Below are positions 1-64,000 of a stretch of 64,000 nucleotides of DNA, piece after piece. A program made the translations under genes and the position numbers. Position 1 is the first letter of the stretch, and every line of letters begins with the position of its first letter. The notes under the pieces were generated by a model. The model saw only the letters and a program-made list of their open reading frames with translations, made no database searches and was not told the origin of the DNA. Origin of the DNA: Herbidospora galbida (lineage in GTDB: Bacteria > Actinomycetota > Actinomycetes > Streptosporangiales > Streptosporangiaceae). The stretch covers positions 1 through 64,000 of the forward strand of contig NZ_SZQA01000002.1 of assembly GCF_005233835.1 (NCBI RefSeq), read 5' to 3'.

Positions 1-1783
<1,783 letters not shown>

Positions 1784-1872
1784 CTCTCGCCGCTCCATGG
1801 AGTCCGGGGCCCTGTTACTCCATAGAACGCGGTAATTGGAGTGATGGGTACCGAATACGCGATAGGCGAACT

Positions 1873-3048
1873 TCACTCAGGGCGTACGGTCAGCCAGGTT
1901 AGAGCGGGCGGGAAGTGCTGCGACCACCAGTAGATGTCGTGGCCGCCGGCCCACTCGACGTGGCGGACCTTCGCGCCGGCGGCGCTCAGCTTCGTGGCCC
2001 AGTCGTCGGCCGACCACCGGAACCCCGACTCCAGGGTGCCGCCGCCGACGTAGTTCCTGGTCAGGGCGTGCAGCTCGGTCTCCGGGGGGATGCCGGGGCT
2101 GAGCCCGAGCGCGCCCGAGAAGACGTCGGGACGCCGTTGGGCCGCGTTGAGGGCCCAGACCGCGCCGCTCGACGCCCCGGCGGTCAGCCAGACGCCCGAG
2201 GCGGGGAAGCGCTCGTCGGCCCACGGGATGACCTCGTCGGTGACGAAGGCCAGGTGGGCGGCGTACCGCTCGGGGTCGTGGGCCGGGAGGTACTCGTGCG
2301 ACCTCGGGTCGCCGCTGCCCGACTCGGCGCAGAAGACGCCCACCACGGCCACCGGCGGGCAGGTGCCGGCCAGGATGGCCGCCTCGACGACCGGGGCGAA
2401 CGCGGCCAGCATCTGGCCGTCGGCCAGGCAGACCGCCGGGATGAGGCCGTGGGTGCCGGGCGGCACGTAGAGGGCGACCGTGCGGGGCTCGCCGAGGAAG
2501 GTGAGCCGGTGCTCCTCCAGGGTGCCCTGCAGTTCGGAGACCTCGGGCAGCGCCGGGGGCGCCAGCTTCCCGCGCCACTCGCGCTCCGCCACGATCGTGG
2601 GGGCGTCGGGGCAGACGTACACGCTGATGACCGACTCGTCGAGGCGGCGGATGCGCAGCGACACCTCCCAGAGGTCGTCGGCGCCGTCGACCGGCCACAT
2701 CAGGAACTGGACGCCGCCGGAGATCCGGGGGTACTCGCACGAGCCGCGCCAGACGATGTGCAGCACGTCGTCTTCCGACCAGACGGCGAGATCGTCGTCG
2801 TCGAGCCGGGCGCGCAGCGCGGCGGGGTCGCGCGGGGTCCAGACCCGCCTGATCTCGGCGTCGGGCGGCAGCTTCTCCGACCAGTTCTCGGCCGCTCTGA
2901 TCTTGTTGGCGGTGACCAGCGACCGCAGGTGCTGGGCGACGGTCTCACGGCCTGCGGCGGCGCGCTCATCGTCAGTGACGGCATGGTCGTAGGCGGCCTC
3001 TAATTCGCCATCTATTTCATATGTCCATACATCCAGACGATCTGCCAC
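1873..3048 (-). CDS. Enterochelin-esterase-like alpha/beta hydrolase
   Basis: A 391-residue cytoplasmic protein; no signal peptide is seen. The C-terminal half carries an esterase-D/enterochelin-esterase fold, with nucleophile motif GASSG (Ser near residue 293) and a late GGHD that supplies the catalytic His. The N-terminal half resembles the beta-sandwich module of Fes-type enzymes that hydrolyse ferric siderophore esters. No siderophore genes are nearby, so the substrate is unknown. The start is taken as GTG at 3048; another GTG lies at 3063. The first 15 or so codons are much more AT-rich than the rest of the gene, probably because they overlap the promoter of the divergent methyltransferase 24 bases away. 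Confidence 0.8.
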
Positions 3049-3072
3049 CTTGCGAACGTACACAATGGAGTA

Positions 3073-3894
3073 ATGGACCGCGAGAAAATCTCCCTCGCCG
3101 GCGCCCAGGAGACGATGCTCGCCACCCTGTGGAGCCGAGCTCTCGACAGTCGCTCCCCCCGCTCGATCCTGAAGGACGAGGTCGCGCAGCAGGCCGTCGA
3201 GCGGATCGACTACGACTTCGCCAAGACCGGCATCACCCCCATGACCGCGGCCGGGGTCGCCCTGCGGGCTCTGCGCATCGACGAGTGGACCAAGGACTTC
3301 CTCCGGCGGCACCCCACCGCGACCGTGCTGCACCTGGCCTGCGGCCTCGACACCCGGGCCCAGCGGATCGACCCCGGCCCTCTGGTGCGCTGGGTCGACC
3401 TCGACTATCCCGAGGTGCTGGAGCTGCGCGACCGGGTGATCGACCGGCCCGACGGCGACTACCACAGCATCGCGTCGTCGGTCACGAGTGAGAAGTGGCT
3501 GGGCGCGGTGCCCGACGACCGGCCGACGGCGGTCGTGTTCGAGGGCCTGTCCATGTATCTGCGCGAGGACGACGGCCGCCGGCTGATCGAGCGGCTGACC
3601 GGCAGGTTCGCGAAGGGTGAGCTCATCTTCGACTGCCAGAACTCGACCGGGATCCGGCTCCAGAAGCTCAACCGGCCCGTCCGGCAGGCCGGGGCGACCC
3701 TTTACTGGGCCATCGACGACCCGCGCGTGCTGGAGTCGTGGCATCCCGGGCTGACGCTGCGGGAGGCGCAGCGCGTGGTCGACATGCCGGGTGTCGAGGA
3801 CTATCCGCTGGGTGGCCGCGTGGCGATGTGGATCATGGCGCATCTGCCGGGGTTCCGGAACATCGGGCAGATCCTGCGCTACTCCTGGGGCTGA
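3073..3894 (+). CDS. Class I SAM-dependent methyltransferase, leucine carboxyl methyltransferase/TcmP-like
   Basis: A 273-residue cytoplasmic methyltransferase of the LCM family. This family includes PPM1-type carboxyl methyltransferases and polyketide O-methyltransferases such as TcmP. The SAM-binding glycine motif LACGLDTR is at about residues 88-95, followed by the acidic WVDLDYPEV segment that is typical of the family. A short GGAG lies just upstream of the ATG. It is divergent from the esterase with only about 24 bases between starts, so the two promoters must lie inside the opposite coding regions. No polyketide genes are adjacent, and the acceptor substrate cannot be deduced. Confidence 0.85.
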   Translation: MDREKISLAGAQETMLATLWSRALDSRSPRSILKDEVAQQAVERIDYDFAKTGITPMTAAGVALRALRIDEWTKDFLRRHPTATVLHLACGLDTRAQRIDPGPLVRWVDLDYPEVLELRDRVIDRPDGDYHSIASSVTSEKWLGAVPDDRPTAVVFEGLSMYLREDDGRRLIERLTGRFAKGELIFDCQNSTGIRLQKLNRPVRQAGATLYWAIDDPRVLESWHPGLTLREAQRVVDMPGVEDYPLGGRVAMWIMAHLPGFRNIGQILRYSWG

Positions 3895-4376
3895 CGCCTG
3901 AGTCGCAGCGAGATCCACGCCGCGACGGCGAAACAGACGGCGGTGGCCGCGGACAGAGCCCAGACGTAGCCTCTGGGGTCGGCCTGCAGGGTCGCCACGT
4001 AGACGATGGCCGACAGCACCGCCCCGGCCAGGGCCACCCGCCAGGCCGGCCGGACCCGGAGCAGCGCCAAGGCGACCCAGGCGGCCGCCGTCGCGGCGCC
4101 GTAGGCGGTGAGGACCAGCGGGAGGATGCACTCCAGGCCGCCCGAGCAGATGGCCGCTCCGATCCCGCTGGAGGACAGGAACCGGCCGATCACGCCGGTG
4201 AGCGGCGTGACGGCCGCGCCGACGACGCCGGCGGACAGGACCTTCATCAGTTCCGAGCGCGCGGTTTTGCGCAATTCGACACCCATGTCGCCAATATCCG
4301 GATATTCGGCTTCGGGGGAATGAGTACGCCTACTCAATAGCTGTTCCCGCCACTCGTCGGGAATCGCCCACCGCAT
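3879..4376 (-). CDS. Hypothetical membrane protein, four predicted TM helices
   Basis: A 165-residue protein that I do not recognise. After a hydrophilic N-terminus of about 45 residues there are hydrophobic stretches around 45-65, 80-105, 110-127 and 135-155, so a small integral membrane protein is likely. The C-terminus ends in Arg-rich residues. Its stop overlaps the end of the converging methyltransferase gene by 16 bases. The start is uncertain: no good ribosome-binding site precedes ATG 4376, and ATG 4286 (MGVELRKT) would give a shorter protein that keeps every membrane helix. Existence of the gene is likely; function unknown. Confidence 0.6.
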   Translation of the reverse strand: MRWAIPDEWREQLLSRRTHSPEAEYPDIGDMGVELRKTARSELMKVLSAGVVGAAVTPLTGVIGRFLSSSGIGAAICSGGLECILPLVLTAYGAATAAAWVALALLRVRPAWRVALAGAVLSAIVYVATLQADPRGYVWALSAATAVCFAVAAWISLRLRRQPQE

Positions 4377-4417
4377 GGCGCTTGGGGCTCACGGCACGTC
4401 TGACCAGGATGTGAGGT

Positions 4418-5362
4418 ATGACAGCCGTACCGTTCGACCCCGAGCTCGCCGCCGCGCTCACGGTCATCTCGCAGAACATGCCGTCGTCCCTGACCCCTGA
4501 AATGATCCCGCTGCTCCGCCAGGGGATGACCACTCTCGCGCCCGCCGAGGACCTCACCCTCGGCGGCATCGTCGACCTCACCGAGGTCGACCTCGGCGAC
4601 GGGGTGTCGGTGGTCGTCTGCCGCCCGGTCGCCGCGCCGACGCCCGCGCCCGTCGTGTACTGGATCCACGGCGGCGGCATGATCATGGGCGACCACCGGG
4701 TCGGGCTGGCCGATCCGCTGGCGTGGGCGGTCGAACTCGGCATGGTCGTCGTCAGCGTCGACTACCGCCTCGCCCCCGAGCACCCCGACCCGGCGCCGGT
4801 CGAAGACTGCTACCGGGGCCTGGTCTGGCTCGCCGACAACGCCGCCGAGCTGGGCGTCGACCCGGCCAGGATCGTCATCGCGGGCGGCAGCGCCGGCGGC
4901 GGCCTGGCGGCGGGCACCGCCCTGCTGGCCCGCGACCGGGGCGGCCCCGCCCTGCTCGGCCAGCTGCTCATCTACCCGATGCTCGACGAGCGCAACGACA
5001 CCGTCTCCAGCCACCAGATGGCCGGACTCGGCATCTGGGACCACACCTCCAACGACACCGGCTGGTCGGCCCTCCTCGGCGACCGCCGCGGCGGCCCGGA
5101 CGTGTCGATCTACGCCTCGCCCTCGCGGGCCACCGACCTGTCGGGCCTGCCGCCCGCCTTCGTGGACGTCGGCTCGGCCGAGACCTTCCGCGACGAGGAC
5201 GTCGCCTACGCGACGGCGATCTGGCAGGCGGGCGGCCAGGCCGAACTCCACGTGTGGCCCGGCGGCTTCCACGGCTTCGACGTGATGGTCCCGCAGGCGG
5301 CGCTGTCGCAGCGGGCCAAGCAGGCGAGGGTCGACTGGCTGCGCCGCCTGCTGGGCCACTGA
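4418..5362 (+). CDS. Alpha/beta hydrolase, hormone-sensitive-lipase (HSL) family esterase
   Basis: A 314-residue esterase of family IV. The oxyanion-hole motif HGGG is at 84-87, the family DYRLAPEHP at about 115-123, the nucleophile motif GGSAGG at about 156-161 (Ser158), and the catalytic His lies in HGFD near the C-terminus. These enzymes hydrolyse short-chain acyl esters in the cytoplasm. A regulator follows 42 bases downstream on the same strand. The natural substrate cannot be read from context. Confidence 0.9.
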   Translation: MTAVPFDPELAAALTVISQNMPSSLTPEMIPLLRQGMTTLAPAEDLTLGGIVDLTEVDLGDGVSVVVCRPVAAPTPAPVVYWIHGGGMIMGDHRVGLADPLAWAVELGMVVVSVDYRLAPEHPDPAPVEDCYRGLVWLADNAAELGVDPARIVIAGGSAGGGLAAGTALLARDRGGPALLGQLLIYPMLDERNDTVSSHQMAGLGIWDHTSNDTGWSALLGDRRGGPDVSIYASPSRATDLSGLPPAFVDVGSAETFRDEDVAYATAIWQAGGQAELHVWPGGFHGFDVMVPQAALSQRAKQARVDWLRRLLGH

Positions 5363-5404
5363 TCCTTCGCGAAACCCGGTCGGCCGCTGAGGGAGACTGA
5401 GGAG

Positions 5405-6361
5405 ATGCGGGAGCTCGTCGGAAGATTGGCCGCGCTCGACCCTGACGCCAGCGCCGCCGTGCAGGTCATCGCCTACTTCGACCGGCTCGCCGAAGGGCGG
5501 GCGGGCCTGGAGGCGACGGTGCGCGGGGTCGCGGTGCTGGCAGGGTGCGCCGCCCGCCTGATCGACGAGGAACGCGGCGTCTTCCTGAGAGTCCTCGCCG
5601 ACGGCCACCGCGACGACCATCCCGACGACGCCGACTCCGACGACTGGCCGCGTAAGCGGTCGGGTGACGTCGTGCTCGTTCTGGAGAAGCTCGGGTCGCC
5701 CTCGCCGGTCGATCTGATGGTTCTCGAACGCGGGGTCGCGCTGGCCCGCGACGTGCTCGACCGGACGCGGGGCCGGGCGCCCGATCCCGCGCTGGTGGAG
5801 CTGGTCGTCGACGCCTCGGCCGGGGAGACCGCCCGGCTGCACGCGGCCAAGCGGCTGCGCCTCGGCGATCGGGCCCGCGCCATCGCGCTGCCCGACGGGG
5901 TCGTGCTGGTCGAGCCGCACGGCGAGGCCCGGCACCCGCTGGGCTCAGTGCGCGCGGGGGTGGGGCCGTTCGTGCCGGTGGGGCGGCTGCCGAAGTCCTA
6001 CGCCGACGCGAAGGTCGCCCTCAGGTTCGCCGACGACGTGCTCGGGCCCCGGGTGGTGCGCTTCGACGAGCTGGGCGGCCTGGCCGCCGTGGCGGCGGCG
6101 ATCGGGCCGGGGGCGGCGCCCTCGCCCGACGTGGTTACGGTCGGCGGGCTGCCCGCGTGGGCGCTGGAGACGCTGCACGCGGTCGTCACCTCGACCAGCC
6201 TGCGGACCGCCGCGACCCACCTCACCCTGCACCACTCCACGCTGGTCGACCGGCTCACGCGGGCCGAGCAGCTGCTCGGGTGGGAGGTGCGCGGGCCCGA
6301 GGGACGGTTCCGGCTGCAGCTGGCGTTCGCGCTGCGGCGGCTGCACGCCCACCCCGAATAG
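5405..6361 (+). CDS. PucR/CdaR-type transcriptional regulator
   Basis: A 318-residue protein ending in the PucR C-terminal helix-turn-helix (about 258-295). There, a run of short helices followed by a Leu-Gly-Trp end is the hallmark of CdaR/PucR-family activators. The N-terminal and central parts form a putative ligand-sensing region without a clear named domain. ATG 5405 follows GAGGAG closely. It probably regulates the esterase upstream or the molbindin gene 10 bases downstream, but no operator is evident. Confidence 0.8.
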   Translation: MRELVGRLAALDPDASAAVQVIAYFDRLAEGRAGLEATVRGVAVLAGCAARLIDEERGVFLRVLADGHRDDHPDDADSDDWPRKRSGDVVLVLEKLGSPSPVDLMVLERGVALARDVLDRTRGRAPDPALVELVVDASAGETARLHAAKRLRLGDRARAIALPDGVVLVEPHGEARHPLGSVRAGVGPFVPVGRLPKSYADAKVALRFADDVLGPRVVRFDELGGLAAVAAAIGPGAAPSPDVVTVGGLPAWALETLHAVVTSTSLRTAATHLTLHHSTLVDRLTRAEQLLGWEVRGPEGRFRLQLAFALRRLHAHPE

Positions 6362-6371
6362 GCTGTCGCGC

Positions 6372-6758
6372 GTGGCCACGTTCAGGATCAGTGAGGCCGC
6401 GGCGATCCTCGGCGTGAGCGCCGACACCGTACGCCGCTGGGTCGACTCCGGGCGGCTCGCCGCCAGCCGTGACGAGCACGGCCGGCGGCTGATCGACGGG
6501 CCCGACCTGGCCGCCCTCGCCCGCGCCCAGATCGCCGCGGAGACCGGCGGGGCCACCTCGTCGGCCCGCAACCGGTTCCGGGGGATCGTCACCGAGGTCG
6601 TCCGCGACACCGTGATGGCTCAGGTCGAGATCGCCGCCGGGCCGTTCAGGGTGGTGTCGCTGATGAGCCGTCAGGCCGCCGACGAGCTCGGGCTGGAGCC
6701 GGGGGCGGTCGCGGTGGCGGTGGTCAAGTCGACCAACGTGGTGGTCGAGCTCTCCTAG
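6372..6758 (+). CDS. HTH-molbindin (TOBE/Mop) protein
   Basis: A 128-residue two-domain protein. Residues 3-35 form a MerR/excisionase-like helix-turn-helix (ISEAAAILGVSADTVRRW). Residues about 65-128 form a single Mop/TOBE domain of the kind that binds molybdate in molbindins and ModE. Known relatives are small molybdate-binding regulators of actinobacteria. It starts at GTG 6372, 10 bases after the PucR-type gene, so co-transcription is likely. The TAG stop interlocks with the converging STAS gene (CTAG at 6755-6758). No modABC transporter lies in this window, so the target genes are elsewhere. Confidence 0.82.
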   Translation: MATFRISEAAAILGVSADTVRRWVDSGRLAASRDEHGRRLIDGPDLAALARAQIAAETGGATSSARNRFRGIVTEVVRDTVMAQVEIAAGPFRVVSLMSRQAADELGLEPGAVAVAVVKSTNVVVELS

Positions 6759-7126
6759 GCCCGGTGGGTGCGATGGGAGCGGCGCGCGTGGCGTACGCCC
6801 AGGGCCTCGGAGACCGAGCGGCAGACCCGCAGCCCTTCGTCGGCGAGCAGCCCGTTGACGCGGAGGACCTGCCGGGCCGGGGCGGCCAGGGTGAGGCCGC
6901 CGCCGCGGCCGCGTAACTCCTCGTCGGCGCGGCAGAGGGTGAGCAGGCCGCCCAGATCGCTGAAGGTCAGGCCGGCCGCGGCGACGACGACGCGGGTGAC
7001 GTTCCGCGCGTGCAGGCCGATCAGGGTGGCCTCGACGACCGGCTGGGTGAACATGTCGAGTTCACCCACCAATGACATGATCACGGTGTCTTGGCCGATG
7101 TCGGTGATGTCGACCGCGAGCTGCAT
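6755..7126 (-). CDS. STAS-domain anti-sigma factor antagonist (RsbV/SpoIIAA-like)
   Basis: A 123-residue protein made almost entirely of one STAS domain (GELDMFTQPVVEA near 21, then the phosphoacceptor-loop region TFSDLGGLLTL near 53-63). In the family, a Ser or Thr in this loop is phosphorylated by an RsbW-like kinase. Here the loop reads FSDLGG, so the canonical D-S-S/T-G order is altered (Ser precedes Asp) and switching may differ. The C-terminal tail is rich in Arg and His. No kinase is adjacent; the RsbW-RsbV fusion and PP2C at 29-31 kb are candidate partners by inference only. Confidence 0.8.
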   Translation of the reverse strand: MQLAVDITDIGQDTVIMSLVGELDMFTQPVVEATLIGLHARNVTRVVVAAAGLTFSDLGGLLTLCRADEELRGRGGGLTLAAPARQVLRVNGLLADEGLRVCRSVSEALGVRHARRSHRTHRA

Positions 7127-7227
7127 GCGCGCCCCCTTCGCTCGGTAGTCACCGTCTCAGCCCTTAGTCACCTTTGCGAGACACTCTGACCAGTAAGGTG
7201 GGATCCCAGTCATCCAGAGTGCCGGAT

Positions 7228-7740
7228 ATGTTGACGCCTGTGATCCTTTACGAGAACCCCTGGCTGTCGCTGATGGACGTCGGCGGCTACGTGTACTCGC
7301 ACGAGACCCGTTGCCAGGGACGCATCGTGGCGATGCTGCCCTTCCGCGAGACGCCCGCCGGGCGGGAGTTCCTGGTCCGGTCGGAGATCACGCCCTGCTG
7401 GGGGAGCGATCCCGTCCTCTCGGCGGTGACCGGCGGATACGAGGGCGGCGACATCGCCGACGACGCGGTCAGGGAACTCGAAGAGGAGACCGGATATCTC
7501 GTCAAGGAGGCCGACCTGATCCCCCTGGGGGAGTCCTACGCGTCGAAGTCGGCCGACACCGTCTACACGCTCTATGCGGTCGACGTCACCGGGCTGACGC
7601 CGGGTGAGGCGCGCGGCGACGGCTCGGTGCACGAGAGCTCGGCCACGACGCGCTGGCTGACGCCGGTGGAACTGGTGCAGATCCGCGATCCGCAGGTGGC
7701 GGTAATGTATCTGCGCCTGCTGTCGAAGGCCGCCGGATAG
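7228..7740 (+). CDS. NUDIX-domain hydrolase with variant Nudix box
   Basis: A 170-residue NUDIX-fold protein starting at ATG 7228 (MLTPVILYENPW). A TTG 54 bases upstream would only add a poorly conserved extension. The Nudix box ends in a canonical REL-EEETGY segment near residue 93-101. The upstream half is unusual: the Glu of G-x5-E-x7-RE is replaced by Asp, and the spacing to Arg is one residue shorter. ADP-ribose/ADP-sugar pyrophosphatase-like activity is the family norm. The protein faces the converging LLM oxidoreductase gene. Confidence 0.8.
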   Translation: MLTPVILYENPWLSLMDVGGYVYSHETRCQGRIVAMLPFRETPAGREFLVRSEITPCWGSDPVLSAVTGGYEGGDIADDAVRELEEETGYLVKEADLIPLGESYASKSADTVYTLYAVDVTGLTPGEARGDGSVHESSATTRWLTPVELVQIRDPQVAVMYLRLLSKAAG

Positions 7741-7762
7741 CCCGAGCGGCCCCCGGCGTCGC

Positions 7763-8614
7763 TCAGAAGAGGACCGTCGCCAGTTCGCGCCACTGCGTCA
7801 TCGGCAGTTCGCCCGCCGGGGTGCCCAGCACCTGGAGGCACACGTGGTCGGCGCCCGCGTCGCGGTGCTGGTTGAGCCGGGCGGCGCACTGCTCGGGCGT
7901 GCCCCACACGAACAGGGCGTCGATCAGCCGGTCGCTGCCCCGGCCGCTCACGTCGTCGTCGGTGAAGCCGCCGCGCAGCCAGTTGTTCACGTAGTTGGGC
8001 ATGGCCAGATAGGGGTGCAGGGCCTCGCGGGCGAGCTGCCGGGCGCGGGCCGGGTCGGTCTCCAGGACGACGCCCTGCTCGGAGGCGACCAGGCGGCCGG
8101 GGCCGATCGCCGACCGGATCGCGGCGGTCTGCTCGGGCGTCACCAGGTAGGGGTGGGCGCCCGCCGCGCGGTTCTTGGCCACCTCCACCATCTTGGGGCC
8201 GAGGGCGGCCAGCACCCGGCGGTCGGGGGTCACCCCCTCCTTGTCGAGCTCGTCGAGGTAGGAGGTCATCGCCGCGAGCGGCTTGCGGTAGGCGCCGGGG
8301 CGGAACCGGTCGACCATGCTCTCGTGGCTGACCCCGAGGCCGAGCAGGAAACGGCCGCCGTGGGCGGAGCCGAGGGCGCGGGTGCGTTCGGCGGTCTCGC
8401 AGGCCGGCGTGGACCAGATGTTGGTGATGCCGGTGGCGACGGTGACGTCGGTCGTGGCGGCCAGGATCTTCTCGGCGGTGTCGAGACCGCTGTCGGTCCC
8501 GCCGGGGACCCAGAGCGCGCCGTACCCGAGCTTCTCCAGCTCGGCCGCCGCCTGCCCGACCTCGGCCGGGTTGTCGGTCCGGAACTCCCTTGCCCAAACG
8601 CCGTAGGGTTTCAT
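7763..8614 (-). CDS. LLM-class (F420-dependent type) oxidoreductase
   Basis: A 283-residue TIM-barrel protein of the bacterial luciferase-like family. In actinomycetes this subfamily (TIGR03620 type) typically uses coenzyme F420. Supporting segments are the N-terminal beta strand with AELEKLGYGALWVPGG, the FLLGLGVSHE glycine-rich strand near 97-106, and a C-terminal region with DAGADHVCLQVL. ATG 8614 is preceded by GAGGCG. The upstream 323-base gap is shared with a divergent TetR gene, and a repeated AACGGCGTT sequence near both starts suggests that TetR may control it. Substrate unknown. Confidence 0.88.
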   Translation of the reverse strand: MKPYGVWAREFRTDNPAEVGQAAAELEKLGYGALWVPGGTDSGLDTAEKILAATTDVTVATGITNIWSTPACETAERTRALGSAHGGRFLLGLGVSHESMVDRFRPGAYRKPLAAMTSYLDELDKEGVTPDRRVLAALGPKMVEVAKNRAAGAHPYLVTPEQTAAIRSAIGPGRLVASEQGVVLETDPARARQLAREALHPYLAMPNYVNNWLRGGFTDDDVSGRGSDRLIDALFVWGTPEQCAARLNQHRDAGADHVCLQVLGTPAGELPMTQWRELATVLF

Positions 8615-8937
8615 GTCGCCTCTTTCGTATGTTCGCGCCGGGGTGAACGGCGTTACCTGGTGACGTACCGTGATCAACAGCTGCCTAACCCCGCTTCGGC
8701 ACCCTCTTCTGGTCGATGGGCGGGCGGCCGGTCGTGAATATCGTTGAATCCAACCCTGTCGCTTACCGAACGTGGCGATCCCCGTTGTTTTCCCAGGTGG
8801 AAGCGGATGAGAATTCGATTTCACCGATGTTCTGCAAATGGGCGCGGCACTTTGGCCGGGGCAAACGGATGCGCCATTGTCTAACGGCGTTGGGCGTTAC
8901 CCTCTAAGGCAAAAGTACACAGAGTAGAAGAGGTGCC
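8615..8937. promoter_or_regulatory. Divergent intergenic region between LLM oxidoreductase and TetR gene
   Basis: No convincing gene lies in these 323 bases, which are AT-richer than their surroundings. The sequence AACGGCGTT, itself near-palindromic, occurs at 8646-8654 close to the LLM start and again at 8883-8891 close to the TetR start. The second copy is part of a longer inverted repeat TAACG-N8-CGTTA (8882-8899). These are candidate operators for the adjacent TetR protein. This is inference from position and symmetry. Confidence 0.45.
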
Positions 8938-9600
8938 ATGGCCCGGCCCAAGGTTCCGCTGATCTCCCGGAGAAAGGTCCTGGAAACGGCGCTGGCGATC
9001 GTCGACGAGGAAGGGCTCGACGCTCTCAGCATCCGCCGGCTGGGCGAGGCCCTGAACGTCAACGGGGCATCTCTCTACCACCACTTCCGGAACAAGGACG
9101 AGATCCTCGACGGGGTCACCCAGCTCGCGCTGGAGAGCGTCGAGTTCCCGATCACCGACCATCCGAGCTGGCGGATCTGGTTGCCGCTGACGGCCTACCG
9201 CACCCGCGCCGCCCTGGTTGCGCATCCGGGGCTGATCCCGGTGATGCTGCGCCGCGCGTCGCTGGGCGCGACTCCGGAGGCCGAGGCGCTCGTGGCGCGG
9301 CTGCAGCGCGAGGGTGTGCCGATCGAGATCATCGCGCCGGTGACGGAGAGCCTCGAACTGCTCGCGGTGACCAGCGCCCTGCAGGAGGTGGGCGCCCGGG
9401 TCCTGGAGGACGCGCCGGCCAGTTCCCGGCTGGAGGCCGCGCGCGGCGCGCGCGGGGTGTCGCCCGGGGAACTGTTCGAGGTGATGGTGTCCTCGACGAT
9501 CTCTCTGGTGGAGAGCGCGATCGCGCTGAAGGAGTCGCGCGAGGCGCTGGAGCGGGTGCCGGCCGCGCGGGCGAAGGGCGGCCGCGGGAAGCGGTCGTAA
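8938..9600 (+). CDS. TetR-family regulator (TetR_C tetracycline-repressor-like C-terminal domain)
   Basis: A 220-residue repressor-type protein. The N-terminal helix-turn-helix (about 10-55) includes LSIRRLGEALNVNGASLYHHF, characteristic of the TetR/ActR branch with a TetR_C_1 ligand domain. The C-terminus is Arg/Lys/Gly rich. It lies 10 bases before the large ThDP enzyme on the same strand and is divergent from the LLM gene. It may autoregulate and control both neighbours through the AACGGCGTT repeats upstream. Confidence 0.88.
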   Translation: MARPKVPLISRRKVLETALAIVDEEGLDALSIRRLGEALNVNGASLYHHFRNKDEILDGVTQLALESVEFPITDHPSWRIWLPLTAYRTRAALVAHPGLIPVMLRRASLGATPEAEALVARLQREGVPIEIIAPVTESLELLAVTSALQEVGARVLEDAPASSRLEAARGARGVSPGELFEVMVSSTISLVESAIALKESREALERVPAARAKGGRGKRS

Positions 9601-9610
9601 TTAGACGTTA

Positions 9611-11941
9611 GTGCTGGTTGATGCCATAGTTTCGCCCGTGCAGCGAGAATTGTGGTCGAACGACACTAATGTCCTGAAAGCCGTCGAACGCCGGGTTCTC
9701 TGGCTCTCCATGGCGATCGTCCACCACGCCAACCGGGTGCGTCCCAACCGCACGGGCCTGAAAGTGGGCGGCCACCAGGCGTCGTCGGCGTCGATGGTCT
9801 CCATCATGACCGAGCTCTGGTTCCGCCACCTGAGGCCCGAAGACCGCGTGTCGGTCAAACCCCACGCCTCGCCGGTCCTGCACGCCGTCAACTACCTGCT
9901 CGGCGACCTCGACAAGCGCTACCTCACGACGCTGCGCGAGTTCGGCGGGCTGCAGTCCTACCCCAGCCGCGCCAAGGACCCCGACCAGGTCGACTACTCG
10001 ACCGGCTCGGTCGGCATCGGCGCCACCGCCCCGATCTGGGGCGCGCTGGCCCGCCGCTACGTCGACTCGATGACGTCGGGCGGCGGTGCGGGCCGCCAGT
10101 ACTCCCTGGTCGGCGACGCCGAACTCGACGAGGGCGCGGTCTGGGAGGCGATCGGCGACCCCATGGTGGCGGGCCTGGGAGAGATCGTCTGGATCGTCGA
10201 CCTCAACCGCCAGTCGCTCGACCGGGTGGTCCCGGCGCTGGGCGCCCCTCGGCTCCAGGGCATGTTCGCCGCGGCGGGCTGGCAGGTCATCACCGTCAAG
10301 TACGGCGACCTGCTGGAGTCGCTGTTCCGCGAGAAGGGCGGCGAGGCGCTGCGCACCCGCATCGACGCCATGCCCAACCCCGAATACCAGCGCCTGCTGC
10401 GCTGCACTCCCGGCCAGCTCCGCGAGCGGCTGCCCGCCGGCGACCCGGAGATCGACGCGCTCCTGAAGACGCTGGACGACGACACGCTCACCCGGGCGGT
10501 CAGGAACCTCGGCGGGCACGACTTCCCGGCGCTCAACCAGGCCTTCGCCGCCATCGACGACACGCGGCCGACGGTCATCTTCGCGTACACGATCAAGGGA
10601 CACGGCCTGGCGGTCGAGGGGCACCCGCAGAACCACAGCTCGCTGCTGACCGCCGAGCAGCTGGCCGAGCTCGCCGAGCGGGTCGGCGCCGACCCCGGCG
10701 ACCCCTGGGCGGCCTTCCCCGCCGGCTCGCCCGAGGCCCGGTTCTGCGCCGACGTCAGCGCCGCGCTGAAGCGCCCGCCGGTCGCCACGATGGCGCCGCC
10801 GGAGGTCCCGACCGACTTCGGCCGCATCCCGGCCGGCACCGCGACCACCCAGGCGGCGCTGGGCCGGACCCTGCTCGACCTCACGCGGTCGGCCCCCGAA
10901 GCGGCCCGCAGGGTCGTGACGCTCAGCCCAGACGTCAGTTCGTCGACCAACCTCGGCGGCTGGGTCAACAAGGTCGGGGTGTGGTCGGCGACCGAGCAGG
11001 TCGACTGGTTCGCCGACGACCCCGAGACGATCCTGCACTGGCGCGAGCGGCCCACCGGCCAGCACATCGAGCTCGGCATCGCCGAGACCAACCTCGTCGG
11101 GCTGCTGGGCGAGCTCGGCGCGACCTGGTCGCGGTGGGGGCAGCCGCTGCTGCCGATCGGGGTGCTCTACGACCCGTTCGTGCAGCGCGCCCACGAGCCG
11201 TGGTCGTTCGGCATCTACGCGGGCGGCCAGTCGATCCTGGTCGGCACCCCGTCGGGGGTCACGCTCGCCCCGGAGGGCGGCGCGCACCAGTCGATCACCA
11301 CGCCGTCGCTCGGCCTGGAACAGCCGGGGTGCGTCACGTACGAGCCCGCGTTCGCCATCGACGTCGAGTGGACCCTGCTCGCCTCGCTCGCCAAGCTCGG
11401 CCGCCCCGACGGCAGGTCGGCCTACCTGCGCCTGTCGACCCGCCCGGTCGACCAGTCGCTCGCCGACGTGCCCGCCGACCCGGCGGTCCGAGAGCGGCGG
11501 CGTCGCCAGGCGGTCGCGGGCGCCTACCTGCTGCGCAAGGCCCCCGACAACCCGGCGGTCACGATCGTGGCGATGGGCGCGACCGTCCCGGAGGCGCTGT
11601 CGGCCGCCGAGCGGCTGCAGCGGCTCGGGATCCGCGCGGACGTCGTCTGCGTCACCAGCCCGGGGCTGCTGTTCACCGCCACGCAGGCCAAGGCCGGCCG
11701 GGAGGACGGCGCGACCTGGGTGCTCGACGCCGCCTTCCCGGCGCACCGCGCCGCGCCGATGGTCACCGTCCTCGACGGACACCCGCACACTCTGGCGTTC
11801 CTGGCCGGAATCAACAATGTCAAGGCGCGTCATCTCGGAGTGACACGATTCGGGCAGTCGGGCGATCTAGAGTCGGTTTACCGGTACCACGGGATCGACG
11901 CGGACGCCATCGTCGGGGCTGTCCTGGATGTGTCAGGTTGA
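9611..11941 (+). CDS. ThDP-dependent AceE/transketolase-like enzyme
   Basis: A 776-residue single-chain thiamine-diphosphate enzyme resembling homodimeric pyruvate dehydrogenase E1 (AceE) and transketolase. The ThDP motif begins GDAELDEG near residue 167 and closes about 30 residues later with VDLNRQSLD, in place of the usual N-N. The segment before it (VDYSTGSVGIGATAPIWG) matches the AceE/transketolase active site. A central pyrimidine-binding domain and a transketolase C-terminal domain follow. No E2 or E3 gene is adjacent, so classical PDH function cannot be assumed. Start is GTG 9611 or GTG 9638; neither has a good ribosome-binding site. Probably co-transcribed with the TetR gene. Confidence 0.8.
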   Translation: MLVDAIVSPVQRELWSNDTNVLKAVERRVLWLSMAIVHHANRVRPNRTGLKVGGHQASSASMVSIMTELWFRHLRPEDRVSVKPHASPVLHAVNYLLGDLDKRYLTTLREFGGLQSYPSRAKDPDQVDYSTGSVGIGATAPIWGALARRYVDSMTSGGGAGRQYSLVGDAELDEGAVWEAIGDPMVAGLGEIVWIVDLNRQSLDRVVPALGAPRLQGMFAAAGWQVITVKYGDLLESLFREKGGEALRTRIDAMPNPEYQRLLRCTPGQLRERLPAGDPEIDALLKTLDDDTLTRAVRNLGGHDFPALNQAFAAIDDTRPTVIFAYTIKGHGLAVEGHPQNHSSLLTAEQLAELAERVGADPGDPWAAFPAGSPEARFCADVSAALKRPPVATMAPPEVPTDFGRIPAGTATTQAALGRTLLDLTRSAPEAARRVVTLSPDVSSSTNLGGWVNKVGVWSATEQVDWFADDPETILHWRERPTGQHIELGIAETNLVGLLGELGATWSRWGQPLLPIGVLYDPFVQRAHEPWSFGIYAGGQSILVGTPSGVTLAPEGGAHQSITTPSLGLEQPGCVTYEPAFAIDVEWTLLASLAKLGRPDGRSAYLRLSTRPVDQSLADVPADPAVRERRRRQAVAGAYLLRKAPDNPAVTIVAMGATVPEALSAAERLQRLGIRADVVCVTSPGLLFTATQAKAGREDGATWVLDAAFPAHRAAPMVTVLDGHPHTLAFLAGINNVKARHLGVTRFGQSGDLESVYRYHGIDADAIVGAVLDVSG

Positions 11942-11989
11942 GGTGTTCGCAGCTTGGATCTATGTCGTAAGCCCTACCATTTCGGACTC

Positions 11990-12763
11990 GTGACGAGAAT
12001 TACTCGCTATTTCGTTGTCGCCGCCATGCTGATCACGGCGGGGGCCGTGCTGGCGTCTCCGGCTCAGGCCGAGGCCAAGGCGCTCGTGCCCAAGTCCGTG
12101 GCGACGGCGAATCCGCTGTACAAGACGAAGTTCGGCACGGTCAACTGCGGTGCGGGATCGCCGCGGGCCGGCAGCCGCGCTTCCTATCGCGCCTACCTGA
12201 TCAAGGTGAACACCTGTCTGGCGACCGCCTGGCGCAAGTCGTTCGCCCAGGCGGGCAAGAAGTTCCGGGCGCCCAAGATGGTGGTGGTCAACACGCGCGG
12301 CAACACCTCCTGCGGCAAGTTCCCGGCCCGGTTCGTGGGCTACTACTGCTACAACTCCGAGACGCTCTACATCTACCTGTGGAGCACGCCGGTCAAGAAC
12401 GGCTACGGGCTGTGGGGCGCGGAACTGCTGGCGCACGAGTACGGCCACCACATCCAGGGGCTGGCCGGGATCAGGGCCTACTCGCTGCAGGTGCCGGGGA
12501 ACGAGACCTCGCGCCGCCTCGAACTCCAGGCGCAGTGCTTCTCGGGGGCGTTCCTGCGCAGCGTCAGCGGCTCGGTGCCGGGCATCGCCCAGAACATGGA
12601 CTACGAGTTCGACTGGTACCGCCAGAACGGCGGCGACAAGGCGGGCGCGCCGCCGGACCACGGCAACGGCCCGAACAACGCCTACTGGCTGAAGCGGGGC
12701 TGGAGCACCGCGAGCCCGGGGGCGTGCAACACCTGGAGCGCCCCGCGCTCGCGGGTGGCCTGA
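11990..12763 (+). CDS. Secreted neutral zinc metallopeptidase (YpfJ-like)
   Basis: A 257-residue exported protein. The signal peptide occupies about residues 1-27 (basic MTRITRYF, hydrophobic core, cleavage after SPAQA). The zinc motif HEYGHH (HExxH) is near residue 149, and the third ligand is likely the downstream LELQAQC glutamate that is typical of the neutral zinc metallopeptidase family. Several Cys residues suggest disulfides in the mature protein. Start is placed at GTG 11990 because the upstream TTG 11954 would put a polar stretch before the signal peptide. A strong terminator follows at 12778. Confidence 0.88.
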   Translation: MTRITRYFVVAAMLITAGAVLASPAQAEAKALVPKSVATANPLYKTKFGTVNCGAGSPRAGSRASYRAYLIKVNTCLATAWRKSFAQAGKKFRAPKMVVVNTRGNTSCGKFPARFVGYYCYNSETLYIYLWSTPVKNGYGLWGAELLAHEYGHHIQGLAGIRAYSLQVPGNETSRRLELQAQCFSGAFLRSVSGSVPGIAQNMDYEFDWYRQNGGDKAGAPPDHGNGPNNAYWLKRGWSTASPGACNTWSAPRSRVA

Positions 12764-12777
12764 CGGGAAGTGCGTGA

Positions 12778-12809
12778 AGGCGGGTCGCTCCAGGGCGGCC
12801 CGCCTTTTT
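12778..12809 (+). terminator. Rho-independent terminator after the metallopeptidase gene
   Basis: Inverted repeat AGGCGGG (12778-12784) and CCCGCCT (12799-12805), followed directly by a T-run. It lies 15 bases after the metallopeptidase stop and before the ribosome-binding site of the next gene, so it separates the two transcription units. Confidence 0.85.
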
Positions 12810-12828
12810 CCGGCCGAGAGGAGCCGAC

Positions 12829-13620
12829 GTGATCGTCACCGGGGTCGCCGCCGGAGTGCCGTTCGCCGCGCTGAGCCCCGCCGAGCCCCGGCCGGACAGC
12901 CCGGTCGTGGTGGCCTGGCACCTGCTCGACGCGCCGCGCACCGAGACCGCGTTCGCGGCGGCCGTCCCGCTGCGCGACCTCGGCCACGCCTGGCGGTTCT
13001 ACCTCGGCCTGCCGCTGTCGGGCGCCCGCGCCCCCGAGGGCGGGCTGGAGGCGCTGATGCGCGGCGACGTCGTGCTCGACGCGCACTGGCCGATCGTCTC
13101 CGGAGCGGCCGCCGAGTTCCCGGCGGCCTGGGCCGACCTGCGGGAGCGGTTCGGCATCGGCCACGACCGCGTCGCCCTGATGGGCGGCTCGGTCGGTGCG
13201 GCGGCGGCCCAGTTGGTCTTGGCCGAGGGCGGCTTCGACGTGCCGGCGATCGCCCTGCTCAGCCCGGTGACCCGCCTGCGGGCGGTGATCGACGAGCTGA
13301 GCGTCCACTACGGCATGACGTACGACTGGAGCCCGCCCGCGAGCGAGGTCGCCAGCCGGCTCGACTTCCCGGCCAGGGCCGACGACCTGGGCTCCGCGCC
13401 GATGCTGATCGTGGTCGGCGGAGACGACCTGGCCGGGGCCTTCCGGACCCCGGCCGAGGCGCTGGTGGCGATGCGGACGGCGCCGACCGAGCTCGTCGTC
13501 CTCGCGGGCATGGGCCACGCCCTGGCCGACGAGCCGGGCCTCGAACCGGCTCCCCAGACCGACCAGGCCCGCCGGGTCGACGCCCTCGTCTCGGCCTTCT
13601 TCGCCGGGCACCTGCCCTAG
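12829..13620 (+). CDS. Alpha/beta hydrolase (prolyl-oligopeptidase-like fold)
   Basis: A 263-residue cytoplasmic hydrolase. The nucleophile motif is GGSVG near residue 122-126, and the catalytic His is in GMGHA near residue 226. An Asp of the triad probably lies in the VVGGDD segment near 204. Start is GTG 12829, with GAGGAG seven bases upstream. It converges with the lipoprotein hydrolase. Substrate unknown. Confidence 0.8.
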   Translation: MIVTGVAAGVPFAALSPAEPRPDSPVVVAWHLLDAPRTETAFAAAVPLRDLGHAWRFYLGLPLSGARAPEGGLEALMRGDVVLDAHWPIVSGAAAEFPAAWADLRERFGIGHDRVALMGGSVGAAAAQLVLAEGGFDVPAIALLSPVTRLRAVIDELSVHYGMTYDWSPPASEVASRLDFPARADDLGSAPMLIVVGGDDLAGAFRTPAEALVAMRTAPTELVVLAGMGHALADEPGLEPAPQTDQARRVDALVSAFFAGHLP

Positions 13621-13625
13621 AGCGC

Positions 13626-14342
13626 TCAGCAGGTACGCAGGGCGTCTTCGACGAAGGTCATCGCGTCGGGGTGGCCGCGGAGCAGGGCGAGGCTGTGGTC
13701 GTCGACCGGGAGGATCTTGAGCCGCCCCTGCCTCGCCTGGGGGACCTTCTCGAACAGGGCCGTCGCGCTGGCGCCGAAGGCGGTCTCGGCGACCGCCCAC
13801 AGGCTCGCGACCGGCTTGTTCTCGGCCAGAGGCGCGACGCCGCCCTCGATGCCGGTCAGCGGGGAGACCGCGACCGCGACGCACATCGGCAGGGCGGTGG
13901 CCCGCTGGGCGGCCAGCACCGCGATCGGGCCGCCGTAGGAGCTGCCCAGGACGGCCAGTCTCGTGGCGCCCTGCTCGTGCAGCCAGGTCAGGGCGCGCTG
14001 CAGGTCACCGGCCAGCTCGCCGACCTCTCCGTCGCCGTCGCTGGAGCCGACGCCCCGGCGGTCGGGGACGATCACCCGTACGTTCAGCCTCTCGGCCAGC
14101 GCCGACATCGCGGGCAGCCAGTCGCAGAGCGTGTGACTGGCGCCGTGGGCGACCGCCACCCCGACCGGGGCGCCGGGCGGCCCGACCACCGCCGCGCCCA
14201 GCCGCACGTCGAGTTCTGCCCGCAGGACGACCCGTTCGGCGCCGGCCGGCACGGTGTCGCACTGGTCGGCGAGCGGGGTGTCGGGGGCGATGCCACACCC
14301 GGTGAGCAGGGCGAGCACGAACAGGACGGCGAGTCGGGGCAT
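13626..14342 (-). CDS. Lipoprotein alpha/beta hydrolase
   Basis: A 238-residue hydrolase predicted to be lipid-anchored outside the membrane. The start at ATG 14342 gives a short signal peptide ending in the lipobox LLTGC (Cys near residue 16). The mature part has an alpha/beta-hydrolase core with nucleophile GSSYGG near residue 132 and a serine-aminopeptidase/thioesterase-like order, including DRRGVGSSDG. A longer upstream start (14396) would precede the signal peptide with charged residues and overlap the furA promoter, so it is rejected. Terminal Cys near the C-terminus may form a disulfide. Confidence 0.78.
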   Translation of the reverse strand: MPRLAVLFVLALLTGCGIAPDTPLADQCDTVPAGAERVVLRAELDVRLGAAVVGPPGAPVGVAVAHGASHTLCDWLPAMSALAERLNVRVIVPDRRGVGSSDGDGEVGELAGDLQRALTWLHEQGATRLAVLGSSYGGPIAVLAAQRATALPMCVAVAVSPLTGIEGGVAPLAENKPVASLWAVAETAFGASATALFEKVPQARQGRLKILPVDDHSLALLRGHPDAMTFVEDALRTC

Positions 14343-14383
14343 GAGCCGGGATCTTAACCGCCTGAGCCCCTTGTGGCCTTCAG

Positions 14384-14430
14384 TTGGACGATTCATAAAC
14401 TTGTATCGTTCGTGTTTAGGACGATAGGTT
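14384..14430 (+). promoter_or_regulatory. furA promoter region with candidate FurA/CatR operator
   Basis: An AT-rich stretch in front of furA holds the inverted repeat TAAAC (14396-14400) and GTTTA (14414-14418), flanked by direct repeats of GGACGAT. Peroxide-sensing Fur homologues (FurA, CatR) in actinomycetes autoregulate through AT-rich palindromes in this position. Assignment of this repeat as the operator is inference. Confidence 0.55.
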
Positions 14431-14437
14431 GGACGTC

Positions 14438-14872
14438 ATGACGGCACCCAAGAGCCAGACCATCGCGGAGGAGTTGCGCGGGGCGGGACTGCGGGTGACG
14501 GCAGCCCGGGTCGCGCTGCTGGAGACCGTGCGGGGTGGCAACCACCTCGGCGTCGAAGACATCGCCTCGGGCGTCCGTGACCGGGTCGGTCACGTCTCCC
14601 TCCAAGCCGTTTACGAGGCCCTGCACGCGTTGACCGCTGCGGGGCTGGTCCGCCGGATCGAACCGGCCGGTAGCCCGGCCCGGTTCGAGGGACGCGTCGG
14701 AGACAACCATCACCACATCGTCTGCCGGTCGTGCGGCGTGGTCGCCGACGTCGACTGCGCGGTGGGTGAGGTGCCGTGTCTGACCGCGTCCGAGACCCAC
14801 GGTTTCACGATCGACGAGGCCGAGGTCATCTATTGGGGCCGCTGCCCCAGCTGTTCCGCCACTGCGAGCTGA
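14438..14872 (+). CDS. furA: Fur-family peroxide-responsive repressor
   Basis: A 144-residue Fur-family protein directly upstream of katG, the classic actinobacterial furA-katG arrangement. The winged helix occupies about residues 10-85. The metal-binding HHHIVCRSCG segment is near residue 88-97, and a second CPSC pair lies close to the C-terminus (structural zinc). By family knowledge it represses itself and katG until peroxide oxidises it. ATG 14438 is used; a TTG nine bases upstream is less likely. The gap to katG is 20 bases, so the two are an operon. Confidence 0.92.
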   Translation: MTAPKSQTIAEELRGAGLRVTAARVALLETVRGGNHLGVEDIASGVRDRVGHVSLQAVYEALHALTAAGLVRRIEPAGSPARFEGRVGDNHHHIVCRSCGVVADVDCAVGEVPCLTASETHGFTIDEAEVIYWGRCPSCSATAS

Positions 14873-14877
14873 GATAG

Positions 14878-17100
<2,223 letters not shown>

Positions 17101-17110
17101 CCTGAATCCT

Positions 17111-17150
17111 GAAAGGGCCGACCCGCGATCCACGCGGGCCGGCCCTTTCG
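17111..17150 (+). terminator. Terminator after katG
   Basis: A long hairpin with outer arms GAAAGGGCC (17111-17119) and GGCCCTTTC (17141-17149), and inner arms CCCGCG and CGCGGG. The stem is symmetrical with an A-tract on one side and T-tract on the other. It could therefore also stop the converging toxin-antitoxin transcript. Confidence 0.85.
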
Positions 17151-17172
17151 GCGTTTGGGGGCCGCCGGGCCG

Positions 17173-17436
17173 TCAGTCCAGCCAGGTCACGCGGACGATC
17201 AGCACCAGCCGGAGATGGTCGGCGACGATGAAGTGCAGGAAGCCCCGCCCGCCGAACAGATCGAGGGTTCGCAACCCGCCGCCGTGCAGCGGGCCCCTGC
17301 CCGCCGTGGCCGCGTCTCGTCCAAGAATCGCGAGCTGACCGGCCAGTCGCTCGACCTCGGCGACGACCGTGGTGGGCAGCCCGACGGCGACGCCTTCGTG
17401 GTCGGGGTCGTACTCCCAGGTCCAGTCGTCACTCAC
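17173..17436 (-). CDS. Putative RelE/ParE-like toxin of a small two-gene module
   Basis: An 87-residue protein starting at GTG 17436 (a longer start at 17451 is possible). The order helix-rich N-terminus, then a Pro-Leu-His-Gly-Gly-Gly-Leu-Arg segment, then beta strands ending in a hydrophobic pair resembles the small RelE/ParE-type toxin fold. Lengths and arrangement fit a toxin-antitoxin pair: the start lies inside the 3' end of the preceding gene (GTGAGTGA overlap), implying translational coupling. No catalytic residue can be named with confidence. Call rests on size, context and weak similarity. Confidence 0.5.
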   Translation of the reverse strand: MSDDWTWEYDPDHEGVAVGLPTTVVAEVERLAGQLAILGRDAATAGRGPLHGGGLRTLDLFGGRGFLHFIVADHLRLVLIVRVTWLD

Positions 17437-17782
17437 CCGTGGCGTCACCACTCGCGGCGTCGGTGATCTCGCGGATCTCGGCCAGGAGGGCCGCCACCGT
17501 CTGCCGGTCGGTGGCGGCGGCCACCCGCTGCTCCAGATCGCGCAGGCGGGCGGCTTTCGCGGGGTAGCGGTGGATCGCCACGAACTCGCCCCATTGCCGG
17601 AGGAACCCGTGAAGGGGTGCGACGGTGCTCTGCCGCGCGGCCTGCTCCGTCGCCTGGTCGAGGTGCTCGACGAACTGACCCAGATGAGCTGGTGCGATCT
17701 GGGCCACCGCGGCCCGCAACGCCGCCGTCGTCAGCGGCGGACGAGGAATGAGGGCCTCACCATCGTGACGCGGAGTGGACAT
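17429..17782 (-). CDS. DUF6247-like protein, putative antitoxin
   Basis: A 117-residue protein resembling the actinobacterial DUF6247 family. It has a Pro-rich start, a conserved helix with HLGQFVEHLDQATEQA, then APLHGFLRQWGEF. The C-terminal helix is charged and ends in a flexible acidic tail. Members of this family are commonly found upstream of a small RelE-like gene. Here the reading frames overlap by eight bases with the downstream gene. GGAGG precedes ATG 17782. Antitoxin function is inference from context. Confidence 0.6.
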   Translation of the reverse strand: MSTPRHDGEALIPRPPLTTAALRAAVAQIAPAHLGQFVEHLDQATEQAARQSTVAPLHGFLRQWGEFVAIHRYPAKAARLRDLEQRVAAATDRQTVAALLAEIREITDAASGDATGE

Positions 17783-17808
17783 CGGCGACCTCCAGGTCGG
17801 AACTCATC

Positions 17809-18214
17809 TCACCGTATCGTCGCGCCGCCGTTCGCGTAGCGGCGGCGCATGATGGGGCCCGCGGCCGGGCCGGCCGCGAAGACGTGGTCGTCGCCGTCGG
17901 CGCGGGCGCCCGTGGTGGCGTCGACCACGACCGGGTCGGCCTCCAGGCCGGTTCGGCGGTCGAGGAGGATCATCGCGCGGTCGTCGGGGGCGAGCTGGGA
18001 GTTGCGCCAGGCGGCCATTGCGACCAGGACCGGCCGCAGGGAGCGGCCCAGGTCGGTCAGGACGTATTCGTGGCGCACCGGGCGGTCCTGGTAGGGGCGC
18101 CGGGCCAGGATGCCCCGGTCGACCAGGGTCTTCAGGCGGCTGGTCAGCATGCTCGACGACAGGCCGATGTTGGCCTGGAAGTCGTCGAAGCGGGTGTAGC
18201 CGTCGACCGCCGCC
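17809..18214 (-). pseudogene. 5'-truncated HxlR-family regulator
   Basis: This reading frame encodes the C-terminal two-thirds of an HxlR-type winged-helix regulator. It contains GYTRFDDFQANIG, the recognition part SMLTSRLKTLVDRGIL, and RRPYQDRPVRHEYVLTDLGR, all typical of the family. The N-terminal helix with the conserved Cys and the W-T/L-I-L segment is absent. Upstream of the GYTRF motif the frame runs into unrelated sequence with no plausible start codon in position. On the other strand, at the same point, a SnoaL-like gene is also cut at its 5' end. The gene is therefore interpreted as a remnant that has lost its promoter and first 30 or so codons. Confidence 0.72.
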
Positions 18215-18466
18215 TCGATCGCCTTCGCCGCCGGCGCCCACGTGACCGACGACGGGCGCGACCACCACGGCCGGGCGGCGATCAGGGAGTGGCTCGGGCG
18301 GACCTCCGCCGAGTTCGAATACACCTCGACCCCGATCGGCGGCGACGACACCACGGTCACCTGCCGCGTCGAGGGGAACTTCCCGGGGAGCCCGGTCGAC
18401 CTCGACTACCGGTTCGGGCTCGACGAGTCAGGCCGGATCTCCCGGCTGGAGATCGGCGTCCATTAG
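18215..18466 (+). pseudogene. 5'-truncated SnoaL-like/NTF2-fold protein
   Basis: The frame encodes the last ~80 residues of a SnoaL-like polyketide-cyclase/NTF2-family protein (VTDDGRDHHGRAAIREWL, then FEYTSTP, then an FPG and LDYRF strand). Full-length relatives are about 120 residues and begin with two N-terminal helices, missing here. Homology continues a few codons 5' of GTG 18242, then meets an in-frame TAG at 18197-18199. Expression from GTG 18242 is possible but would give an incomplete fold. Divergent HxlR and SnoaL genes are a common actinomycete pair; here both 5' ends were removed by one apparent deletion. Confidence 0.68.
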
Positions 18467-19200
18467 ACCGAGCCCCACACGATGGGGGCGGCCAGCACCT
18501 CGGGGAATTTGCGTTCGGCGTATTTCACGTACTCGTCGATGTGGACGGCCATGGCCTCCGCCGACTTCTCGGGGCAACGGTCGCGGATCGCCTCGTAAAT
18601 CTTCACGTGGGCGCGGTGGACGGCCGAACGGCGCACTTCGGGATAGTCGATTCCGATCGCGGAACCGTCGAGGATTCCCAGTAGCGCGTCGATCAGGTAG
18701 CCGAACATGGTGTTGCCGGAGCCGTGGGCGATGATGTCGTGGAATCGTTTGTTCTCGGCCAGGAACACGCTCTGGTCGGCGAGGCCGGCGCGCATGTCGT
18801 CGACGCTCGACTTCAGCGCGGCGAGTTGTTCGTCGTCCATTCTCTCGGCCGCCAGCCGGGCCATCATCGGCTCCAGCGCCGCGCGGGCCTCGGCGACCGT
18901 GCGGAAGGGCGCGTTCTCGAACTGCAGGAGCAGGGTCAGCGCGGTGACGAGGCCGGTCGCGTCGGGTTGCTGGACGACTGGGCCGCCGCCGGGGCCGGGC
19001 TTGAGCGAAAGGACGCCCTGGAGTTCGAGGAAACGCAGCGATTCGCGGAGGGTGCCGCGGCCGACTTCATAGGTGTCGAGCATGGCGCGTTCGGGCGGCA
19101 GGCGGTCGCCGATGGTGTTGCCCCGGCGGTTGATGTCGGCCACGATGCGCTGGGCTACCAGCATCGCCGTCTTCTGCGGACGCAGTGACACCTGAGCCAT
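18463..19200 (-). CDS. GntR/FadR-family (FCD-domain) transcriptional regulator
   Basis: A 245-residue regulator. The N-terminal winged helix (about 12-80) includes LPPERAMLDTYEVGRGTLRE, and the FCD all-helical ligand domain (about 95-225) carries the Asp/His residues that bind metal or carboxylates (NKRFHDIIAHGSGN, then HRAHVKIYEAI). Its stop shares four bases with the converging SnoaL remnant. Nothing catabolic is adjacent, so its target operon is unclear. Confidence 0.88.
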   Translation of the reverse strand: MAQVSLRPQKTAMLVAQRIVADINRRGNTIGDRLPPERAMLDTYEVGRGTLRESLRFLELQGVLSLKPGPGGGPVVQQPDATGLVTALTLLLQFENAPFRTVAEARAALEPMMARLAAERMDDEQLAALKSSVDDMRAGLADQSVFLAENKRFHDIIAHGSGNTMFGYLIDALLGILDGSAIGIDYPEVRRSAVHRAHVKIYEAIRDRCPEKSAEAMAVHIDEYVKYAERKFPEVLAAPIVWGSV

Positions 19201-19325
19201 TTCTCATGACCTCCGAGAGCGAAACGCGAAGACGCCCTTCGGGCCCCGTTAGTTTCTCACATACGGGATGAGGCGGAGTATCAACGTTTTATCTCGCGCA
19301 TTTGCGAAAGAATCGATGCGCATGA

Positions 19326-20903
19326 TTAGTGGCGGTGCTGCCAGCGCGGAACGGGGCGCAGCCGGGTCAGCACCAGCGCCACGGCCGCGGCCATGACCGG
19401 GACGCACATCGCGGTGAGCCAGCTCGTCATGGCCATGTGCCTGACCGTCTCGACCCGGCCGTGGACGAGCACGACCACGGCGAACTGGGCCAGCGCGGCC
19501 AGCGGCAGGATCGCCGCCAGGCGTCCCATCGTCTTCTCCGACGGGGTCAGGGAGCGGCGGCGTACCACCAGATACCCGGCGCCGGCCGTGGCGATCCAGA
19601 GCACCAGCACCAGCAGCGGGCCCTTGCGGAAGACCTCCCAGATCGTCGAGTAGACGGCGACCCGGTGCTCCTGCTCGCCTTCCGGCTTCCCGGCGCCCTC
19701 CGGGTAGGAGCCCAGGTAGTGGGGGCGGAGCCCGGCGACGCCCTGGAACCCCCATCCGACGGTACGGACGGCGTGCCACGGATGCGTCGCGTAGAACCCG
19801 GCGACCCGGAGGGGGGAGGGGTGGGCGGTGCGGTGGTACCTGTCGGCGAGGGCCGCCCACGTGGGGTGCTCGCGGGGCAGTCCGGCGGCGGGGGCGAGCT
19901 CCGGGTCGAGGCCCAGCGAGGTGAGGTCGGCGGCGGCGGTCGGGTCGTCGTACAGGATGGTCTCGAACACGGCGCCGCGGTCGTCGAACCTGGCCTCGGT
20001 GGCGGTGTGGAAGACGCCGAGCCCGGCGATCCAGGTGGCCACCATCAGCGCCACGACGCGGCGGCCCCGCACCCAGAGCAGCGCGAACCCGATCACGGGC
20101 ACGAACGTCACATACTCCGGCCGCGCCCCGACCAGCAGCAGCGCCGGGACCGCCGTCGCCAGCACCCTCGGCGCCGTCGGCCGCTCCCACAGCAGCAGCA
20201 GCGCCACGACCAGGAACCCGGCCGCCACGAGCGCGGTCGGCTCGGCGTAGGGGGAGACGAGATAGCCGGCGAACCCGGCGTCGGCGTAGAGGAGCCCGAC
20301 CGCCGAGGCGAACCCGGCCCGGAACAGCGGCCGCCCCGGCGTGACCGCCACGAGCAGCCCGCAGACCACGCCGACGAGCAGCGCGAACAGCACCCCGAGC
20401 GCCCGCAGGTCGAGCGCGCCGGGGTAGCCGAGCAGCGGCGTCAGCCACCTCCCGGCGGCCTGCGTGAGCAGGGCGGTCGAGAACTCGGGCGGGCAGGTCT
20501 CACCCGTCCACGCGTGCGAGGTCCAGATCGGCTGTACGTGCTCCCACCCGACCAGCGCGGGGTTCCGGAAGTTGGCCAGCCCGAGCCGGCACGGCAGGTT
20601 CTCCCCGAACCCGGCGAGGCCGACAGGTCCCCCGAGGAACAGCCGGACCTGCATGACGGCCGCCCACACGACCCCGACCACCACCGCCACCAGCGGATGA
20701 CGCCGAATCCCCGCCCGCCGAGCCCGCTTCTCGGCAGGTTCTCCGGCGTGCGTCGTGGCGCCGGAATCGGGCGCGGCCACGGACGCCGGTCGCCGATGAG
20801 ACCTCTCCTTCCACGGCCACCAACGGTGCTTCGTCGAGCCCGGCTCTTCGGGGAACCGGTCGCCCCACGCCATGGGGCCCGGGTCCTTCTGGCCGAGGGT
20901 CAC
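19326..20903 (-). CDS. Polytopic membrane protein, possible GT-C-type glycosyltransferase
   Basis: A 525-residue integral membrane protein starting at GTG 20903, which overlaps the stop of the lipoprotein gene (GTGA). After a basic cytoplasmic N-terminus of about 65 residues there are roughly ten hydrophobic helices. A large loop of about 150 residues lies before the last helices and contains aromatic and Asp/Glu residues. This layout resembles actinobacterial GT-C or mannosyltransferase-like membrane proteins, but no defining catalytic motif is clear. It belongs to the exosortase neighbourhood and may build or export an envelope glycan; this is inference. Confidence 0.7.
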   Translation of the reverse strand: MTLGQKDPGPMAWGDRFPEEPGSTKHRWWPWKERSHRRPASVAAPDSGATTHAGEPAEKRARRAGIRRHPLVAVVVGVVWAAVMQVRLFLGGPVGLAGFGENLPCRLGLANFRNPALVGWEHVQPIWTSHAWTGETCPPEFSTALLTQAAGRWLTPLLGYPGALDLRALGVLFALLVGVVCGLLVAVTPGRPLFRAGFASAVGLLYADAGFAGYLVSPYAEPTALVAAGFLVVALLLLWERPTAPRVLATAVPALLLVGARPEYVTFVPVIGFALLWVRGRRVVALMVATWIAGLGVFHTATEARFDDRGAVFETILYDDPTAAADLTSLGLDPELAPAAGLPREHPTWAALADRYHRTAHPSPLRVAGFYATHPWHAVRTVGWGFQGVAGLRPHYLGSYPEGAGKPEGEQEHRVAVYSTIWEVFRKGPLLVLVLWIATAGAGYLVVRRRSLTPSEKTMGRLAAILPLAALAQFAVVVLVHGRVETVRHMAMTSWLTAMCVPVMAAAVALVLTRLRPVPRWQHRH

Positions 20904-21613
20904 GCCGCCATCCCCTCGCGCAGGGTCCCGACGGTGATGCGGTGGTTCTCCTGGCCCACCCAGCACGACCGGTCGGGGCCGAGCCGGATCCGCAGGCCCC
21001 GCAGCCGCCCGGCGAACATCGCCGCGTTGGCGCGGCAGCGGTTCCTGGTCAGGCCCTGCGGCTCGACCCACTCCCACTCGTGCGGGAGGGCGCACTGGAC
21101 GTCGCGGCCCTCCAGGTTGCAGCGGCGGATGGCCGCCGACTCGGGGCGGTTCATGATGCCGCGCAGCGGGGCCGTCAGGACCGGGCCGCCGTTCGGGTGC
21201 GTCGTCGGGACCAGCAGGTCGCAGCGGAGGGTGCGGTCGCCGGCCGCCCACTCGTCGGGGGTCGGGACCTTGCCCCAGACCGAGACGCCCCACTGGGCGT
21301 CGTGCGGGCCGGCGGCCAGGTAGGGGCGGATCGGACGGTAGTCGCAGCCCGCCGTGACCATCGGGACCAGCAGCTCGTGCGGGGGCCGGATCGGGGTGTC
21401 GGCCATGGGGCCGGTCAGCTGGGTGACCAGGTAGGTCTCCGTCTGGTGGGGCTGGGTGCACGGTACGGGTGGCCGGACGTCGCTCAGGGCGTACAGCTCC
21501 TCCGGCTGGGACATCACGTGACAGCTGCCGACGGGCATGGCCGCGCTCGGGTGCGTGGTCGCCGGGGCGGCGCACGCCGTCGCGAACAGGAGAAGCGCCA
21601 AGGTCTTGCCCAC
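20900..21613 (-). CDS. Septum-formation-domain lipoprotein
   Basis: A 237-residue secreted protein. The hydrophobic N-terminus ends with FATAC, an atypical lipobox (Ala at -3), so lipid attachment at Cys14 is likely but not certain. The mature region resembles the actinobacterial septum-formation (Septum_form) domain: pairs of Cys, a VPCTQPHQTE segment near 51-60, and a second Cys set near 162-170. It is translationally coupled to the membrane protein downstream. The family name is historical and says little about activity. Confidence 0.7.
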   Translation of the reverse strand: MGKTLALLLFATACAAPATTHPSAAMPVGSCHVMSQPEELYALSDVRPPVPCTQPHQTETYLVTQLTGPMADTPIRPPHELLVPMVTAGCDYRPIRPYLAAGPHDAQWGVSVWGKVPTPDEWAAGDRTLRCDLLVPTTHPNGGPVLTAPLRGIMNRPESAAIRRCNLEGRDVQCALPHEWEWVEPQGLTRNRCRANAAMFAGRLRGLRIRLGPDRSCWVGQENHRITVGTLREGMAA

Positions 21614-21782
21614 GGGACCTCCTCGGGGGCGTCAGAGAAAACTCGCGGCACCGTAACAAGCAGACCAGTCCCGGGGCGCGCGGGCGCGCGGTGACTGACC
21701 CTGCCGAGTGAGCCGTCACGCGCGGCGGAGGTGGCCGGACCTGAGCGAGGGCTAGGTTGCAGGTCGTTCAAGAGGGGGGAAC

Positions 21783-22286
21783 ATGGCCGTTCGGGTGGCC
21801 CTTTCGGGGGTGCTGGGGGTGCTGCTCCTGGCGGTGCTGCTGGTCGACGACCGGGTGCGGGGCTGGGAGGCGGTGCTGGCCTCCCACGTGGTCGCGCTGG
21901 TGGCGCGGACCGAGACGGCGGTCAACTCGGTGATGGCGATCCTGTCGTTCAACGAGGAGACCGGTGGCGCGGTCGGGCTGCAGATCTCGCCCGAGTGCAC
22001 GTCCGGGTTCCTGATCGTGCCGCTGCTCGGGGTCACGATCCTGATCCTGTGGCTGTCGCGGCGGGCGGGCGTCTGGCCGCTGGTCGCGCTGGCCGTGGCC
22101 GTGGCGGTGCTGTTCGCGAGCAACCAGGTGCGCATCCTGGCCGTCGTGGTGCTGATCAAGGGGCTGGGCTTCGAGCCCGGTTACTACTGGGGGCACACCA
22201 TGGTCGGCTCGGTGATCAGCGTGTTCGGCATCGGGGCGGCGCTGGTGGCGTACACGCTGCTGACGATGCGGGGGGTGCGGCGCTGA
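21783..22286 (+). CDS. Exosortase/archaeosortase family protein (exosortase P-like)
   Basis: A 167-residue multi-pass membrane transpeptidase-like protein. All three invariant exosortase residues are present: Cys72 in the PECTSGF motif, Arg117 in NQVRIL, and His138 in WGHTMVG. The family cleaves C-terminal sorting signals of exported proteins at the outer face of the membrane and transfers them to an unidentified partner. AGAGGGGGG precedes ATG 21783. Its stop overlaps the ATG of the GT2 gene by one base, so both proteins are made together. The likely substrate is the choice-of-anchor-P protein at 25742. The subtype label P is from memory of this gene association. Confidence 0.9.
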   Translation: MAVRVALSGVLGVLLLAVLLVDDRVRGWEAVLASHVVALVARTETAVNSVMAILSFNEETGGAVGLQISPECTSGFLIVPLLGVTILILWLSRRAGVWPLVALAVAVAVLFASNQVRILAVVVLIKGLGFEPGYYWGHTMVGSVISVFGIGAALVAYTLLTMRGVRR

Positions 22287-23653
22287 TGGGGTATCTGCTC
22301 GGGTTGACCCAGGCGTTCGCGCTGTTCCTCAGCGTCACCTTCCTCACCTACGTCCTGACGATCGTCCGGCCCTATCTGCGGCAGCGGCCCGACCCGGCGG
22401 GGAACCCGGCGGCGTTCGAGTGGCACCTGTTCATCCCGTGCCGCGACGAGGCCGCCGTCATCGGGCCGACGCTGCGCTACCTGCGCGAGCGGTTCTCCCA
22501 CGTCAACGTGTGGGTGGTCGACGACGCCTCCGACGACGACACGGCCCGCATCGTCGAGGGGATCGCGCGCGACGACGCCCGGATCCACCTGGTCACCCGC
22601 GAGCGCCCGGAGGCGCGGACCGGCAAGGGCGACGCCCTCAACGCCGCCTACCGCGCGCTCGACGACTTCCTCCCGCCGGACGCCGACCGGACCCGGCACG
22701 TGGTCTGCGTACTGGACGCCGACGGGCGGCCCGCCCCGAACATGCTGAGCGTGTGCGCCGGCGAGAAGCTGTTCGCCGACCCGGCGATCGGGGCCGTCCA
22801 GATCGACGTGTGGATGATCAACCGCGACGACCGCACCCCGTGCCCGGAGCGCGGCCGGTTCAGGAACGCGTTCGGGCGGCTGCTGGTGCGGATGCAGGAC
22901 CTGGAGTTCCGCGGCCCGATCTCGGCGATCCAGCTCGGCCGGCGGCGCAGCGGCACGGTCGCGATGGGCGGCAACGGCCAGTTCACCCGGCTGAGCGCGC
23001 TCGACAAGGTCGCGAGCGGCGGGGAGGGGCCCTGGGGCGGCTCGCTGCTGGAGGACTTCGAGCTCGGCGTGCGGCTGCTGCTGGCGGGGGAGCGCAACGA
23101 GTACACCCCCGACACGTGGGTCGAGCAGGAGGGCCTCTGGTCGTTCCGGCGGCTCCTCACCCAGCGCACCCGCTGGGGTCAGGGCACCATGCAGTGCGCC
23201 AAGTACCTGCCGGAGATCTGGCGTTCGGCCCGGTTCAGCAGCCTCGGCGCGCTCGAAGTGCTCTACTACCTGTCGCAGCCGTGGATGCAGCTCCTCGGGA
23301 CGCTCGTCTACCCGATCCCGATGATCTATCTGGCCGGACGGCTGATCGCCGACCCGGCCGGGATGAGCTGGTGGCTGGTCGAGGGCGGCTGGATCCTGTT
23401 CGCCGTCTACGGCACCTTCGGCATTCTGCCGTTCCTCATCTGGGGGCCGCTTTACTGGTGGCGCTGCGAACCCCGGGTCGGACTCGGCAGAAGCCTGCTC
23501 TACGGGGTCGTGTACGCCTTCTACATTTACAATTTCTATCTCACGTCATGGCGGGCCTTCTGGCGGATCATTCGCGGCCGGAGCGGCTGGGCGAAAACCC
23601 GGAGAAACGCCGAGACCCATGTCGCGGGCGCGCCCGTGGCCCGGGAGAGGTGA
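22286..23653 (+). CDS. Processive family 2 glycosyltransferase, membrane-bound
   Basis: A 455-residue enzyme with an N-terminal membrane helix, a cytoplasmic GT2 domain and three to four C-terminal helices. This is the topology of cellulose/hyaluronan-synthase-like polymerases. Catalytic motifs are Asp79-Asp80 (VVDDASDD), Asp144-Ala-Asp146, the base pair Glu256-Asp257 in LLEDFELG, and QRTRW at 293-297 for acceptor and product binding. It would polymerise or transfer a UDP-sugar through the membrane. Coupling to the exosortase suggests that the glycan is the partner to which sorted proteins are joined; the UDP-GlcNAc epimerase nearby may supply the donor sugar. That link is inference. Confidence 0.88.
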   Translation: MGYLLGLTQAFALFLSVTFLTYVLTIVRPYLRQRPDPAGNPAAFEWHLFIPCRDEAAVIGPTLRYLRERFSHVNVWVVDDASDDDTARIVEGIARDDARIHLVTRERPEARTGKGDALNAAYRALDDFLPPDADRTRHVVCVLDADGRPAPNMLSVCAGEKLFADPAIGAVQIDVWMINRDDRTPCPERGRFRNAFGRLLVRMQDLEFRGPISAIQLGRRRSGTVAMGGNGQFTRLSALDKVASGGEGPWGGSLLEDFELGVRLLLAGERNEYTPDTWVEQEGLWSFRRLLTQRTRWGQGTMQCAKYLPEIWRSARFSSLGALEVLYYLSQPWMQLLGTLVYPIPMIYLAGRLIADPAGMSWWLVEGGWILFAVYGTFGILPFLIWGPLYWWRCEPRVGLGRSLLYGVVYAFYIYNFYLTSWRAFWRIIRGRSGWAKTRRNAETHVAGAPVARER

Positions 23654-23664
23654 ATTCCCGGGCC
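23638..23664. terminator. Hairpin between converging GT2 and LPFTG genes
   Basis: Perfect 8-base inverted repeat GGCCCGGG (23638-23645) and CCCGGGCC (23657-23664) enclosing the GT2 stop codon and followed by ATTTC. It sits between two converging genes and probably terminates transcription; the poor T-run lowers certainty. Confidence 0.55.
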
Positions 23665-23674
23665 ATTTCGGCGG

Positions 23675-23830
23675 CTATCGCACCTTATGCATTCTGAACA
23701 GCAGCGCGCCGCCCACGATGAGCACGGCCGCCAGCGCGATGATCACCGCCAGGTGAATTCCGGTGAACGGCAGAACGGTCAACGGGACACCGGTCTGCCA
23801 GCGGGGACCGTGCCCCCAGGATCCGTACAC
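23675..23830 (-). CDS. 51-residue LPFTG sorting-signal micro-protein
   Basis: This short gene lies between the GT2 and the epimerase genes. GTG 23830 is preceded by GAGG at a 7-base distance, overlapping the epimerase stop. The protein is a 20-residue polar head rich in Gly, Trp and His (SWGHGPRWQTG), the pentapeptide LPFTG at residues 20-24, a 21-residue hydrophobic helix, and a basic tail (FRMHKVR). This is exactly the three-part architecture of a C-terminal cell-wall sorting signal, but with almost no protein in front of it and no separate signal peptide. It is in the same frame as the epimerase, three codons after its TGA. No sortase gene is in the window; the exosortase next door is a candidate processing enzyme. 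Function unknown. Confidence 0.72.
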   Translation of the reverse strand: MYGSWGHGPRWQTGVPLTVLPFTGIHLAVIIALAAVLIVGGALLFRMHKVR

Positions 23831-23839
23831 AATGACACC

Positions 23840-24916
23840 TCAGTTCTCGGAATGGATGAGTTCGGCGCACGCCCTCGCCACGCGGGCGGCGGCGTGGCCG
23901 TCGCCGTAGTGGCAGGGGGCGACGTGCCTGACCCGGCCGGCCACGGCCGACTGGAGGAACAGACCGGCGGTCTTGACGACCAGGTCCTCGTCGGTGCCCA
24001 CCAGGTGGGCCCGGCCGTCGTCGAGGGCCTCGACCCGTTCGGTCGCGTCGCGCATGACCAGCACCGGCAGGCCGAGCGCGGCGGCCTCCTCCTGGACGCC
24101 GCCCGAGTCGGTGATCGCCAGCGCGCTGACGGCCAGCAGCCGGGCGAACTCCCGGTAGGGCAGCGGTGGCACGCACCGGATGTTGGCCCGGGGCCGCACC
24201 ACCTGGTCGAACACCTGGCGTACCGCCGGGTTGAGATGGGTGGCGACGACGAAGTCGACGCCGGGATGACCGGCGGCGAGCCGGTCGGCGACGCGGGCGA
24301 CGCGCCGCATGGGCTCGCCCCACGACTCGCGCCGGTGCGCGGTGAGCACCACCAGCGGCCGGTCCCGGGGCGCGGGCCGGTCGGCCAGTACGGCGGCCAG
24401 CGCGTCTATCACCGTGTTCCCGGTGACCAGCACCCGGTCGGCCGGGATCCGCTCGGCGAGCAGGTTCGCGCGGGCCGAGGCGGTCGGCGCGAGGTGCAGG
24501 TCGGCCAGCGGCGCGATCAGCCGCCGGTTCACCTCCTCGGGGAACGGGGTGGCCCGGTGGCTGCGCAGCCCGGCCTCGACGTGCGCGACCGGAACCCGCC
24601 GCAGGTACGCCGCCAGCGCCCCGCCGAACGCCGACGTCGTATCCCCCTGGACGACGACGAGATCGGGCCTGAGCTGCTCGAACACCGCGTCGAGCCCGAG
24701 CACGACCTCGGCGGTCAGCACGGGCAGGGTGGCCGCCTCGCGGCGGAGCCCCCGGGAGACCTCGGCCCCGAACAGCGCGAGCACCTCGCCCACCACCGCG
24801 CCGTGCTGTCCGGTGTGGACCACGTCGACCTCGGCGAAGGCCCGCAGCGCCGGGACGACCGGCCCGAGCTTGATCGCCTCGGGCCGGGTGCCCACGACCA
24901 CGCAGACCCGCTTCAC
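23840..24916 (-). CDS. wecB: UDP-N-acetylglucosamine 2-epimerase (non-hydrolysing, WecB type)
   Basis: A 358-residue cytoplasmic enzyme interconverting UDP-GlcNAc and UDP-ManNAc. Family hallmarks are the N-terminal VVVGTRPEAIKL, HTGQHG, a VQGDTTSAF segment, HVEAGLRSH, and the C-terminal TDSGGVQEEAAALG that binds the sugar nucleotide. Start is GTG 24916, overlapping the stop of the response-regulator gene by four bases (GTGA). It probably supplies an activated amino sugar for the envelope glycan of this locus. Length and motifs are normal. Confidence 0.93.
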   Translation of the reverse strand: MKRVCVVVGTRPEAIKLGPVVPALRAFAEVDVVHTGQHGAVVGEVLALFGAEVSRGLRREAATLPVLTAEVVLGLDAVFEQLRPDLVVVQGDTTSAFGGALAAYLRRVPVAHVEAGLRSHRATPFPEEVNRRLIAPLADLHLAPTASARANLLAERIPADRVLVTGNTVIDALAAVLADRPAPRDRPLVVLTAHRRESWGEPMRRVARVADRLAAGHPGVDFVVATHLNPAVRQVFDQVVRPRANIRCVPPLPYREFARLLAVSALAITDSGGVQEEAAALGLPVLVMRDATERVEALDDGRAHLVGTDEDLVVKTAGLFLQSAVAGRVRHVAPCHYGDGHAAARVARACAELIHSEN

Positions 24917-25572
24917 CAGCCGCTCCCGGTCCGCGCGTCGCCGAGCACGACCGCGATGGCATGGGCCCGATCACGCGCGCCGATCTTGCGCAGGATCGAC
25001 TTGACGTGGGTCTTCACGGTCTCGTGGGCGATGCAGAGCCGCCCGGCGATGGCCCGGTTGTCGAGGCCCAGGATGATCTCCTCCAGCACCTCGTGCTCGC
25101 GCGGGCTGAGGTCGAACCGGGTGCGCCGGCCCCCGCGCCCGGCGGGCGACCGGCCGAGCCGGTCGTCGACGATGACCTGGCCCTCGGCCACCCGCTCCAG
25201 GTGGAACAGCAGGTCCTCCAGCGGCGAGGACTTCAGCAGGTACGCGTGCGCGCCCGCGTCGAGCGCCGCGGACGCCAGGTTGACGTCGTCGACCGAGGTG
25301 AGCACCACCGGCATCACGCCGGGATGCTCCAGGCCGATCCAGCGGCACAGTTCCAGGCCGCAGTCGTCGCCGATCCGCGTTTCGCAGATCACGATTTCCG
25401 GTATAAGCCGAGAAATCATCCGGCGGCCTTCCGCGCCGGTCGTGGCGGAGGCGGCGACCGTGAATGCGGGGGCCTGCCGGAGAAATGCGCGCAATGCGAG
25501 ATGTGCGAGCGGCCCTTCGTCGACGACGACGATTTGGCACGTTTCCCGGCGGACGGATCCGCGTGTCACCAT
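24913..25572 (-). CDS. LuxR-type response regulator with pseudo-receiver domain
   Basis: A 219-residue regulator with an N-terminal receiver domain (about 12-130) and a C-terminal LuxR/GerE helix-turn-helix (about 152-210, LSPREHEVLEEIILGLDNRAIAGRL then HETVKTHV). The acidic pair Asp18-Glu19 and the conserved Lys in LLKSS are kept. The phosphoacceptor Asp is replaced by Glu64 (IVICETRIGDD), so ordinary phosphorylation is impossible and the domain may be locked in an active-like state. AGGAG lies five bases before ATG 25572. It heads an operon with wecB and the LPFTG gene and is divergent from the anchor-P gene, which it may regulate. Confidence 0.88.
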   Translation of the reverse strand: MVTRGSVRRETCQIVVVDEGPLAHLALRAFLRQAPAFTVAASATTGAEGRRMISRLIPEIVICETRIGDDCGLELCRWIGLEHPGVMPVVLTSVDDVNLASAALDAGAHAYLLKSSPLEDLLFHLERVAEGQVIVDDRLGRSPAGRGGRRTRFDLSPREHEVLEEIILGLDNRAIAGRLCIAHETVKTHVKSILRKIGARDRAHAIAVVLGDARTGSGW

Positions 25573-25636
25573 TTCGGCTCCTGTTCTTCGACGCTCAATG
25601 TAACGAGCGAATCGAGGCGTTTAGGGGCCGCAACAC

Positions 25637-25652
25637 TCACTCTCTGGAGTGA
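25637..25652. promoter_or_regulatory. Palindrome upstream of the anchor-P gene and LuxR operon
   Basis: Perfect inverted repeat TCACTC-tctg-GAGTGA in the 169-base divergent intergenic region. Size and symmetry suit a LuxR/GerE-type dimer site for the adjacent regulator. Binding is inferred from position only. Confidence 0.5.
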
Positions 25653-25741
25653 ACTGACAGGTACCTTACTGTTTCCCGCTGGGCGCACGCATAACTTGGA
25701 GCATCATCGACTTATACGGGAAGCCCGCGGAGGGCCTGCAC

Positions 25742-26458
25742 ATGTTTCTCGGACGTACTTTCGCCATTTCCGTCGCGGCGGTGACGACGCTGCTCACGGG
25801 AATGACGAGCACGGTCCACGCGCGCAGCGACACGGTCAACGCCTACGGCGCGTCGATCAGCCTGCCGCTGGGCCTCGACTTCGGCCCCGCGCCGGAGGCC
25901 GACCTCGGCAACCAGAGCGCGTCGGTGGCGTCGATCGGCGTCGGGACCGTGTCGACCGGTGTCGTCGCGGTGGAGGTGGAGCAGAACACCACGGTCGGGA
26001 CCGAGGCGGCGCGGGCGTCGGTCGACGGCCTGAGCGCGACCCTGCTCGGCATCGGCGTCAGCGCGGGTTCCGTCCGGGCGGAGTGCACCGCGACCGCCGG
26101 CCTGCCGACGACGGGCTCGACGACGCTGGCCGACGCGCAGGTCCTCGGCGCCACCCTGGCCGGCAACCCGGCGGCGAACACCTTGATCCGGTTCCCGCCC
26201 GCGCTGCCGCTCATCGAGGTCCGCCTCAACGAGCAGATCACCAACGACGACGGCGGCCTGACCGTCCACGGCATGCGCATCCTGGCGCTGTCGGGCGTCG
26301 GCGACATCATCCTGAGCTCGGCGACCTGCGGCCCGGCCACTCTGGACCCGCCGAACCCGGTGCCGCTCGCCTCGGGCGCCGGCCTCTACCTGGCCCTCGG
26401 CCTCACCGCCGCCGCCGGCGGCACGCTGCTGCTGCGCCGCCGCCGTCAGCTGGTCTGA
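25742..26458 (+). CDS. Choice-of-anchor-P family exported protein, likely exosortase substrate
   Basis: A 238-residue secreted protein. The signal peptide covers about 1-28. The body is small-residue-rich and beta-type, with paired Cys (AECTATA and SATCGP) and the conserved segment VRLNEQ-x-TNDDGGLTVHGMRI, which I recognise from the choice-of-anchor-P family. The C-terminus is a sorting signal: a short NPVPLASG motif, a hydrophobic helix, then RRRRQLV. GGAGGG precedes the ATG. It is the best candidate substrate for the exosortase at 21783. A different motif (LPFTG) is used by the micro-protein of the same locus. Confidence 0.85.
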   Translation: MFLGRTFAISVAAVTTLLTGMTSTVHARSDTVNAYGASISLPLGLDFGPAPEADLGNQSASVASIGVGTVSTGVVAVEVEQNTTVGTEAARASVDGLSATLLGIGVSAGSVRAECTATAGLPTTGSTTLADAQVLGATLAGNPAANTLIRFPPALPLIEVRLNEQITNDDGGLTVHGMRILALSGVGDIILSSATCGPATLDPPNPVPLASGAGLYLALGLTAAAGGTLLLRRRRQLV

Positions 26459-26470
26459 CGCGTCGGGGTC

Positions 26471-26498
26471 CGCCCTCTATCGCCTCTGGTAGAGGGCG
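26471..26498. terminator. Bidirectional hairpin between anchor-P and GT-C genes
   Basis: A 9-base perfect inverted repeat, CGCCCTCTA (26471-26479) and TAGAGGGCG (26490-26498), just after the anchor-P stop. The minus-strand stop codon lies within the hairpin. No T-run follows, as is common in actinomycetes. Confidence 0.6.
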
Positions 26499-27799
26499 AA
26501 CCAGGAGTAGCCGAAGTCCTTGAAGTAGCGGGCCTTGTACTTCTTCTGCAGGTCGAGATAGCTCTGGTCGGTCTCGACGAAGGCGCTGTTCTGGTGCTTC
26601 CGCCCGCCGGACACCACCCAGACCCGCTCATACTCTCCGATGTCGCGGGGCCGGAGTTCGATCAGTTTCCGGTACGGCTCCGCGTACACTCCGGCGAACC
26701 ACGTGTAGTACTCGTCGACGTACAGAACCGCGTCGCCCGGTCGCTGCCGTTCGGACAGCGCGGCCGCCATCGACCGCAGGTCGTCGGGGCGATGGTCGGG
26801 CGCCCGCAGCCACAGGTGCTTGGGCACGGTCAGCGCCGTGAGCAGCGCCAGCCCCGCCCACGCGAGCGGCTTCGGCCGCAGCCGGTCGAGCCCCGCCCCG
26901 GCCAGCAGCGCCAGCGCCGGGAGCGCGAACAGCACGTAACGCGGGCTGTAGATCGGGTAGACCAGCGAGATCAGCATCGACAGCGGGATCATCAGCGCCC
27001 ACGGCACGGCCACCCGCCCCAGCGCGCCCCGCGCCCCGAAGACCGCCAGCGCGAGCAGCGGGACCATGCCCCATCTGCTGCCCATGACCTCCTGGGCGAA
27101 CGCCGGCAGCGCCTCCCACGTGGGTGAACGCAACCATCCGAGCTGGGTGTCCCGCTGGAAGGCCGCCGTGACGGCATACCCGGAGAGCCCCAGGCCCACG
27201 AGCAGCATGCCCTGGAGGAACCGTTTGCGGTCGGGCGCGATGAACGCGTGCGCCACCACGAGCAGCAGCCCGTACACGTGGAAGAGGCCCAGCACGAGGA
27301 TCGTGAGGCGGTAGGGATACTGCTTCTCCCGAGGGGTCACCAGCAACCAGGTCGCCAGCACCGCCAGCGCGGTCACGATCGCGTATGACCTGACCTCCTG
27401 CGCGTACCGGGTGACCATCGGCAGGACCGCGAACACCAGCCCGGCCAGCAGCCCGGCCCGCGTCGAGGCCAGCTGGCGTCCCAGCGCGACGATCCCGTAG
27501 GCCGCCCCCGCCATGGCCAGGACCGAGGGCAGGCGCAGGGCGAACTCCGACGTGGAGATCCACGCCACCGGCCGCAGCAGGTAGTAGTAGAACTGGTGCA
27601 CCCGGTCCATGTGGCCGAGCAGGTCCCACAGTTCGCCGATCGGCCGCGAGGCGGCCAGCGCGGAGACCGACTCGTCGCGCCAGAACGACGGCACCCAGAC
27701 GTTCCACAGCCCGACGAGGAGGGCGACGACGGCGGCTGTCGCCTCGGCGCGCCGCCTGGTCAGCGGCGAGGCCGGCGCTTCGGTCAGGGCCATCGTCAT
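26477..27799 (-). CDS. GT39/ArnT-like polyprenyl-phosphate-sugar glycosyltransferase
   Basis: A 440-residue polytopic membrane protein of GT-C fold. The first periplasmic loop contains the family's acidic motif after an aromatic stretch (FWRDESVSALAA, Asp/Glu near residue 42-43), and about ten helices follow. A soluble C-terminal domain has several Tyr/Trp residues. Enzymes of this type move a sugar from a polyprenyl-phosphate carrier onto a protein or lipid outside the membrane. Its place beside the anchor-P protein and exosortase suggests glycosylation of the sorted protein or of its partner. Start is ATG 27799 or 27793. Confidence 0.82.
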   Translation of the reverse strand: MTMALTEAPASPLTRRRAEATAAVVALLVGLWNVWVPSFWRDESVSALAASRPIGELWDLLGHMDRVHQFYYYLLRPVAWISTSEFALRLPSVLAMAGAAYGIVALGRQLASTRAGLLAGLVFAVLPMVTRYAQEVRSYAIVTALAVLATWLLVTPREKQYPYRLTILVLGLFHVYGLLLVVAHAFIAPDRKRFLQGMLLVGLGLSGYAVTAAFQRDTQLGWLRSPTWEALPAFAQEVMGSRWGMVPLLALAVFGARGALGRVAVPWALMIPLSMLISLVYPIYSPRYVLFALPALALLAGAGLDRLRPKPLAWAGLALLTALTVPKHLWLRAPDHRPDDLRSMAAALSERQRPGDAVLYVDEYYTWFAGVYAEPYRKLIELRPRDIGEYERVWVVSGGRKHQNSAFVETDQSYLDLQKKYKARYFKDFGYSWFALYQRR

Positions 27800-27834
27800 G
27801 GCGCTAATTCATACCACTTGACCATTCGGATGCT

Positions 27835-27864
27835 ATGAACGTACGTTCATGAACATGCGTTCAT
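27835..27864. promoter_or_regulatory. Tandem TetR-type operators before the methyltransferase operon
   Basis: Two abutting copies of ATGAAC-N4-GTTCAT: 27835-27850 (fully palindromic, ATGAACGTACGTTCAT) and 27849-27864. They cover the start region of the methyltransferase. The TetR protein encoded by the second gene of that operon is the obvious candidate ligand, giving autoregulation. Confidence 0.72.
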
Positions 27865-28634
27865 ATGTGGTGAACACCCACCAGGCCGAGGCCTGGAACG
27901 GCTATGAGGGCGCCCACTGGGCCGCCCACCCCGACCGCTACAACGCCGTCAACGACGCCTTCAACCCCTACCTCCTCGACGCCGTCAGGCCCGGCGACCG
28001 CGTCCTCGACATCGGGTGCGGCACCGGGCGGACCACCCGGCTGGCCGCGCGCACGGCGGCCTCCGCCACCGGGATCGACCTGTCGGGCCCGATGCTCGCC
28101 ACCGCCCGCGAGCTCGCGGGCGAGGGAGAGATCGCGTTCGTCCAGGGCGACGCCCAGGTCCACCCGTTCCCCGATTCGTCGTTCGACCTGGCTCTCAGTA
28201 GATTCGGGATCATGTTCTTCGGCGATCCCGCCGCCGCCTTCGCCAACATCGGCCGGGCCCTCGCGCCGGGCGGGCGGCTCGCGTTCCTGTCGATGCGCGG
28301 CTACGGCGACCTGGCCTCGGTCGTCTCGGCCCTCGGCCTGCCCGCCCCAGAACCGGGCGCCGGCCCCCTCGCCCTGGGCGACCCCGAGACGGTCGGCCGC
28401 GTGCTCACCGAGGCCGGCTTCGCCGACGTCACCGCCCGCCCGGTCGACGCGCCGCAGAACTGGGGCGCCGACGCCGCCGACGCGGCGGCGTTCCTGGGGG
28501 CGTGGGGGCCGATCAGGCACCAGGCCGGAGACGGCGCCGCCGAGAGGCTGCTCCCGGCGCTGCGCGCCTTCGAGACCCCCGGCGGCGTGCTGCTCAAGGG
28601 CGAGGCGCTGCTGGTCGGGGCGGTGCGGCCGTGA
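27849..28634 (+). CDS. Class I SAM-dependent methyltransferase
   Basis: A methyltransferase of the UbiE/Methyltransf_11 type, about 255-261 residues. The SAM-binding motif LDIGCGTGRTT is near residue 53-63, the acidic GIDLSG near 75-80, and the post-II motif FDLALSRFGIMFF near 113-125. No ribosome-binding site is visible; ATG 27849 lies inside the operator, and GTG 27867 or 27870, just after it, are realistic alternatives for a leaderless message. Its stop overlaps the start of the TetR gene by one base. Substrate unknown. Confidence 0.85.
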   Translation: MNMRSYVVNTHQAEAWNGYEGAHWAAHPDRYNAVNDAFNPYLLDAVRPGDRVLDIGCGTGRTTRLAARTAASATGIDLSGPMLATARELAGEGEIAFVQGDAQVHPFPDSSFDLALSRFGIMFFGDPAAAFANIGRALAPGGRLAFLSMRGYGDLASVVSALGLPAPEPGAGPLALGDPETVGRVLTEAGFADVTARPVDAPQNWGADAADAAAFLGAWGPIRHQAGDGAAERLLPALRAFETPGGVLLKGEALLVGAVRP

Positions 28635-29227
28635 TGGCGCCGCGCCGGGCACGGGCCGTCGACGCCGGGGTGGACCTGCGCGACCACCTCATCGGCGCCG
28701 CCGCACGGCTCATCGCCCGGCGCGGCGCCGCCGGGCTGACCGTGCGCGAGATCGCCCGGGAGGCCGAGGTGGCCACCGGGGTGCTCTACAACCACTTCGC
28801 CGACAAGGAGGAACTGCTCGCCCTCGGTCTGCACGGCCATGTGCGGGCCGCCGAACGCGACCTGCCGCCGTTGCCCGCCGACGGCGAAGAGGTGGGGCGG
28901 GCGCTGCTTGCGTACACCAAAAGGGCTCTTGACCTGCACCTGGTCATCGTTCCCGCGTTCGCGAACCTGGCGCCGGAGGTGCTCGAACGCTTCACCGCGC
29001 TCGGCAACCCCGCCGCCGGCGGGCAAGGGCTGCGCGACCAGCTCGCCGCGTATCTGCGGCGGCGGCGGGACGCGGGGGACATCGCCCCCGGCGCGCCGGT
29101 CGACGCCGCCGCAACGATGATCATCGGAGCCTGTCACGAGGTCACCCTGCGCGTTCCGGCGGCCGTGCCCGAGGGGTTCGCCGAGGACCTGGTCACCATC
29201 GTCCTCGACGGGATCCGGGTGCGGTAA
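28634..29227 (+). CDS. TetR-family regulator
   Basis: A 197-residue regulator with the helix-turn-helix at about 20-65 (GLTVREIAREAEVATGVLYNHF) and a helical ligand domain. It is translationally coupled to the methyltransferase gene (TGATG). The tandem ATGAAC-N4-GTTCAT operators in front of the operon fit its binding-site size, so a simple autorepressed detoxification or modification operon is inferred. Confidence 0.9.
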   Translation: MAPRRARAVDAGVDLRDHLIGAAARLIARRGAAGLTVREIAREAEVATGVLYNHFADKEELLALGLHGHVRAAERDLPPLPADGEEVGRALLAYTKRALDLHLVIVPAFANLAPEVLERFTALGNPAAGGQGLRDQLAAYLRRRRDAGDIAPGAPVDAAATMIIGACHEVTLRVPAAVPEGFAEDLVTIVLDGIRVR

Positions 29228-29277
29228 CGAAGCCCGCGATACAGTCGTGTAATGGTGCGAAGCTCGTTGAGGTGCCC

Positions 29278-30048
29278 GTGAACCTGTCCGGGGCCTGGCC
29301 GATCACCGAAGACGTCGGGTCGATGCGTGACCGCATCGACGCGTTCGCCTCGGGTGCCGGGCTCGCCGGGGCCCGTCTCCATGATCTGGTGTTCGCCGCC
29401 AACGAGGCGGTCGTCAACGTGCTGGAGCACGGCGACGGGCACGGCACCGTGCGGATCTGGCTGGACGACGGCCAGGTCGTCGTGGAGGTGACCGATCTGG
29501 CCGGCCGGCTCACCCCCGCCCATCTCAGCCCTGCCCGGCCCTCGCTCGACGGCCGCCGCGGCTTCGGCCTGTGGCTCATGAGCGAGGTCTGCGACCAGCT
29601 GACGATCGAGCAGGGTGACGGCGGCTCCCGCGTGGAGATGCGCATGACCGTCGACGACGACTCGATCAAGCCCCGGGGCGGCGCGCAGCAGCGCCTCGGC
29701 GTGGCCGTGACCCATCGACCGGCCGGTCCGCTCGTGACCGTCTCCGGCGACCTCGACGCGACCACCTCGCCGCAGTTGCACGCGGTGGTCAACGACCTGC
29801 TCACCTCCGGCCGCACCTACATCGCGGCCGACCTGTCCGGGGTCGGGTTCTGCGACTCCAGCGGGCTGCGGGTGCTCCTCGTCTCCACGGTCGCGGCCCG
29901 GGAACTGGGCGGGCTGATGGTGCTGGCCGGGGTGACCGGCCCGCTCGACCGGCTGCTCAGGCTGACCGGAAGCCTCACCGTGCTGGCCGTCCGCGACAAC
30001 GCTGAGGAGGCGTTGAACCTCCTCTCCGAGCACCGGGCCGGCTCATGA
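29278..30048 (+). CDS. RsbW-like anti-sigma kinase fused to RsbV-like STAS domain
   Basis: A 256-residue fusion. Residues about 10-125 form an HATPase_c_2 serine-kinase domain with the N-box [12 protein letters not shown] and a G-box in RRGFGLWLM. Residues about 145-250 form a STAS domain with the switch loop [11 protein letters not shown], including the phosphorylatable Ser. Normally RsbW (anti-sigma) and RsbV (antagonist) are separate proteins. GTG 29278 has GAGG five bases upstream; GTG 29272 is the alternative. The next gene overlaps by four bases and encodes the matching phosphatase. No sigma factor gene is adjacent. Confidence 0.88.
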
Positions 30049-31310
30049 CCCACGAACTCGACGACCTGATCGGGCGGCTGCAGGAGGAGACCCGGCTCGT
30101 CGAGACGCTCCACGAGGTGGGCCGCGCGCTGGCCGCCGACCTCGACCTCCCCCGGATCGTGCGCACGGCCTGCGACGCCGCGACCTCGCTGACCGGTGCG
30201 GCCTTCGGCTCGTTCTTCTACAACGTCTACGACATGAACGGCGAGAGCTACTTCCTGTACGTGCTCTCCGGCGTCCCCCGAAGCGCCTTCGAGGGCTTCC
30301 CGATGCCGCGCAACACCAAGGTGTTCGACCCCACGTTCCAGGGCGAGGGCGTCATCCGCATGGACGACGTGCGCGCCGACCCCCGCTACGGCCACAATCC
30401 GCCCTACAACGGCATGCCCCAGGGCCACCTCGACGTGCGCAGCTACCTCGCGGTGCCGGTGATCTCACCGTCGGGTGAGGTGCTCGGCGGGTTCTTCTTC
30501 GGCCACCCCGAGCCGGGCATGTTCACCGCCCGCCACGAGCAGCTCGCCTCCGGCGTGGCCGCCCAGGCCGCCGTCGCCATGGACAACGCCCGCCTCTACC
30601 AGCGCCACCGCGACGCCGCCGTGGAGCTCCAGCGCAGCCTGCTGTCCCCGCTGCCGCACGTCCACGGCCTACGGCACGCCTGGCGCTACTACCCGGCGCG
30701 CGGCATCGACGTCGGCGGCGACTGGGTCGACCTGATCCCGATCGACGAGGGCCGGGTCGCGCTCGTGGTCGGCGACGTCATGGGCAAGGGCATCCAGGCC
30801 GCCGCCCTGATGGGGCAGATGCGCACGGCCGTACGCGCCCTGGCGGTCAGCCACATGTCGCCGGGCGAGATCCTGCGCCAGTCGGCCGTGGTGCTGCGGG
30901 CCGCCGACCGGGCCCGCCTGGTGACCTGCTGCCTGGCCGTCTACGACGCTCAGGCCGAGACCCTGACCTGGGCCAACGCCGGTCAGCTGCCGATGCTGCT
31001 CGACGTGCCCGGCAACCCCTGCCGGTTCCTCGACGACGGCGCAGGGCCGCCGCTGGGCGTGGTCGACTACAACTACGTCGAGCACAAGGTGCACTTCCCG
31101 CCCGGCACCCGGCTGCTCCTCTACACCGACGGCCTGATCGAGCGGCGCGACCGGGCGATCGACGCCGGGATGGGCGTGCTGAAGTCGCTCTGGCAGGGCA
31201 CCCGCGGCCTCGCCGACCTCGACGCGGTCGCCGACCGGCTCGTCGAGGAGCTGGTCGACGTCCGCGCCCACGAAGACGACATCGCCCTGCTGGTCGTCAC
31301 GACCAGTTGA
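30045..31310 (+). CDS. GAF-domain PP2C/SpoIIE-type serine phosphatase
   Basis: A 421-residue signalling phosphatase. A GAF domain at about 25-180 senses an unknown signal, and a SpoIIE/RsbU PP2C domain at about 200-420 has the metal-binding Asp residues in [21 protein letters not shown] and HEDDIALLV. It would dephosphorylate the STAS half of the upstream fusion and so free a sigma factor. The start ATG overlaps the stop of the fusion gene (ATGA), and its end overlaps the converging dehydrogenase gene by 14 bases. Confidence 0.92.
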
Positions 31311-32412
31311 AGGTGGTCGTGAGCTCCAGGGCCTGACCGGTCCGGGCCGACTCGTGCGCCTTCAGCATGATCTCCAGCGCGTGGCGGGCGACGTCGCCGC
31401 CCATGACCTCCTCGGCCGCGCCGTTCACCACGTCGGCGAGGTGGTCGACCAGCAGCGCCCGGCGCAGCTTGTCGACGCGCTGCTGGGCCAGCTCCAGGTG
31501 GGCGAGGTCGAGGTCGACCCAGCCGCTCAGCCCGGCGGCGGCCTCCAGCAGGAACAGGTCGATGCCCCGGCCGCCGTTCACCGGCAGGTTGTTCGGCAGG
31601 TTCAGGGTGCCCTTGCGGCCGAAGACCTCCAGGCGGGGGCCCTTGGCGGCGTTCACGTTGAAGGTGCCGTCGACCACGGCGAACGTGCCGCCGCCGAAGT
31701 CGAGCATGATCAGGGTGTTGTCGTCGGTGGTGACGGTGATCTCCTTGCCGGCGTACGGGCCGGAGCGCACCACCCGGGTCGGCTCGGTGATGCCCGAGAA
31801 CGCCGACACCCGCTTGGCCGGGCCGAGCAGGCCGAGCATCTCGTGGATGCCGTAGACGCCGACGTCGAACAGGGGGCCGGAACCCTCCTGGTAGAACCAG
31901 GTCGGGTCGGTCGGCCAGTTCATCATCGAGGCGGGGCCGCCGTGGCTGGCCCTGACCTTGGCGAACGCGACCTTGCCGATGATCCCCTCGCGGATCAGCC
32001 GGGCCGCCTCGATGCGGCTCGGGTAGAGCATGTTGGGCGGCGAGCAGACGATCTTGAGGCCGCTCGCGGCGGCCAGGTCGATGAGCGCGTCGGCCTCCTC
32101 CATCGTGGTGGCCAGCGGCTTCTCGGTCGCCAGGTGCCGGCCCGCCTCCAGGATCTTCAGCGAGGTCGCGCCGTGCGCCGGGATGGGGGTCAGGTTGAGC
32201 ACCAGGTCGAGGTCGGACTCGTCGAGCATCTCGTCGAGCGTGGCGTAGGTCTCCCGCGCGCCGAACCTCTTCGCGGCGGCGGCGGTGCGCTCCTCCACCG
32301 GGTCGCACAGTGCGACCAGTTCCACCTTGTCGGCGATGTGGTGCAGGTTGGGCAGCACCCCGTAGTCGACCGTGGCGATCGCCCCGACCCCGAGGACCCC
32401 GAGCTTCAACAT
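31297..32412 (-). CDS. Gfo/Idh/MocA-family oxidoreductase
   Basis: A 371-residue NAD(P)-dependent sugar or inositol-type dehydrogenase. The N-terminal Rossmann fold starts [15 protein letters not shown]. The family EKP segment (ATEKPLA, near residue 95-101) holds the catalytic Lys region, and the C-terminal dimerisation domain follows. It is the last gene of the sugar-transport operon, 16 bases after a permease gene. It probably oxidises the imported sugar or a derivative; substrate unknown. Confidence 0.9.
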
Positions 32413-32428
32413 CAGACTGAACCCTTTC

Positions 32429-33244
32429 TCAACCCTTGACCGCGCCCGCGACCATGCCCTGCATGAGGCGCTTCTGGACCAGCAGGAAGAACACGACGAC
32501 CGGGATCGTGAAGATCACGCTGGCCGCCATGACGCCGCCCCAGTCGGAGTAGTAGCTGGAGAAGAACTGCTGCAGCGCGACCGGGAGCGTCTCCCTGGAC
32601 GACTGCTGCATGTACGTCGCCGAGAACATCAGCTCGTTCCACGACGTGATGAACCCGTAGATCGAACTGGCCGCCAGCCCCGGCCAGACCAGCGGGAACA
32701 CGACCAGGCGCACGGCCTTCATCCGCGAGGCGCCGTCGACCATCGCCGACTCCTCAAGTGAGACCGGGATGTCCATGAAGAAACTCCGCAGCATGTACGT
32801 CGCCAGCCCCACCGTCAGCGCGAGGTGCGACAGCACGAGCCCCTGGTAGGTGCCGAGCAGATCGGTGTTGCGCAGCACCACGAACAGCGGGATGACCAGC
32901 ACCGTCTGCGGCAGCATCTGGATCGACAGGATCACGATCAGCAGGTAGCGCTTCATGGGGATGTCGAACCGCGCCAGCGCGTACCCCGCCAGCAGCGCGA
33001 TCAGCCCGGTGATGACCGTGGTGGCCCCGGCGACCAGCAGCGAGTTGAGGAACTGGCGCGGGATCGCCCCGGAGAACAGCTCGGTGTAGCGCGACAGGAT
33101 CGGCTCGTGCGGGATGAACTGCGGGCTCACCGTGAAGATCTCGGTGTCCGGCTTGAGCGAGGTGACGATCATCCAGAAGAACGGGAACAGGCTCGCCAGG
33201 CAGATGAGAGCCATCGCCGGATAGACGATCAGCCTCCGGGTCAT
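32429..33244 (-). CDS. Carbohydrate ABC transporter permease (MalG-like)
   Basis: A 271-residue inner-membrane permease with six helices. The cytoplasmic EAA loop lies at about residue 165-185 (MVDGASRMKAVRLVVFPLVWPG), typical of CUT1 sugar importers. It forms a heterodimer with the product of the upstream gene, with which it overlaps by four bases. No ABC ATPase gene is present in the operon, so a shared MsmK/MalK-type ATPase encoded elsewhere must energise it. Confidence 0.94.
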   Translation of the reverse strand: MTRRLIVYPAMALICLASLFPFFWMIVTSLKPDTEIFTVSPQFIPHEPILSRYTELFSGAIPRQFLNSLLVAGATTVITGLIALLAGYALARFDIPMKRYLLIVILSIQMLPQTVLVIPLFVVLRNTDLLGTYQGLVLSHLALTVGLATYMLRSFFMDIPVSLEESAMVDGASRMKAVRLVVFPLVWPGLAASSIYGFITSWNELMFSATYMQQSSRETLPVALQQFFSSYYSDWGGVMAASVIFTIPVVVFFLLVQKRLMQGMVAGAVKG

Positions 33245-34185
33245 GTCCCCTCCTTCGACAGCTTCACGTAGACGGCCGTGATCCCGGCCAGCAGCAGGAA
33301 CGTGACGACGGCCATCGCCGCCGCGACCCCCTGATCGAGCACGGTGAACGCCTGCAGCCAGGTCAGCAGCGACAGCACCTCGGTGCTGTGGCTCGGCCCG
33401 CCGGGCGGGGTGGTCATCACCAGGAAGTGGTCGAACGACTGGTACGCGAAGATCGTCGACATCACGCCGAGGATCGTCAGCAGCGGCTTCATCATCGGCA
33501 GCCGCACCCTGACGAGCTGCTGGTAGAAGCTCGCGCCGTCGACCCGGGCGGCCTCCAGCACCTCACCGCGCGTCGCGCGCAGCCCGGCCAGCATCGAGAT
33601 CGCGATGAACGGCACCGAGTGCCAGACCACGGCGATCGTGATGGCGACCAGCGAGGCGAAGCCGTCGTTGAACCAGGCGTAGCCCTTGAACGAGTCGAAC
33701 CCGAGGGAGACCAGCAGCCAGTTGGCGATGCCGTACTGGTCGTTGAACATCCACTTCCAGATGATGCCGCTGGCCACCCGGGGCATCGCCCAGGGCAGCA
33801 GGACGACCACCGTGACGATCCTGGCCGCCCACGACCCGGCGTCCAGGACGAGCGCGATGGCCAGGCTGATCAGCAGGGTGGTGACCACGCAGACGACCGC
33901 GAAGATCGTCGTGCGGAGCAGCGCGGCGAGGAAGTAGGGGTCGCCGAAGATCTCGGTGTAGTTGTCGGCGCCGTTGAAGGCCCCGGTCATGAGGTACTCG
34001 CCCTCGTGGAACGAGAGCCAGACCGTCCGCACGATGGGGTAGCCGACCACTCCCAGGATCACCGCCAGGAGGGGGGCGAGCAGGAGGCTCGGCAGGCCGA
34101 ACCGGTCCCATCGGGACCGGCTCCGGCCTCCCGCGCGGGCGGGCACAACGCCGCGCTGTGCCCGCCTGCTGGTGGTAGAGGTCAT
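33241..34185 (-). CDS. Carbohydrate ABC transporter permease (MalF-like)
   Basis: A 314-residue CUT1-type permease. A basic cytoplasmic N-terminus precedes six helices. The EAA loop (EAARVDGASFYQQLVRVRLPMMKP) is near residue 225-248. It partners with the MalG-like protein. Start overlaps the stop of the binding-protein gene by four bases, so the transporter genes are translationally coupled. Confidence 0.94.
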   Translation of the reverse strand: MTSTTSRRAQRGVVPARAGGRSRSRWDRFGLPSLLLAPLLAVILGVVGYPIVRTVWLSFHEGEYLMTGAFNGADNYTEIFGDPYFLAALLRTTIFAVVCVVTTLLISLAIALVLDAGSWAARIVTVVVLLPWAMPRVASGIIWKWMFNDQYGIANWLLVSLGFDSFKGYAWFNDGFASLVAITIAVVWHSVPFIAISMLAGLRATRGEVLEAARVDGASFYQQLVRVRLPMMKPLLTILGVMSTIFAYQSFDHFLVMTTPPGGPSHSTEVLSLLTWLQAFTVLDQGVAAAMAVVTFLLLAGITAVYVKLSKEGT

Positions 34186-35489
34186 TGCTGTCCGATCGCG
34201 GCGTCAATCTGCGAGGCCAGTTCCTGCATGGCCGCTTCGGGCGTCTTCTGCCCGTTCATGATCGCCTGCATCGCGTTGACGATGGCCCCGGTGCCCTCGA
34301 CCTTGCCCCACGTGGCCACCGGCGGGATCGACCGCGTGTTCGGCGCCTGCTCGGCGTAGGCCCGCAGCAGCGGGGTGGAGAACGAACCGCTGGTGCGCTC
34401 CTTCTCCAGGGCGTCGACGGTCGCCGGGAGGAGACCGATCTTGGTGGTGACCGGGACGAGGTTCTCGGTCTTCATCAGGAAGTCCACGAAGCTCTTGGCG
34501 GTCGCCTTGTTGTCACACCCCTTGAAGATGGCCAGGTTGCTGCCGCCCGCGAAGGTGTCGTTGTTGCCGCCGGGGCCGGCGGGCAGCGGCGCGGTGGCGA
34601 GCTGCTGCTCCATCCCGGGGTTCTGCGCGAGGATCGTCTTCAGGTCCCACGAACCGCCGACCATCATGCCGATCTGCCCGAGCGCGAACGCCTTGGACGC
34701 GTCGGCGCCCTGCCAGGTGGCCGCCCCTTCGGGGGCCAGTTTGTGCTTGGTCAGCAGGTCGGCGTAGAAGGTGAAGGCCGCGACCGCCTCGGGCGAGTCG
34801 ACCTTGGCCTTCCACGCGCCGCCCTCCTGGGTGGCGATCTCGCCGCCCCAGTTCCAGATCATCGGCAGCCAGTACCACTGGTTGCCGCCGATGATGCCGA
34901 AGCCGTTGACGCCGGGGTTGTCCTGCTGCACCTTGGTCGCCGAGCTCAGCACGTCGTCCCAGGTCTTGGGGGCCGCCAGGCCGGCCTTGTCGAAGAGGTC
35001 CTTGCGGTAGATGAGCGCCCGTACGCCGGTGTCGTAGGGCACCGCGTAGGAGACGCCGTCGAGCACGGTCGAGTCGATCATGCTCTGGGTGTAGACGCCC
35101 TTCATCGACGCCGGGTCCTGCGCGATCGGCTCCAGGGCCTGGAGCCCGGCGAACTCCGGGCTCCACGTGTTGCCGATGAGAGCGACGCACGGCACGGTCC
35201 CGCCGGCGATGCTGGTCAGGTAGGTCTTGTGCGCGTCGGCGCCGAGGAACCTGAGGTTCACCTTGGTGCCGGGGTGGGCGGTCTCGTAGTCCTTGGCGAG
35301 CTGGACGATCGTCGGCTGCTGGGCGGCGCCGATCGGGTCGCCCATCCACACGTCGATGGGGCCGGTGACCTCACCGGTCGCGTTGCCCTCCGCGGCGTCG
35401 TCCCCGCCGCAGGCCGAGGCGAGCATGAGTGCGGCCGCCGCCGACGTGGCGGTGATGACCTTCAGTGCGCTTTTCCACGGTCGTTGCAT
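34182..35489 (-). CDS. Sugar ABC transporter substrate-binding lipoprotein
   Basis: A 435-residue extracellular binding protein of the SBP_bac_1 family, starting at ATG 35489 with AGGAGAAG upstream. The signal peptide ends in the lipobox LASAC (Cys near 27), so it is lipid-anchored outside the membrane. The mature protein shows the usual two-lobe pattern with many Trp/Tyr residues that stack on sugar rings. It belongs to a CUT1 importer. The ligand cannot be deduced; catabolic neighbours point to a polyol, acylated sugar or aldonic lactone. Confidence 0.93.
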   Translation of the reverse strand: MQRPWKSALKVITATSAAAALMLASACGGDDAAEGNATGEVTGPIDVWMGDPIGAAQQPTIVQLAKDYETAHPGTKVNLRFLGADAHKTYLTSIAGGTVPCVALIGNTWSPEFAGLQALEPIAQDPASMKGVYTQSMIDSTVLDGVSYAVPYDTGVRALIYRKDLFDKAGLAAPKTWDDVLSSATKVQQDNPGVNGFGIIGGNQWYWLPMIWNWGGEIATQEGGAWKAKVDSPEAVAAFTFYADLLTKHKLAPEGAATWQGADASKAFALGQIGMMVGGSWDLKTILAQNPGMEQQLATAPLPAGPGGNNDTFAGGSNLAIFKGCDNKATAKSFVDFLMKTENLVPVTTKIGLLPATVDALEKERTSGSFSTPLLRAYAEQAPNTRSIPPVATWGKVEGTGAIVNAMQAIMNGQKTPEAAMQELASQIDAAIGQQ

Positions 35490-35571
35490 TTCTTCTCCTG
35501 GCAATGGCGTCGCGAAAGCGGTGTATGAGCGCCCCCCGTGCGCATCGGTTCTGGGTCGGGCAGCCCGAGGG

Positions 35572-36882
35572 CTACCGGTGGCGTTCCTCCAGGTGGAGGA
35601 ACTCCTCGAAGAGCGGTTCGTACACGTTCGCCAGGTTCGGATCGGCGGGCACGGTCCTGGCGACCCGTGTCCACCGCTCATGGGAGGCCTGTCCGGACAG
35701 CGCCCGGTGGGCGATCATCGCCGTGCCGAGCAGCCCGGCCTCGGTCGTTTCGGGGACCGTCAGGTCCCGCTTCAGCACGGCCGCGAGGACGCGCAGCCAG
35801 AGGTCGCTGCGGGCACCGCCGCCGACCGCGACCAGTTCCGCCTCGCCGTGCCGGTCCAGCGCCGCTCCGGCGATCGCCCTCAGCCAGTAGGAGGTTCCTT
35901 CTATTACGGCTCTCGCCAGATCAGGGGCGCCATGGGCGAGGGTCAGCCCATGGACGGACCCCCGCGCCGAGGGGTCGTGACCCATGCCGCGCTCACCCAT
36001 CAGGTGGGGCAGGAACACCACCCCGCGTGCTCCGGGCGGGACCGAATCCGCCGCCGCGACCGCTTCGGGGGCTCCTCTGCCGGTCAGCCCGCCTATCCAG
36101 TCGAGCGCCGACCCCGTCGAGGTCGCGGCGGCGAAACACAGGGGCTCGGTCAGCGCCGCGGCCGATGCGGCGGAGGCGAACCCGCCGACCGCGCCGGCCG
36201 TGCCGAGATAGACGCAGACCCGTTCCGGCAGCACGGCCCCCGCTCCGAGGAGGGTGGCCATCCAGTCGCCGGTGCCCATGACGACGGGGGTGCCTTCGGC
36301 GAGCCCGGTCGCGGCGGCGGCCTCCTTCGTGACCGTCCCCGCGAGGTCGAGCGGTTCGCCGATCGGAGGGAGCTTCTCCACCGAGACGCCTGCGTGGTAG
36401 GCGACCGCCGGCGACCAGGCGCCGTCGCGCAGGAAGCCGGTGCCGCTCGCCTCGTAGCGGTCGGTGGCGAACTCACCGGTGAGCCGCATCCGCAGGAAGT
36501 CCTTGACCGGCAGGTACCACCTGGTCAGCAGGGCGAGCGGGTCGTGCCCGGCCCACCAGGCGACCCGGTCGGCCGCGCTCGGCCCGGCCGGACGCTGGTC
36601 GGGCCACAGCAGCGCGGGGCCGGTGACCTTGCCCTCGTCGGTGACCGGCACGACCGTGTGCATGAACCCGGAGATCGCCACCGCCCGCACGTCGCCGAGG
36701 GGCAGCCGGGAGACGCAGGAGACCAGCGCCCGCCACCACGTCTCCGGGTCGGCCTGCACGGCCGTCGTCTCGGGGTGGTCGACCGGCGTGCGCCGCGAGG
36801 TCATGGCGACGATGCGGCCCTCGCCGTCGACGACGGCGGCCTTCGCGCCGCTCGACCCCTGGTCGATCGCCAGGACGTGCAT
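35572..36882 (-). CDS. FGGY-family carbohydrate kinase
   Basis: A 436-residue sugar kinase of the xylulokinase/gluconokinase family. The phosphate-1 motif at the N-terminus is IDQGSSGAKAAVVD, and the FGGY-type signature region near 350-370 ends with VAVGGGARSDLWL, the adenosine-binding loop. ATG 36882 is chosen over GTG 36891 because AAGGGG then has normal spacing. It phosphorylates a ketose or aldonate in the cytoplasm. Its position next to an aldolase gene suggests that the product is cleaved to triose or tetrose phosphates. Confidence 0.9.
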   Translation of the reverse strand: MHVLAIDQGSSGAKAAVVDGEGRIVAMTSRRTPVDHPETTAVQADPETWWRALVSCVSRLPLGDVRAVAISGFMHTVVPVTDEGKVTGPALLWPDQRPAGPSAADRVAWWAGHDPLALLTRWYLPVKDFLRMRLTGEFATDRYEASGTGFLRDGAWSPAVAYHAGVSVEKLPPIGEPLDLAGTVTKEAAAATGLAEGTPVVMGTGDWMATLLGAGAVLPERVCVYLGTAGAVGGFASAASAAALTEPLCFAAATSTGSALDWIGGLTGRGAPEAVAAADSVPPGARGVVFLPHLMGERGMGHDPSARGSVHGLTLAHGAPDLARAVIEGTSYWLRAIAGAALDRHGEAELVAVGGGARSDLWLRVLAAVLKRDLTVPETTEAGLLGTAMIAHRALSGQASHERWTRVARTVPADPNLANVYEPLFEEFLHLEERHR

Positions 36883-36898
36883 GCCGGTCACCCCCCTT

Positions 36899-37942
36899 CT
36901 AGGGCTCGATCAGGACCTTCATCGCCAGGGACCGCTCCTTCTCGTCGGCGGCGGTGAACGCCTCGACGATCCGGTCGAGCGGGAACCGGTGCGTGATCAG
37001 CGGATCGGCCTGCACCCTGTTGGTCGCGACCAGGTCCAGCGCCTCGGCGTACGCGCCGGGGCCGTAGCTGTTGGACCAGTGGATGGAGACCTCCCGCACG
37101 TACGCGACGTGCGGCTCGATACGGGGCGGGGTCGGGTAGACGCCCAGCACGCAGACCGGGGAGCCTTCGGCCACCGACTCGATCGCCTGCTGGAGCGTCA
37201 CGTTCGGGATGGCGACGGCGTCGACGACGAGGTCGGCGCCCTTTCCCTCGGTGAAGTCCTCGATCTTCTCCCGGGCGTCGTGCGCGAAGGCGACCTCGTC
37301 GGCCGCGCCCGCCTCCAGCGCCAGGTCGAGGAACTCCTTCGCCGTGCCGGTGAGCAGCACCCGCACGCCGTGGGCGCGCAGCACCTGGCCCATGGTCAGG
37401 CCCATCGTGCCGCTGCCCAGGACGACCGCCCTGCTCCCGGCGGGCGTCTGCACCAGGTTGTAGGTGTGCACGCCGCACGCGTAGCAGTCGAGGACGGCCC
37501 CCGCCGCGAGGGAGACCGAGTCCGGCAGCACGTGGACGCGCTCGGCGGGGGCCAGGTCGTATTCGGCGAAGCCCTCGCTGGTCACGTGGACGTCGCCGAC
37601 GTAGCCGCGCCTGCGGCACAGGTGCGACCGGCCGTTGCGGCAGGGCGGGCACTGGCCGCAGGCGATGAGGTGCTTCGGCTCGACGGCGACCCGCTGACCG
37701 ACGGCCAGGCCGGTCACCCCGGAGCCCAGCGCGGCGATCTCGCCGGCCAGCTCGTGGCCGTCGCGGCCGGGCTTGCCGGGGCTGTGCTGCCACGGGCCCT
37801 GACCACGGAAGGCCAGCACGTCGCTGCCGCAGACGCCGGCCGCGCCGACCCGCACCAGCACTTCGCCGGGGCCGGGCAGCGGGATCGCCATCTCCTCGAT
37901 CCGGATGTCCCGGCCGCCGTGGAAGACGGCGGCACGCATCAT
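36899..37942 (-). CDS. Zinc-dependent alcohol (polyol) dehydrogenase
   Basis: A 347-residue medium-chain dehydrogenase. Catalytic zinc ligands begin at VCGSD (Cys near 37) and GHE near residue 62-64. The structural zinc site is the CGQCPPCRNGRSHLC cluster near 92-106, and the NAD(P) fold begins AVVLGSGTMGL near 168. AAGGAG lies six bases before ATG 37942. It probably oxidises a sugar alcohol or secondary hydroxyl of the pathway substrate. Confidence 0.92.
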   Translation of the reverse strand: MMRAAVFHGGRDIRIEEMAIPLPGPGEVLVRVGAAGVCGSDVLAFRGQGPWQHSPGKPGRDGHELAGEIAALGSGVTGLAVGQRVAVEPKHLIACGQCPPCRNGRSHLCRRRGYVGDVHVTSEGFAEYDLAPAERVHVLPDSVSLAAGAVLDCYACGVHTYNLVQTPAGSRAVVLGSGTMGLTMGQVLRAHGVRVLLTGTAKEFLDLALEAGAADEVAFAHDAREKIEDFTEGKGADLVVDAVAIPNVTLQQAIESVAEGSPVCVLGVYPTPPRIEPHVAYVREVSIHWSNSYGPGAYAEALDLVATNRVQADPLITHRFPLDRIVEAFTAADEKERSLAMKVLIEP

Positions 37943-37963
37943 CTCAGGCTCCTTACAGCGGGA

Positions 37964-38737
37964 TTACAGCGGAATGTTCAGGTGCTTGGCGGCCACGTCG
38001 ACGCTCGCGCCGCCGTGCACGATCTCGACCAGGGCGGCGACCATCCGGTCGGGCCGCTCGGCCTCGACGATGTTGCGGCCGTAGACGATGCCGCCGGCCC
38101 CGGCCTGGATGGCGTCGTAGGCCATCTGCAGCGCGTGCAGCGGGGTCGGCTTCATCGGGCCGCCGAGCGCGAGCACCGGGACCAGACAGCCCTCGACGAC
38201 CTCGCGGTACTCCTCGGGCGTGCCGGTGTACTGGGCCTTCACGAAGTCGGCGCCCGCCTCGGCCGACACTCGCGCGCCGTGGGCGATGTTGGCCAGCGTG
38301 TGGGCCTCCAGCGCCTTGAAGCCGACGGGGATCGGCTCGGCCATCACCGGCATGCCCCACTTGTCGCCCTCGGCGCAGAGTTCGCGCAGCTCGCCCATCT
38401 TGGTGACCTCGGGGTTGCCCGGGAACACCTTGAGCTCCAGGGCGTCGGCCCCCCAGCGGACGGCCTGCTCGACGCCGTACCGGGCCGACGGGATCTCACT
38501 GTCGAGGGCCAGGATGAGGCCGGTGCCGCCGAGCTCGTCGGCCGCCGCGCGGGCCAGGCCGATGGTGGCCAGGATCGCGTCGACGCCGCCGTCGACGATC
38601 CGCTTGACCGCCGCGCGGCCCCGCTCCAGGCCGGGGGCGACGCCCTTGGTGATCCCGGCGTCCATGGCGGCGATCACGGCTCGCCCGTCGGGGGCGAAGA
38701 CGTGGTGCATGCGACGGCGGGGCCAGTGGGTGCTCAT
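37964..38737 (-). CDS. Class I aldolase, DhnA/FbaB-LsrF family
   Basis: A 257-residue TIM-barrel aldolase. The Schiff-base Lys is predicted at Lys167 in ADFVKAQYTG, and the phosphate-binding glycine stretch GAGGIVYGRN is near the C-terminus. The family cleaves or forms ketose phosphates, and related LsrF acts on phosphorylated autoinducer-2. Together with the FGGY kinase it predicts a phosphorylation-then-cleavage route. Its start overlaps the stop of the upstream dehydrogenase gene by four bases. Confidence 0.85.
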   Translation of the reverse strand: MSTHWPRRRMHHVFAPDGRAVIAAMDAGITKGVAPGLERGRAAVKRIVDGGVDAILATIGLARAAADELGGTGLILALDSEIPSARYGVEQAVRWGADALELKVFPGNPEVTKMGELRELCAEGDKWGMPVMAEPIPVGFKALEAHTLANIAHGARVSAEAGADFVKAQYTGTPEEYREVVEGCLVPVLALGGPMKPTPLHALQMAYDAIQAGAGGIVYGRNIVEAERPDRMVAALVEIVHGGASVDVAAKHLNIPL

Positions 38738-39753
38738 TTCTCTCCTTCGGACACGACCAGCGACTTCAGGCCGAGTTGCTGCTTGGTGGTTTCGAACGCC
38801 TCGGCGACCGCGTCGAGCGGGAACCGGTGGCTGATCAGCGGGGCGACGTCGACCTGGCCGAATCGGAGGAGACGCAGGGCGGTCGCGAAGTCGTCGGGGA
38901 TAAAGTCGTGGCTGCCGTTGATCGCGACCTGGTCGTAGTGGGGCACGTCCGGGTTGAGGGCGATGGCGCCCTTCGGGTGGGTGCCGGCGAACAGGTTGAC
39001 CGCGCCGTTCTTGGCCACCAGGCCGAACGCGGCCTCGATGACCGCCGGGATGCCGACGGTGACGATCACGACGTCGGCGCCGCGTCCGTCGGTCAGGTCC
39101 AGGACGGCTTCCCTCTGGTGGGCGGCGGCGTCGACGACGTCATGGGCGCCGAGTTTCCGCGCGACCTTGAGCCGGTCGGCTTTCATGTCGGTGACGATGA
39201 CCCGGCCGCCCCTGGCCCTGGCGACCTGGGTGTGCAGCAGGCCGATCGGGCCGGCGCCGACGACCAGCACGTTCTCGGTCAGCGGGAGCGGCAGTGCGCG
39301 GTGGGCGTTGACGACGCAGGCCAGCGGCTCGGCGAACGAGGCCGACTCGAAGCTGACGCCGTCGGGGAGCTTGCTGAGCTGCTCGACCGGCATGACCGTC
39401 GCCTCGGCGAACCCGGCGATCGGGTATTTGATCAGGCGCTCGCAGAAGTTCGCCGCGCCCTTCCGGCACTGGTGGCACCGGCCGCAGACGCCGCGCCAGT
39501 CGACCGCGACGCGGTCGCCGACCTGGAGGTCTCCGGTGTCGCCGCTCCCGAGTTCGGTCACCACACCGGCGATCTCGTGGCCGGGCGTCCACGGGTCGCG
39601 CTTGGCGGCCGTCGCGGCGGTGTAGCTGCGGATGTCGCTGGGGCAGACGCCCGAGGCGTGAATCCTGATGACGGCCTGGCCCTCGCCCGCCTTCGGGTCG
39701 GGCCGGTTCTCTACACGCAGGTCGTTGTGGCCGTACAGCAGAGCTGATTTCAC
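38734..39753 (-). CDS. Zinc-dependent alcohol dehydrogenase, galactitol-phosphate/sorbitol dehydrogenase-like
   Basis: A 339-residue medium-chain dehydrogenase paralogous to the one at 36899. Zinc ligands include VCPSD near residue 36 and GHE near 58, with the structural zinc cluster CGRCHQCRKGAANFC near 89-103. The Rossmann motif VVGAGPIGL is near 163. It leads a sub-operon after a 108-base intergenic region that contains a candidate operator. Two such enzymes in one pathway imply two separate secondary-alcohol oxidations or two stereoisomers. Confidence 0.92.
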   Translation of the reverse strand: MKSALLYGHNDLRVENRPDPKAGEGQAVIRIHASGVCPSDIRSYTAATAAKRDPWTPGHEIAGVVTELGSGDTGDLQVGDRVAVDWRGVCGRCHQCRKGAANFCERLIKYPIAGFAEATVMPVEQLSKLPDGVSFESASFAEPLACVVNAHRALPLPLTENVLVVGAGPIGLLHTQVARARGGRVIVTDMKADRLKVARKLGAHDVVDAAAHQREAVLDLTDGRGADVVIVTVGIPAVIEAAFGLVAKNGAVNLFAGTHPKGAIALNPDVPHYDQVAINGSHDFIPDDFATALRLLRFGQVDVAPLISHRFPLDAVAEAFETTKQQLGLKSLVVSEGEK

Positions 39754-39785
39754 GCCGACCCCTTTCCCAGCAGCCGGTCAGGCTG

Positions 39786-39802
39786 CCTGCTTGTCTGGCA
39801 GG
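39786..39802. promoter_or_regulatory. Inverted repeat upstream of the dehydrogenase-aldolase-kinase genes
   Basis: CCTGC-N7-GCAGG (39786-39802) in the only sizeable gap inside the catabolic series. It contains TGTCTGGCA, close to TGTCTGACA found in the divergent promoter at 45333. A shared GntR-type regulator (gene at 46488) is a reasonable candidate; this is inference. Confidence 0.45.
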
Positions 39803-39861
39803 TTTGAAATGTTGCCTCGTGTTACAGAGCCGAACAAGGCTCCGTTTGTCACGATTTGGTG

Positions 39862-40815
39862 TTATTGAAAGAGTTCGCGGAGGACGCGGATCGTCCTGAG
39901 CTGGTCCTCGGGGCCGCCGCCCTCGTGGTTGTTGTACGGCCACACCGTGATGTCCTTCGGGCCCTGGTAGGCGTTGAAGGCGGCGTACACGGTCGACGGC
40001 GGGCAGACGCCGTCCATCAGCGCGACCGAGAACGACCCGCGGCAGGTCGCGCGCGCCGCGAAGGCGGTGGCGTCGAAGTAGGCGAGCGTGGCGAACGCCC
40101 GCTCCCACTTCGTGCGGTGGATCGAGCACCAGCGCACGATCTCGGCGTAGGGCTCGCGTTCGGTGACGGCGGTGCCCCGGCGGAACGCCGACAGGAACGG
40201 GACGTGCGGGACCGCCCCCGCTATGTCGTCGCGCAGACCGGCCACGACCAGCGACAGCGCGCCGCCCTGGGACCGGCCGGTGACGGCCACCTCGGCCACG
40301 TGGTCGTGTCTCTTCACCGCGTCGACCGCTCGCACGGCGTCGGTGTAGAGGCGGCGGTAGTAGTAGTCGTCCGGGTCGAGGATGCCCCGCGTCAGGTAGC
40401 CGGGGACGGCCGGACCGGTCGCCGACGGGTCTCCCGTGTCGCCGGCCCGCCACGAGCTGCCCTGACCCCGGGTGTCCATGACGAAGTGGCCGAAACCTGA
40501 CGACACATAGGCCAGGGACTCGATCGGGATGCCGCGCCCGGAGCCGTACCCGAGATATTCGACCGCCGTCGGAACGGGGCCCGACCTGTTCGCGGGCAGC
40601 AGCAGCCACCCCTTGATGGGGTCGCCGCCGTAGCCGGTGAACGTGACGTCCCAGGTGTCGACCGTGGTCAGCCCGGCGTCGTAGGGCTCGAAGACGACGT
40701 CGACCTCGGGCTGGTCCGTGAGGGTGCGGGCCCAGAAGTCGTCGAAGTCGGCCGGTTCCGGTTCCTGGTAGCGGTACTCGCGGAGCTGGGCGAGCGGGAG
40801 GTCGAACTGCGGCAC
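39862..40815 (-). CDS. CE7-family acetyl esterase (acetyl xylan esterase/cephalosporin-C deacetylase type)
   Basis: A 317-residue alpha/beta hydrolase of carbohydrate esterase family 7. It shows the family-specific RGQGSSW region near 112-118, the nucleophile motif GRSQGG near residue 180-185, and catalytic His in NNHEGG near 295. Members remove acetyl groups from xylo-oligosaccharides and similar acylated sugars inside the cell. Placed upstream of sugar dehydrogenases, it suggests that the imported substrate carries an ester. Confidence 0.9.
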   Translation of the reverse strand: MPQFDLPLAQLREYRYQEPEPADFDDFWARTLTDQPEVDVVFEPYDAGLTTVDTWDVTFTGYGGDPIKGWLLLPANRSGPVPTAVEYLGYGSGRGIPIESLAYVSSGFGHFVMDTRGQGSSWRAGDTGDPSATGPAVPGYLTRGILDPDDYYYRRLYTDAVRAVDAVKRHDHVAEVAVTGRSQGGALSLVVAGLRDDIAGAVPHVPFLSAFRRGTAVTEREPYAEIVRWCSIHRTKWERAFATLAYFDATAFAARATCRGSFSVALMDGVCPPSTVYAAFNAYQGPKDITVWPYNNHEGGGPEDQLRTIRVLRELFQ

Positions 40816-40819
40816 TGTC

Positions 40820-41755
40820 TCACCCCTTCAGGTTCGGGAAGAGCCGGGCGGGATTCGTCTCGGCGACGGTGGTCATGTCGTCGCCCAGGAGTTCGGCCGC
40901 CTCCTTGAGACAGGCGGCGACCGTCTTCTCGTCGACGAACGGGAAGTCCGAGCCGATCAGGAACCGTTCCGGACCGGCCAGCCGCAGCGCCGAACCGAGC
41001 GCGTAGGGCGTGGTGGCGAGGGCGACGTCGTAGTGGAAGCGCCGGAGCGCGCGGTGGATCCCGCCCTCGCCGACCTGCCGCAGTTCCGGCAGCGGTTCGG
41101 CGATGGCCAGGCGTCCGGCCAGGTAGGGGGCGGTCCCGCCGCAGTGGGAGAAGATCCAGGTGATGCCGGGATAGCGGTCGTGGGCGCCGTTCAGGGTCAG
41201 GTTGACGATGGCCCGGGTGGTGTCGAAGACGTACTCGATCAGCGACGGCCGCAGGTCGATCTCGGCGGCCGGGTAGTGGACCGGCAGCTGCGGGTGGACG
41301 TGCACCACCACCTCCCGCCGGTCGAGCTCGGCCAATACCGGCTCGAAGGCGGGGTCGCCCAGGTACCGGCCCGCGTAGTTGGTCAGCAGGCCGACGCCGA
41401 CGAAGGCGTCGTGGTCGGCCCACCGCTCGATCGCGTGCAGCGCGTCGCCCACCGACGGCAGCGGCAGTGCCACGAACGCCCGGAACCGTGTCGGATGCCG
41501 CCGTACGGTCTCGGCCAGGTCGGCGTTGGTGCGTTCGCACAGCTCGCGGGCGAGCGCCTGGTCGCCGTCGAAGAAGAACCCGGGCGACCCGGCGGACAGC
41601 ACCGCCAGGTCGATGCCCAGGTCGTCCATCATCGACAGCGACGCCTCCGCCGACCACGGGGGCAGGCCGATGCCGGGCTGCGCCCCGATCCCCAGGCCTT
41701 CGAGGACCTCGGCGTAGGCCGGGAAGATCGCGTGGTGGTGGACGTCGACGCGCAT
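40820..41755 (-). CDS. Amidohydrolase-2 family metal-dependent hydrolase/decarboxylase
   Basis: A 311-residue TIM-barrel protein of the amidohydrolase_2 (ACMSD/resorcylate decarboxylase-like) group. The N-terminal metal motif is VDVHHH (HxH at residues 6-8). A mid-barrel His is in VVHVHPQ near 160, another in IFSHCGG near 205, and the catalytic Asp in LIGSDFPF near 266. The family hydrolyses lactones or amides, or decarboxylates aromatic acids. It lies four bases from the esterase gene and two from the DJ-1 gene, clearly within the operon. Substrate unknown. Confidence 0.87.
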   Translation of the reverse strand: MRVDVHHHAIFPAYAEVLEGLGIGAQPGIGLPPWSAEASLSMMDDLGIDLAVLSAGSPGFFFDGDQALARELCERTNADLAETVRRHPTRFRAFVALPLPSVGDALHAIERWADHDAFVGVGLLTNYAGRYLGDPAFEPVLAELDRREVVVHVHPQLPVHYPAAEIDLRPSLIEYVFDTTRAIVNLTLNGAHDRYPGITWIFSHCGGTAPYLAGRLAIAEPLPELRQVGEGGIHRALRRFHYDVALATTPYALGSALRLAGPERFLIGSDFPFVDEKTVAACLKEAAELLGDDMTTVAETNPARLFPNLKG

Positions 41756-41757
41756 GG

Positions 41758-42423
41758 CTACGCGTCGAGGACCGCGTAGGCCCGGTAGTTGGACGAGCCG
41801 GGGCCCGCCGCGCGGTTCTTCATGATCGCGGTCGCCGTGTAGGCGGGGGAGGAGTTGGGCGGCGAGGCCAGGTCGGGCAGCGGCCCGCCCTTGGCGGGTT
41901 CCCTCGCTTCGAGGGCGTCCTTGATCGCCGCGCAGAACTCCGGCAGGTCGTTGGGCAGCCGGGAGGTGATCAGGTTGCCGTCGACCACGACCGGTTCGTC
42001 CCTGAAGTTCGCGCCGGCGTTGATGACGTCGTCCTTGATGGTCGCCACGCACGTCGCGTCGCGCCCGGCCACGATCCCGGCGGTGGCCAGCATCCAGCCC
42101 GCGTGGCAGATGGCCGCCACGACCAGGCCCTTGGCGTCGGCGTCCCTGACGAGCTTCACCATGTCGGGGTTGCGGCGCAGGTACTCGGGCGAGAAGCCGC
42201 CCGGGATGATCACGGCGTCGACCGAGTCGAGGTCGAAGTCGGCCACGGTGAGGTCGGCGCGGGCGGGGTAGCCGATCTTGCTGGCGTACACCTCGTCGGT
42301 CGACGGGCCCACCACCCGCACCTGCGCGCCGTCCTCGCGGAAGCGCAGGACCGGATACCAGAGCTCCAGCTCCTGGTAGAGGTTTTCGACCAGCACGACG
42401 ATCCGTGCCTGGGAGAGTTCCAC
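41758..42423 (-). CDS. DJ-1/PfpI-family protein with intact catalytic Cys
   Basis: A 221-residue DJ-1/PfpI protein starting at GTG 42423, with GAGG seven bases upstream. The nucleophile is Cys106 in AAICHAGWM, with the usual His107, and the N-terminal Glu region LVENLYQELELWYP lies over the active site. Family activities include glyoxalase/deglycase, isomerase, hydratase and chaperone functions. A second, degenerate DJ-1 protein is encoded two genes upstream with a matching N-terminus, suggesting a heterodimer or duplicate. Reaction unknown. Confidence 0.88.
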   Translation of the reverse strand: MELSQARIVVLVENLYQELELWYPVLRFREDGAQVRVVGPSTDEVYASKIGYPARADLTVADFDLDSVDAVIIPGGFSPEYLRRNPDMVKLVRDADAKGLVVAAICHAGWMLATAGIVAGRDATCVATIKDDVINAGANFRDEPVVVDGNLITSRLPNDLPEFCAAIKDALEAREPAKGGPLPDLASPPNSSPAYTATAIMKNRAAGPGSSNYRAYAVLDA

Positions 42424-42431
42424 GTTGTTCC

Positions 42432-43472
42432 TCAGACCTTGATGGAGAAGATGCGGGCGGCGTTGTCTCGGGTGATCGCGTCGATCTGCTCGTCGGTCAC
42501 GCCCTTGCTCTTCAGGCGCGGGATGAACGAGGTCCACATGTAACCGAGGTCGACGCGCTCGTTGGCGAGCTGCGGGTCCGACTCCGTGACGTCGGAGCGC
42601 GGGTTGTAGAACCAGCGGTCGTACGACAGCACGAGCTGGCTGGTGTAGCCCTCGTTGATCAGCCCGACGAACGCGTCGGCCATGCGCTCGTCGAGCTCCT
42701 CGACGGTGTCGACGCGCCACGGGATGCCGATGTGGTCGAGCTGGAGGTTGGCGCCCCGGTCGAGGATCTCGTGCAGCTGGCCCTCGTTCGGCTCGACGAA
42801 GGCGTGCCCGATGACGACCTTGGCCGGGTCGGCGCCCTCCTCTTCGAGGATGTCGAGCTGCTCGATGCCCGGGTTGGTGACGCGGTAGTCCATGGGGTCG
42901 GTGTGGGTGTTGATCGCGCAGCCGACGATGCGGGAGGCCCGCCCGGCGGCCCGGATCACCCGGTCCTCGACCTCGTGGATGCGGCGGCCGTTGGGCCCGA
43001 TCGGGCTCGGCTGCGGCGTGACGCTCTCCTGCCCGGTCGCGATCTTGATGGCGCCCGCCTTGTACGGCGTCTGCTGCCAGGCGAAGACCATGCCCTCGGT
43101 CAGGTCCTTCACGAAGAAGTCGGTCAGCTCCTCGACCGTCTGCCGCCGCCAGTAGTAGGGGACGCCCATCCGCTCGGGGAAGAAGCCGGTGATCGCGATG
43201 ACGTTCATGCCGGTCCGGCGGGCGACCTCGGCCATCAGCTCGGGGTGGCGGCCGACCTCCGGCGGGGTCATGTCGACCAGCGTGCCGAAGCCCCAGTCGT
43301 TCATGCCGTCGGCGACCTGCTTGGCGATGAACGCGACGTTGTTCTCGTAGTCGAGCACGGTCCGGTGGTCGAGCTCCGCGCCCGGGTAGCCGTAGAGGAG
43401 GTGCTCGTGGGTGAGAAACCGGCCGGACGTCTCGGGTGAGACGTCGCCCAGAACGGTCCTGAAGACTTCCAT
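42432..43472 (-). CDS. Phosphotriesterase-family metal-dependent hydrolase (lactonase-like)
   Basis: A 346-residue TIM-barrel enzyme of the PTE/PLL family. Binuclear metal ligands are His22 and His24 (LTHEH), a bridging Lys in GAIKIA near 149, His in INTHTD near 193, His in IGHAF near 223, and the catalytic Asp in SYDRW near 285. Natural substrates of such proteins are usually sugar lactones or N-acyl-homoserine lactones rather than phosphotriesters. In this operon a sugar lactonase step is the most economical reading. Confidence 0.88.
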   Translation of the reverse strand: MEVFRTVLGDVSPETSGRFLTHEHLLYGYPGAELDHRTVLDYENNVAFIAKQVADGMNDWGFGTLVDMTPPEVGRHPELMAEVARRTGMNVIAITGFFPERMGVPYYWRRQTVEELTDFFVKDLTEGMVFAWQQTPYKAGAIKIATGQESVTPQPSPIGPNGRRIHEVEDRVIRAAGRASRIVGCAINTHTDPMDYRVTNPGIEQLDILEEEGADPAKVVIGHAFVEPNEGQLHEILDRGANLQLDHIGIPWRVDTVEELDERMADAFVGLINEGYTSQLVLSYDRWFYNPRSDVTESDPQLANERVDLGYMWTSFIPRLKSKGVTDEQIDAITRDNAARIFSIKV

Positions 43473-43477
43473 CGGAT

Positions 43478-43903
43478 TCAGACTCCTCTGCGAAGGGTGG
43501 CGAAGAACTCGGCGAGGTCGTTAGTGCCGTCGGCGGAGACGACCCGTTCGGCCTGCGCGCCGATGGCCTGGGCGACCACCGACGCGCCGTTGCCGACGGA
43601 GGCGACGCGCCCGCCGGCCGCGTGCACGGCCGTGACCAGGGCGACCTGCGCGCCGCTCGGCTGGGGCAGGTCCCACGGCGCGACGCCCGGGGCGATGATC
43701 ACGTCGACCGAGGCGGGGTCGAGGTCGGCGGCGTCGGTGTCGGGGATGACGGGGTAGCCGAGGATGCTCTCCGCCCCCGCGGCGGCGGCCACGACGTGGA
43801 CGGTCGCGCCCTCCTCGCGGCCGCGCAGCACCGGATACCAGAAGTCGAGCTCCTGGTAGCCGGAGTACGCGAGGACCACGACCTTCTGCTGGGCCAGCGA
43901 CAT
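43478..43903 (-). CDS. Degenerate DJ-1/PfpI-family protein lacking the nucleophile
   Basis: A 141-residue DJ-1-fold protein, about 80 residues shorter than its paralogue at 41758. The N-terminus (YSGYQELDFWYPVLRGREEG) is closely similar to that paralogue. At the nucleophile elbow, however, Cys-His is replaced by Gly104-Asn105 (ASVGNGAS). The glutamine-amidotransferase-like chemistry should therefore be lost. It may serve as a regulatory or structural partner. It lies five bases from the phosphotriesterase-like gene. Identification of fold is good; function is unknown. Confidence 0.8.
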   Translation of the reverse strand: MSLAQQKVVVLAYSGYQELDFWYPVLRGREEGATVHVVAAAAGAESILGYPVIPDTDAADLDPASVDVIIAPGVAPWDLPQPSGAQVALVTAVHAAGGRVASVGNGASVVAQAIGAQAERVVSADGTNDLAEFFATLRRGV

Positions 43904-43915
43904 TCTTCGGACTCC

Positions 43916-44362
43916 TTAATCGGCAGGATGGGATGAGGCGAAGGAGTCGACGACCTCGGCGCAGGCCCGCAGGGCGGTCAGCGCCGTCGCGTTGTCGACC
44001 TGGGGAGCGGCGCCGCTCACCCCGATGGCGCCGATGAGCTCGCCGTCCGACCGCAGCGGGAAACCGCCGGCCAGGATGACGATGCGCCCGGCGAGTGCCG
44101 AGGTCAGGCCCCAGTCGGCCGCGCCGGGCTTGGTGACCTCGCCCCACGCGTCGGTGGGCGCGTTGAACGCGGCGGCGGTGAACGCCTTGTCGATCGCGAG
44201 GGTGAGCGCGACGTGCGAGGCCCCGTCCATCCGCGCGGCGGCGACGAGATCGCCGTGCCGGTCGGTGACGGCGATGGCCATCGGCTTGCCCGCGCAGCTC
44301 TGGGCGGCCCTGATGAGACGTTCGGCCAGTTCGAGGGTGACGACGGATTCGGTGCGGATCAT
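43916..44362 (-). CDS. GlcG/HbpS-family protein
   Basis: A 148-residue protein of the GlcG/HbpS (DUF336) family, with conserved AIAVTDRHGDLVAAARMDGA near 29-48, the AIDKAFTAAAF helix, and the closing GGFPL-x-IGAIGVSGA. Relatives bind haem (HbpS), corrinoids (PduO C-domain) or accompany glycolate and polyol catabolism (GlcG). The Thr residue linked to haem coordination in HbpS cannot be assigned here. It is co-oriented with, and 12 bases from, the degenerate DJ-1 gene. Confidence 0.88.
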   Translation of the reverse strand: MIRTESVVTLELAERLIRAAQSCAGKPMAIAVTDRHGDLVAAARMDGASHVALTLAIDKAFTAAAFNAPTDAWGEVTKPGAADWGLTSALAGRIVILAGGFPLRSDGELIGAIGVSGAAPQVDNATALTALRACAEVVDSFASSHPAD

Positions 44363-44459
44363 CTGATCGGCCTCACGAGGAGAGTGGGCTTCGAGCCGGT
44401 TCGGCGCGCTGTGTTCGCGCGGGCAAGGCGGGCGGGTGCGGCGGTCATCTCTGCGGGCC

Positions 44460-45215
44460 TCATGAGGCGAGCAGGCCGCCGTCGACGACGACGGCCTGAC
44501 CGGTCAGATAGCGGGAGCCGGGGGAGACGAGGAACTCGACGACGGCGGCGACGTCGTCCGGAACCCCCTGGCCGCCGAGGGGGATGCGCGACTCCAGCGC
44601 CGCGACGTTCCCGCCGTCCTTGCCGCCGACCCGCTTCCAGTAGGGGTCGTTGAACGGGGTGTCGATCCAGCCGGGGCACACGCAGGTGACGCAGATCCCG
44701 TCGGGGCCCATCGCGACGGCGAGTGACCTGGTCAGCGCGACGAGGCCGCCCTTGGAGGCCGCGTAGGCGAAGCTCCCGCCGCCGCCGCGGAAGGCGGCGG
44801 TCGAGCCGGTGAGCACCACCCGGCCGTGCGGCGAGGCGGCCAGGTGGGGGGCCGCGGCCTGGGTCAGCAGGAAGGGGGCGCGGAGGTTCAGCGCCATCGT
44901 GCGATCCCATTCGGACACGGAGAAATTTGTCAATTCGGTCTCGACGAGAAGCCCCGCGCAGAAGACGATGGCATCCAGGCGGCCGTGCGCTCCGACCGCG
45001 TCGGCGACCGCCTGGGCGGGGCCGTCGGCGGTGGCCAGGTCGACGTGGCTCGCCGTCCCCGAACCGGGGTGGGCGTCGAGGGCCTTGACGACCTCGGCGG
45101 CACCGGCCGCGTCGATGTCGGCCACGTGCACGTCGGCGCCCGCCGCGCGCAGCCGGGCCGCGGTGGCGGCCCCGATGCCGCTCGCGCCACCGGCTATCAG
45201 CACAGATGTCACCAC
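44460..45215 (-). CDS. Short-chain dehydrogenase/reductase
   Basis: A 251-residue classical SDR. The cofactor motif is GGASGIGAA near residue 9-17. The catalytic set Ser in LTGSTAAF, then YAASKGG (Tyr-x3-Lys) near 153-157, is complete, and Asp at the end of beta-2 (VADID) favours NAD(H). It is the first gene of the catabolic series, followed by a 97-base gap before the GlcG-family gene. It may oxidise a sugar alcohol or acid. Confidence 0.92.
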   Translation of the reverse strand: MVTSVLIAGGASGIGAATAARLRAAGADVHVADIDAAGAAEVVKALDAHPGSGTASHVDLATADGPAQAVADAVGAHGRLDAIVFCAGLLVETELTNFSVSEWDRTMALNLRAPFLLTQAAAPHLAASPHGRVVLTGSTAAFRGGGGSFAYAASKGGLVALTRSLAVAMGPDGICVTCVCPGWIDTPFNDPYWKRVGGKDGGNVAALESRIPLGGQGVPDDVAAVVEFLVSPGSRYLTGQAVVVDGGLLAS

Positions 45216-45297
45216 AACTCCAACCTGTAGGGCTGCCTGACATCATGAACCTGTGTTTTGAGTTCTGGCAAGGCGTTATGCCCGAAAAACCGGCGAG

Positions 45298-45366
45298 TTG
45301 ACACTTTTGGACCCGGGTCCCCACAATCAACATGTCTGACAGCCAGGCACCCTGGACAGTTGTCCA
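45298..45366 (+). promoter_or_regulatory. Promoter and candidate GntR operators in the divergent region
   Basis: Between the SDR and C45-hydrolase genes a sigma70-like promoter reads TTGACA (45298-45303), an 18-base spacer, and CACAAT (45322-45327). Downstream are two symmetrical elements, TGTCTGACA (45333-45341) and TGGACA-gt-TGTCCA (45353-45366). Size and placement suit repression by the FCD-GntR protein encoded at 46488. Promoter and operators are inferred from sequence only. Confidence 0.55.
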
Positions 45367-45393
45367 GCCTCACGTGAGGGAGCGGCCTGTTCC

Positions 45394-46491
45394 ATGCACT
45401 TTCCTGGGGAGTTCCCCGTGGTCCGCGTGGCCGGACCGCCCGCCGAGCGCGGCAGGCGGTACGGCGCGCTGGCCCGCACCCGGATCCACCGTTCGATATC
45501 CGCCTACCAGCGGGTCTTCGAGCACTACGCCGGATGGGACTGGGCCACCGTGCGCGCGCACGCCGCCCAATACCGCGACGTCATCGGCGACTTCGCGCCG
45601 GCGTCCCTGACCGAGATGCGGGGCATCGCCGAGGGCGCCGGCCTCGACGTGGAGGAGATCCTCGCGCTCAACACCCGCAGCGAGATCATGTTCCACGCCG
45701 GCAACCGGGAGATGCCCCACGAGTGCACCTCGCTGACGCTGCTGCCCGACCGCTCGGCCACCGGCACCACGCTCATCGCGCAGAACTGGGACTGGCTGCT
45801 CCATTCCATGGACACCGCGATGCTCCTGGAGGTCACCCGCGACGACGGCCCCTCGTTCGTCACCCTGGTCGAGGCCGGTCTGCTCGCCAAGGTCGGCATG
45901 AACGACGCGGGCGTCGGGCTCTGCACCAACACCCTGATCAGCGACGGCGACGAGGGCCGGATCGGGGTGCCCTACCACGTCCTGCTGCGCGCGGCCCTCG
46001 ACAGCGGGTCAGGCGAGGAGGCGGTCCGGACGATCGCCGGCGCCGAACGCGCCCTGTCGGCCAACTACCTGCTCGCCGACGACACCGGCTTCGCCGCCGA
46101 CCTCGAGACGACCCCCCGCTCCGGCGGTGTGCGGATTCTCACCCCCGAAGACGGCCAGATCACGCACGCCAACCACTTCCGATCTCCCGACCTGACAGGC
46201 GAGGATCTGTACGCGCGCCGCAAGCCCCACACGTACATGCGGCTGCGCAACGTCACCGAGAGCCTGGGCGAGCGGCCCAGCCTGTCGGTCGACGACCTCA
46301 AGAAGGTGCTCGCCGACCATCACGACAGCCCGTCGAGCGTCTGCCAGCACCCCAACGAGAATGTGCACGAACGTGAGCGCACCGCGACGATCGCCGGTGT
46401 GATCATGGACGTGTCCGGCCGTACGATGCATCTCGCCGCGGGGCGACCCTGCGTGGCACGGTGGGAGACGAGAACCCTGGCCCCGAGATGA
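45394..46491 (+). CDS. C45-family Ntn hydrolase/acyltransferase
   Basis: A 365-residue protein related to acyl-CoA:6-aminopenicillanate acyltransferase (peptidase family C45). The autocatalytic nucleophile is Cys111 in PHECTSL; in the family the chain is cleaved just before this Cys to free the active N-terminus. A C45-typical QNWDW follows near residue 130, and later an ERERTATIAGVI strand. Its predicted role is hydrolysis or transfer of an acyl amide. It is coupled to the GntR gene and divergent from the catabolic series, so it may deacylate the pathway substrate. Confidence 0.87.
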   Translation: MHFPGEFPVVRVAGPPAERGRRYGALARTRIHRSISAYQRVFEHYAGWDWATVRAHAAQYRDVIGDFAPASLTEMRGIAEGAGLDVEEILALNTRSEIMFHAGNREMPHECTSLTLLPDRSATGTTLIAQNWDWLLHSMDTAMLLEVTRDDGPSFVTLVEAGLLAKVGMNDAGVGLCTNTLISDGDEGRIGVPYHVLLRAALDSGSGEEAVRTIAGAERALSANYLLADDTGFAADLETTPRSGGVRILTPEDGQITHANHFRSPDLTGEDLYARRKPHTYMRLRNVTESLGERPSLSVDDLKKVLADHHDSPSSVCQHPNENVHERERTATIAGVIMDVSGRTMHLAAGRPCVARWETRTLAPR

Positions 46492-47183
46492 AGAAGGACC
46501 TACCCGGAATGAAGGTCGTCCCTGTCGAGCAGAAGAGCGCGGCGGAGCACGTGCGCACGCAGCTCATCGAACTGATCGAGTCGCGTCACTTCGCGGTCGA
46601 CGACCGCCTGCCCTCCGAGGCCGAGCTCGCGGCGTCGTTCGGGGTCAGCCGCTCGGTCATCAGGGAGGCCCTGCACAGCCTGAACGCCCTGGGCCTGACG
46701 AAGTCCTACGCCGGCAAGGGCACCTTCGTCGCCGCGACCCGCGTGCAGTCGCACCTGCTCAGCGGGCAGTACCTGCCGTCGCAGCTCAACGAGGTGCGCC
46801 GCTACCTGGAGGTCCCGGCGGCCCGGCTGGCGGCCGAACGGCGGACCCAGGAGGACCTCGACGGCCTGGCCGAACTGGTCGCCGCCTTCGACGACAACGA
46901 CGACCCGGCCGAGCGCAACAAGATCGACGCCCGGTTCCACATCGCCATCGCCCAGGCCACCGGCAACCCGCTGTTCTCCCGCCTGGTCGAAGACCTGCGC
47001 GCGGTCCTGCAGGACCAGGCGCTCGCCGTGTCGGCCTCGCCGGGCCGGGCCGCCCAGGCCCGCGCCGAGCACCGGGCCATCTACGAGGCCATCAAGGACG
47101 GCGACGCCGAGATGGCCGCCCTGGCGATGCGCCGCCACCTCCAGGCGGTCGTGGCGACCTCGGCCGCGCTCACCGACTCCTGA
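46488..47183 (+). CDS. GntR/FadR-family (FCD) regulator of the catabolic region
   Basis: A 231-residue regulator. ATG 46488 overlaps the stop of the C45 gene (ATGA), so this start is preferred to GTG 46461. The winged helix (about 17-80) contains LPSEAELAASFGVSRSVIREAL, and the FCD domain (about 90-220) has the metal-site residues in DARFHIAIAQATGN and EHRAIYEAI. Likely responds to a pathway carboxylate or sugar acid and controls both divergent units through the palindromes at 45333-45366. Its end overlaps the converging kinase gene by 14 bases. Confidence 0.9.
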   Translation: MKKDLPGMKVVPVEQKSAAEHVRTQLIELIESRHFAVDDRLPSEAELAASFGVSRSVIREALHSLNALGLTKSYAGKGTFVAATRVQSHLLSGQYLPSQLNEVRRYLEVPAARLAAERRTQEDLDGLAELVAAFDDNDDPAERNKIDARFHIAIAQATGNPLFSRLVEDLRAVLQDQALAVSASPGRAAQARAEHRAIYEAIKDGDAEMAALAMRRHLQAVVATSAALTDS

Positions 47184-48702
47184 AGTCGGTGTACGTCGAC
47201 CGGAAGGTCGACGTGAACAGCCCCGCGTCACCGAGCGGCCGGCCCACGTCGAGCACGAACGAGACCGGCCGGTCGTCCTCGTCGATCGTCAGCGTGTAGG
47301 TGACCAGCGACCGGTCGAGGGCCTCCCCGGCGTACTCGACGAGCAGCAGCTTCAGCGCGTCGCCGGTCAGGTTGGCCGGGACGATCCCCCGGTAGACCCG
47401 GCCGTCGCGCTCGAAGGCCACGTTGCCCTGGACGACGAGCGACCGGATCACGGTCAGCCCCGCCGTCGCCGTCACCAGGATCGGCGGCTCGTTGCTCCCG
47501 TCGCCGAACTCACCGAGCGACGCCCCGGTCTCCACCACCCGCCGGTCCCTGATCGTGTAGCGCCGGGTCTCCTCGCTCCCGTACGTGATGTCGGCGACGA
47601 AGTCGTCGTGGGGCAGGCCCGGGTCTCCGGCGATGGTGACGGTGCCTCGCGATCTGGCGAGGTTGTCGCCCTGCCCCATGCCGCCCTCGCTCGTGAAGGT
47701 GGCGGTCGGCGTCTTGCGGTAGACCTCCGACAGGGCCGCCGCGAGCTCGGCCTGCGTCTCTGGCGGCCGGTCGCCGTGCGGCCAGAGCGCGACGGCCGCC
47801 ACGATCACCGCGACCCCGGCCAGCGCCGCCAGCCCGGCCCGCCACGGGACCGCCCGGCCCGCGACCGGCCGGGTCGCCTCGAACCGGCCCGACTCCAGCG
47901 CGTCGAGGTCGTCCTCATCGTCGTGCCCGAGCAGGCTGAGCAGCACCTCCTTCGAGGTGGGGCGCTCGGTGGGCGACTTGGCGAGGCATCGGCGTACGAG
48001 TGGAAGCAGCGCGCGCGGCACCCCGGTCAGGTCGGGCTCGGCGTGCAGCACCCGGTAGGCGACGGCGGCGATGCTGTCGCCGTCGAACGGCACCCGGCCG
48101 GTCGCCGCGAACACCATGGTCGCGCCCCAGGCGAACACGTCGGCTGCGGCCGTGACCCGCTCGCCGGAGTACTGCTCGGGCGCCATGTAGGGCGGGCTGC
48201 CGATGGCCCGCCCGGTGGTCTCGCTGTGGCTGAGCCGCGAGATCCCGAAGTCGATGACGCGCGGCCCGTCGGGGGCCAGCAGCACGTTCCCCGGCTTGAA
48301 GTCGCGGTGGACCACCCCCGCCCGGTGGATCGCCACCAGCGCCGTGGCGGTCCCGATGGCGATCCGCTGCAGCGCGGCGCCCTTGCGGGGCGGCACCCGG
48401 TCGAGCGGGGTCCCGGCGACGTACTCGCTGACGATGTACGGGGGATCGTGGTCGAGCGCCACGTCGATGATGCGCGCGGTGCAGAACCCGGCGACCTGCC
48501 GGGTGGAGTTCACCTCACGGATCGCCGCGTCGTCGGCGCCGTGCCGCAGCACCTTGACCGCGACCGGTTCCCCGTTCCATTCGCCCAGGTAGACGATGCC
48601 CTGGCCGCCCTCCCCGAGCCGGGAGACCACCGTGTAGGGCCCGATCGACCGGGGATCGCCGGCCCGCAACGCCATGTCCACAATCCCATTGGACGCCATC
48701 AC
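47170..48702 (-). CDS. Transmembrane Ser/Thr protein kinase (PknB-like) with lipoprotein-type ectodomain
   Basis: A 510-residue kinase. The catalytic domain spans about residues 20-265, with the glycine loop LGEGGQGIVYLG, Lys in VAVKVL, HRDFKPGN and DFG (VIDFGISRL), so it is active. A single membrane helix follows a basic linker near 292-312. The extracellular part (about 320-510) is beta-rich and resembles LppX/LprAFG-type lipid-binding folds rather than PASTA repeats. It may sense envelope lipids. The start is GTG 48702 or an ATG just after; ATG 48675 is also possible. Confidence 0.9.
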   Translation of the reverse strand: MMASNGIVDMALRAGDPRSIGPYTVVSRLGEGGQGIVYLGEWNGEPVAVKVLRHGADDAAIREVNSTRQVAGFCTARIIDVALDHDPPYIVSEYVAGTPLDRVPPRKGAALQRIAIGTATALVAIHRAGVVHRDFKPGNVLLAPDGPRVIDFGISRLSHSETTGRAIGSPPYMAPEQYSGERVTAAADVFAWGATMVFAATGRVPFDGDSIAAVAYRVLHAEPDLTGVPRALLPLVRRCLAKSPTERPTSKEVLLSLLGHDDEDDLDALESGRFEATRPVAGRAVPWRAGLAALAGVAVIVAAVALWPHGDRPPETQAELAAALSEVYRKTPTATFTSEGGMGQGDNLARSRGTVTIAGDPGLPHDDFVADITYGSEETRRYTIRDRRVVETGASLGEFGDGSNEPPILVTATAGLTVIRSLVVQGNVAFERDGRVYRGIVPANLTGDALKLLLVEYAGEALDRSLVTYTLTIDEDDRPVSFVLDVGRPLGDAGLFTSTFRSTYTDFRSR

Positions 48703-48731
48703 CCCCCGCCGGAGTTGGGTTCTCCGGGGGA

Positions 48732-49424
48732 CTACTTCGGTGCGATGCCCTTCAGGATGCCGACCACCGCCTCCTCGAACCGCTCCTTGGTCACCCCGAG
48801 CCTGACGAGGACCGGGTTCCCCGCGCCCAGCAGGGCGAGCACCATGTGCTCGGTGCCGATGTAGTTGTGGCCGAGCCGCAGCGCCTCGGCGAAGGTGAGC
48901 TCCAGGAGGCGCTTGTTGTCCTCGCCGAGTTCGCTGTCGCCGGCCAGCGCCTCGCCCGTCTCCGGCAGCGCGTTCCGGGCGATCTCGCGGGCCGCGTCGA
49001 GGTCGACCCCGATCGTCGCCAGCGCCCGGACGGCCAGGCCGTCGGAGTCGGCGAGCATGGCGGCCAGCAGGTGGTTTTGACCGGCCGTGACGTGGCCCGA
49101 CTCTTTGGCGATCCGCTGCGCCTCGACGATCGCCTGCTTGGCGCGCGGGGTGAACCGCGAGAACTGCTGGTCGTCGGGCTTGGGCACGAACCGCTTCTGC
49201 GCCGCCTGCTTGGTGACGCCCATGCTGCGGCCGATGTCCGTCCAGGACGCCCCCGACTTGCGGGCCTGGTCGACGAAGTGCCCGATGAGGCTGTCGGCGA
49301 CGTCGCCCATGTGCTCGGCCATCAGCACGGCGCCGGAGAGCTGCTCGAGGACGTTGGGGTTGGCTGACTTGATCCCCGCGATGAGATCGTCCAGCCGGAC
49401 CACTGGAGAGGAGGATTCGCTCAT
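48732..49424 (-). CDS. HTH-Clp_N protein (orphan Clp N-terminal domains without ATPase)
   Basis: A 230-residue protein. Residues about 1-78 form a helix-turn-helix-like module (SGASWTDIGRSMGVTKQAAQKRF). Residues about 88-228 hold two Clp_N repeats like those of ClpC (TPRAKQAIVEAQ, then [16 protein letters not shown]). There is no AAA+ domain. Clp_N domains dock adaptors and substrates, so this could be a DNA-binding decoy or adaptor that links transcription to ClpC proteolysis. Two GTCAAC-N5-GTTGAC palindromes lie immediately upstream of its ATG. Confidence 0.88.
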   Translation of the reverse strand: MSESSSPVVRLDDLIAGIKSANPNVLEQLSGAVLMAEHMGDVADSLIGHFVDQARKSGASWTDIGRSMGVTKQAAQKRFVPKPDDQQFSRFTPRAKQAIVEAQRIAKESGHVTAGQNHLLAAMLADSDGLAVRALATIGVDLDAAREIARNALPETGEALAGDSELGEDNKRLLELTFAEALRLGHNYIGTEHMVLALLGAGNPVLVRLGVTKERFEEAVVGILKGIAPK

Positions 49425-49427
49425 GCC

Positions 49428-49473
49428 GTCAACAGTAGGTTGACGGTCTGAGTATCGTCAACCCTCTGTTGAC
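49428..49473. promoter_or_regulatory. Double palindromic operator GTCAAC-N5-GTTGAC
   Basis: Two perfect-armed palindromes, 49428-49444 (N5 = AGTAG) and 49457-49473 (N5 = CCTCT), centres 29 bases apart. They also form a larger inverted repeat of about 18-base arms. They begin four bases upstream of the HTH-Clp_N start codon, in the region shared with the NmrA-like gene. Autoregulation by the HTH-Clp_N protein is the simplest reading. Confidence 0.7.
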
Positions 49474-49579
49474 GCTGAGACGTACAGACATGAAATCGAG
49501 CGTGAGGAACATGGATCGTCTCGACTGAGCCGCGTGTACTTGGTCGTACCGACACAAGGACGACCTGACGGAGGTTCCG

Positions 49580-50449
49580 ATGTACGCGATCCTGGGAGTG
49601 ACCGGCCACGTGGGCGGTGCGGCGGCGCGCGAGCTGCTGCGCCGGGGCGAGCAGGTGCGGGCGGTGGTCCGCGACCCGGCCAAGGGCGCCGAGTGGGCGG
49701 CGGCGGGGGCGAAGGTGGCCGTGGCCGACCTCGGCGACCGGGAGTCGCTGGCGGAGGCGCTGCGCGGCTGCGCGGGGGCGTTCGTCCTGCTGCCGACCGA
49801 CCTGGCCGCGGCCGACCCGGACGCCGCCCACCGCGCGACGGCCGACGCCATCGCCGACGCGGTGCGCGAGAGCGGGGTGCCCCACGTGGTGGCGCTGTCG
49901 TCGGTCGGCGCCGACCTGGCCGACGGCACCGGTCCCATCCGCTGGCTGCACCACCTGGAGAACGCGCTGCGCGCGACGGGCGCCCGGATCACCGCGCTTC
50001 GATCCGGTCACTTCCAGGAGAAGGTCGAGCTGATCCTGGGCGCGGTGCTCGGCGCGGGCGTCTACCCGGTCTTCGCCGAGTCGGCCGACGTGCCCACGCC
50101 GATGATCGCCACCCGCGACATCGGCGCCGTGGTCGCCGACCTCCTCGTCACCCCCGCCTCCGCCTCCGAGGTCGTCGACCTGGACGGCCCGATCTCCACC
50201 GAGCGCCAAGTCGCCGAGGAACTGTCGGCAATCCTCGGCCGGCCGCTCCAAGTCGTCACCGTCCCGAGGCCGGGGTGGGCCGCCGCGATGGTGGACGGCG
50301 GCCTCCCCCCGCAGCTCGCGGAGGAGCTCGTGGGCCTGTACGACGCCGAGGAGCGCGGCATCCTCCAGCTCAGGGGCGACCGCCACCTGACCGGCCCGAC
50401 CGAACTGGCGGAGACCCTCCGAGTCATCGGCGCAAGGGCTTTGAGCTGA
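49580..50449 (+). CDS. NmrA-like NAD(P)-binding protein
   Basis: A 289-residue atypical SDR of the NmrA/QOR2 type. The nucleotide motif is LGVTGHVGGAAA near residue 5-16, followed by basic residues after beta-2 (VVRDPAK) that favour NADP. The catalytic Tyr-x3-Lys is absent, as usual in this group. Relatives are redox sensors or quinone reductases. GGAGG precedes the ATG. It is divergent from the HTH-Clp_N gene. Confidence 0.88.
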   Translation: MYAILGVTGHVGGAAARELLRRGEQVRAVVRDPAKGAEWAAAGAKVAVADLGDRESLAEALRGCAGAFVLLPTDLAAADPDAAHRATADAIADAVRESGVPHVVALSSVGADLADGTGPIRWLHHLENALRATGARITALRSGHFQEKVELILGAVLGAGVYPVFAESADVPTPMIATRDIGAVVADLLVTPASASEVVDLDGPISTERQVAEELSAILGRPLQVVTVPRPGWAAAMVDGGLPPQLAEELVGLYDAEERGILQLRGDRHLTGPTELAETLRVIGARALS

Positions 50450-51105
50450 CGCCAATTCGGCCCCGTCGACCTTCGGCCTGGGCGCCGTCGCTGTCTGGGC
50501 GGTGAGCTGGGGCATCGGCAAAGCCCCGGAGATCCCGCTCAACAACGACATCGAGGCGCTGCGCCGGGAGATGAACAGCGACGAGGAGTGCCGCTGGTCC
50601 GACCGGGACACCTCCTACCACGACCCGCACCGTCCCGAGCCCGACGCCGACATCGACTACCGCTTCGACCCCATGGCGTTCCGGTTCACCGGAGAGAAGC
50701 GCTCCGGCGAGGTGAAGGTCGTGGTCGACCCGCTGCTCCAGGACCACGGCGGCCGGGCCGTCGCCGAAGGCGTCGAGAAGACCCTCTCGGTGCGGTGGAC
50801 CGGCCCCGACTCGGCCGGACCGCAGGTCAGTGTCACCGGCGTGGCCGACGGCGCGACCTACCGGCTGCGCGGCGCGCCCACGGCCGGCTGCGTCACCGTC
50901 GACCGGGGCTCCGGCGTGGCCACCCAGGCCACGCTGACGCTCACCGGCGGAACGGCGGCCGGGGTGGGGGTCTACACCGCCACGTGCGCCGGGGCCGAGG
51001 ACAACGAGGGCAACGTCGTGCCTGACGCTCCACGTCGACACGGGTGAGGGCGCGGCGGCGTCGCACACCGCCCTGTTCCGCTTCACCCGCAACGAATCTC
51101 TTTGA
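50450..51105 (+). pseudogene. Decayed, frameshifted remnant of a membrane-anchored protein
   Basis: From 50450 an open frame without a proper start encodes a partial membrane helix (FGLGAVAVWAVSWGIG), a polar region, then a beta-rich, Cys-containing Ig-like stretch that ends at 51047. In the +1 frame the sequence continues naturally to a stop at 51105 (LTLHVDTGEG, then FRFTRNESL). A single extra C near 51018-51020 explains the break. The 5' end also appears missing, as no ribosome-binding site or N-terminus precedes the helix. I do not recognise the family. A GTG at 50502 could start a 181-residue product, but a gene remnant is more likely. Confidence 0.5.
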
Positions 51106-51114
51106 TCACCGGTG

Positions 51115-51546
51115 TCAGGCCGCGAATCGGCGCGTCAGTTCGCGCCCCCTCGCGGCCTGCACCTTCTTCGCCTGGCCCACCGAGAACCGCAGCAGCCCGA
51201 AGGGCGCCGACAGCCGGTAGTGGTCGACCACCCGGGTGCCGCCGGGCACGGCGTCGATGCGGTAGCCCCAGTCCACCCGGACGCCGCCGGGGCTGACCAC
51301 GTCTCCGGTGATCGTGCCCTCTCCCAGGCGCAGGGTGACCTCGATGACGTTGTCGTGGCGCAGCGGCCCGAAGGCGAATCGCTCGACGGCCGTGAAGCGC
51401 ACCGATCCGGGCTCGCGGCGGATGTCGCGGACCTCGACGACCAGAGGCGACAGACCGACGTGGTTGGCGGGGTCGGCCAGGTGGTGGAAGACCCGCTCGG
51501 GGGTCGCGGGCAGAGTGGTCGTGGTGCTGAACTCGACGGTCTTCAT
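51115..51546 (-). CDS. SRPBCC-family (polyketide cyclase/START-like) protein
   Basis: A 143-residue protein with the SRPBCC ligand-binding fold. It has the N-terminal TTTLPATPERVFHHLADPAN, central beta strands, and a long C-terminal helix. These proteins bind hydrophobic ligands. ATG 51546 overlaps the TetR stop (ATGA), so it is coupled to and likely co-regulated by that TetR. Confidence 0.87.
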   Translation of the reverse strand: MKTVEFSTTTTLPATPERVFHHLADPANHVGLSPLVVEVRDIRREPGSVRFTAVERFAFGPLRHDNVIEVTLRLGEGTITGDVVSPGGVRVDWGYRIDAVPGGTRVVDHYRLSAPFGLLRFSVGQAKKVQAARGRELTRRFAA

Positions 51547-52103
51547 GCGACGAGCAGCCGGTCGAGGACGGCGTCGACCTCGACGGCGTCCGGGCCGAGG
51601 AGCAGGCAGTCGGTCCGCATCCCCTCGACGGCCTGCGCCAGGATCGCGGCGGCGGCCAGGGGATCGGGGGTGTTCGCCCGCTCGAACTGTTCGCCGAGCA
51701 GGTCGAGCAGGATCTTGCGCTGCGCGCGGTAGTGGGCGGCGAAGCCCGGATCGGTCGTGGCGCGCGACACGAAGGCCTTGGCCACGCTGGTCTCGGCGGC
51801 GCGTTCCTCGTCGAGCGGCAGCAGCTCCGTCACGATCGCCGACAGCGTCTGACGCGGGGACCGCGCGCCCTCTTCCGACCGGGCCCTGAGGCGGTCGGCG
51901 CAGCGGCGGCAGTGGTGTTCCAGCGCGAACAGGAGCAGGTCGTCTTTGGTGCCGAAGTGGTGCTGCAGCGTCCCGGTCGTCACCCCGGCCTCGGCGGCGA
52001 TCTCCCGCATACCGGGGAACGTGCCGTGGCCGCGCATCAGCAGCCGGCCCACCGCGTCGGCGACCGCGTTCCGGCGTGCGTCCGGAATCCATCGTTCTCG
52101 CAT
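51543..52103 (-). CDS. TetR-family regulator
   Basis: A 186-residue regulator. The helix-turn-helix at about 12-55 contains MREIAAEAGVTTGTLQHHF, and the C-terminal domain resembles the BetI/TetR_C_6 group. GGAGG lies before ATG 52103. A palindrome ATTAC-N4-GTAAT is just upstream. It forms an operon with the SRPBCC gene. Confidence 0.9.
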   Translation of the reverse strand: MRERWIPDARRNAVADAVGRLLMRGHGTFPGMREIAAEAGVTTGTLQHHFGTKDDLLLFALEHHCRRCADRLRARSEEGARSPRQTLSAIVTELLPLDEERAAETSVAKAFVSRATTDPGFAAHYRAQRKILLDLLGEQFERANTPDPLAAAAILAQAVEGMRTDCLLLGPDAVEVDAVLDRLLVA

Positions 52104-52114
52104 GTCCCACCTCC

Positions 52115-52128
52115 ATTACGACTGTAAT
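52115..52128. promoter_or_regulatory. Candidate TetR operator ATTAC-gact-GTAAT
   Basis: Perfect inverted repeat 12 bases upstream of the TetR start, followed by an extra GTAAC half-site. Likely autoregulatory; inferred from symmetry and location. Confidence 0.55.
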
Positions 52129-52184
52129 GTAACAGAGGTCAGAAGAGGACACTTTCTGGCCGCAATGGCTGAGATCGTGGTCGT

Positions 52185-53282
52185 ATGCCGATGACCGTTC
52201 TGGACACCCGGGCGCTCAACCGCGCCACGCTCGCCCGGCAGCTGCTGCTCGACCGCGCCGACCTGCCGGCCCTCGACGCCGTCGCGCACCTGTGCGGGAT
52301 GCAGGCCCAGGAGCCGCAGGAGCCGTTCATCGGACTCTGGTCGCGGCTGCGCGGCTTCGACCCGGCGGAGCTCTCCGATCTGCTGGTGGGCCGGAAGGTC
52401 GTCCGGACCCATCTCATGCGCCGCACCGTCCACCTGGTCACGGCCGACGACGTCGTCGCCTGGCGGGCCCGGCACGACGCCATGCTGCGCCAGCGGGTGC
52501 TCGGGGTCTACCGGCGCGACCTCGCCGACGTCGACCTCGAAGAGCTCGCGGCGGCCGGGCGGGCACTGATGGCCGACGGCGAGCCGAGGTCGATGGCAGA
52601 GCTGGCGCGGACGATGGCCGAGCGGTGGCCGATGCGCGAAACCCGGCCGCTGGGCGAGATGCTGGTCTCCGCCCTCGTCCCGATGGCGCAGCTGCCGCCG
52701 CGCGGGGTGTGGCGGGCCAAGGCGGGGGTGCGCAACGTCCCGATCTCCCTCTGGCTGGGCCGCGAACTCGACCCGCCCGCGCCCAACGGGTCCGACCCGG
52801 TCGGCGAGACGCTGGTGCGGCGCTACCTGGCCGCGTACGGTCCCGCCGCCACCGCCGACCTGCGCGCCTGGTGCGGGCTGGCCGGTCTGCCGGCCGCCGT
52901 CGCCGCCGTGCGCGGGGAACTGGTCTCCTTCCGCGACGAGCGGGGCCGGGAACTGCTCGACCTCCCCGACGCGCCGCGCCCCGACCCCGGCACCCCCGCG
53001 CCGGTACGGTTCCTGCCCGCCTTCGACAACGCGCTCCTCGGCTACGACGACCGCACCCGGATCGTCGACGACGCCCATCGCGGCGTGTCGATCGCCGGCG
53101 TCCGGGTCGTTTTGGTCGACGGCCGGGTCTCCGCCACCTGGACGGTCAAGGACGACGCCGTGGCCGTCGCCCCGCTGCGCGACCTCTCCCGGGCCGAGCG
53201 GGACGCGGTGGCCGAACAGGGGGAGGAGCTCGCCTCCTTCCTCTCCGACGGCGGGAGCCGGAGCGTCCGGATCGCCACCTGA
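52185..53282 (+). CDS. YcaQ/AlkX-like winged-helix protein (HTH_42)
   Basis: A 365-residue protein of the winged-helix DNA-binding family that includes DNA glycosylases AlkX/YcaQ, which unhook interstrand crosslinks or act on bulky adducts. Indicators are the N-terminal LCGMQAQEPQEPFIGLWSR, where the Q-x-Q segment is catalytic in AlkX relatives (here QAQ near residue 39-41), THLMRRTVHLV near 72, and FLPAFDNALLGYDDR near 280. DNA repair or self-resistance to a genotoxic product is suggested by family knowledge only. Start ATG 52185 or 52191. Confidence 0.82.
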   Translation: MPMTVLDTRALNRATLARQLLLDRADLPALDAVAHLCGMQAQEPQEPFIGLWSRLRGFDPAELSDLLVGRKVVRTHLMRRTVHLVTADDVVAWRARHDAMLRQRVLGVYRRDLADVDLEELAAAGRALMADGEPRSMAELARTMAERWPMRETRPLGEMLVSALVPMAQLPPRGVWRAKAGVRNVPISLWLGRELDPPAPNGSDPVGETLVRRYLAAYGPAATADLRAWCGLAGLPAAVAAVRGELVSFRDERGRELLDLPDAPRPDPGTPAPVRFLPAFDNALLGYDDRTRIVDDAHRGVSIAGVRVVLVDGRVSATWTVKDDAVAVAPLRDLSRAERDAVAEQGEELASFLSDGGSRSVRIAT

Positions 53283-53303
53283 TCTGGGTCGTTACCATGG
53301 CGT

Positions 53304-54092
53304 ATGGCCAGCGAACCCGCCGCTGCGACGCGGCGTCGCCGCGAGCAGCTCAGCGATTTCCTGCGCACCCGCCGGGCCCGGCTCACCCCCGGTGACGTGG
53401 GCATGGCGGTGGCGGGCCGGCGCCGGACGCCGGGCCTGCGGCGCGAGGAGGTCGCCGTGCTGGCCGGGGTCGGGGTGTCCTGGTACACCTGGCTGGAGCA
53501 GGGCCGCGACATCAACGTCTCGGCCGAGGTGCTCGACGCCATCGGCTGCGCGCTGCGCCTGACCGAGCCCGAGCGCGCGCACGTCTACCTGCTGGCCGGC
53601 CTCAACCCGCCCCGGGCCGGGGCGGCCCGCGACGCCGAGGTCACCCCCGAACTGCGCCGCCTGCTCGACACCTGGACGCCGCCCGCGATGCTGCGCGACC
53701 GCTACTGGAACCTGGTCGCCACCAACGACGCCGCGCAGCGGATGTTCCGCTACGGCGACACCGACCACAACTGCCTGATCGCGTTCTTCACCAACGCCCG
53801 ATACCGGGCCATGCACGTGGAGTGGGAGTCGGTCGCGCCGGCCGTCGTGGCCGCCTACCGCGCCGACGCCGGGCACTTCCCCGGCGACCCGGAGTTCGCC
53901 CGCGTGGTCGCCGACCTGAGCGCGGTGAGCCGGGAGTTCGCCGAGCTCTGGGGCCGCCACGACGTGGGGCCGCCGGTCCAGGCGATCAAGGCGATCCGGC
54001 ATCCCGAGGCCGGCGACCTGTTCTTCGACATGACGACCCTGGTGGTGGCCGACCACCCGTCCTGGTACCTGGAGCTCTACAACCCCCGGTGA
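53304..54092 (+). CDS. XRE-type regulator with MmyB-like ligand domain
   Basis: A 262-residue regulator. The N-terminal XRE helix-turn-helix (about 15-85) includes TPGLRREEVAVLAGVGVSWYTWLEQGRD, the signature of this actinobacterial group. The C-terminal PAS-like domain (about 110-260, from the YWNLVATNDAA segment) binds small ligands such as fatty acids in MmyB. Typically these proteins regulate an adjacent SDR gene, and one lies 70 bases downstream. Confidence 0.92.
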   Translation: MASEPAAATRRRREQLSDFLRTRRARLTPGDVGMAVAGRRRTPGLRREEVAVLAGVGVSWYTWLEQGRDINVSAEVLDAIGCALRLTEPERAHVYLLAGLNPPRAGAARDAEVTPELRRLLDTWTPPAMLRDRYWNLVATNDAAQRMFRYGDTDHNCLIAFFTNARYRAMHVEWESVAPAVVAAYRADAGHFPGDPEFARVVADLSAVSREFAELWGRHDVGPPVQAIKAIRHPEAGDLFFDMTTLVVADHPSWYLELYNPR

Positions 54093-54162
54093 GGGTGGTG
54101 GTGCCAGACCCCGGATCACCACGCACTGTTGATCTTCCGCGCCCGTCGGCACGCTGGATCTC

Positions 54163-54936
54163 ATGACCCACACGTTCCACGGCAAGATCGCGCTCATCAC
54201 CGGCGGCACCAGCGGCATCGGCCTGGCGACGGCCGAGAGGCTGCTGGCCGGCGGCGCCCACGTGGTCGTCACCGGCCGCGACAAGACCCGGCTGGGCGCC
54301 GCGGTCGAGCACCTCGACGGCGGCGACCGCGTCCTGCCCGTGCCCGGCGACGCCGCGAGCCTGCCCGACCTCGACCGGCTGACGACCGCGATCGCGAGCC
54401 GGTTCGGCCGCCTCGACGTCGTCTTCGCCAACGCGGGCACCGCCGTGTTCCAGCCGCTCGGCGAGGTCACCGAGGCCGGCTTCGACCACGTCATGGCGAC
54501 CAACGTCAAAGGCGTCTTCTTCACGATCCAGAAGACCCTCCCCCTGCTGGCCGACGGCGGGTCGATCGTGGTGAACGCCTCCTGGGCGCTGCACCGGGGC
54601 CTGTCGGGCGCCGCCCTGTACGCCGCCTCGAAGGCCGCCGTCCACAACCTGACCCACACCCTCGCGGCCGAGCTGGGCCCGAGGGGCATCCGGGTCAACT
54701 CGGTGAGCCCCGGCTACATCGAGACCCCGATGTTCCACGAGCACATCTCCGCCGAAGCCGCGGCCGTGGCCTTGGCCTCGGTGGCCACCGGCCGGCTCGG
54801 CACCGCGGCCGACGTCGCCTACGCGGTCGCCTTCCTGGCCTCCGACGCCGCGTCGTACGTCACCGGGCAGGACCTGATCATCGACGGCGGCCTGGTCGCC
54901 GCCATCCCGGCGTCGGGCCGCCCGAACTCCCGGTAG
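54163..54936 (+). CDS. Short-chain dehydrogenase/reductase
   Basis: A 257-residue classical SDR. It has the cofactor motif TGGTSGIGLA near residue 13-22, the NAG segment FANAGTA near 89, catalytic Ser in NASWAL near 139, and YAASKAA (Tyr-x3-Lys) near 151. Arg after beta-2 (TGRDKTR) suggests NADPH. Probably controlled by the preceding XRE-type regulator. The last 118 bases overlap the antisense flavin reductase gene. Confidence 0.93.
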   Translation: MTHTFHGKIALITGGTSGIGLATAERLLAGGAHVVVTGRDKTRLGAAVEHLDGGDRVLPVPGDAASLPDLDRLTTAIASRFGRLDVVFANAGTAVFQPLGEVTEAGFDHVMATNVKGVFFTIQKTLPLLADGGSIVVNASWALHRGLSGAALYAASKAAVHNLTHTLAAELGPRGIRVNSVSPGYIETPMFHEHISAEAAAVALASVATGRLGTAADVAYAVAFLASDAASYVTGQDLIIDGGLVAAIPASGRPNSR

Positions 54937-55373
54937 CGGCCGGAGTGGAAGACGAGCGGCTCCCCTTCGGTCCGCCGGTAGTCCTCCACCGCCCCGACGA
55001 AGATGTGGTGGTCGCCGCCGTCGTGGACGTGTTCGGTCCGGCAGACGAAGGTGGCCAGCGTCCCGGCGAGGATCGGCAGGGGAGCGCCGAGCAGGTCCAC
55101 CCCGGCGAACTTGTCGGCCGAGGGGGTGGCGAACCGCCTCGACAGGTGGTCCTGGCCGGCGGCCAGGACGTTGACGGCGAACCGCCCGGCCCGCAGGAAG
55201 ACCGGCGCGCTGGGGGCCCGGTTCGACAGGCACCAGAGCACCAGCGGCGGATCGAGCGAGACCGAGGTGAAGGAGTTGACGGTCACCCCGGCCCGCTCGC
55301 CCTCGTCGGTCGCCGTCGTGATCACCGCCACCCCGGTCGCGAACTGGCCCAGGGCCTCACGGAGCGATCTCAT
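54819..55373 (-). CDS. styB: Flavin reductase, StyB-like component of a two-component monooxygenase
   Basis: A 184-residue flavin reductase domain protein (GQFATGVAVITT near residue 8, NSFTSVSLDPPLVLWCL near 34, then HHIFVGAVED near 131). It reduces FAD with NADH for the partner monooxygenase StyA encoded just upstream; the genes overlap as ATGA. The usual C-terminus would be near GRYREF. Here about 29 more residues of unusual composition run antisense into the SDR gene, as though the original stop was lost. Confidence 0.85.
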   Translation of the reverse strand: MRSLREALGQFATGVAVITTATDEGERAGVTVNSFTSVSLDPPLVLWCLSNRAPSAPVFLRAGRFAVNVLAAGQDHLSRRFATPSADKFAGVDLLGAPLPILAGTLATFVCRTEHVHDGGDHHIFVGAVEDYRRTEGEPLVFHSGRYREFGRPDAGMAATRPPSMIRSCPVTYDAASEARKATA

Positions 55374-56593
55374 GCGGCGACCCTCCTCAGGTAGGCCTCG
55401 GCCCGGTCGGCGTCCATGAACCACTCGGCGTAGTCGGAGGGGTCGTCGAAGCCGTTGACGAACCGGTGGGCGACCTCGGGGTGCTGCCCGGCCGCGCCCA
55501 GCAGCGCCAGGTGGTGGGGTTCGGCCGGCGCAAGCAGGGCGTTGGTCCAGCCGGTGACGTGCTGCGCCTGGGTCCAGAAGCGGTCGAAGGTCTCCTGCAT
55601 CCACTCGGCGTCGAACGGCTGCGACCCCCGTTCCACGATGGCCCGCAGGTAGACGGCGGCGCACTTGGCGGCGTTGTTGCTGCCCTGTCCGGTGATCGGG
55701 TCGTTGAGCACCACGACGTCGGCGACGCCGAGGATCGGCGCTCCGGAGGGCAGCACGGCGACGGGCCGGCGGACCGTGGGGGCGAAGCGGCCGGTCAGGG
55801 TCGCGTTGTCGTCGGTGAGCTCGATCGCGGCGCAGCGCTCGGCCTCCCACGGGAAGAAGGTCTCCAGGATCTGGCGGCCGCGCGCCAGGTGCTCGGCGGG
55901 GCCGCGCACGTCGCCCCAGCAGTCCATGGGACCGCCGGGCACGCCCTCGAAGACCATGATCTCGCAGGGGCCGGTGTGCGTGAGGGCGGGGAAGACGAAG
56001 TACTCGCCGACGCCCGGGAGCAGGTTGAAGCAGACCGCCGAGTGGTCGGGGCGGGGGGTCAGGCCGTTGACGTAGGTGACCGCGAGGGCGCGCTGCGGCG
56101 TGGTGTACGGCGAGCGGGCGGGGTCGCGCTCGAAGAGCGAGGCGATCTGTCCCTTCCCGGCGGCGACGAGGACCAGGTCGTAGCGGGCGGCGTAGGTCTC
56201 CAGGTCTTCGGGGGAGGCGTCGTGCAGGACGAGCTTCCCGCCGAGCCGCTCGAACTCGCCCAGCCAGGCGGGCATCTTCAGCCGCTGGTCGACCGAGCGG
56301 GCCGGGACGTCGAGCCGTCCGGCCCAGTCGAGTAACTTGCCGCCCTCCGGGCTCGGGACGGTGAGCGCGATGCCCTCGATGGGCGGGCACACGTCGGCCC
56401 ACCAGTCGAGGCCGAGTTCGCGCTCATGGGACAGCGCGGTGCCGAACATGCACTGGCCGGACATGACCCGGCCGTCGCGGATGTCCTCGGGGGTGCGGTT
56501 GGAGATCACGGTGACGTCGTAGCCCTGCTGGAGCAGGCCGACGGCCAGGTGGAGGCCGGCCTGACCGGCGCCGACGATGAGGATGTCCCGCAT
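55370..56593 (-). CDS. styA: FAD-dependent styrene/indole monooxygenase, StyA-like component
   Basis: A 407-residue monooxygenase that epoxidises styrene- or indole-like alkenes using reduced FAD. The dinucleotide motif is IVGAGQAGLHLA near residue 5-16. The family NRTPEDIRDGRVMSGQCMF region near 31-50 and the NDPITGQGSNNAAKCA near 295 bind the isoalloxazine. It is paired with the flavin reductase. The AraC-type gene upstream is a plausible activator. A complete styrene pathway (isomerase and dehydrogenase) is absent, so indole or another arylalkene may be the true substrate. Confidence 0.9.
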   Translation of the reverse strand: MRDILIVGAGQAGLHLAVGLLQQGYDVTVISNRTPEDIRDGRVMSGQCMFGTALSHERELGLDWWADVCPPIEGIALTVPSPEGGKLLDWAGRLDVPARSVDQRLKMPAWLGEFERLGGKLVLHDASPEDLETYAARYDLVLVAAGKGQIASLFERDPARSPYTTPQRALAVTYVNGLTPRPDHSAVCFNLLPGVGEYFVFPALTHTGPCEIMVFEGVPGGPMDCWGDVRGPAEHLARGRQILETFFPWEAERCAAIELTDDNATLTGRFAPTVRRPVAVLPSGAPILGVADVVVLNDPITGQGSNNAAKCAAVYLRAIVERGSQPFDAEWMQETFDRFWTQAQHVTGWTNALLAPAEPHHLALLGAAGQHPEVAHRFVNGFDDPSDYAEWFMDADRAEAYLRRVAA

Positions 56594-56611
56594 GGTGGTG
56601 TGTCCCTTCGG

Positions 56612-56644
56612 TGTCAGGAGTGGAGTTTCGATCGGCGCCTGACA
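56612..56644. promoter_or_regulatory. Inverted repeat upstream of the styA-like gene
   Basis: TGTCAGG (56612-56618) and CCTGACA (56638-56644), separated by 19 bases in the short gap between the AraC-type and monooxygenase genes, both on the minus strand. Could be an activator-binding site; AraC sites are more often direct repeats, so confidence is low. Confidence 0.35.
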
Positions 56645-56694
56645 AGAACGGTACGTTCGGCCCAACCACTCGGGCCATCCGCTGAGCGCGGATC

Positions 56695-57714
56695 TCATCC
56701 ACCTGACGCGGGCCCTCTCCGCAGCGTCTCCGACGGCGGCAGCCCGTACCGTTCGCGGTACTGGGCGGCGAACCGTCCCTGGTGCAGGAAGCCCCATCGG
56801 GCGGCCACCGTGGTCACCGTCGCCCGCGCGGGATCGGCGGCCTTGAGCTCCTCGTGCACGCGCGTCATCCGCACCCGCCGGAGGTAGGCCATCGGGGTCA
56901 GCCCGAGGTGCGCGCGGAACCCCTCCTGGAGGGAGCGTCCGCTGACCGCGACGGCCCCGGCGATGTCGGCGGTGGTCAGCGGGAGGTGCGCGTGCCCTTC
57001 GACGAACTCCATCGCCCGGCGCACCACCTTCGGCAGTGCGGCCTGCCTGGGCGCCGTCAGCCGCTCCTGGTAGTTGGACGGCTGCATGGTCAGCAACAGG
57101 CTGACCAGGGCGTTCTCCAGATGGGCGATGGCCAGCGGATGGCCGCCCAGGCCGTCGTCGCGCTCGCCCTCCCGGACGAGCAGGTCGGCCATGTCCCGCC
57201 ACGACCGGGTCCAGCCGGTCGTCAGGTCCATGCCGAGGTCGAAGACGAGGGGCTCGCCGACCGGCTCGCCGAGCATCTGCTCCAGCGACCGCTCGACGGA
57301 GGCCCGCTCGAACTTGATCACCAGCTGGGGGCAGCCGGCGGCCCAGCGCATGTCGAGGTGGCGGGTCGGCGAGGGCAGCGCGGCCAGCGACGTGGTCGAG
57401 ACGATCTCCTCGCTCCCGGCCCGGATCAGGCTCTGCCCGTCGAGCGGGATCATGACGAGGAAGAAGGTGCCGAGCTCGCCCGGCTCGATGTGGACGTCGC
57501 CCCCGTAGTCGAGGTAGCTGACGCGGACCGACCCCAGCTGGACGGAGTTGAACCGGGCCGACAGCAGGTTCGCATGCCCGGCAAGGTCCAGCCGGTGGGG
57601 GCAGAACACCTTGGCGACCTCGCCGCGGACTTCGTCGAGGTCGGAGCTGGCGAAGACGGCACGATTGCTGAGGAGCACACCAGATGATCGGTCCTCTCCG
57701 GCGTGTCGTTCCAT
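56695..57714 (-). CDS. AraC-family regulator
   Basis: A 339-residue regulator. The AraC_binding_2-type ligand domain covers about 10-200. The C-terminal double helix-turn-helix (about 230-330) includes LTTADIAGAVAVSGRSLQEGFRAHLG and the second helix set around WGFLHQGRFAAQYRERYG. It lies immediately upstream of the monooxygenase operon in the same orientation and probably activates it in response to an aromatic inducer. Confidence 0.9.
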   Translation of the reverse strand: MERHAGEDRSSGVLLSNRAVFASSDLDEVRGEVAKVFCPHRLDLAGHANLLSARFNSVQLGSVRVSYLDYGGDVHIEPGELGTFFLVMIPLDGQSLIRAGSEEIVSTTSLAALPSPTRHLDMRWAAGCPQLVIKFERASVERSLEQMLGEPVGEPLVFDLGMDLTTGWTRSWRDMADLLVREGERDDGLGGHPLAIAHLENALVSLLLTMQPSNYQERLTAPRQAALPKVVRRAMEFVEGHAHLPLTTADIAGAVAVSGRSLQEGFRAHLGLTPMAYLRRVRMTRVHEELKAADPARATVTTVAARWGFLHQGRFAAQYRERYGLPPSETLRRGPASGG

Positions 57715-57757
57715 GGAAAAAGACGCATTGTGGCCGGAGCGCTAGATGGGCGCGCGG

Positions 57758-58381
57758 TCACGACTCCGGCGGAGTGGTGAACTCGTCGGCCCACTGGAGC
57801 ACGCGGCGGGCGCCGGCCCGCTCCGCCGTCTCTCTGGCCTCGGCGATCAGGTCGGCCGCGTCGTCGGTCCGTCCTTCGTCGCGGGCCAGGTAGGCCAGTC
57901 CGACCAGGTTCGCCGCCACCCCGGGGAGGAAACCGAGTTCGCGCCGCAGCCGGGTCGACTCCTCCAGCAGCTCCCGGGCCTCCGGGGTGCCCTTGGAGGC
58001 GAAGGCCAGGTGCCGCAGCGTGTACGCCAGCGTCTCGCGGTCGCCCGCGTCGGTCGCCAGGTCGCGGGCGCGCTCGAAGAAGGGCCGGGCCACGTCGTCC
58101 TCGCCCGCCACGACCTGGTGGTAGATGCCGACCCAGAACAGCGCCTCGGCCTCGCCCCGCGTGTCGCCCAGGGAGTTGTAGAGGTCGACGGCCCGCTCGA
58201 ACGCGGTGACGTCGCCGTCGCCCTCGCCGGAGAGGTAGCGGGCGTGGGTGACCCGGCCCCGGGCGAGCATGAGGTCGGCCTCCAGGCTGTCGAGGGCCAG
58301 GTCGGCCATGTCGAGGGCGCCTTCGGTCCCGATGAAGACGGCCTGCTCGTACAGTGTCTTGGCGTTCTCGATACGTCCCAT
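57758..58381 (-). CDS. Tetratricopeptide-repeat protein
   Basis: A 207-residue all-helical protein with four to five TPR-like repeats (A-x-YEQAVFIG, AVDLYNSLGDTRGEAEALFWVG, FFERARDLATDAGDRETLAYTL, then RTDDAADLIAEARE). There is no signal peptide or other domain. It resembles the TPR tails of AfsR-type regulators, one of which is encoded 380 bases away. It may act as a protein-protein scaffold. Confidence 0.75.
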   Translation of the reverse strand: MGRIENAKTLYEQAVFIGTEGALDMADLALDSLEADLMLARGRVTHARYLSGEGDGDVTAFERAVDLYNSLGDTRGEAEALFWVGIYHQVVAGEDDVARPFFERARDLATDAGDRETLAYTLRHLAFASKGTPEARELLEESTRLRRELGFLPGVAANLVGLAYLARDEGRTDDAADLIAEARETAERAGARRVLQWADEFTTPPES

Positions 58382-58404
58382 TCGCCGACCCTACGCCCGG
58401 GAGC

Positions 58405-58833
58405 ATGAACCGCATGGGAATCACGTGCCTCTACCTCAACGTGCGGCCCGAGGAGATCGAACCCCTCCTCAAGCACCCCCAGCGGATCGACGAGCTCATG
58501 GAGGACGTCGAGCGCGGCCTGAACATCGACAAGGCGTGGGACGGGCTGGCCGCCCTCCTCAAGGACCTGCCGATCGACGTGGTCTTCGGCGGCACGCCGC
58601 TGGAGACCGGCCACGAGTTCGCCTACGGGCAGCCGCGCTACCTGTCTCCCGAGCAGGTCATGATCGCGGCCGAGTCGCTCCCCGGCGTGCTGCGCTACGA
58701 CGGCCCGGCGATGACCGGCGTCTACCCGGGCGTCGACGACGAGGAGTACTATCGCCGCCACTACGCCGGGCTCTGGGACTTCCTGTCCGCCTGCGCCAAG
58801 AACGGCGACGCCGTCGTGGTCACACTGCTGTGA
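58405..58833 (+). CDS. DUF1877 (YfbM-like) protein
   Basis: A 142-residue protein of the DUF1877 family. It starts MGITCLYLNV after an ATG with GGGAG close upstream, followed by IDKAWDGLAALL near 52, a GG-T-L segment and the C-terminal YYRRHYAGLWDFLSACAKNGDAVV. Function of the family is unknown; E. coli YfbM is the reference. Its last 73 bases overlap the antisense AfsR-type gene. Confidence 0.85.
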   Translation: MNRMGITCLYLNVRPEEIEPLLKHPQRIDELMEDVERGLNIDKAWDGLAALLKDLPIDVVFGGTPLETGHEFAYGQPRYLSPEQVMIAAESLPGVLRYDGPAMTGVYPGVDDEEYYRRHYAGLWDFLSACAKNGDAVVVTLL

Positions 58834-61598
58834 AGCCGGTCGACGGTGAAGCGGTGGATGTCCTCGATCGGCTCACCGGGCGGCGCGCCCGTCGTGCGGG
58901 CCCGGAGTTCGCGGAGGCGGTCGGCGTCGGCGCCGTACAGGGGGGTGGCGCCCTTCTGGGCGGCGACGGCGTCGAGGACGGCCAGCGCCGACGTGAGGTC
59001 GCCGCACTGGGCGAGGAGGAACGCCGCGCCCCGGATCGTGGCCCACTGCTGGAGGCGGTTGCCGTGGCGTTCCCAGTGGGTGATGACCTCGACGTAGAGG
59101 TCGGCGGCCTCGGCCGGGTCGCCGTGGCGGGCGGTCACCGACGCCAGGGAGGTCAGCGCGACGCCCTCGCAGTAGCGGTCGCCCGTGGCGACGGCCTGTG
59201 ACCTGGCCTCGGCGAGCAGGTGCCCGGCCCGGCCGGGGTCGGTGTCGAGGAGGGACTCGCCCAGGACGTACAGGGCCCAGCCCCTGACCACCGGAGACCG
59301 GGACAGGTCGAGCATCGCGGTGGCGTCGGCGACCGCCTTCTCGGGCCGGCCGCCGTAGGCGGAGACCAGCACCAGCGTGGCGCGGACGTAGCCGGCCCGC
59401 AGGTCGTCGTCGGCCGCCTCGGCCCAGCGCAGCACGTCGGTGCCGAGCCGCCGTGCCTCGTCGAGGTCGCCGCTCAGCAGGGCCAGTTCGGCCTGCACGA
59501 AGACGGCGAACCGGCGGAACGGGTCGTCGGGGCCGAGCAGGCGCAGCGACAGGCCGGCCAGCCGCCGGGCCTCCTCGTAGTCGCTGCGGAACCGGGCGCA
59601 GCCCGCGGCCACGCCCAGGGCGAGGGCGGCGAGGGGTTCGTCGTCGGGGTGGCCGGTCTCCGACCAGCGGCGGGCCGCCGCCTTGGCCCAGTCTTCGAGC
59701 TCGGCCGGCATGCGCATCTCGGCCCAGTCGGCCAGTTCGCCGATCAGCCACAGGTCGAGCGTCAGGTCGTGGTCGAGCGCCCACAGGTGGGCCGCGCGGA
59801 TGTCACCGAACCGCCGGTCGACCTCGGCCACCCACGCGCCGTCGATCCGCTCGGCGCCGCGCTGCACCAGTTCCAATAGGTCCCGCGCGTGCGCCTGCCT
59901 GACGTCCGCCTCCTCGCCGCTCTCGGCGAGCCGGTCGCGCGCGAACGCGCGCAAAGTCTCCAGCATCGTGTACGCCGTCACGTCGCCCCCCGCGACCGCC
60001 ACGACCATCGACCGGTCGACCAGGTCGCCGATCCGGTCGAGCGCGGCCACCGGGTCGAGCCCGCAGACCCGGGCCGCGTCGTGGGCGGTGAACACGCCGG
60101 GGAAGACCGACAGCCGGGCGAACAGCCGCCGGTCGTCGTCGTCGAGGAGGCGGTAGGACCAGTCGATGACCGCGTCGAGCGTCCGGTGCCGGTCGGCCGC
60201 CTGACGGTAGGAGCTGCGCAGCAGGCCGCCCGACGACAGGATCTCGGCCGGGCTCATCACCCGCAGCCGCCCGGCCGCCAGCTCGATGGCCAGCGGGATC
60301 CCGTCGAGCCGGCGGCAGAGCTCCTCGGCCGCGTCGCCGGCGACGTCGACCCCGGGCGCCAGCGCCGCCGCCCGCAGCCGGAACAGCTCGACCGCCTCCG
60401 CGCCGAGCGGCGGGACGGGCACGATCTGCTCGACCGGCAGGCCGAGCGGAAGACGCGAGGTGGCGAGGATCCGTACGGCCGGGCACGACGCCGTGATCGC
60501 CTGGGCGGCCGTGGCGGCCGACTCGACGACGTGCTCGCAGTTGTCCAGCACGAGCAGGGTCTCGCGCGAGCGCAGGTAGTCGACCAGCCGGTCGAGCGGC
60601 GCCGACCCGTCGACCAGATGGACGCCGAGCGCGGTCAGCATCGCCCCGGCGACCTCGGCCCCGGCGGGCAGCGACGACAGGTCGACCAGCGGGCCGCCCT
60701 CGGAGACCTCCGTCGCGAGCCGGGTCTTGCCGACGCCGCCGGGCCCGGTCAGCGTCACGACCCGCGCCCGGCCCAGCCGAGTCCGCAGGTCGGCGAGCAG
60801 ATGGTCGCGTCCGACCAGGGAGGTGGGGGCGGGTTCGGCGGGTTCACGCGGGTGCAGCGCGGGGTCGTGCCGAAGGATGCGGGTCTCCAGGTCGCGCAGC
60901 GCCTGCTGCGGTTCCAGGCCGAGCTCCTCGTCGAGCATCGTCCGGTAGGCCCGGTATGCGCCCAGCGCTTCGACCTGCCGTCCGAGCCGGTAGAGGGCGA
61001 GCATGAGCTGGCCCCGGGACCGTTCCCGCATCGGCGACTCGGCGATCACTCTGTCGAGCGTGGCGAGCGCATCTTCGGGCCGGTTCAGCCGCAGCGCGGC
61101 CTCGGCGCGATCTTCCCAGGCCGACAGCCGCAGCTCGGTCAGCCGGGCGACCTCGGCCATCGCGAACTCCTCGTGGGCGTACTCGGCGTACGCGCCGCCG
61201 CGCCACAGCGCCAGCCCCTCGTCGAGCAGCGCGAGCGCCTCGCGCGGCCGGGTCGTGAGGAGCCCGCGCCCGCGTTCGGCCAGGTCTTCGAAGGCGGTGA
61301 CGTCGAACCAGGCGGGGTCGAAGGCGAGGGCGTAGCCGGGGTGGCGGGTGTGCAGCACGTCGTCCAGACCGGCGGCGCGCAGCTGGGTGCGCAGCCGCGA
61401 GACGACCGTCTGGAGCGCCGCGTCGGCCCGCGACGGCGGGGAGCCCTGCCAGACGATGTCGGCGAGGGTGTCGGCGGCGACCACGCCGGGGGAGCGGACC
61501 AGCAGCGCGGCCAGCAGCCGCCTGGGGTTGCCCGACCGGGTCAGCGCCTCGGCGCCGGGCACGTCCAGCGGCCCGAGGGCCCTGATGCGTAGTGTCAC
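58761..61598 (-). CDS. AfsR/SARP-type regulator: OmpR-like DNA-binding, BTAD, NB-ARC and TPR domains
   Basis: A 945-residue STAND regulator. It has an N-terminal winged helix (about 10-95), a bacterial transcriptional activation domain (about 95-245), and a P-loop NTPase with Walker A GPGGVGKT near 284-291 and Walker B LLVLDNCEH near 348. A long helical TPR sensor region fills about 600-945. In this family ATP binding and oligomerisation switch the activator on. Start is GTG 61598. No biosynthetic cluster is adjacent. The C-terminal 25 residues overlap the DUF1877 gene antisense. Confidence 0.93.
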   Translation of the reverse strand: MTLRIRALGPLDVPGAEALTRSGNPRRLLAALLVRSPGVVAADTLADIVWQGSPPSRADAALQTVVSRLRTQLRAAGLDDVLHTRHPGYALAFDPAWFDVTAFEDLAERGRGLLTTRPREALALLDEGLALWRGGAYAEYAHEEFAMAEVARLTELRLSAWEDRAEAALRLNRPEDALATLDRVIAESPMRERSRGQLMLALYRLGRQVEALGAYRAYRTMLDEELGLEPQQALRDLETRILRHDPALHPREPAEPAPTSLVGRDHLLADLRTRLGRARVVTLTGPGGVGKTRLATEVSEGGPLVDLSSLPAGAEVAGAMLTALGVHLVDGSAPLDRLVDYLRSRETLLVLDNCEHVVESAATAAQAITASCPAVRILATSRLPLGLPVEQIVPVPPLGAEAVELFRLRAAALAPGVDVAGDAAEELCRRLDGIPLAIELAAGRLRVMSPAEILSSGGLLRSSYRQAADRHRTLDAVIDWSYRLLDDDDRRLFARLSVFPGVFTAHDAARVCGLDPVAALDRIGDLVDRSMVVAVAGGDVTAYTMLETLRAFARDRLAESGEEADVRQAHARDLLELVQRGAERIDGAWVAEVDRRFGDIRAAHLWALDHDLTLDLWLIGELADWAEMRMPAELEDWAKAAARRWSETGHPDDEPLAALALGVAAGCARFRSDYEEARRLAGLSLRLLGPDDPFRRFAVFVQAELALLSGDLDEARRLGTDVLRWAEAADDDLRAGYVRATLVLVSAYGGRPEKAVADATAMLDLSRSPVVRGWALYVLGESLLDTDPGRAGHLLAEARSQAVATGDRYCEGVALTSLASVTARHGDPAEAADLYVEVITHWERHGNRLQQWATIRGAAFLLAQCGDLTSALAVLDAVAAQKGATPLYGADADRLRELRARTTGAPPGEPIEDIHRFTVDRLHSSVTTTASPFLAQADRKSQSPA

Positions 61599-61648
61599 GG
61601 CGACTCCCGGCGCTGGATCTTCCGGAACGAACTATAAGTCGGAGATGT

Positions 61649-62173
61649 TCACCCGCGCAGCGCCATCACCGCCGCCGCGACGGCGGCCTGCCTGACCTGC
61701 TCGTATGGCTCCCGCGCGAACTGCACCACCGTGTCGGACAGCCCGCCGACGGCGACCGTGGCCCGCACCCGCGCGCCGAGCGAGGGTTCGCCTCCCGTCA
61801 GGAGCGAGGTGAGCTCTTCGCGAAAGGCCAGCATGCGGGGGATGAGGTCGAGTTCGTGCAGCACGGCCAGGTCGGAGATGATCATCACCAGCACGTCGCG
61901 CCGCTGCCAGGCCAGGTCGAAGTAGGCCCCCAGCAGTTCCTCCTGCGCGGACTCCGACTGTGTGGCGAGGAAGGCCTCCAGCTCCTCGATCAGCGGCATG
62001 ACGATCGTGCGCAGCAGGTCGTCGCGCGAGGAGAAGTGGTAGTAGAGCGCCGGTTTGGTGATCCCGAGCCGGTCGGCGATGTGCTGGAGGCTGGTGTCGC
62101 GCACCCCCTTCTCCAGGAAGAGCTCCCGGGCGGTGGCCAGGATGCGGTCGCGGGTGTCGGTCGGCCTCGCCAT
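61649..62173 (-). CDS. TetR-family regulator
   Basis: A 174-residue regulator. The helix-turn-helix at about 10-50 contains TSLQHIADRLGITKPALYYHF. ATG 62173 (MARPTDTRDRIL) has GGTGAG at good distance and is preferred to GTG 62182. It is divergent from an FAD monooxygenase. The shared intergenic region has repeated TTAAGTAAG elements, so it likely represses both genes. Confidence 0.9.
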   Translation of the reverse strand: MARPTDTRDRILATARELFLEKGVRDTSLQHIADRLGITKPALYYHFSSRDDLLRTIVMPLIEELEAFLATQSESAQEELLGAYFDLAWQRRDVLVMIISDLAVLHELDLIPRMLAFREELTSLLTGGEPSLGARVRATVAVGGLSDTVVQFAREPYEQVRQAAVAAAVMALRG

Positions 62174-62197
62174 GGAACTCACCCTGGCTTACCATCC

Positions 62198-62230
62198 GTT
62201 AAGTAAGCAACTTACCGACTGTTAAGTAAG
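62198..62230. promoter_or_regulatory. Candidate TetR operators with GTTAAGTAAG repeats
   Basis: Direct repeats GTTAAGTAAG at 62198-62207 and 62221-62230. The first forms the inverted repeat GTAAG-caa-CTTAC (62203-62215). They lie between the divergent TetR and monooxygenase genes, which is ideal for dual control. Confidence 0.6.
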
Positions 62231-62241
62231 GAGCTTCTCGG

Positions 62242-63426
62242 ATGCGGATTCTGATCTCCGGCGCGAGCGTCGCGGGCCCGCTCGCCGCCTACTGGCTCGC
62301 CCGGTACGGCCACGCCGTCACCGTCGTCGAAAAGGCCCCCCAACTGCGCAAAGCCGGGGGACACGCGGTCGACCTGTTCCGTCCCGCACTGGAGATCGCC
62401 CGCCGCATGGGCGTGTACGACCAGATCAGGGCCCGCCGCACCCGCGTCGAACTCCTGTCGTTCCGCCGCCCCGCCGACACCCGCCCGGCCGAGATCCGCA
62501 TCGGCGCGCTGATGGCGCGATCGGCGGGCGACCACGTCGAGATCATGCGCGACGACCTCAGCGAGATCCTCTACGAAGCGAGCCGCGACCACGTCGACTA
62601 CGTCTTCGGCGACTCGATCGCGGCCGTCGACGACCGCGTGGTGAGCTTCGAGAACGGCCCTCCCCGGGAGTTCGACCTGGTGATCGGCGCCGACGGGCTG
62701 CACTCCAACGTCCGCCGCCTGACCTTCGGCCCCGAGTCCGACTACGCGACCTGGATCGGCGCCTACCTCGCCGTGCTGACCCTGACCGACCACCCCGGCC
62801 CGCCCGGCCGGGTCGACGGGATCGTCGCGGTGAACCGGATGGCGATGATCTACCACGACCACGCGAACGCGCGCGGCTTCTTCATGTTCCGCCCCCCGGC
62901 CCGGCTCGACTACCACCACCGCGACGTGCCGAAGCAGAAGACCCTGGTCAAGGAGCACTTCGGCGACCTCGGCGGCGAGGCGGCCTGGCTGCTCGACCGC
63001 CTCGACGCCACCCCCGCCTTCTACTTCGACTCGGTGACCCAATTACGCATGGACACCTGGTCGAAGGGCCGGGTCACCCTGGTCGGCGACGCCGGCTACT
63101 GCCCCGGCCCGGCCGTGGGCGGCAGCACCAGCCTGGCCATGGTCGGGGCCTACGTCCTGGCCGGCGAACTGTCGCGCTTCCCCGACCACACCCACGCCTT
63201 CGCCTCCTACGAGCGGGAGCTCGCGGGCTACGTACAGAAGAGCAGGGCCTTCGCGATCGGCGCGGCCAAGCGGCTGGTGCCCGGGAGCGAACGGGCCCTG
63301 CGCAATCTCCTGTACGGAACGCGCCTGCTCAACCGCCTCCCCGCTCCGGCGGTCCGGCTCGTGACGGCGTCGAGCGTGGGCCTGCGGTTGCACACTTCGT
63401 TCCGGCTCAAGGACTACCCCGGTTAG
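62242..63426 (+). CDS. FAD-dependent aromatic-type monooxygenase
   Basis: A 394-residue class A flavoprotein monooxygenase (UbiH/TetX-like). The dinucleotide motif is ISGASVAGPLAAYWL near residue 4-18. The second FAD motif VIGADGLHSNVR is near 150-161, and the GDAGYCPGP motif near 282-290 binds the ribityl phosphate. AAGGAG precedes the ATG. Probably induced by relief of TetR repression when its substrate is present, a common drug- or aromatic-inactivation arrangement. Confidence 0.92.
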   Translation: MRILISGASVAGPLAAYWLARYGHAVTVVEKAPQLRKAGGHAVDLFRPALEIARRMGVYDQIRARRTRVELLSFRRPADTRPAEIRIGALMARSAGDHVEIMRDDLSEILYEASRDHVDYVFGDSIAAVDDRVVSFENGPPREFDLVIGADGLHSNVRRLTFGPESDYATWIGAYLAVLTLTDHPGPPGRVDGIVAVNRMAMIYHDHANARGFFMFRPPARLDYHHRDVPKQKTLVKEHFGDLGGEAAWLLDRLDATPAFYFDSVTQLRMDTWSKGRVTLVGDAGYCPGPAVGGSTSLAMVGAYVLAGELSRFPDHTHAFASYERELAGYVQKSRAFAIGAAKRLVPGSERALRNLLYGTRLLNRLPAPAVRLVTASSVGLRLHTSFRLKDYPG

Positions 63427-63989
63427 AACCGGCGGCACTGGTCTTCCTTGTCGCCCCCGGCCTTGTTGCCGCCGCCGGTCGGCCGGGGCGAGTTCTCCTT
63501 GCACTGGAGGTTGCCCTTGAGCTTGTTGTTCTTGATCTGCGCGCCGCCCTTGTTGCCCACGACCTGGATCGACCCGCCGACCCGGTTCGAGACGACCTTC
63601 AGGTAGCGCCGGTTGGCGTCGAGCTGGATGTCGGAGTCGATCCGCGACGACGTCACCGTGGCCGCCCCGCCCTGCTTGACCTGCACACTGCCCTTGACGT
63701 GCGAGCCGGCGAGCACGCTGACGGCCTTGGCGTTCTCACCCTGGACGTTGCCCTCGACCCTGACGCCCCGGGCGACCAGCGTGGCCCCGCGCTCGACCTT
63801 GAGCGTGCCCTTGACCCGCGTGCCGACCAGCGTGCACGTGGCCCCCGAGGGCACGCGCAGGTTGTCGACGGTCACGGCCCGCATGGTCTTCCGGCACGAC
63901 CGCTCCTCGGCCACCGCCGGCGCCACCAGCCCGACACCGCCGAGCACCGCACCCAGCACGACCCCGCCCAGCAGAACCTTCGCGTTCAC
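63423..63989 (-). CDS. Secreted repeat protein, bactofilin-like beta-helix
   Basis: A 188-residue exported protein. The signal peptide covers about 1-27 (MNAKVLLGG, hydrophobic core, cleavage after PAVA). The mature part has about seven short repeats of 18-22 residues of the type G-x-hydrophobic-x-V-x-x-G, such as RVKGTLKVERGATL and HVKGSVQVKQGGAA, consistent with a right-handed beta-helix. The C-terminus is Gly/Lys rich with Cys residues. Start is GTG 63989, 11 bases from the window end. Its stop interlocks with the monooxygenase stop (TTAG). Function unknown. Confidence 0.75.
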   Translation of the reverse strand: MNAKVLLGGVVLGAVLGGVGLVAPAVAEERSCRKTMRAVTVDNLRVPSGATCTLVGTRVKGTLKVERGATLVARGVRVEGNVQGENAKAVSVLAGSHVKGSVQVKQGGAATVTSSRIDSDIQLDANRRYLKVVSNRVGGSIQVVGNKGGAQIKNNKLKGNLQCKENSPRPTGGGNKAGGDKEDQCRRF

Positions 63990-64000
63990 AGCAACCCCTC

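Follow-up and report, generated by a model that had tools for sequence, protein, structure and literature searches.

Exosortases have been tied to exopolysaccharide from the start. In the PEP-CTERM/EpsH system (PMC1569441), an exosortase is likewise linked to glycan production, but the system was reported in outer-membrane bacteria and its sorting signal is of the PEP and not of the LPxTG kind. The chaplins ChpA-C of Streptomyces (LAxTG, class E sortase; PMC5148588) have the same sorting-signal build as the micro-protein described here, and the genome studied also has a class E sortase; by comparison with these chaplins, the micro-protein lacks a signal peptide, has a head of about 19 residues in a total of 51 aa, and is encoded by a gene tied to a glycosyltransferase. 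In Actinomyces oris, a sortase-anchored glycoprotein is made by glycopolymer transfer (GspA/LcpA; PMC6381275). This wall-anchored, glycopolymer-carrying protein works like the model proposed below, except that transfer of the polymer to the surface protein is the work of an LCP enzyme there, whereas the partner here is a QxxRW-type GT2 synthase.

The window, that is the whole stretch of 64,000 nucleotides analysed, contains a locus of the exosortase P kind, a system described in NCBIfam by four models (NF012139 for the exosortase, NF053846 for the glycosyltransferase, NF040603 and NF053845 for the surface protein CoaP) that do not describe the micro-protein. The glycosyltransferase and CoaP of the window pass the curated cut-offs, whereas the exosortase reaches 112.5 bits against the XrtP cut-off of 200 (NF012139), this being its best score among the XrtP, XrtR and XrtS models. 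Closest to the micro-protein itself is the family NF058583 (LAXTG_small_WW, “LAXTG motif-containing small protein”), formed by Pseudonocardiaceae-type relatives and named without a role, which resembles it in size, in its Met-Tyr head and in its sorting signal, and likewise belongs to XrtP-type loci. Of 52 micro-protein family members scanned, 44 match this model at E<=0.01; in comparison, the window protein, which has LPFTG instead of LAxTG and no Trp-Trp after the motif, does not match at E<=0.01 and is not listed at E<=1 (cut-off 65 bits). The LAxTG kind is thus already catalogued in NCBIfam, and the LPFTG form of the window lies outside that model. An earlier note on this DNA, made from its letters, knew of no described system; this holds in part, since the catalogue of families has models for relatives of the micro-protein, for XrtP, for its glycosyltransferase and for CoaP, and term searches of the open-access literature returned neither a role for the micro-protein nor its link to exosortase-free GT2 synthases and neighbouring sortases. 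Judged from sequence, the reading preferred here, with slightly less than an even chance of being right, is that the micro-protein is a sortase-anchored protein serving a GT2 glycan synthase, its tail being cut by sortase and its head fixed to peptidoglycan.

The micro-protein gene and its neighbours

The features of the locus are as follows.

21783 to 22286, plus strand: exosortase of XrtP type (Cys72, Arg117, His138); TIGR04178, 30.4 bits, cut-off 23
22286 to 23653, plus strand: XrtP-associated GT2 glycosyltransferase, convergent with the micro-protein gene; NF053846, 693.7 bits, cut-off 520
23675 to 23830, minus strand: micro-protein gene, 51 aa, with Met-Tyr head, LPFTG, one membrane helix and basic tail
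23757 to 23771, minus strand: LPFTG sortase-type motif, residues 20-24 of the micro-protein
23840 to 24916, minus strand: wecB, non-hydrolysing UDP-GlcNAc 2-epimerase; TIGR00236, 320.8 bits, cut-off 210.15
24913 to 25572, minus strand: LuxR-type response regulator, overlapping the wecB start by 4 nt
25742 to 26458, plus strand: CoaP, choice-of-anchor P surface protein with a CoaP_CTERM tail; NF040603, 73.1 bits, cut-off 27; NF053845, 41.7 bits, cut-off 35

The exosortase, above the TIGR04178 cut-off, has the conserved Cys, Arg and His, which we take to be its catalytic residues; they are found in 79, 79 and 80 of 80 relatives, respectively. The glycosyltransferase carries the QxxRW motif, read QRTRW, which marks processivity in GT2 synthases. 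CoaP is the predicted exosortase substrate of the locus; its tail is of the P[LI]ASG type, unlike the sortase-type L[PA]xTG of the micro-protein encoded beside it. Its AlphaFold model is beta-rich (mean pLDDT 78.9), but none of 1353 matches in a PDB search with this model reaches E<=0.001, so no function follows and CoaP was rejected as a guide to function. Two further genes at the edges of this group are kept in Herbidospora: one for a mannosyltransferase-like membrane protein (PF13231; 26477-27799), adjoining CoaP, and one for a Septum_form protein (PF13845; 20900-21613), upstream of the exosortase.

The earlier note had reported 51 codons with a ribosome-binding site at 23675-23830 and gave no strand. 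The reading frame is confirmed, and the gene lies on the minus strand, with a GTG start at 23830 and its stop at 23675; the plus-strand reading is not the gene. The start lies 9 nt from the last base of the upstream, co-directional wecB, whose stop codon is overlapped by the GAGG-type ribosome-binding site of the micro-protein gene, and the gene takes up 156 of the 186 bases that separate wecB from the convergent glycosyltransferase, which ends at 23653. The product, MYGSWGHGPRWQTGVPLTVLPFTGIHLAVIIALAAVLIVGGALLFRMHKVR, consists of a 19-residue head followed by LPFTG, a hydrophobic helix and a basic tail, and so combines the LPxTG-like motif, helix and basic C-terminus that characterise sortase substrates, although none of the curated LPXTG models scores it above its cut-off. 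An N-terminal signal peptide is absent, as judged by reading, the head being too short and not hydrophobic. The sequence thus bears out the description of a C-terminal sorting signal that is complete but has hardly any protein in front of it and no signal peptide.

The gene product is present in all seven genomes of the genus Herbidospora, the six others at 84-94% identity; outside the genus, the single further match among 60 genomes is weak and falls inside a 329-aa frame (genome G053). Over the seven Herbidospora copies (21 pairs), pooled pS is 0.333 and pN 0.052, giving a pN/pS of 0.156 that indicates purifying selection; single pairs range from 0.05 to 0.56. Variable sites are distributed 16/5/26 over the three codon positions, third positions changing most. 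The micro-protein gene is a real, conserved coding gene, and the absence of conservation or of coding constraint, by which the earlier note would have judged its proposal wrong, is not what was found. The idea that the frame is what decay has left of a longer surface protein, its C-terminus, was rejected because the gene is conserved and under constraint; an RNA element in place of a gene was likewise rejected, no Rfam match being found in 18000-33000. Between the convergent glycosyltransferase and micro-protein genes lies a perfect 10-base inverted repeat at 23637-23665 (TGGCCCGGGA / TCCCGGGCCA, 9-base loop), which may be a shared terminator of both.

The family in exosortase loci

Within the order, a glycosyltransferase above the NF053846 cut-off is present in 13 of 345 genomes and 12 of these, in six genera counting that of the window, have the micro-protein gene in the same place; the exception, G170, has the glycosyltransferase and wecB and neither exosortase nor micro-protein gene. 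Scanning named genomes by glycosyltransferase alignment gave 112 confirmed relatives, of which the best 80 by glycosyltransferase similarity were kept; the genera named in their titles are Herbidospora, Sinosporangium, Acrocarpospora, Rhizohabitans, Lentzea, Amycolatopsis, Actinokineospora, Saccharothrix, Kutzneria, Frankia, Kitasatospora and others. All 80 loci have an exosortase and a wecB relative, and 76 a CoaP relative within the stretch examined. Each of the 80 also has a short frame, no more than 1.8 kb from the glycosyltransferase, that encodes L[PA]xTG (required by the scan), a helix and a basic tail, and no second such frame with a start codon was found in the 80 stretches, one incomplete frame lying at the edge of L111. 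The placement of the gene in an exosortase locus with glycosyltransferase and epimerase neighbours, as first described for the window, is therefore a conserved one. Among the genes mapped, the micro-protein gene adjoins wecB in all 80 loci; it lies between CoaP and wecB in 65 of them and after wecB in Herbidospora and its kin. In Sinosporangium album (L061 / L046), the wecB match is limited to residues 320-357, while exosortase, glycosyltransferase, micro-protein gene and regulator remain.

Five further, more divergent exosortase loci from a sample of the taxonomic class (G379, G513, G521, G400, G589) also carry the gene beside the exosortase or glycosyltransferase, so that with the 80 named loci and the window it is present in 86 of 86. 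With a short model and 150 candidates scored per genome, CoaP_CTERM was found in 11 of 23 genomes and, on the same terms, was not found in the exosortase-bearing genomes G010, G379, G513, G521, G400, G589 and G630; the last of these, a Frankia, has a CoaP relative by tblastn despite this miss, and no conclusion is based on the tally.

Tyr directly follows the start codon in 79 of 80 micro-proteins, the exception beginning Arg-Ile-Tyr (L061). Because start codons were picked with a preference for those followed by Tyr, background and ribosome-binding sites were used as controls: Tyr follows 521 of 47257 start-like codons in these loci (1.1%), and a ribosome-binding site of at least 4 bases precedes 74 of 79 Met-Tyr starts, compared with 68 of the 158 remaining in-frame starts and 1198 of 4000 random ones. 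The motif is LAxTG in 68 loci and LPxTG in 12 (LAATG 37, LAVTG 19, LPFTG 11, LAMTG 7, LALTG 3, and LPGTG, LAYTG and LASTG 1 each; L065 has two candidate registers), so that within a scan requiring L[PA]xTG the middle residue varies around a constant frame. Heads are mostly 15-20 residues long, with 77 of 80 at 20 or fewer, and Gly makes up 36% of all head residues. The Frankia micro-protein (L079 / L201) has a Gly-rich head of 74 residues in a total of 112 aa.

This glycine content, together with the long Frankia head, is what a structural surface peptide in its own right would have, a hydrophobic or Gly-rich coat linked to the synthase through nothing more than a shared surface layer; such a role is improbable, as most heads are too short for most structural functions and hold Tyr at one fixed place.

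The constancy of the locus raises the question as to whether the exosortase is the partner of the micro-protein. In a two-enzyme relay, XrtP would link CoaP to the micro-protein at the latter's exposed N-terminus, after which sortase would anchor the pair to the wall; the presence of the gene in every one of the 86 exosortase loci, the Met-Tyr end as the most constant part of the head, and the separate, different tail of CoaP are all consistent with such an acceptor, but the same head recurs in 13 genomes without an exosortase match, which leaves the relay with little probability. Minimal length and genetic linkage to the exosortase could also suggest a competitive regulator, a decoy sorting signal for exosortase or sortase. 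Of the readings considered this is very improbable, as the motif is of the sortase and not of the CoaP type, L[PA]xTG micro-protein genes occur without exosortase, and a decoy for general sortases would not need one gene beside each synthase.

Micro-proteins beside other GT2 synthases

A family profile (A5), made from the window protein and 51 of 76 distinct micro-proteins, was searched against 394 genomes with 15 candidates scored in each; matches were listed for 168 genomes, most of them being the usual sorting signals of longer frames. Besides exosortase loci, 18 places with short frames were picked by eye among the matches listed, seven of them beginning Met-Tyr, three Met-Pro-Tyr and eight with neither, two of these eight being at contig edges. 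The seven Met-Tyr L[PA]xTG genes come from five genera and from genomes without a TIGR04178 match, and each follows a GT2 glycosyltransferase gene of a different, second type, starting 2-28 nt past its stop codon; this second type is related to poly-GlcNAc synthase models at scores far below their cut-offs. The two micro-protein families align over their length, from Met-Tyr to tail (96.6% probability, E 5.4e-10).

A survey of 296 genomes for this second type gave matches at 39 places in 35 genomes. Of 30 such loci, 14 have a Met-Tyr L[PA]xTG micro-protein gene; in 3 the small protein starts with Met-Tyr but lacks the motif, 12 have another small single-helix protein, and one is masked; 13 of the 14 genomes in the first group have no TIGR04178 match, and the fourteenth, G513, has an exosortase. 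Micro-protein genes beside GT2 genes without exosortase make the glycan synthase the constant partner. The exosortase with CoaP thus looks like an add-on, present in some loci only, and an exosortase-centred reading was rejected as the main one. A view of the exosortase as key partner or as target of regulation, the latter one of the options in the earlier note, is not supported, given same-design micro-proteins beside exosortase-free GT2 genes and a motif, L[PA]xTG, that belongs to sortases.

GT2 enzymes can also be coupled to small single-helix partners that lack L[PA]xTG. Upstream of 17 exosortase-free relatives of the window's glycosyltransferase type (L022-L038), the small single-helix protein has, by eye, no L[PA]xTG before its last helix, so that within this glycosyltransferase clade the sortase motif goes with the exosortase. 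Most of these proteins do have LxxTG-like letters before the last helix, and the XrtP micro-protein family aligns weakly with one such motif-free group over the LxxTG-helix part (81.6%, E 1.1e-5). Beside the second GT2 type, the downstream small single-helix protein of L242 and L244-L254, about 60-75 aa or longer with a “...NT.YV.LA.AK.LP” pattern, has neither Met-Tyr nor a sortase motif.

Such motif-free partners suggest that the ancestral role was possibly that of a synthase subunit. The micro-protein could accordingly be a small membrane subunit that stabilises or activates the GT2 synthase or its export channel, carries no covalent glycan, and bears a motif whose sole effect is to shorten its life or to tether the site of the synthase to the wall. 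A plain subunit role of this kind, to which sortase anchoring would have been added later or locally, is rather unlikely and is nonetheless a serious rival; it leaves unexplained why the 80 named loci and 14 exosortase-free or mixed ones preserve L[PA]xTG while its middle residue is free to vary, and a mere subunit would not need sortase genes clustered with the synthase.

Sortase genes and a possible wall anchor

Actinomycetes generally have sortases, so it says little that every genome in two tested sets (13 of 13 and 27 of 27) has sortase genes, and their position says more. Of the 39 places with the second GT2 type, 20 entered a proximity count, and 5 of these 20 have a sortase gene no farther than 1 kb from the GT2 gene, where uniform placement would give 0.034; the five pairs come from three lineages, one genus giving three. 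At five further places of the other small-protein type (G387, G538, G444, G471, G443), no sortase was near on reading the gene lists, and no sortase gene adjoins those XrtP-type loci for which sortases were mapped. The gene order GT2, micro-protein, sortase (L260 and L261) is found in G404, where the sortase start overlaps the micro-protein stop, and in G439, where the motif reads LPITG and the sortase is of class E. In G105, G107 and G113, the Met-Tyr small protein has no motif, yet a sortase lies next door, of class F where typed (G105). The window genome has seven PF04203 (sortase) matches, and two of its sortases were typed, one as class E (227.4 bits, cut-off 160) and one as class F. SrtE1 of S. 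coelicolor cuts peptides of the LA- as well as the LP-type, favouring Ala two-fold (PMC5148588), which fits the exchange of LAxTG and LPxTG within the micro-protein family.

A sortase is therefore the likely processing enzyme of the micro-protein. In the sortase-anchored reading preferred here, the basic tail would keep the C-terminus in the cytoplasm, so that the head of about 20 residues would be flipped out without a signal peptide (N-out/C-in); a sortase of class E type would cut between Thr and Gly and join the head to a peptidoglycan precursor; and the Tyr-containing head would receive the polymer of the synthase or contact the synthase, fixing polymer or export site to the wall. In the window locus, exosortase and CoaP would bring a protein partner into that same layer of the surface. 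The micro-protein may thus be a peg that holds sugar chains, or the synthase making them, at the bacterial wall, and we take it as an adaptor between glycan synthase and wall that would most likely receive the polymer on, or hold it by, its Tyr/Gly head. Two proposals of the earlier note, a peptide anchor or acceptor and a small surface peptide linked to the glycan, remain the best readings.

To our knowledge, it is poorly understood what keeps polymers on the Gram-positive surface once synthase-type GT2 enzymes have extruded them. A wider proposal is that the micro-protein belongs to a previously unrecognised module fixing synthase-made polysaccharide to the Gram-positive wall, in which the N-terminal Tyr/Gly head accepts or primes the polymer and the LPxTG/LAxTG tail allows sortase to weld the micro-protein to peptidoglycan; the module would serve at least two GT2 types, sometimes have its own sortase, and be coupled to exosortase-sorted proteins in XrtP-type loci. 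In this full form the proposal is unlikely. If true, it would make the micro-protein, kept beside such synthases throughout Actinomycetes, a directly testable answer to the retention of synthase-extruded polymers and would explain a sortase-type signal inside actinomycete exosortase loci. Genes for little more than a sortase signal, which annotation easily misses, can be constant parts of a system.

Other short frames depart from the Met-Tyr design. L208 has a short LPFTG frame without Met-Tyr (3572-3778) beside genes reading like nucleotide-sugar enzymes, and Tyr is residue 4 of the micro-protein of L261. In the third set, which begins Met-Pro-Tyr and so has Tyr as residue 3 (L207, L209, L211), the micro-protein gene overlaps the start of yet another GT2 gene in the one case tested, L207.
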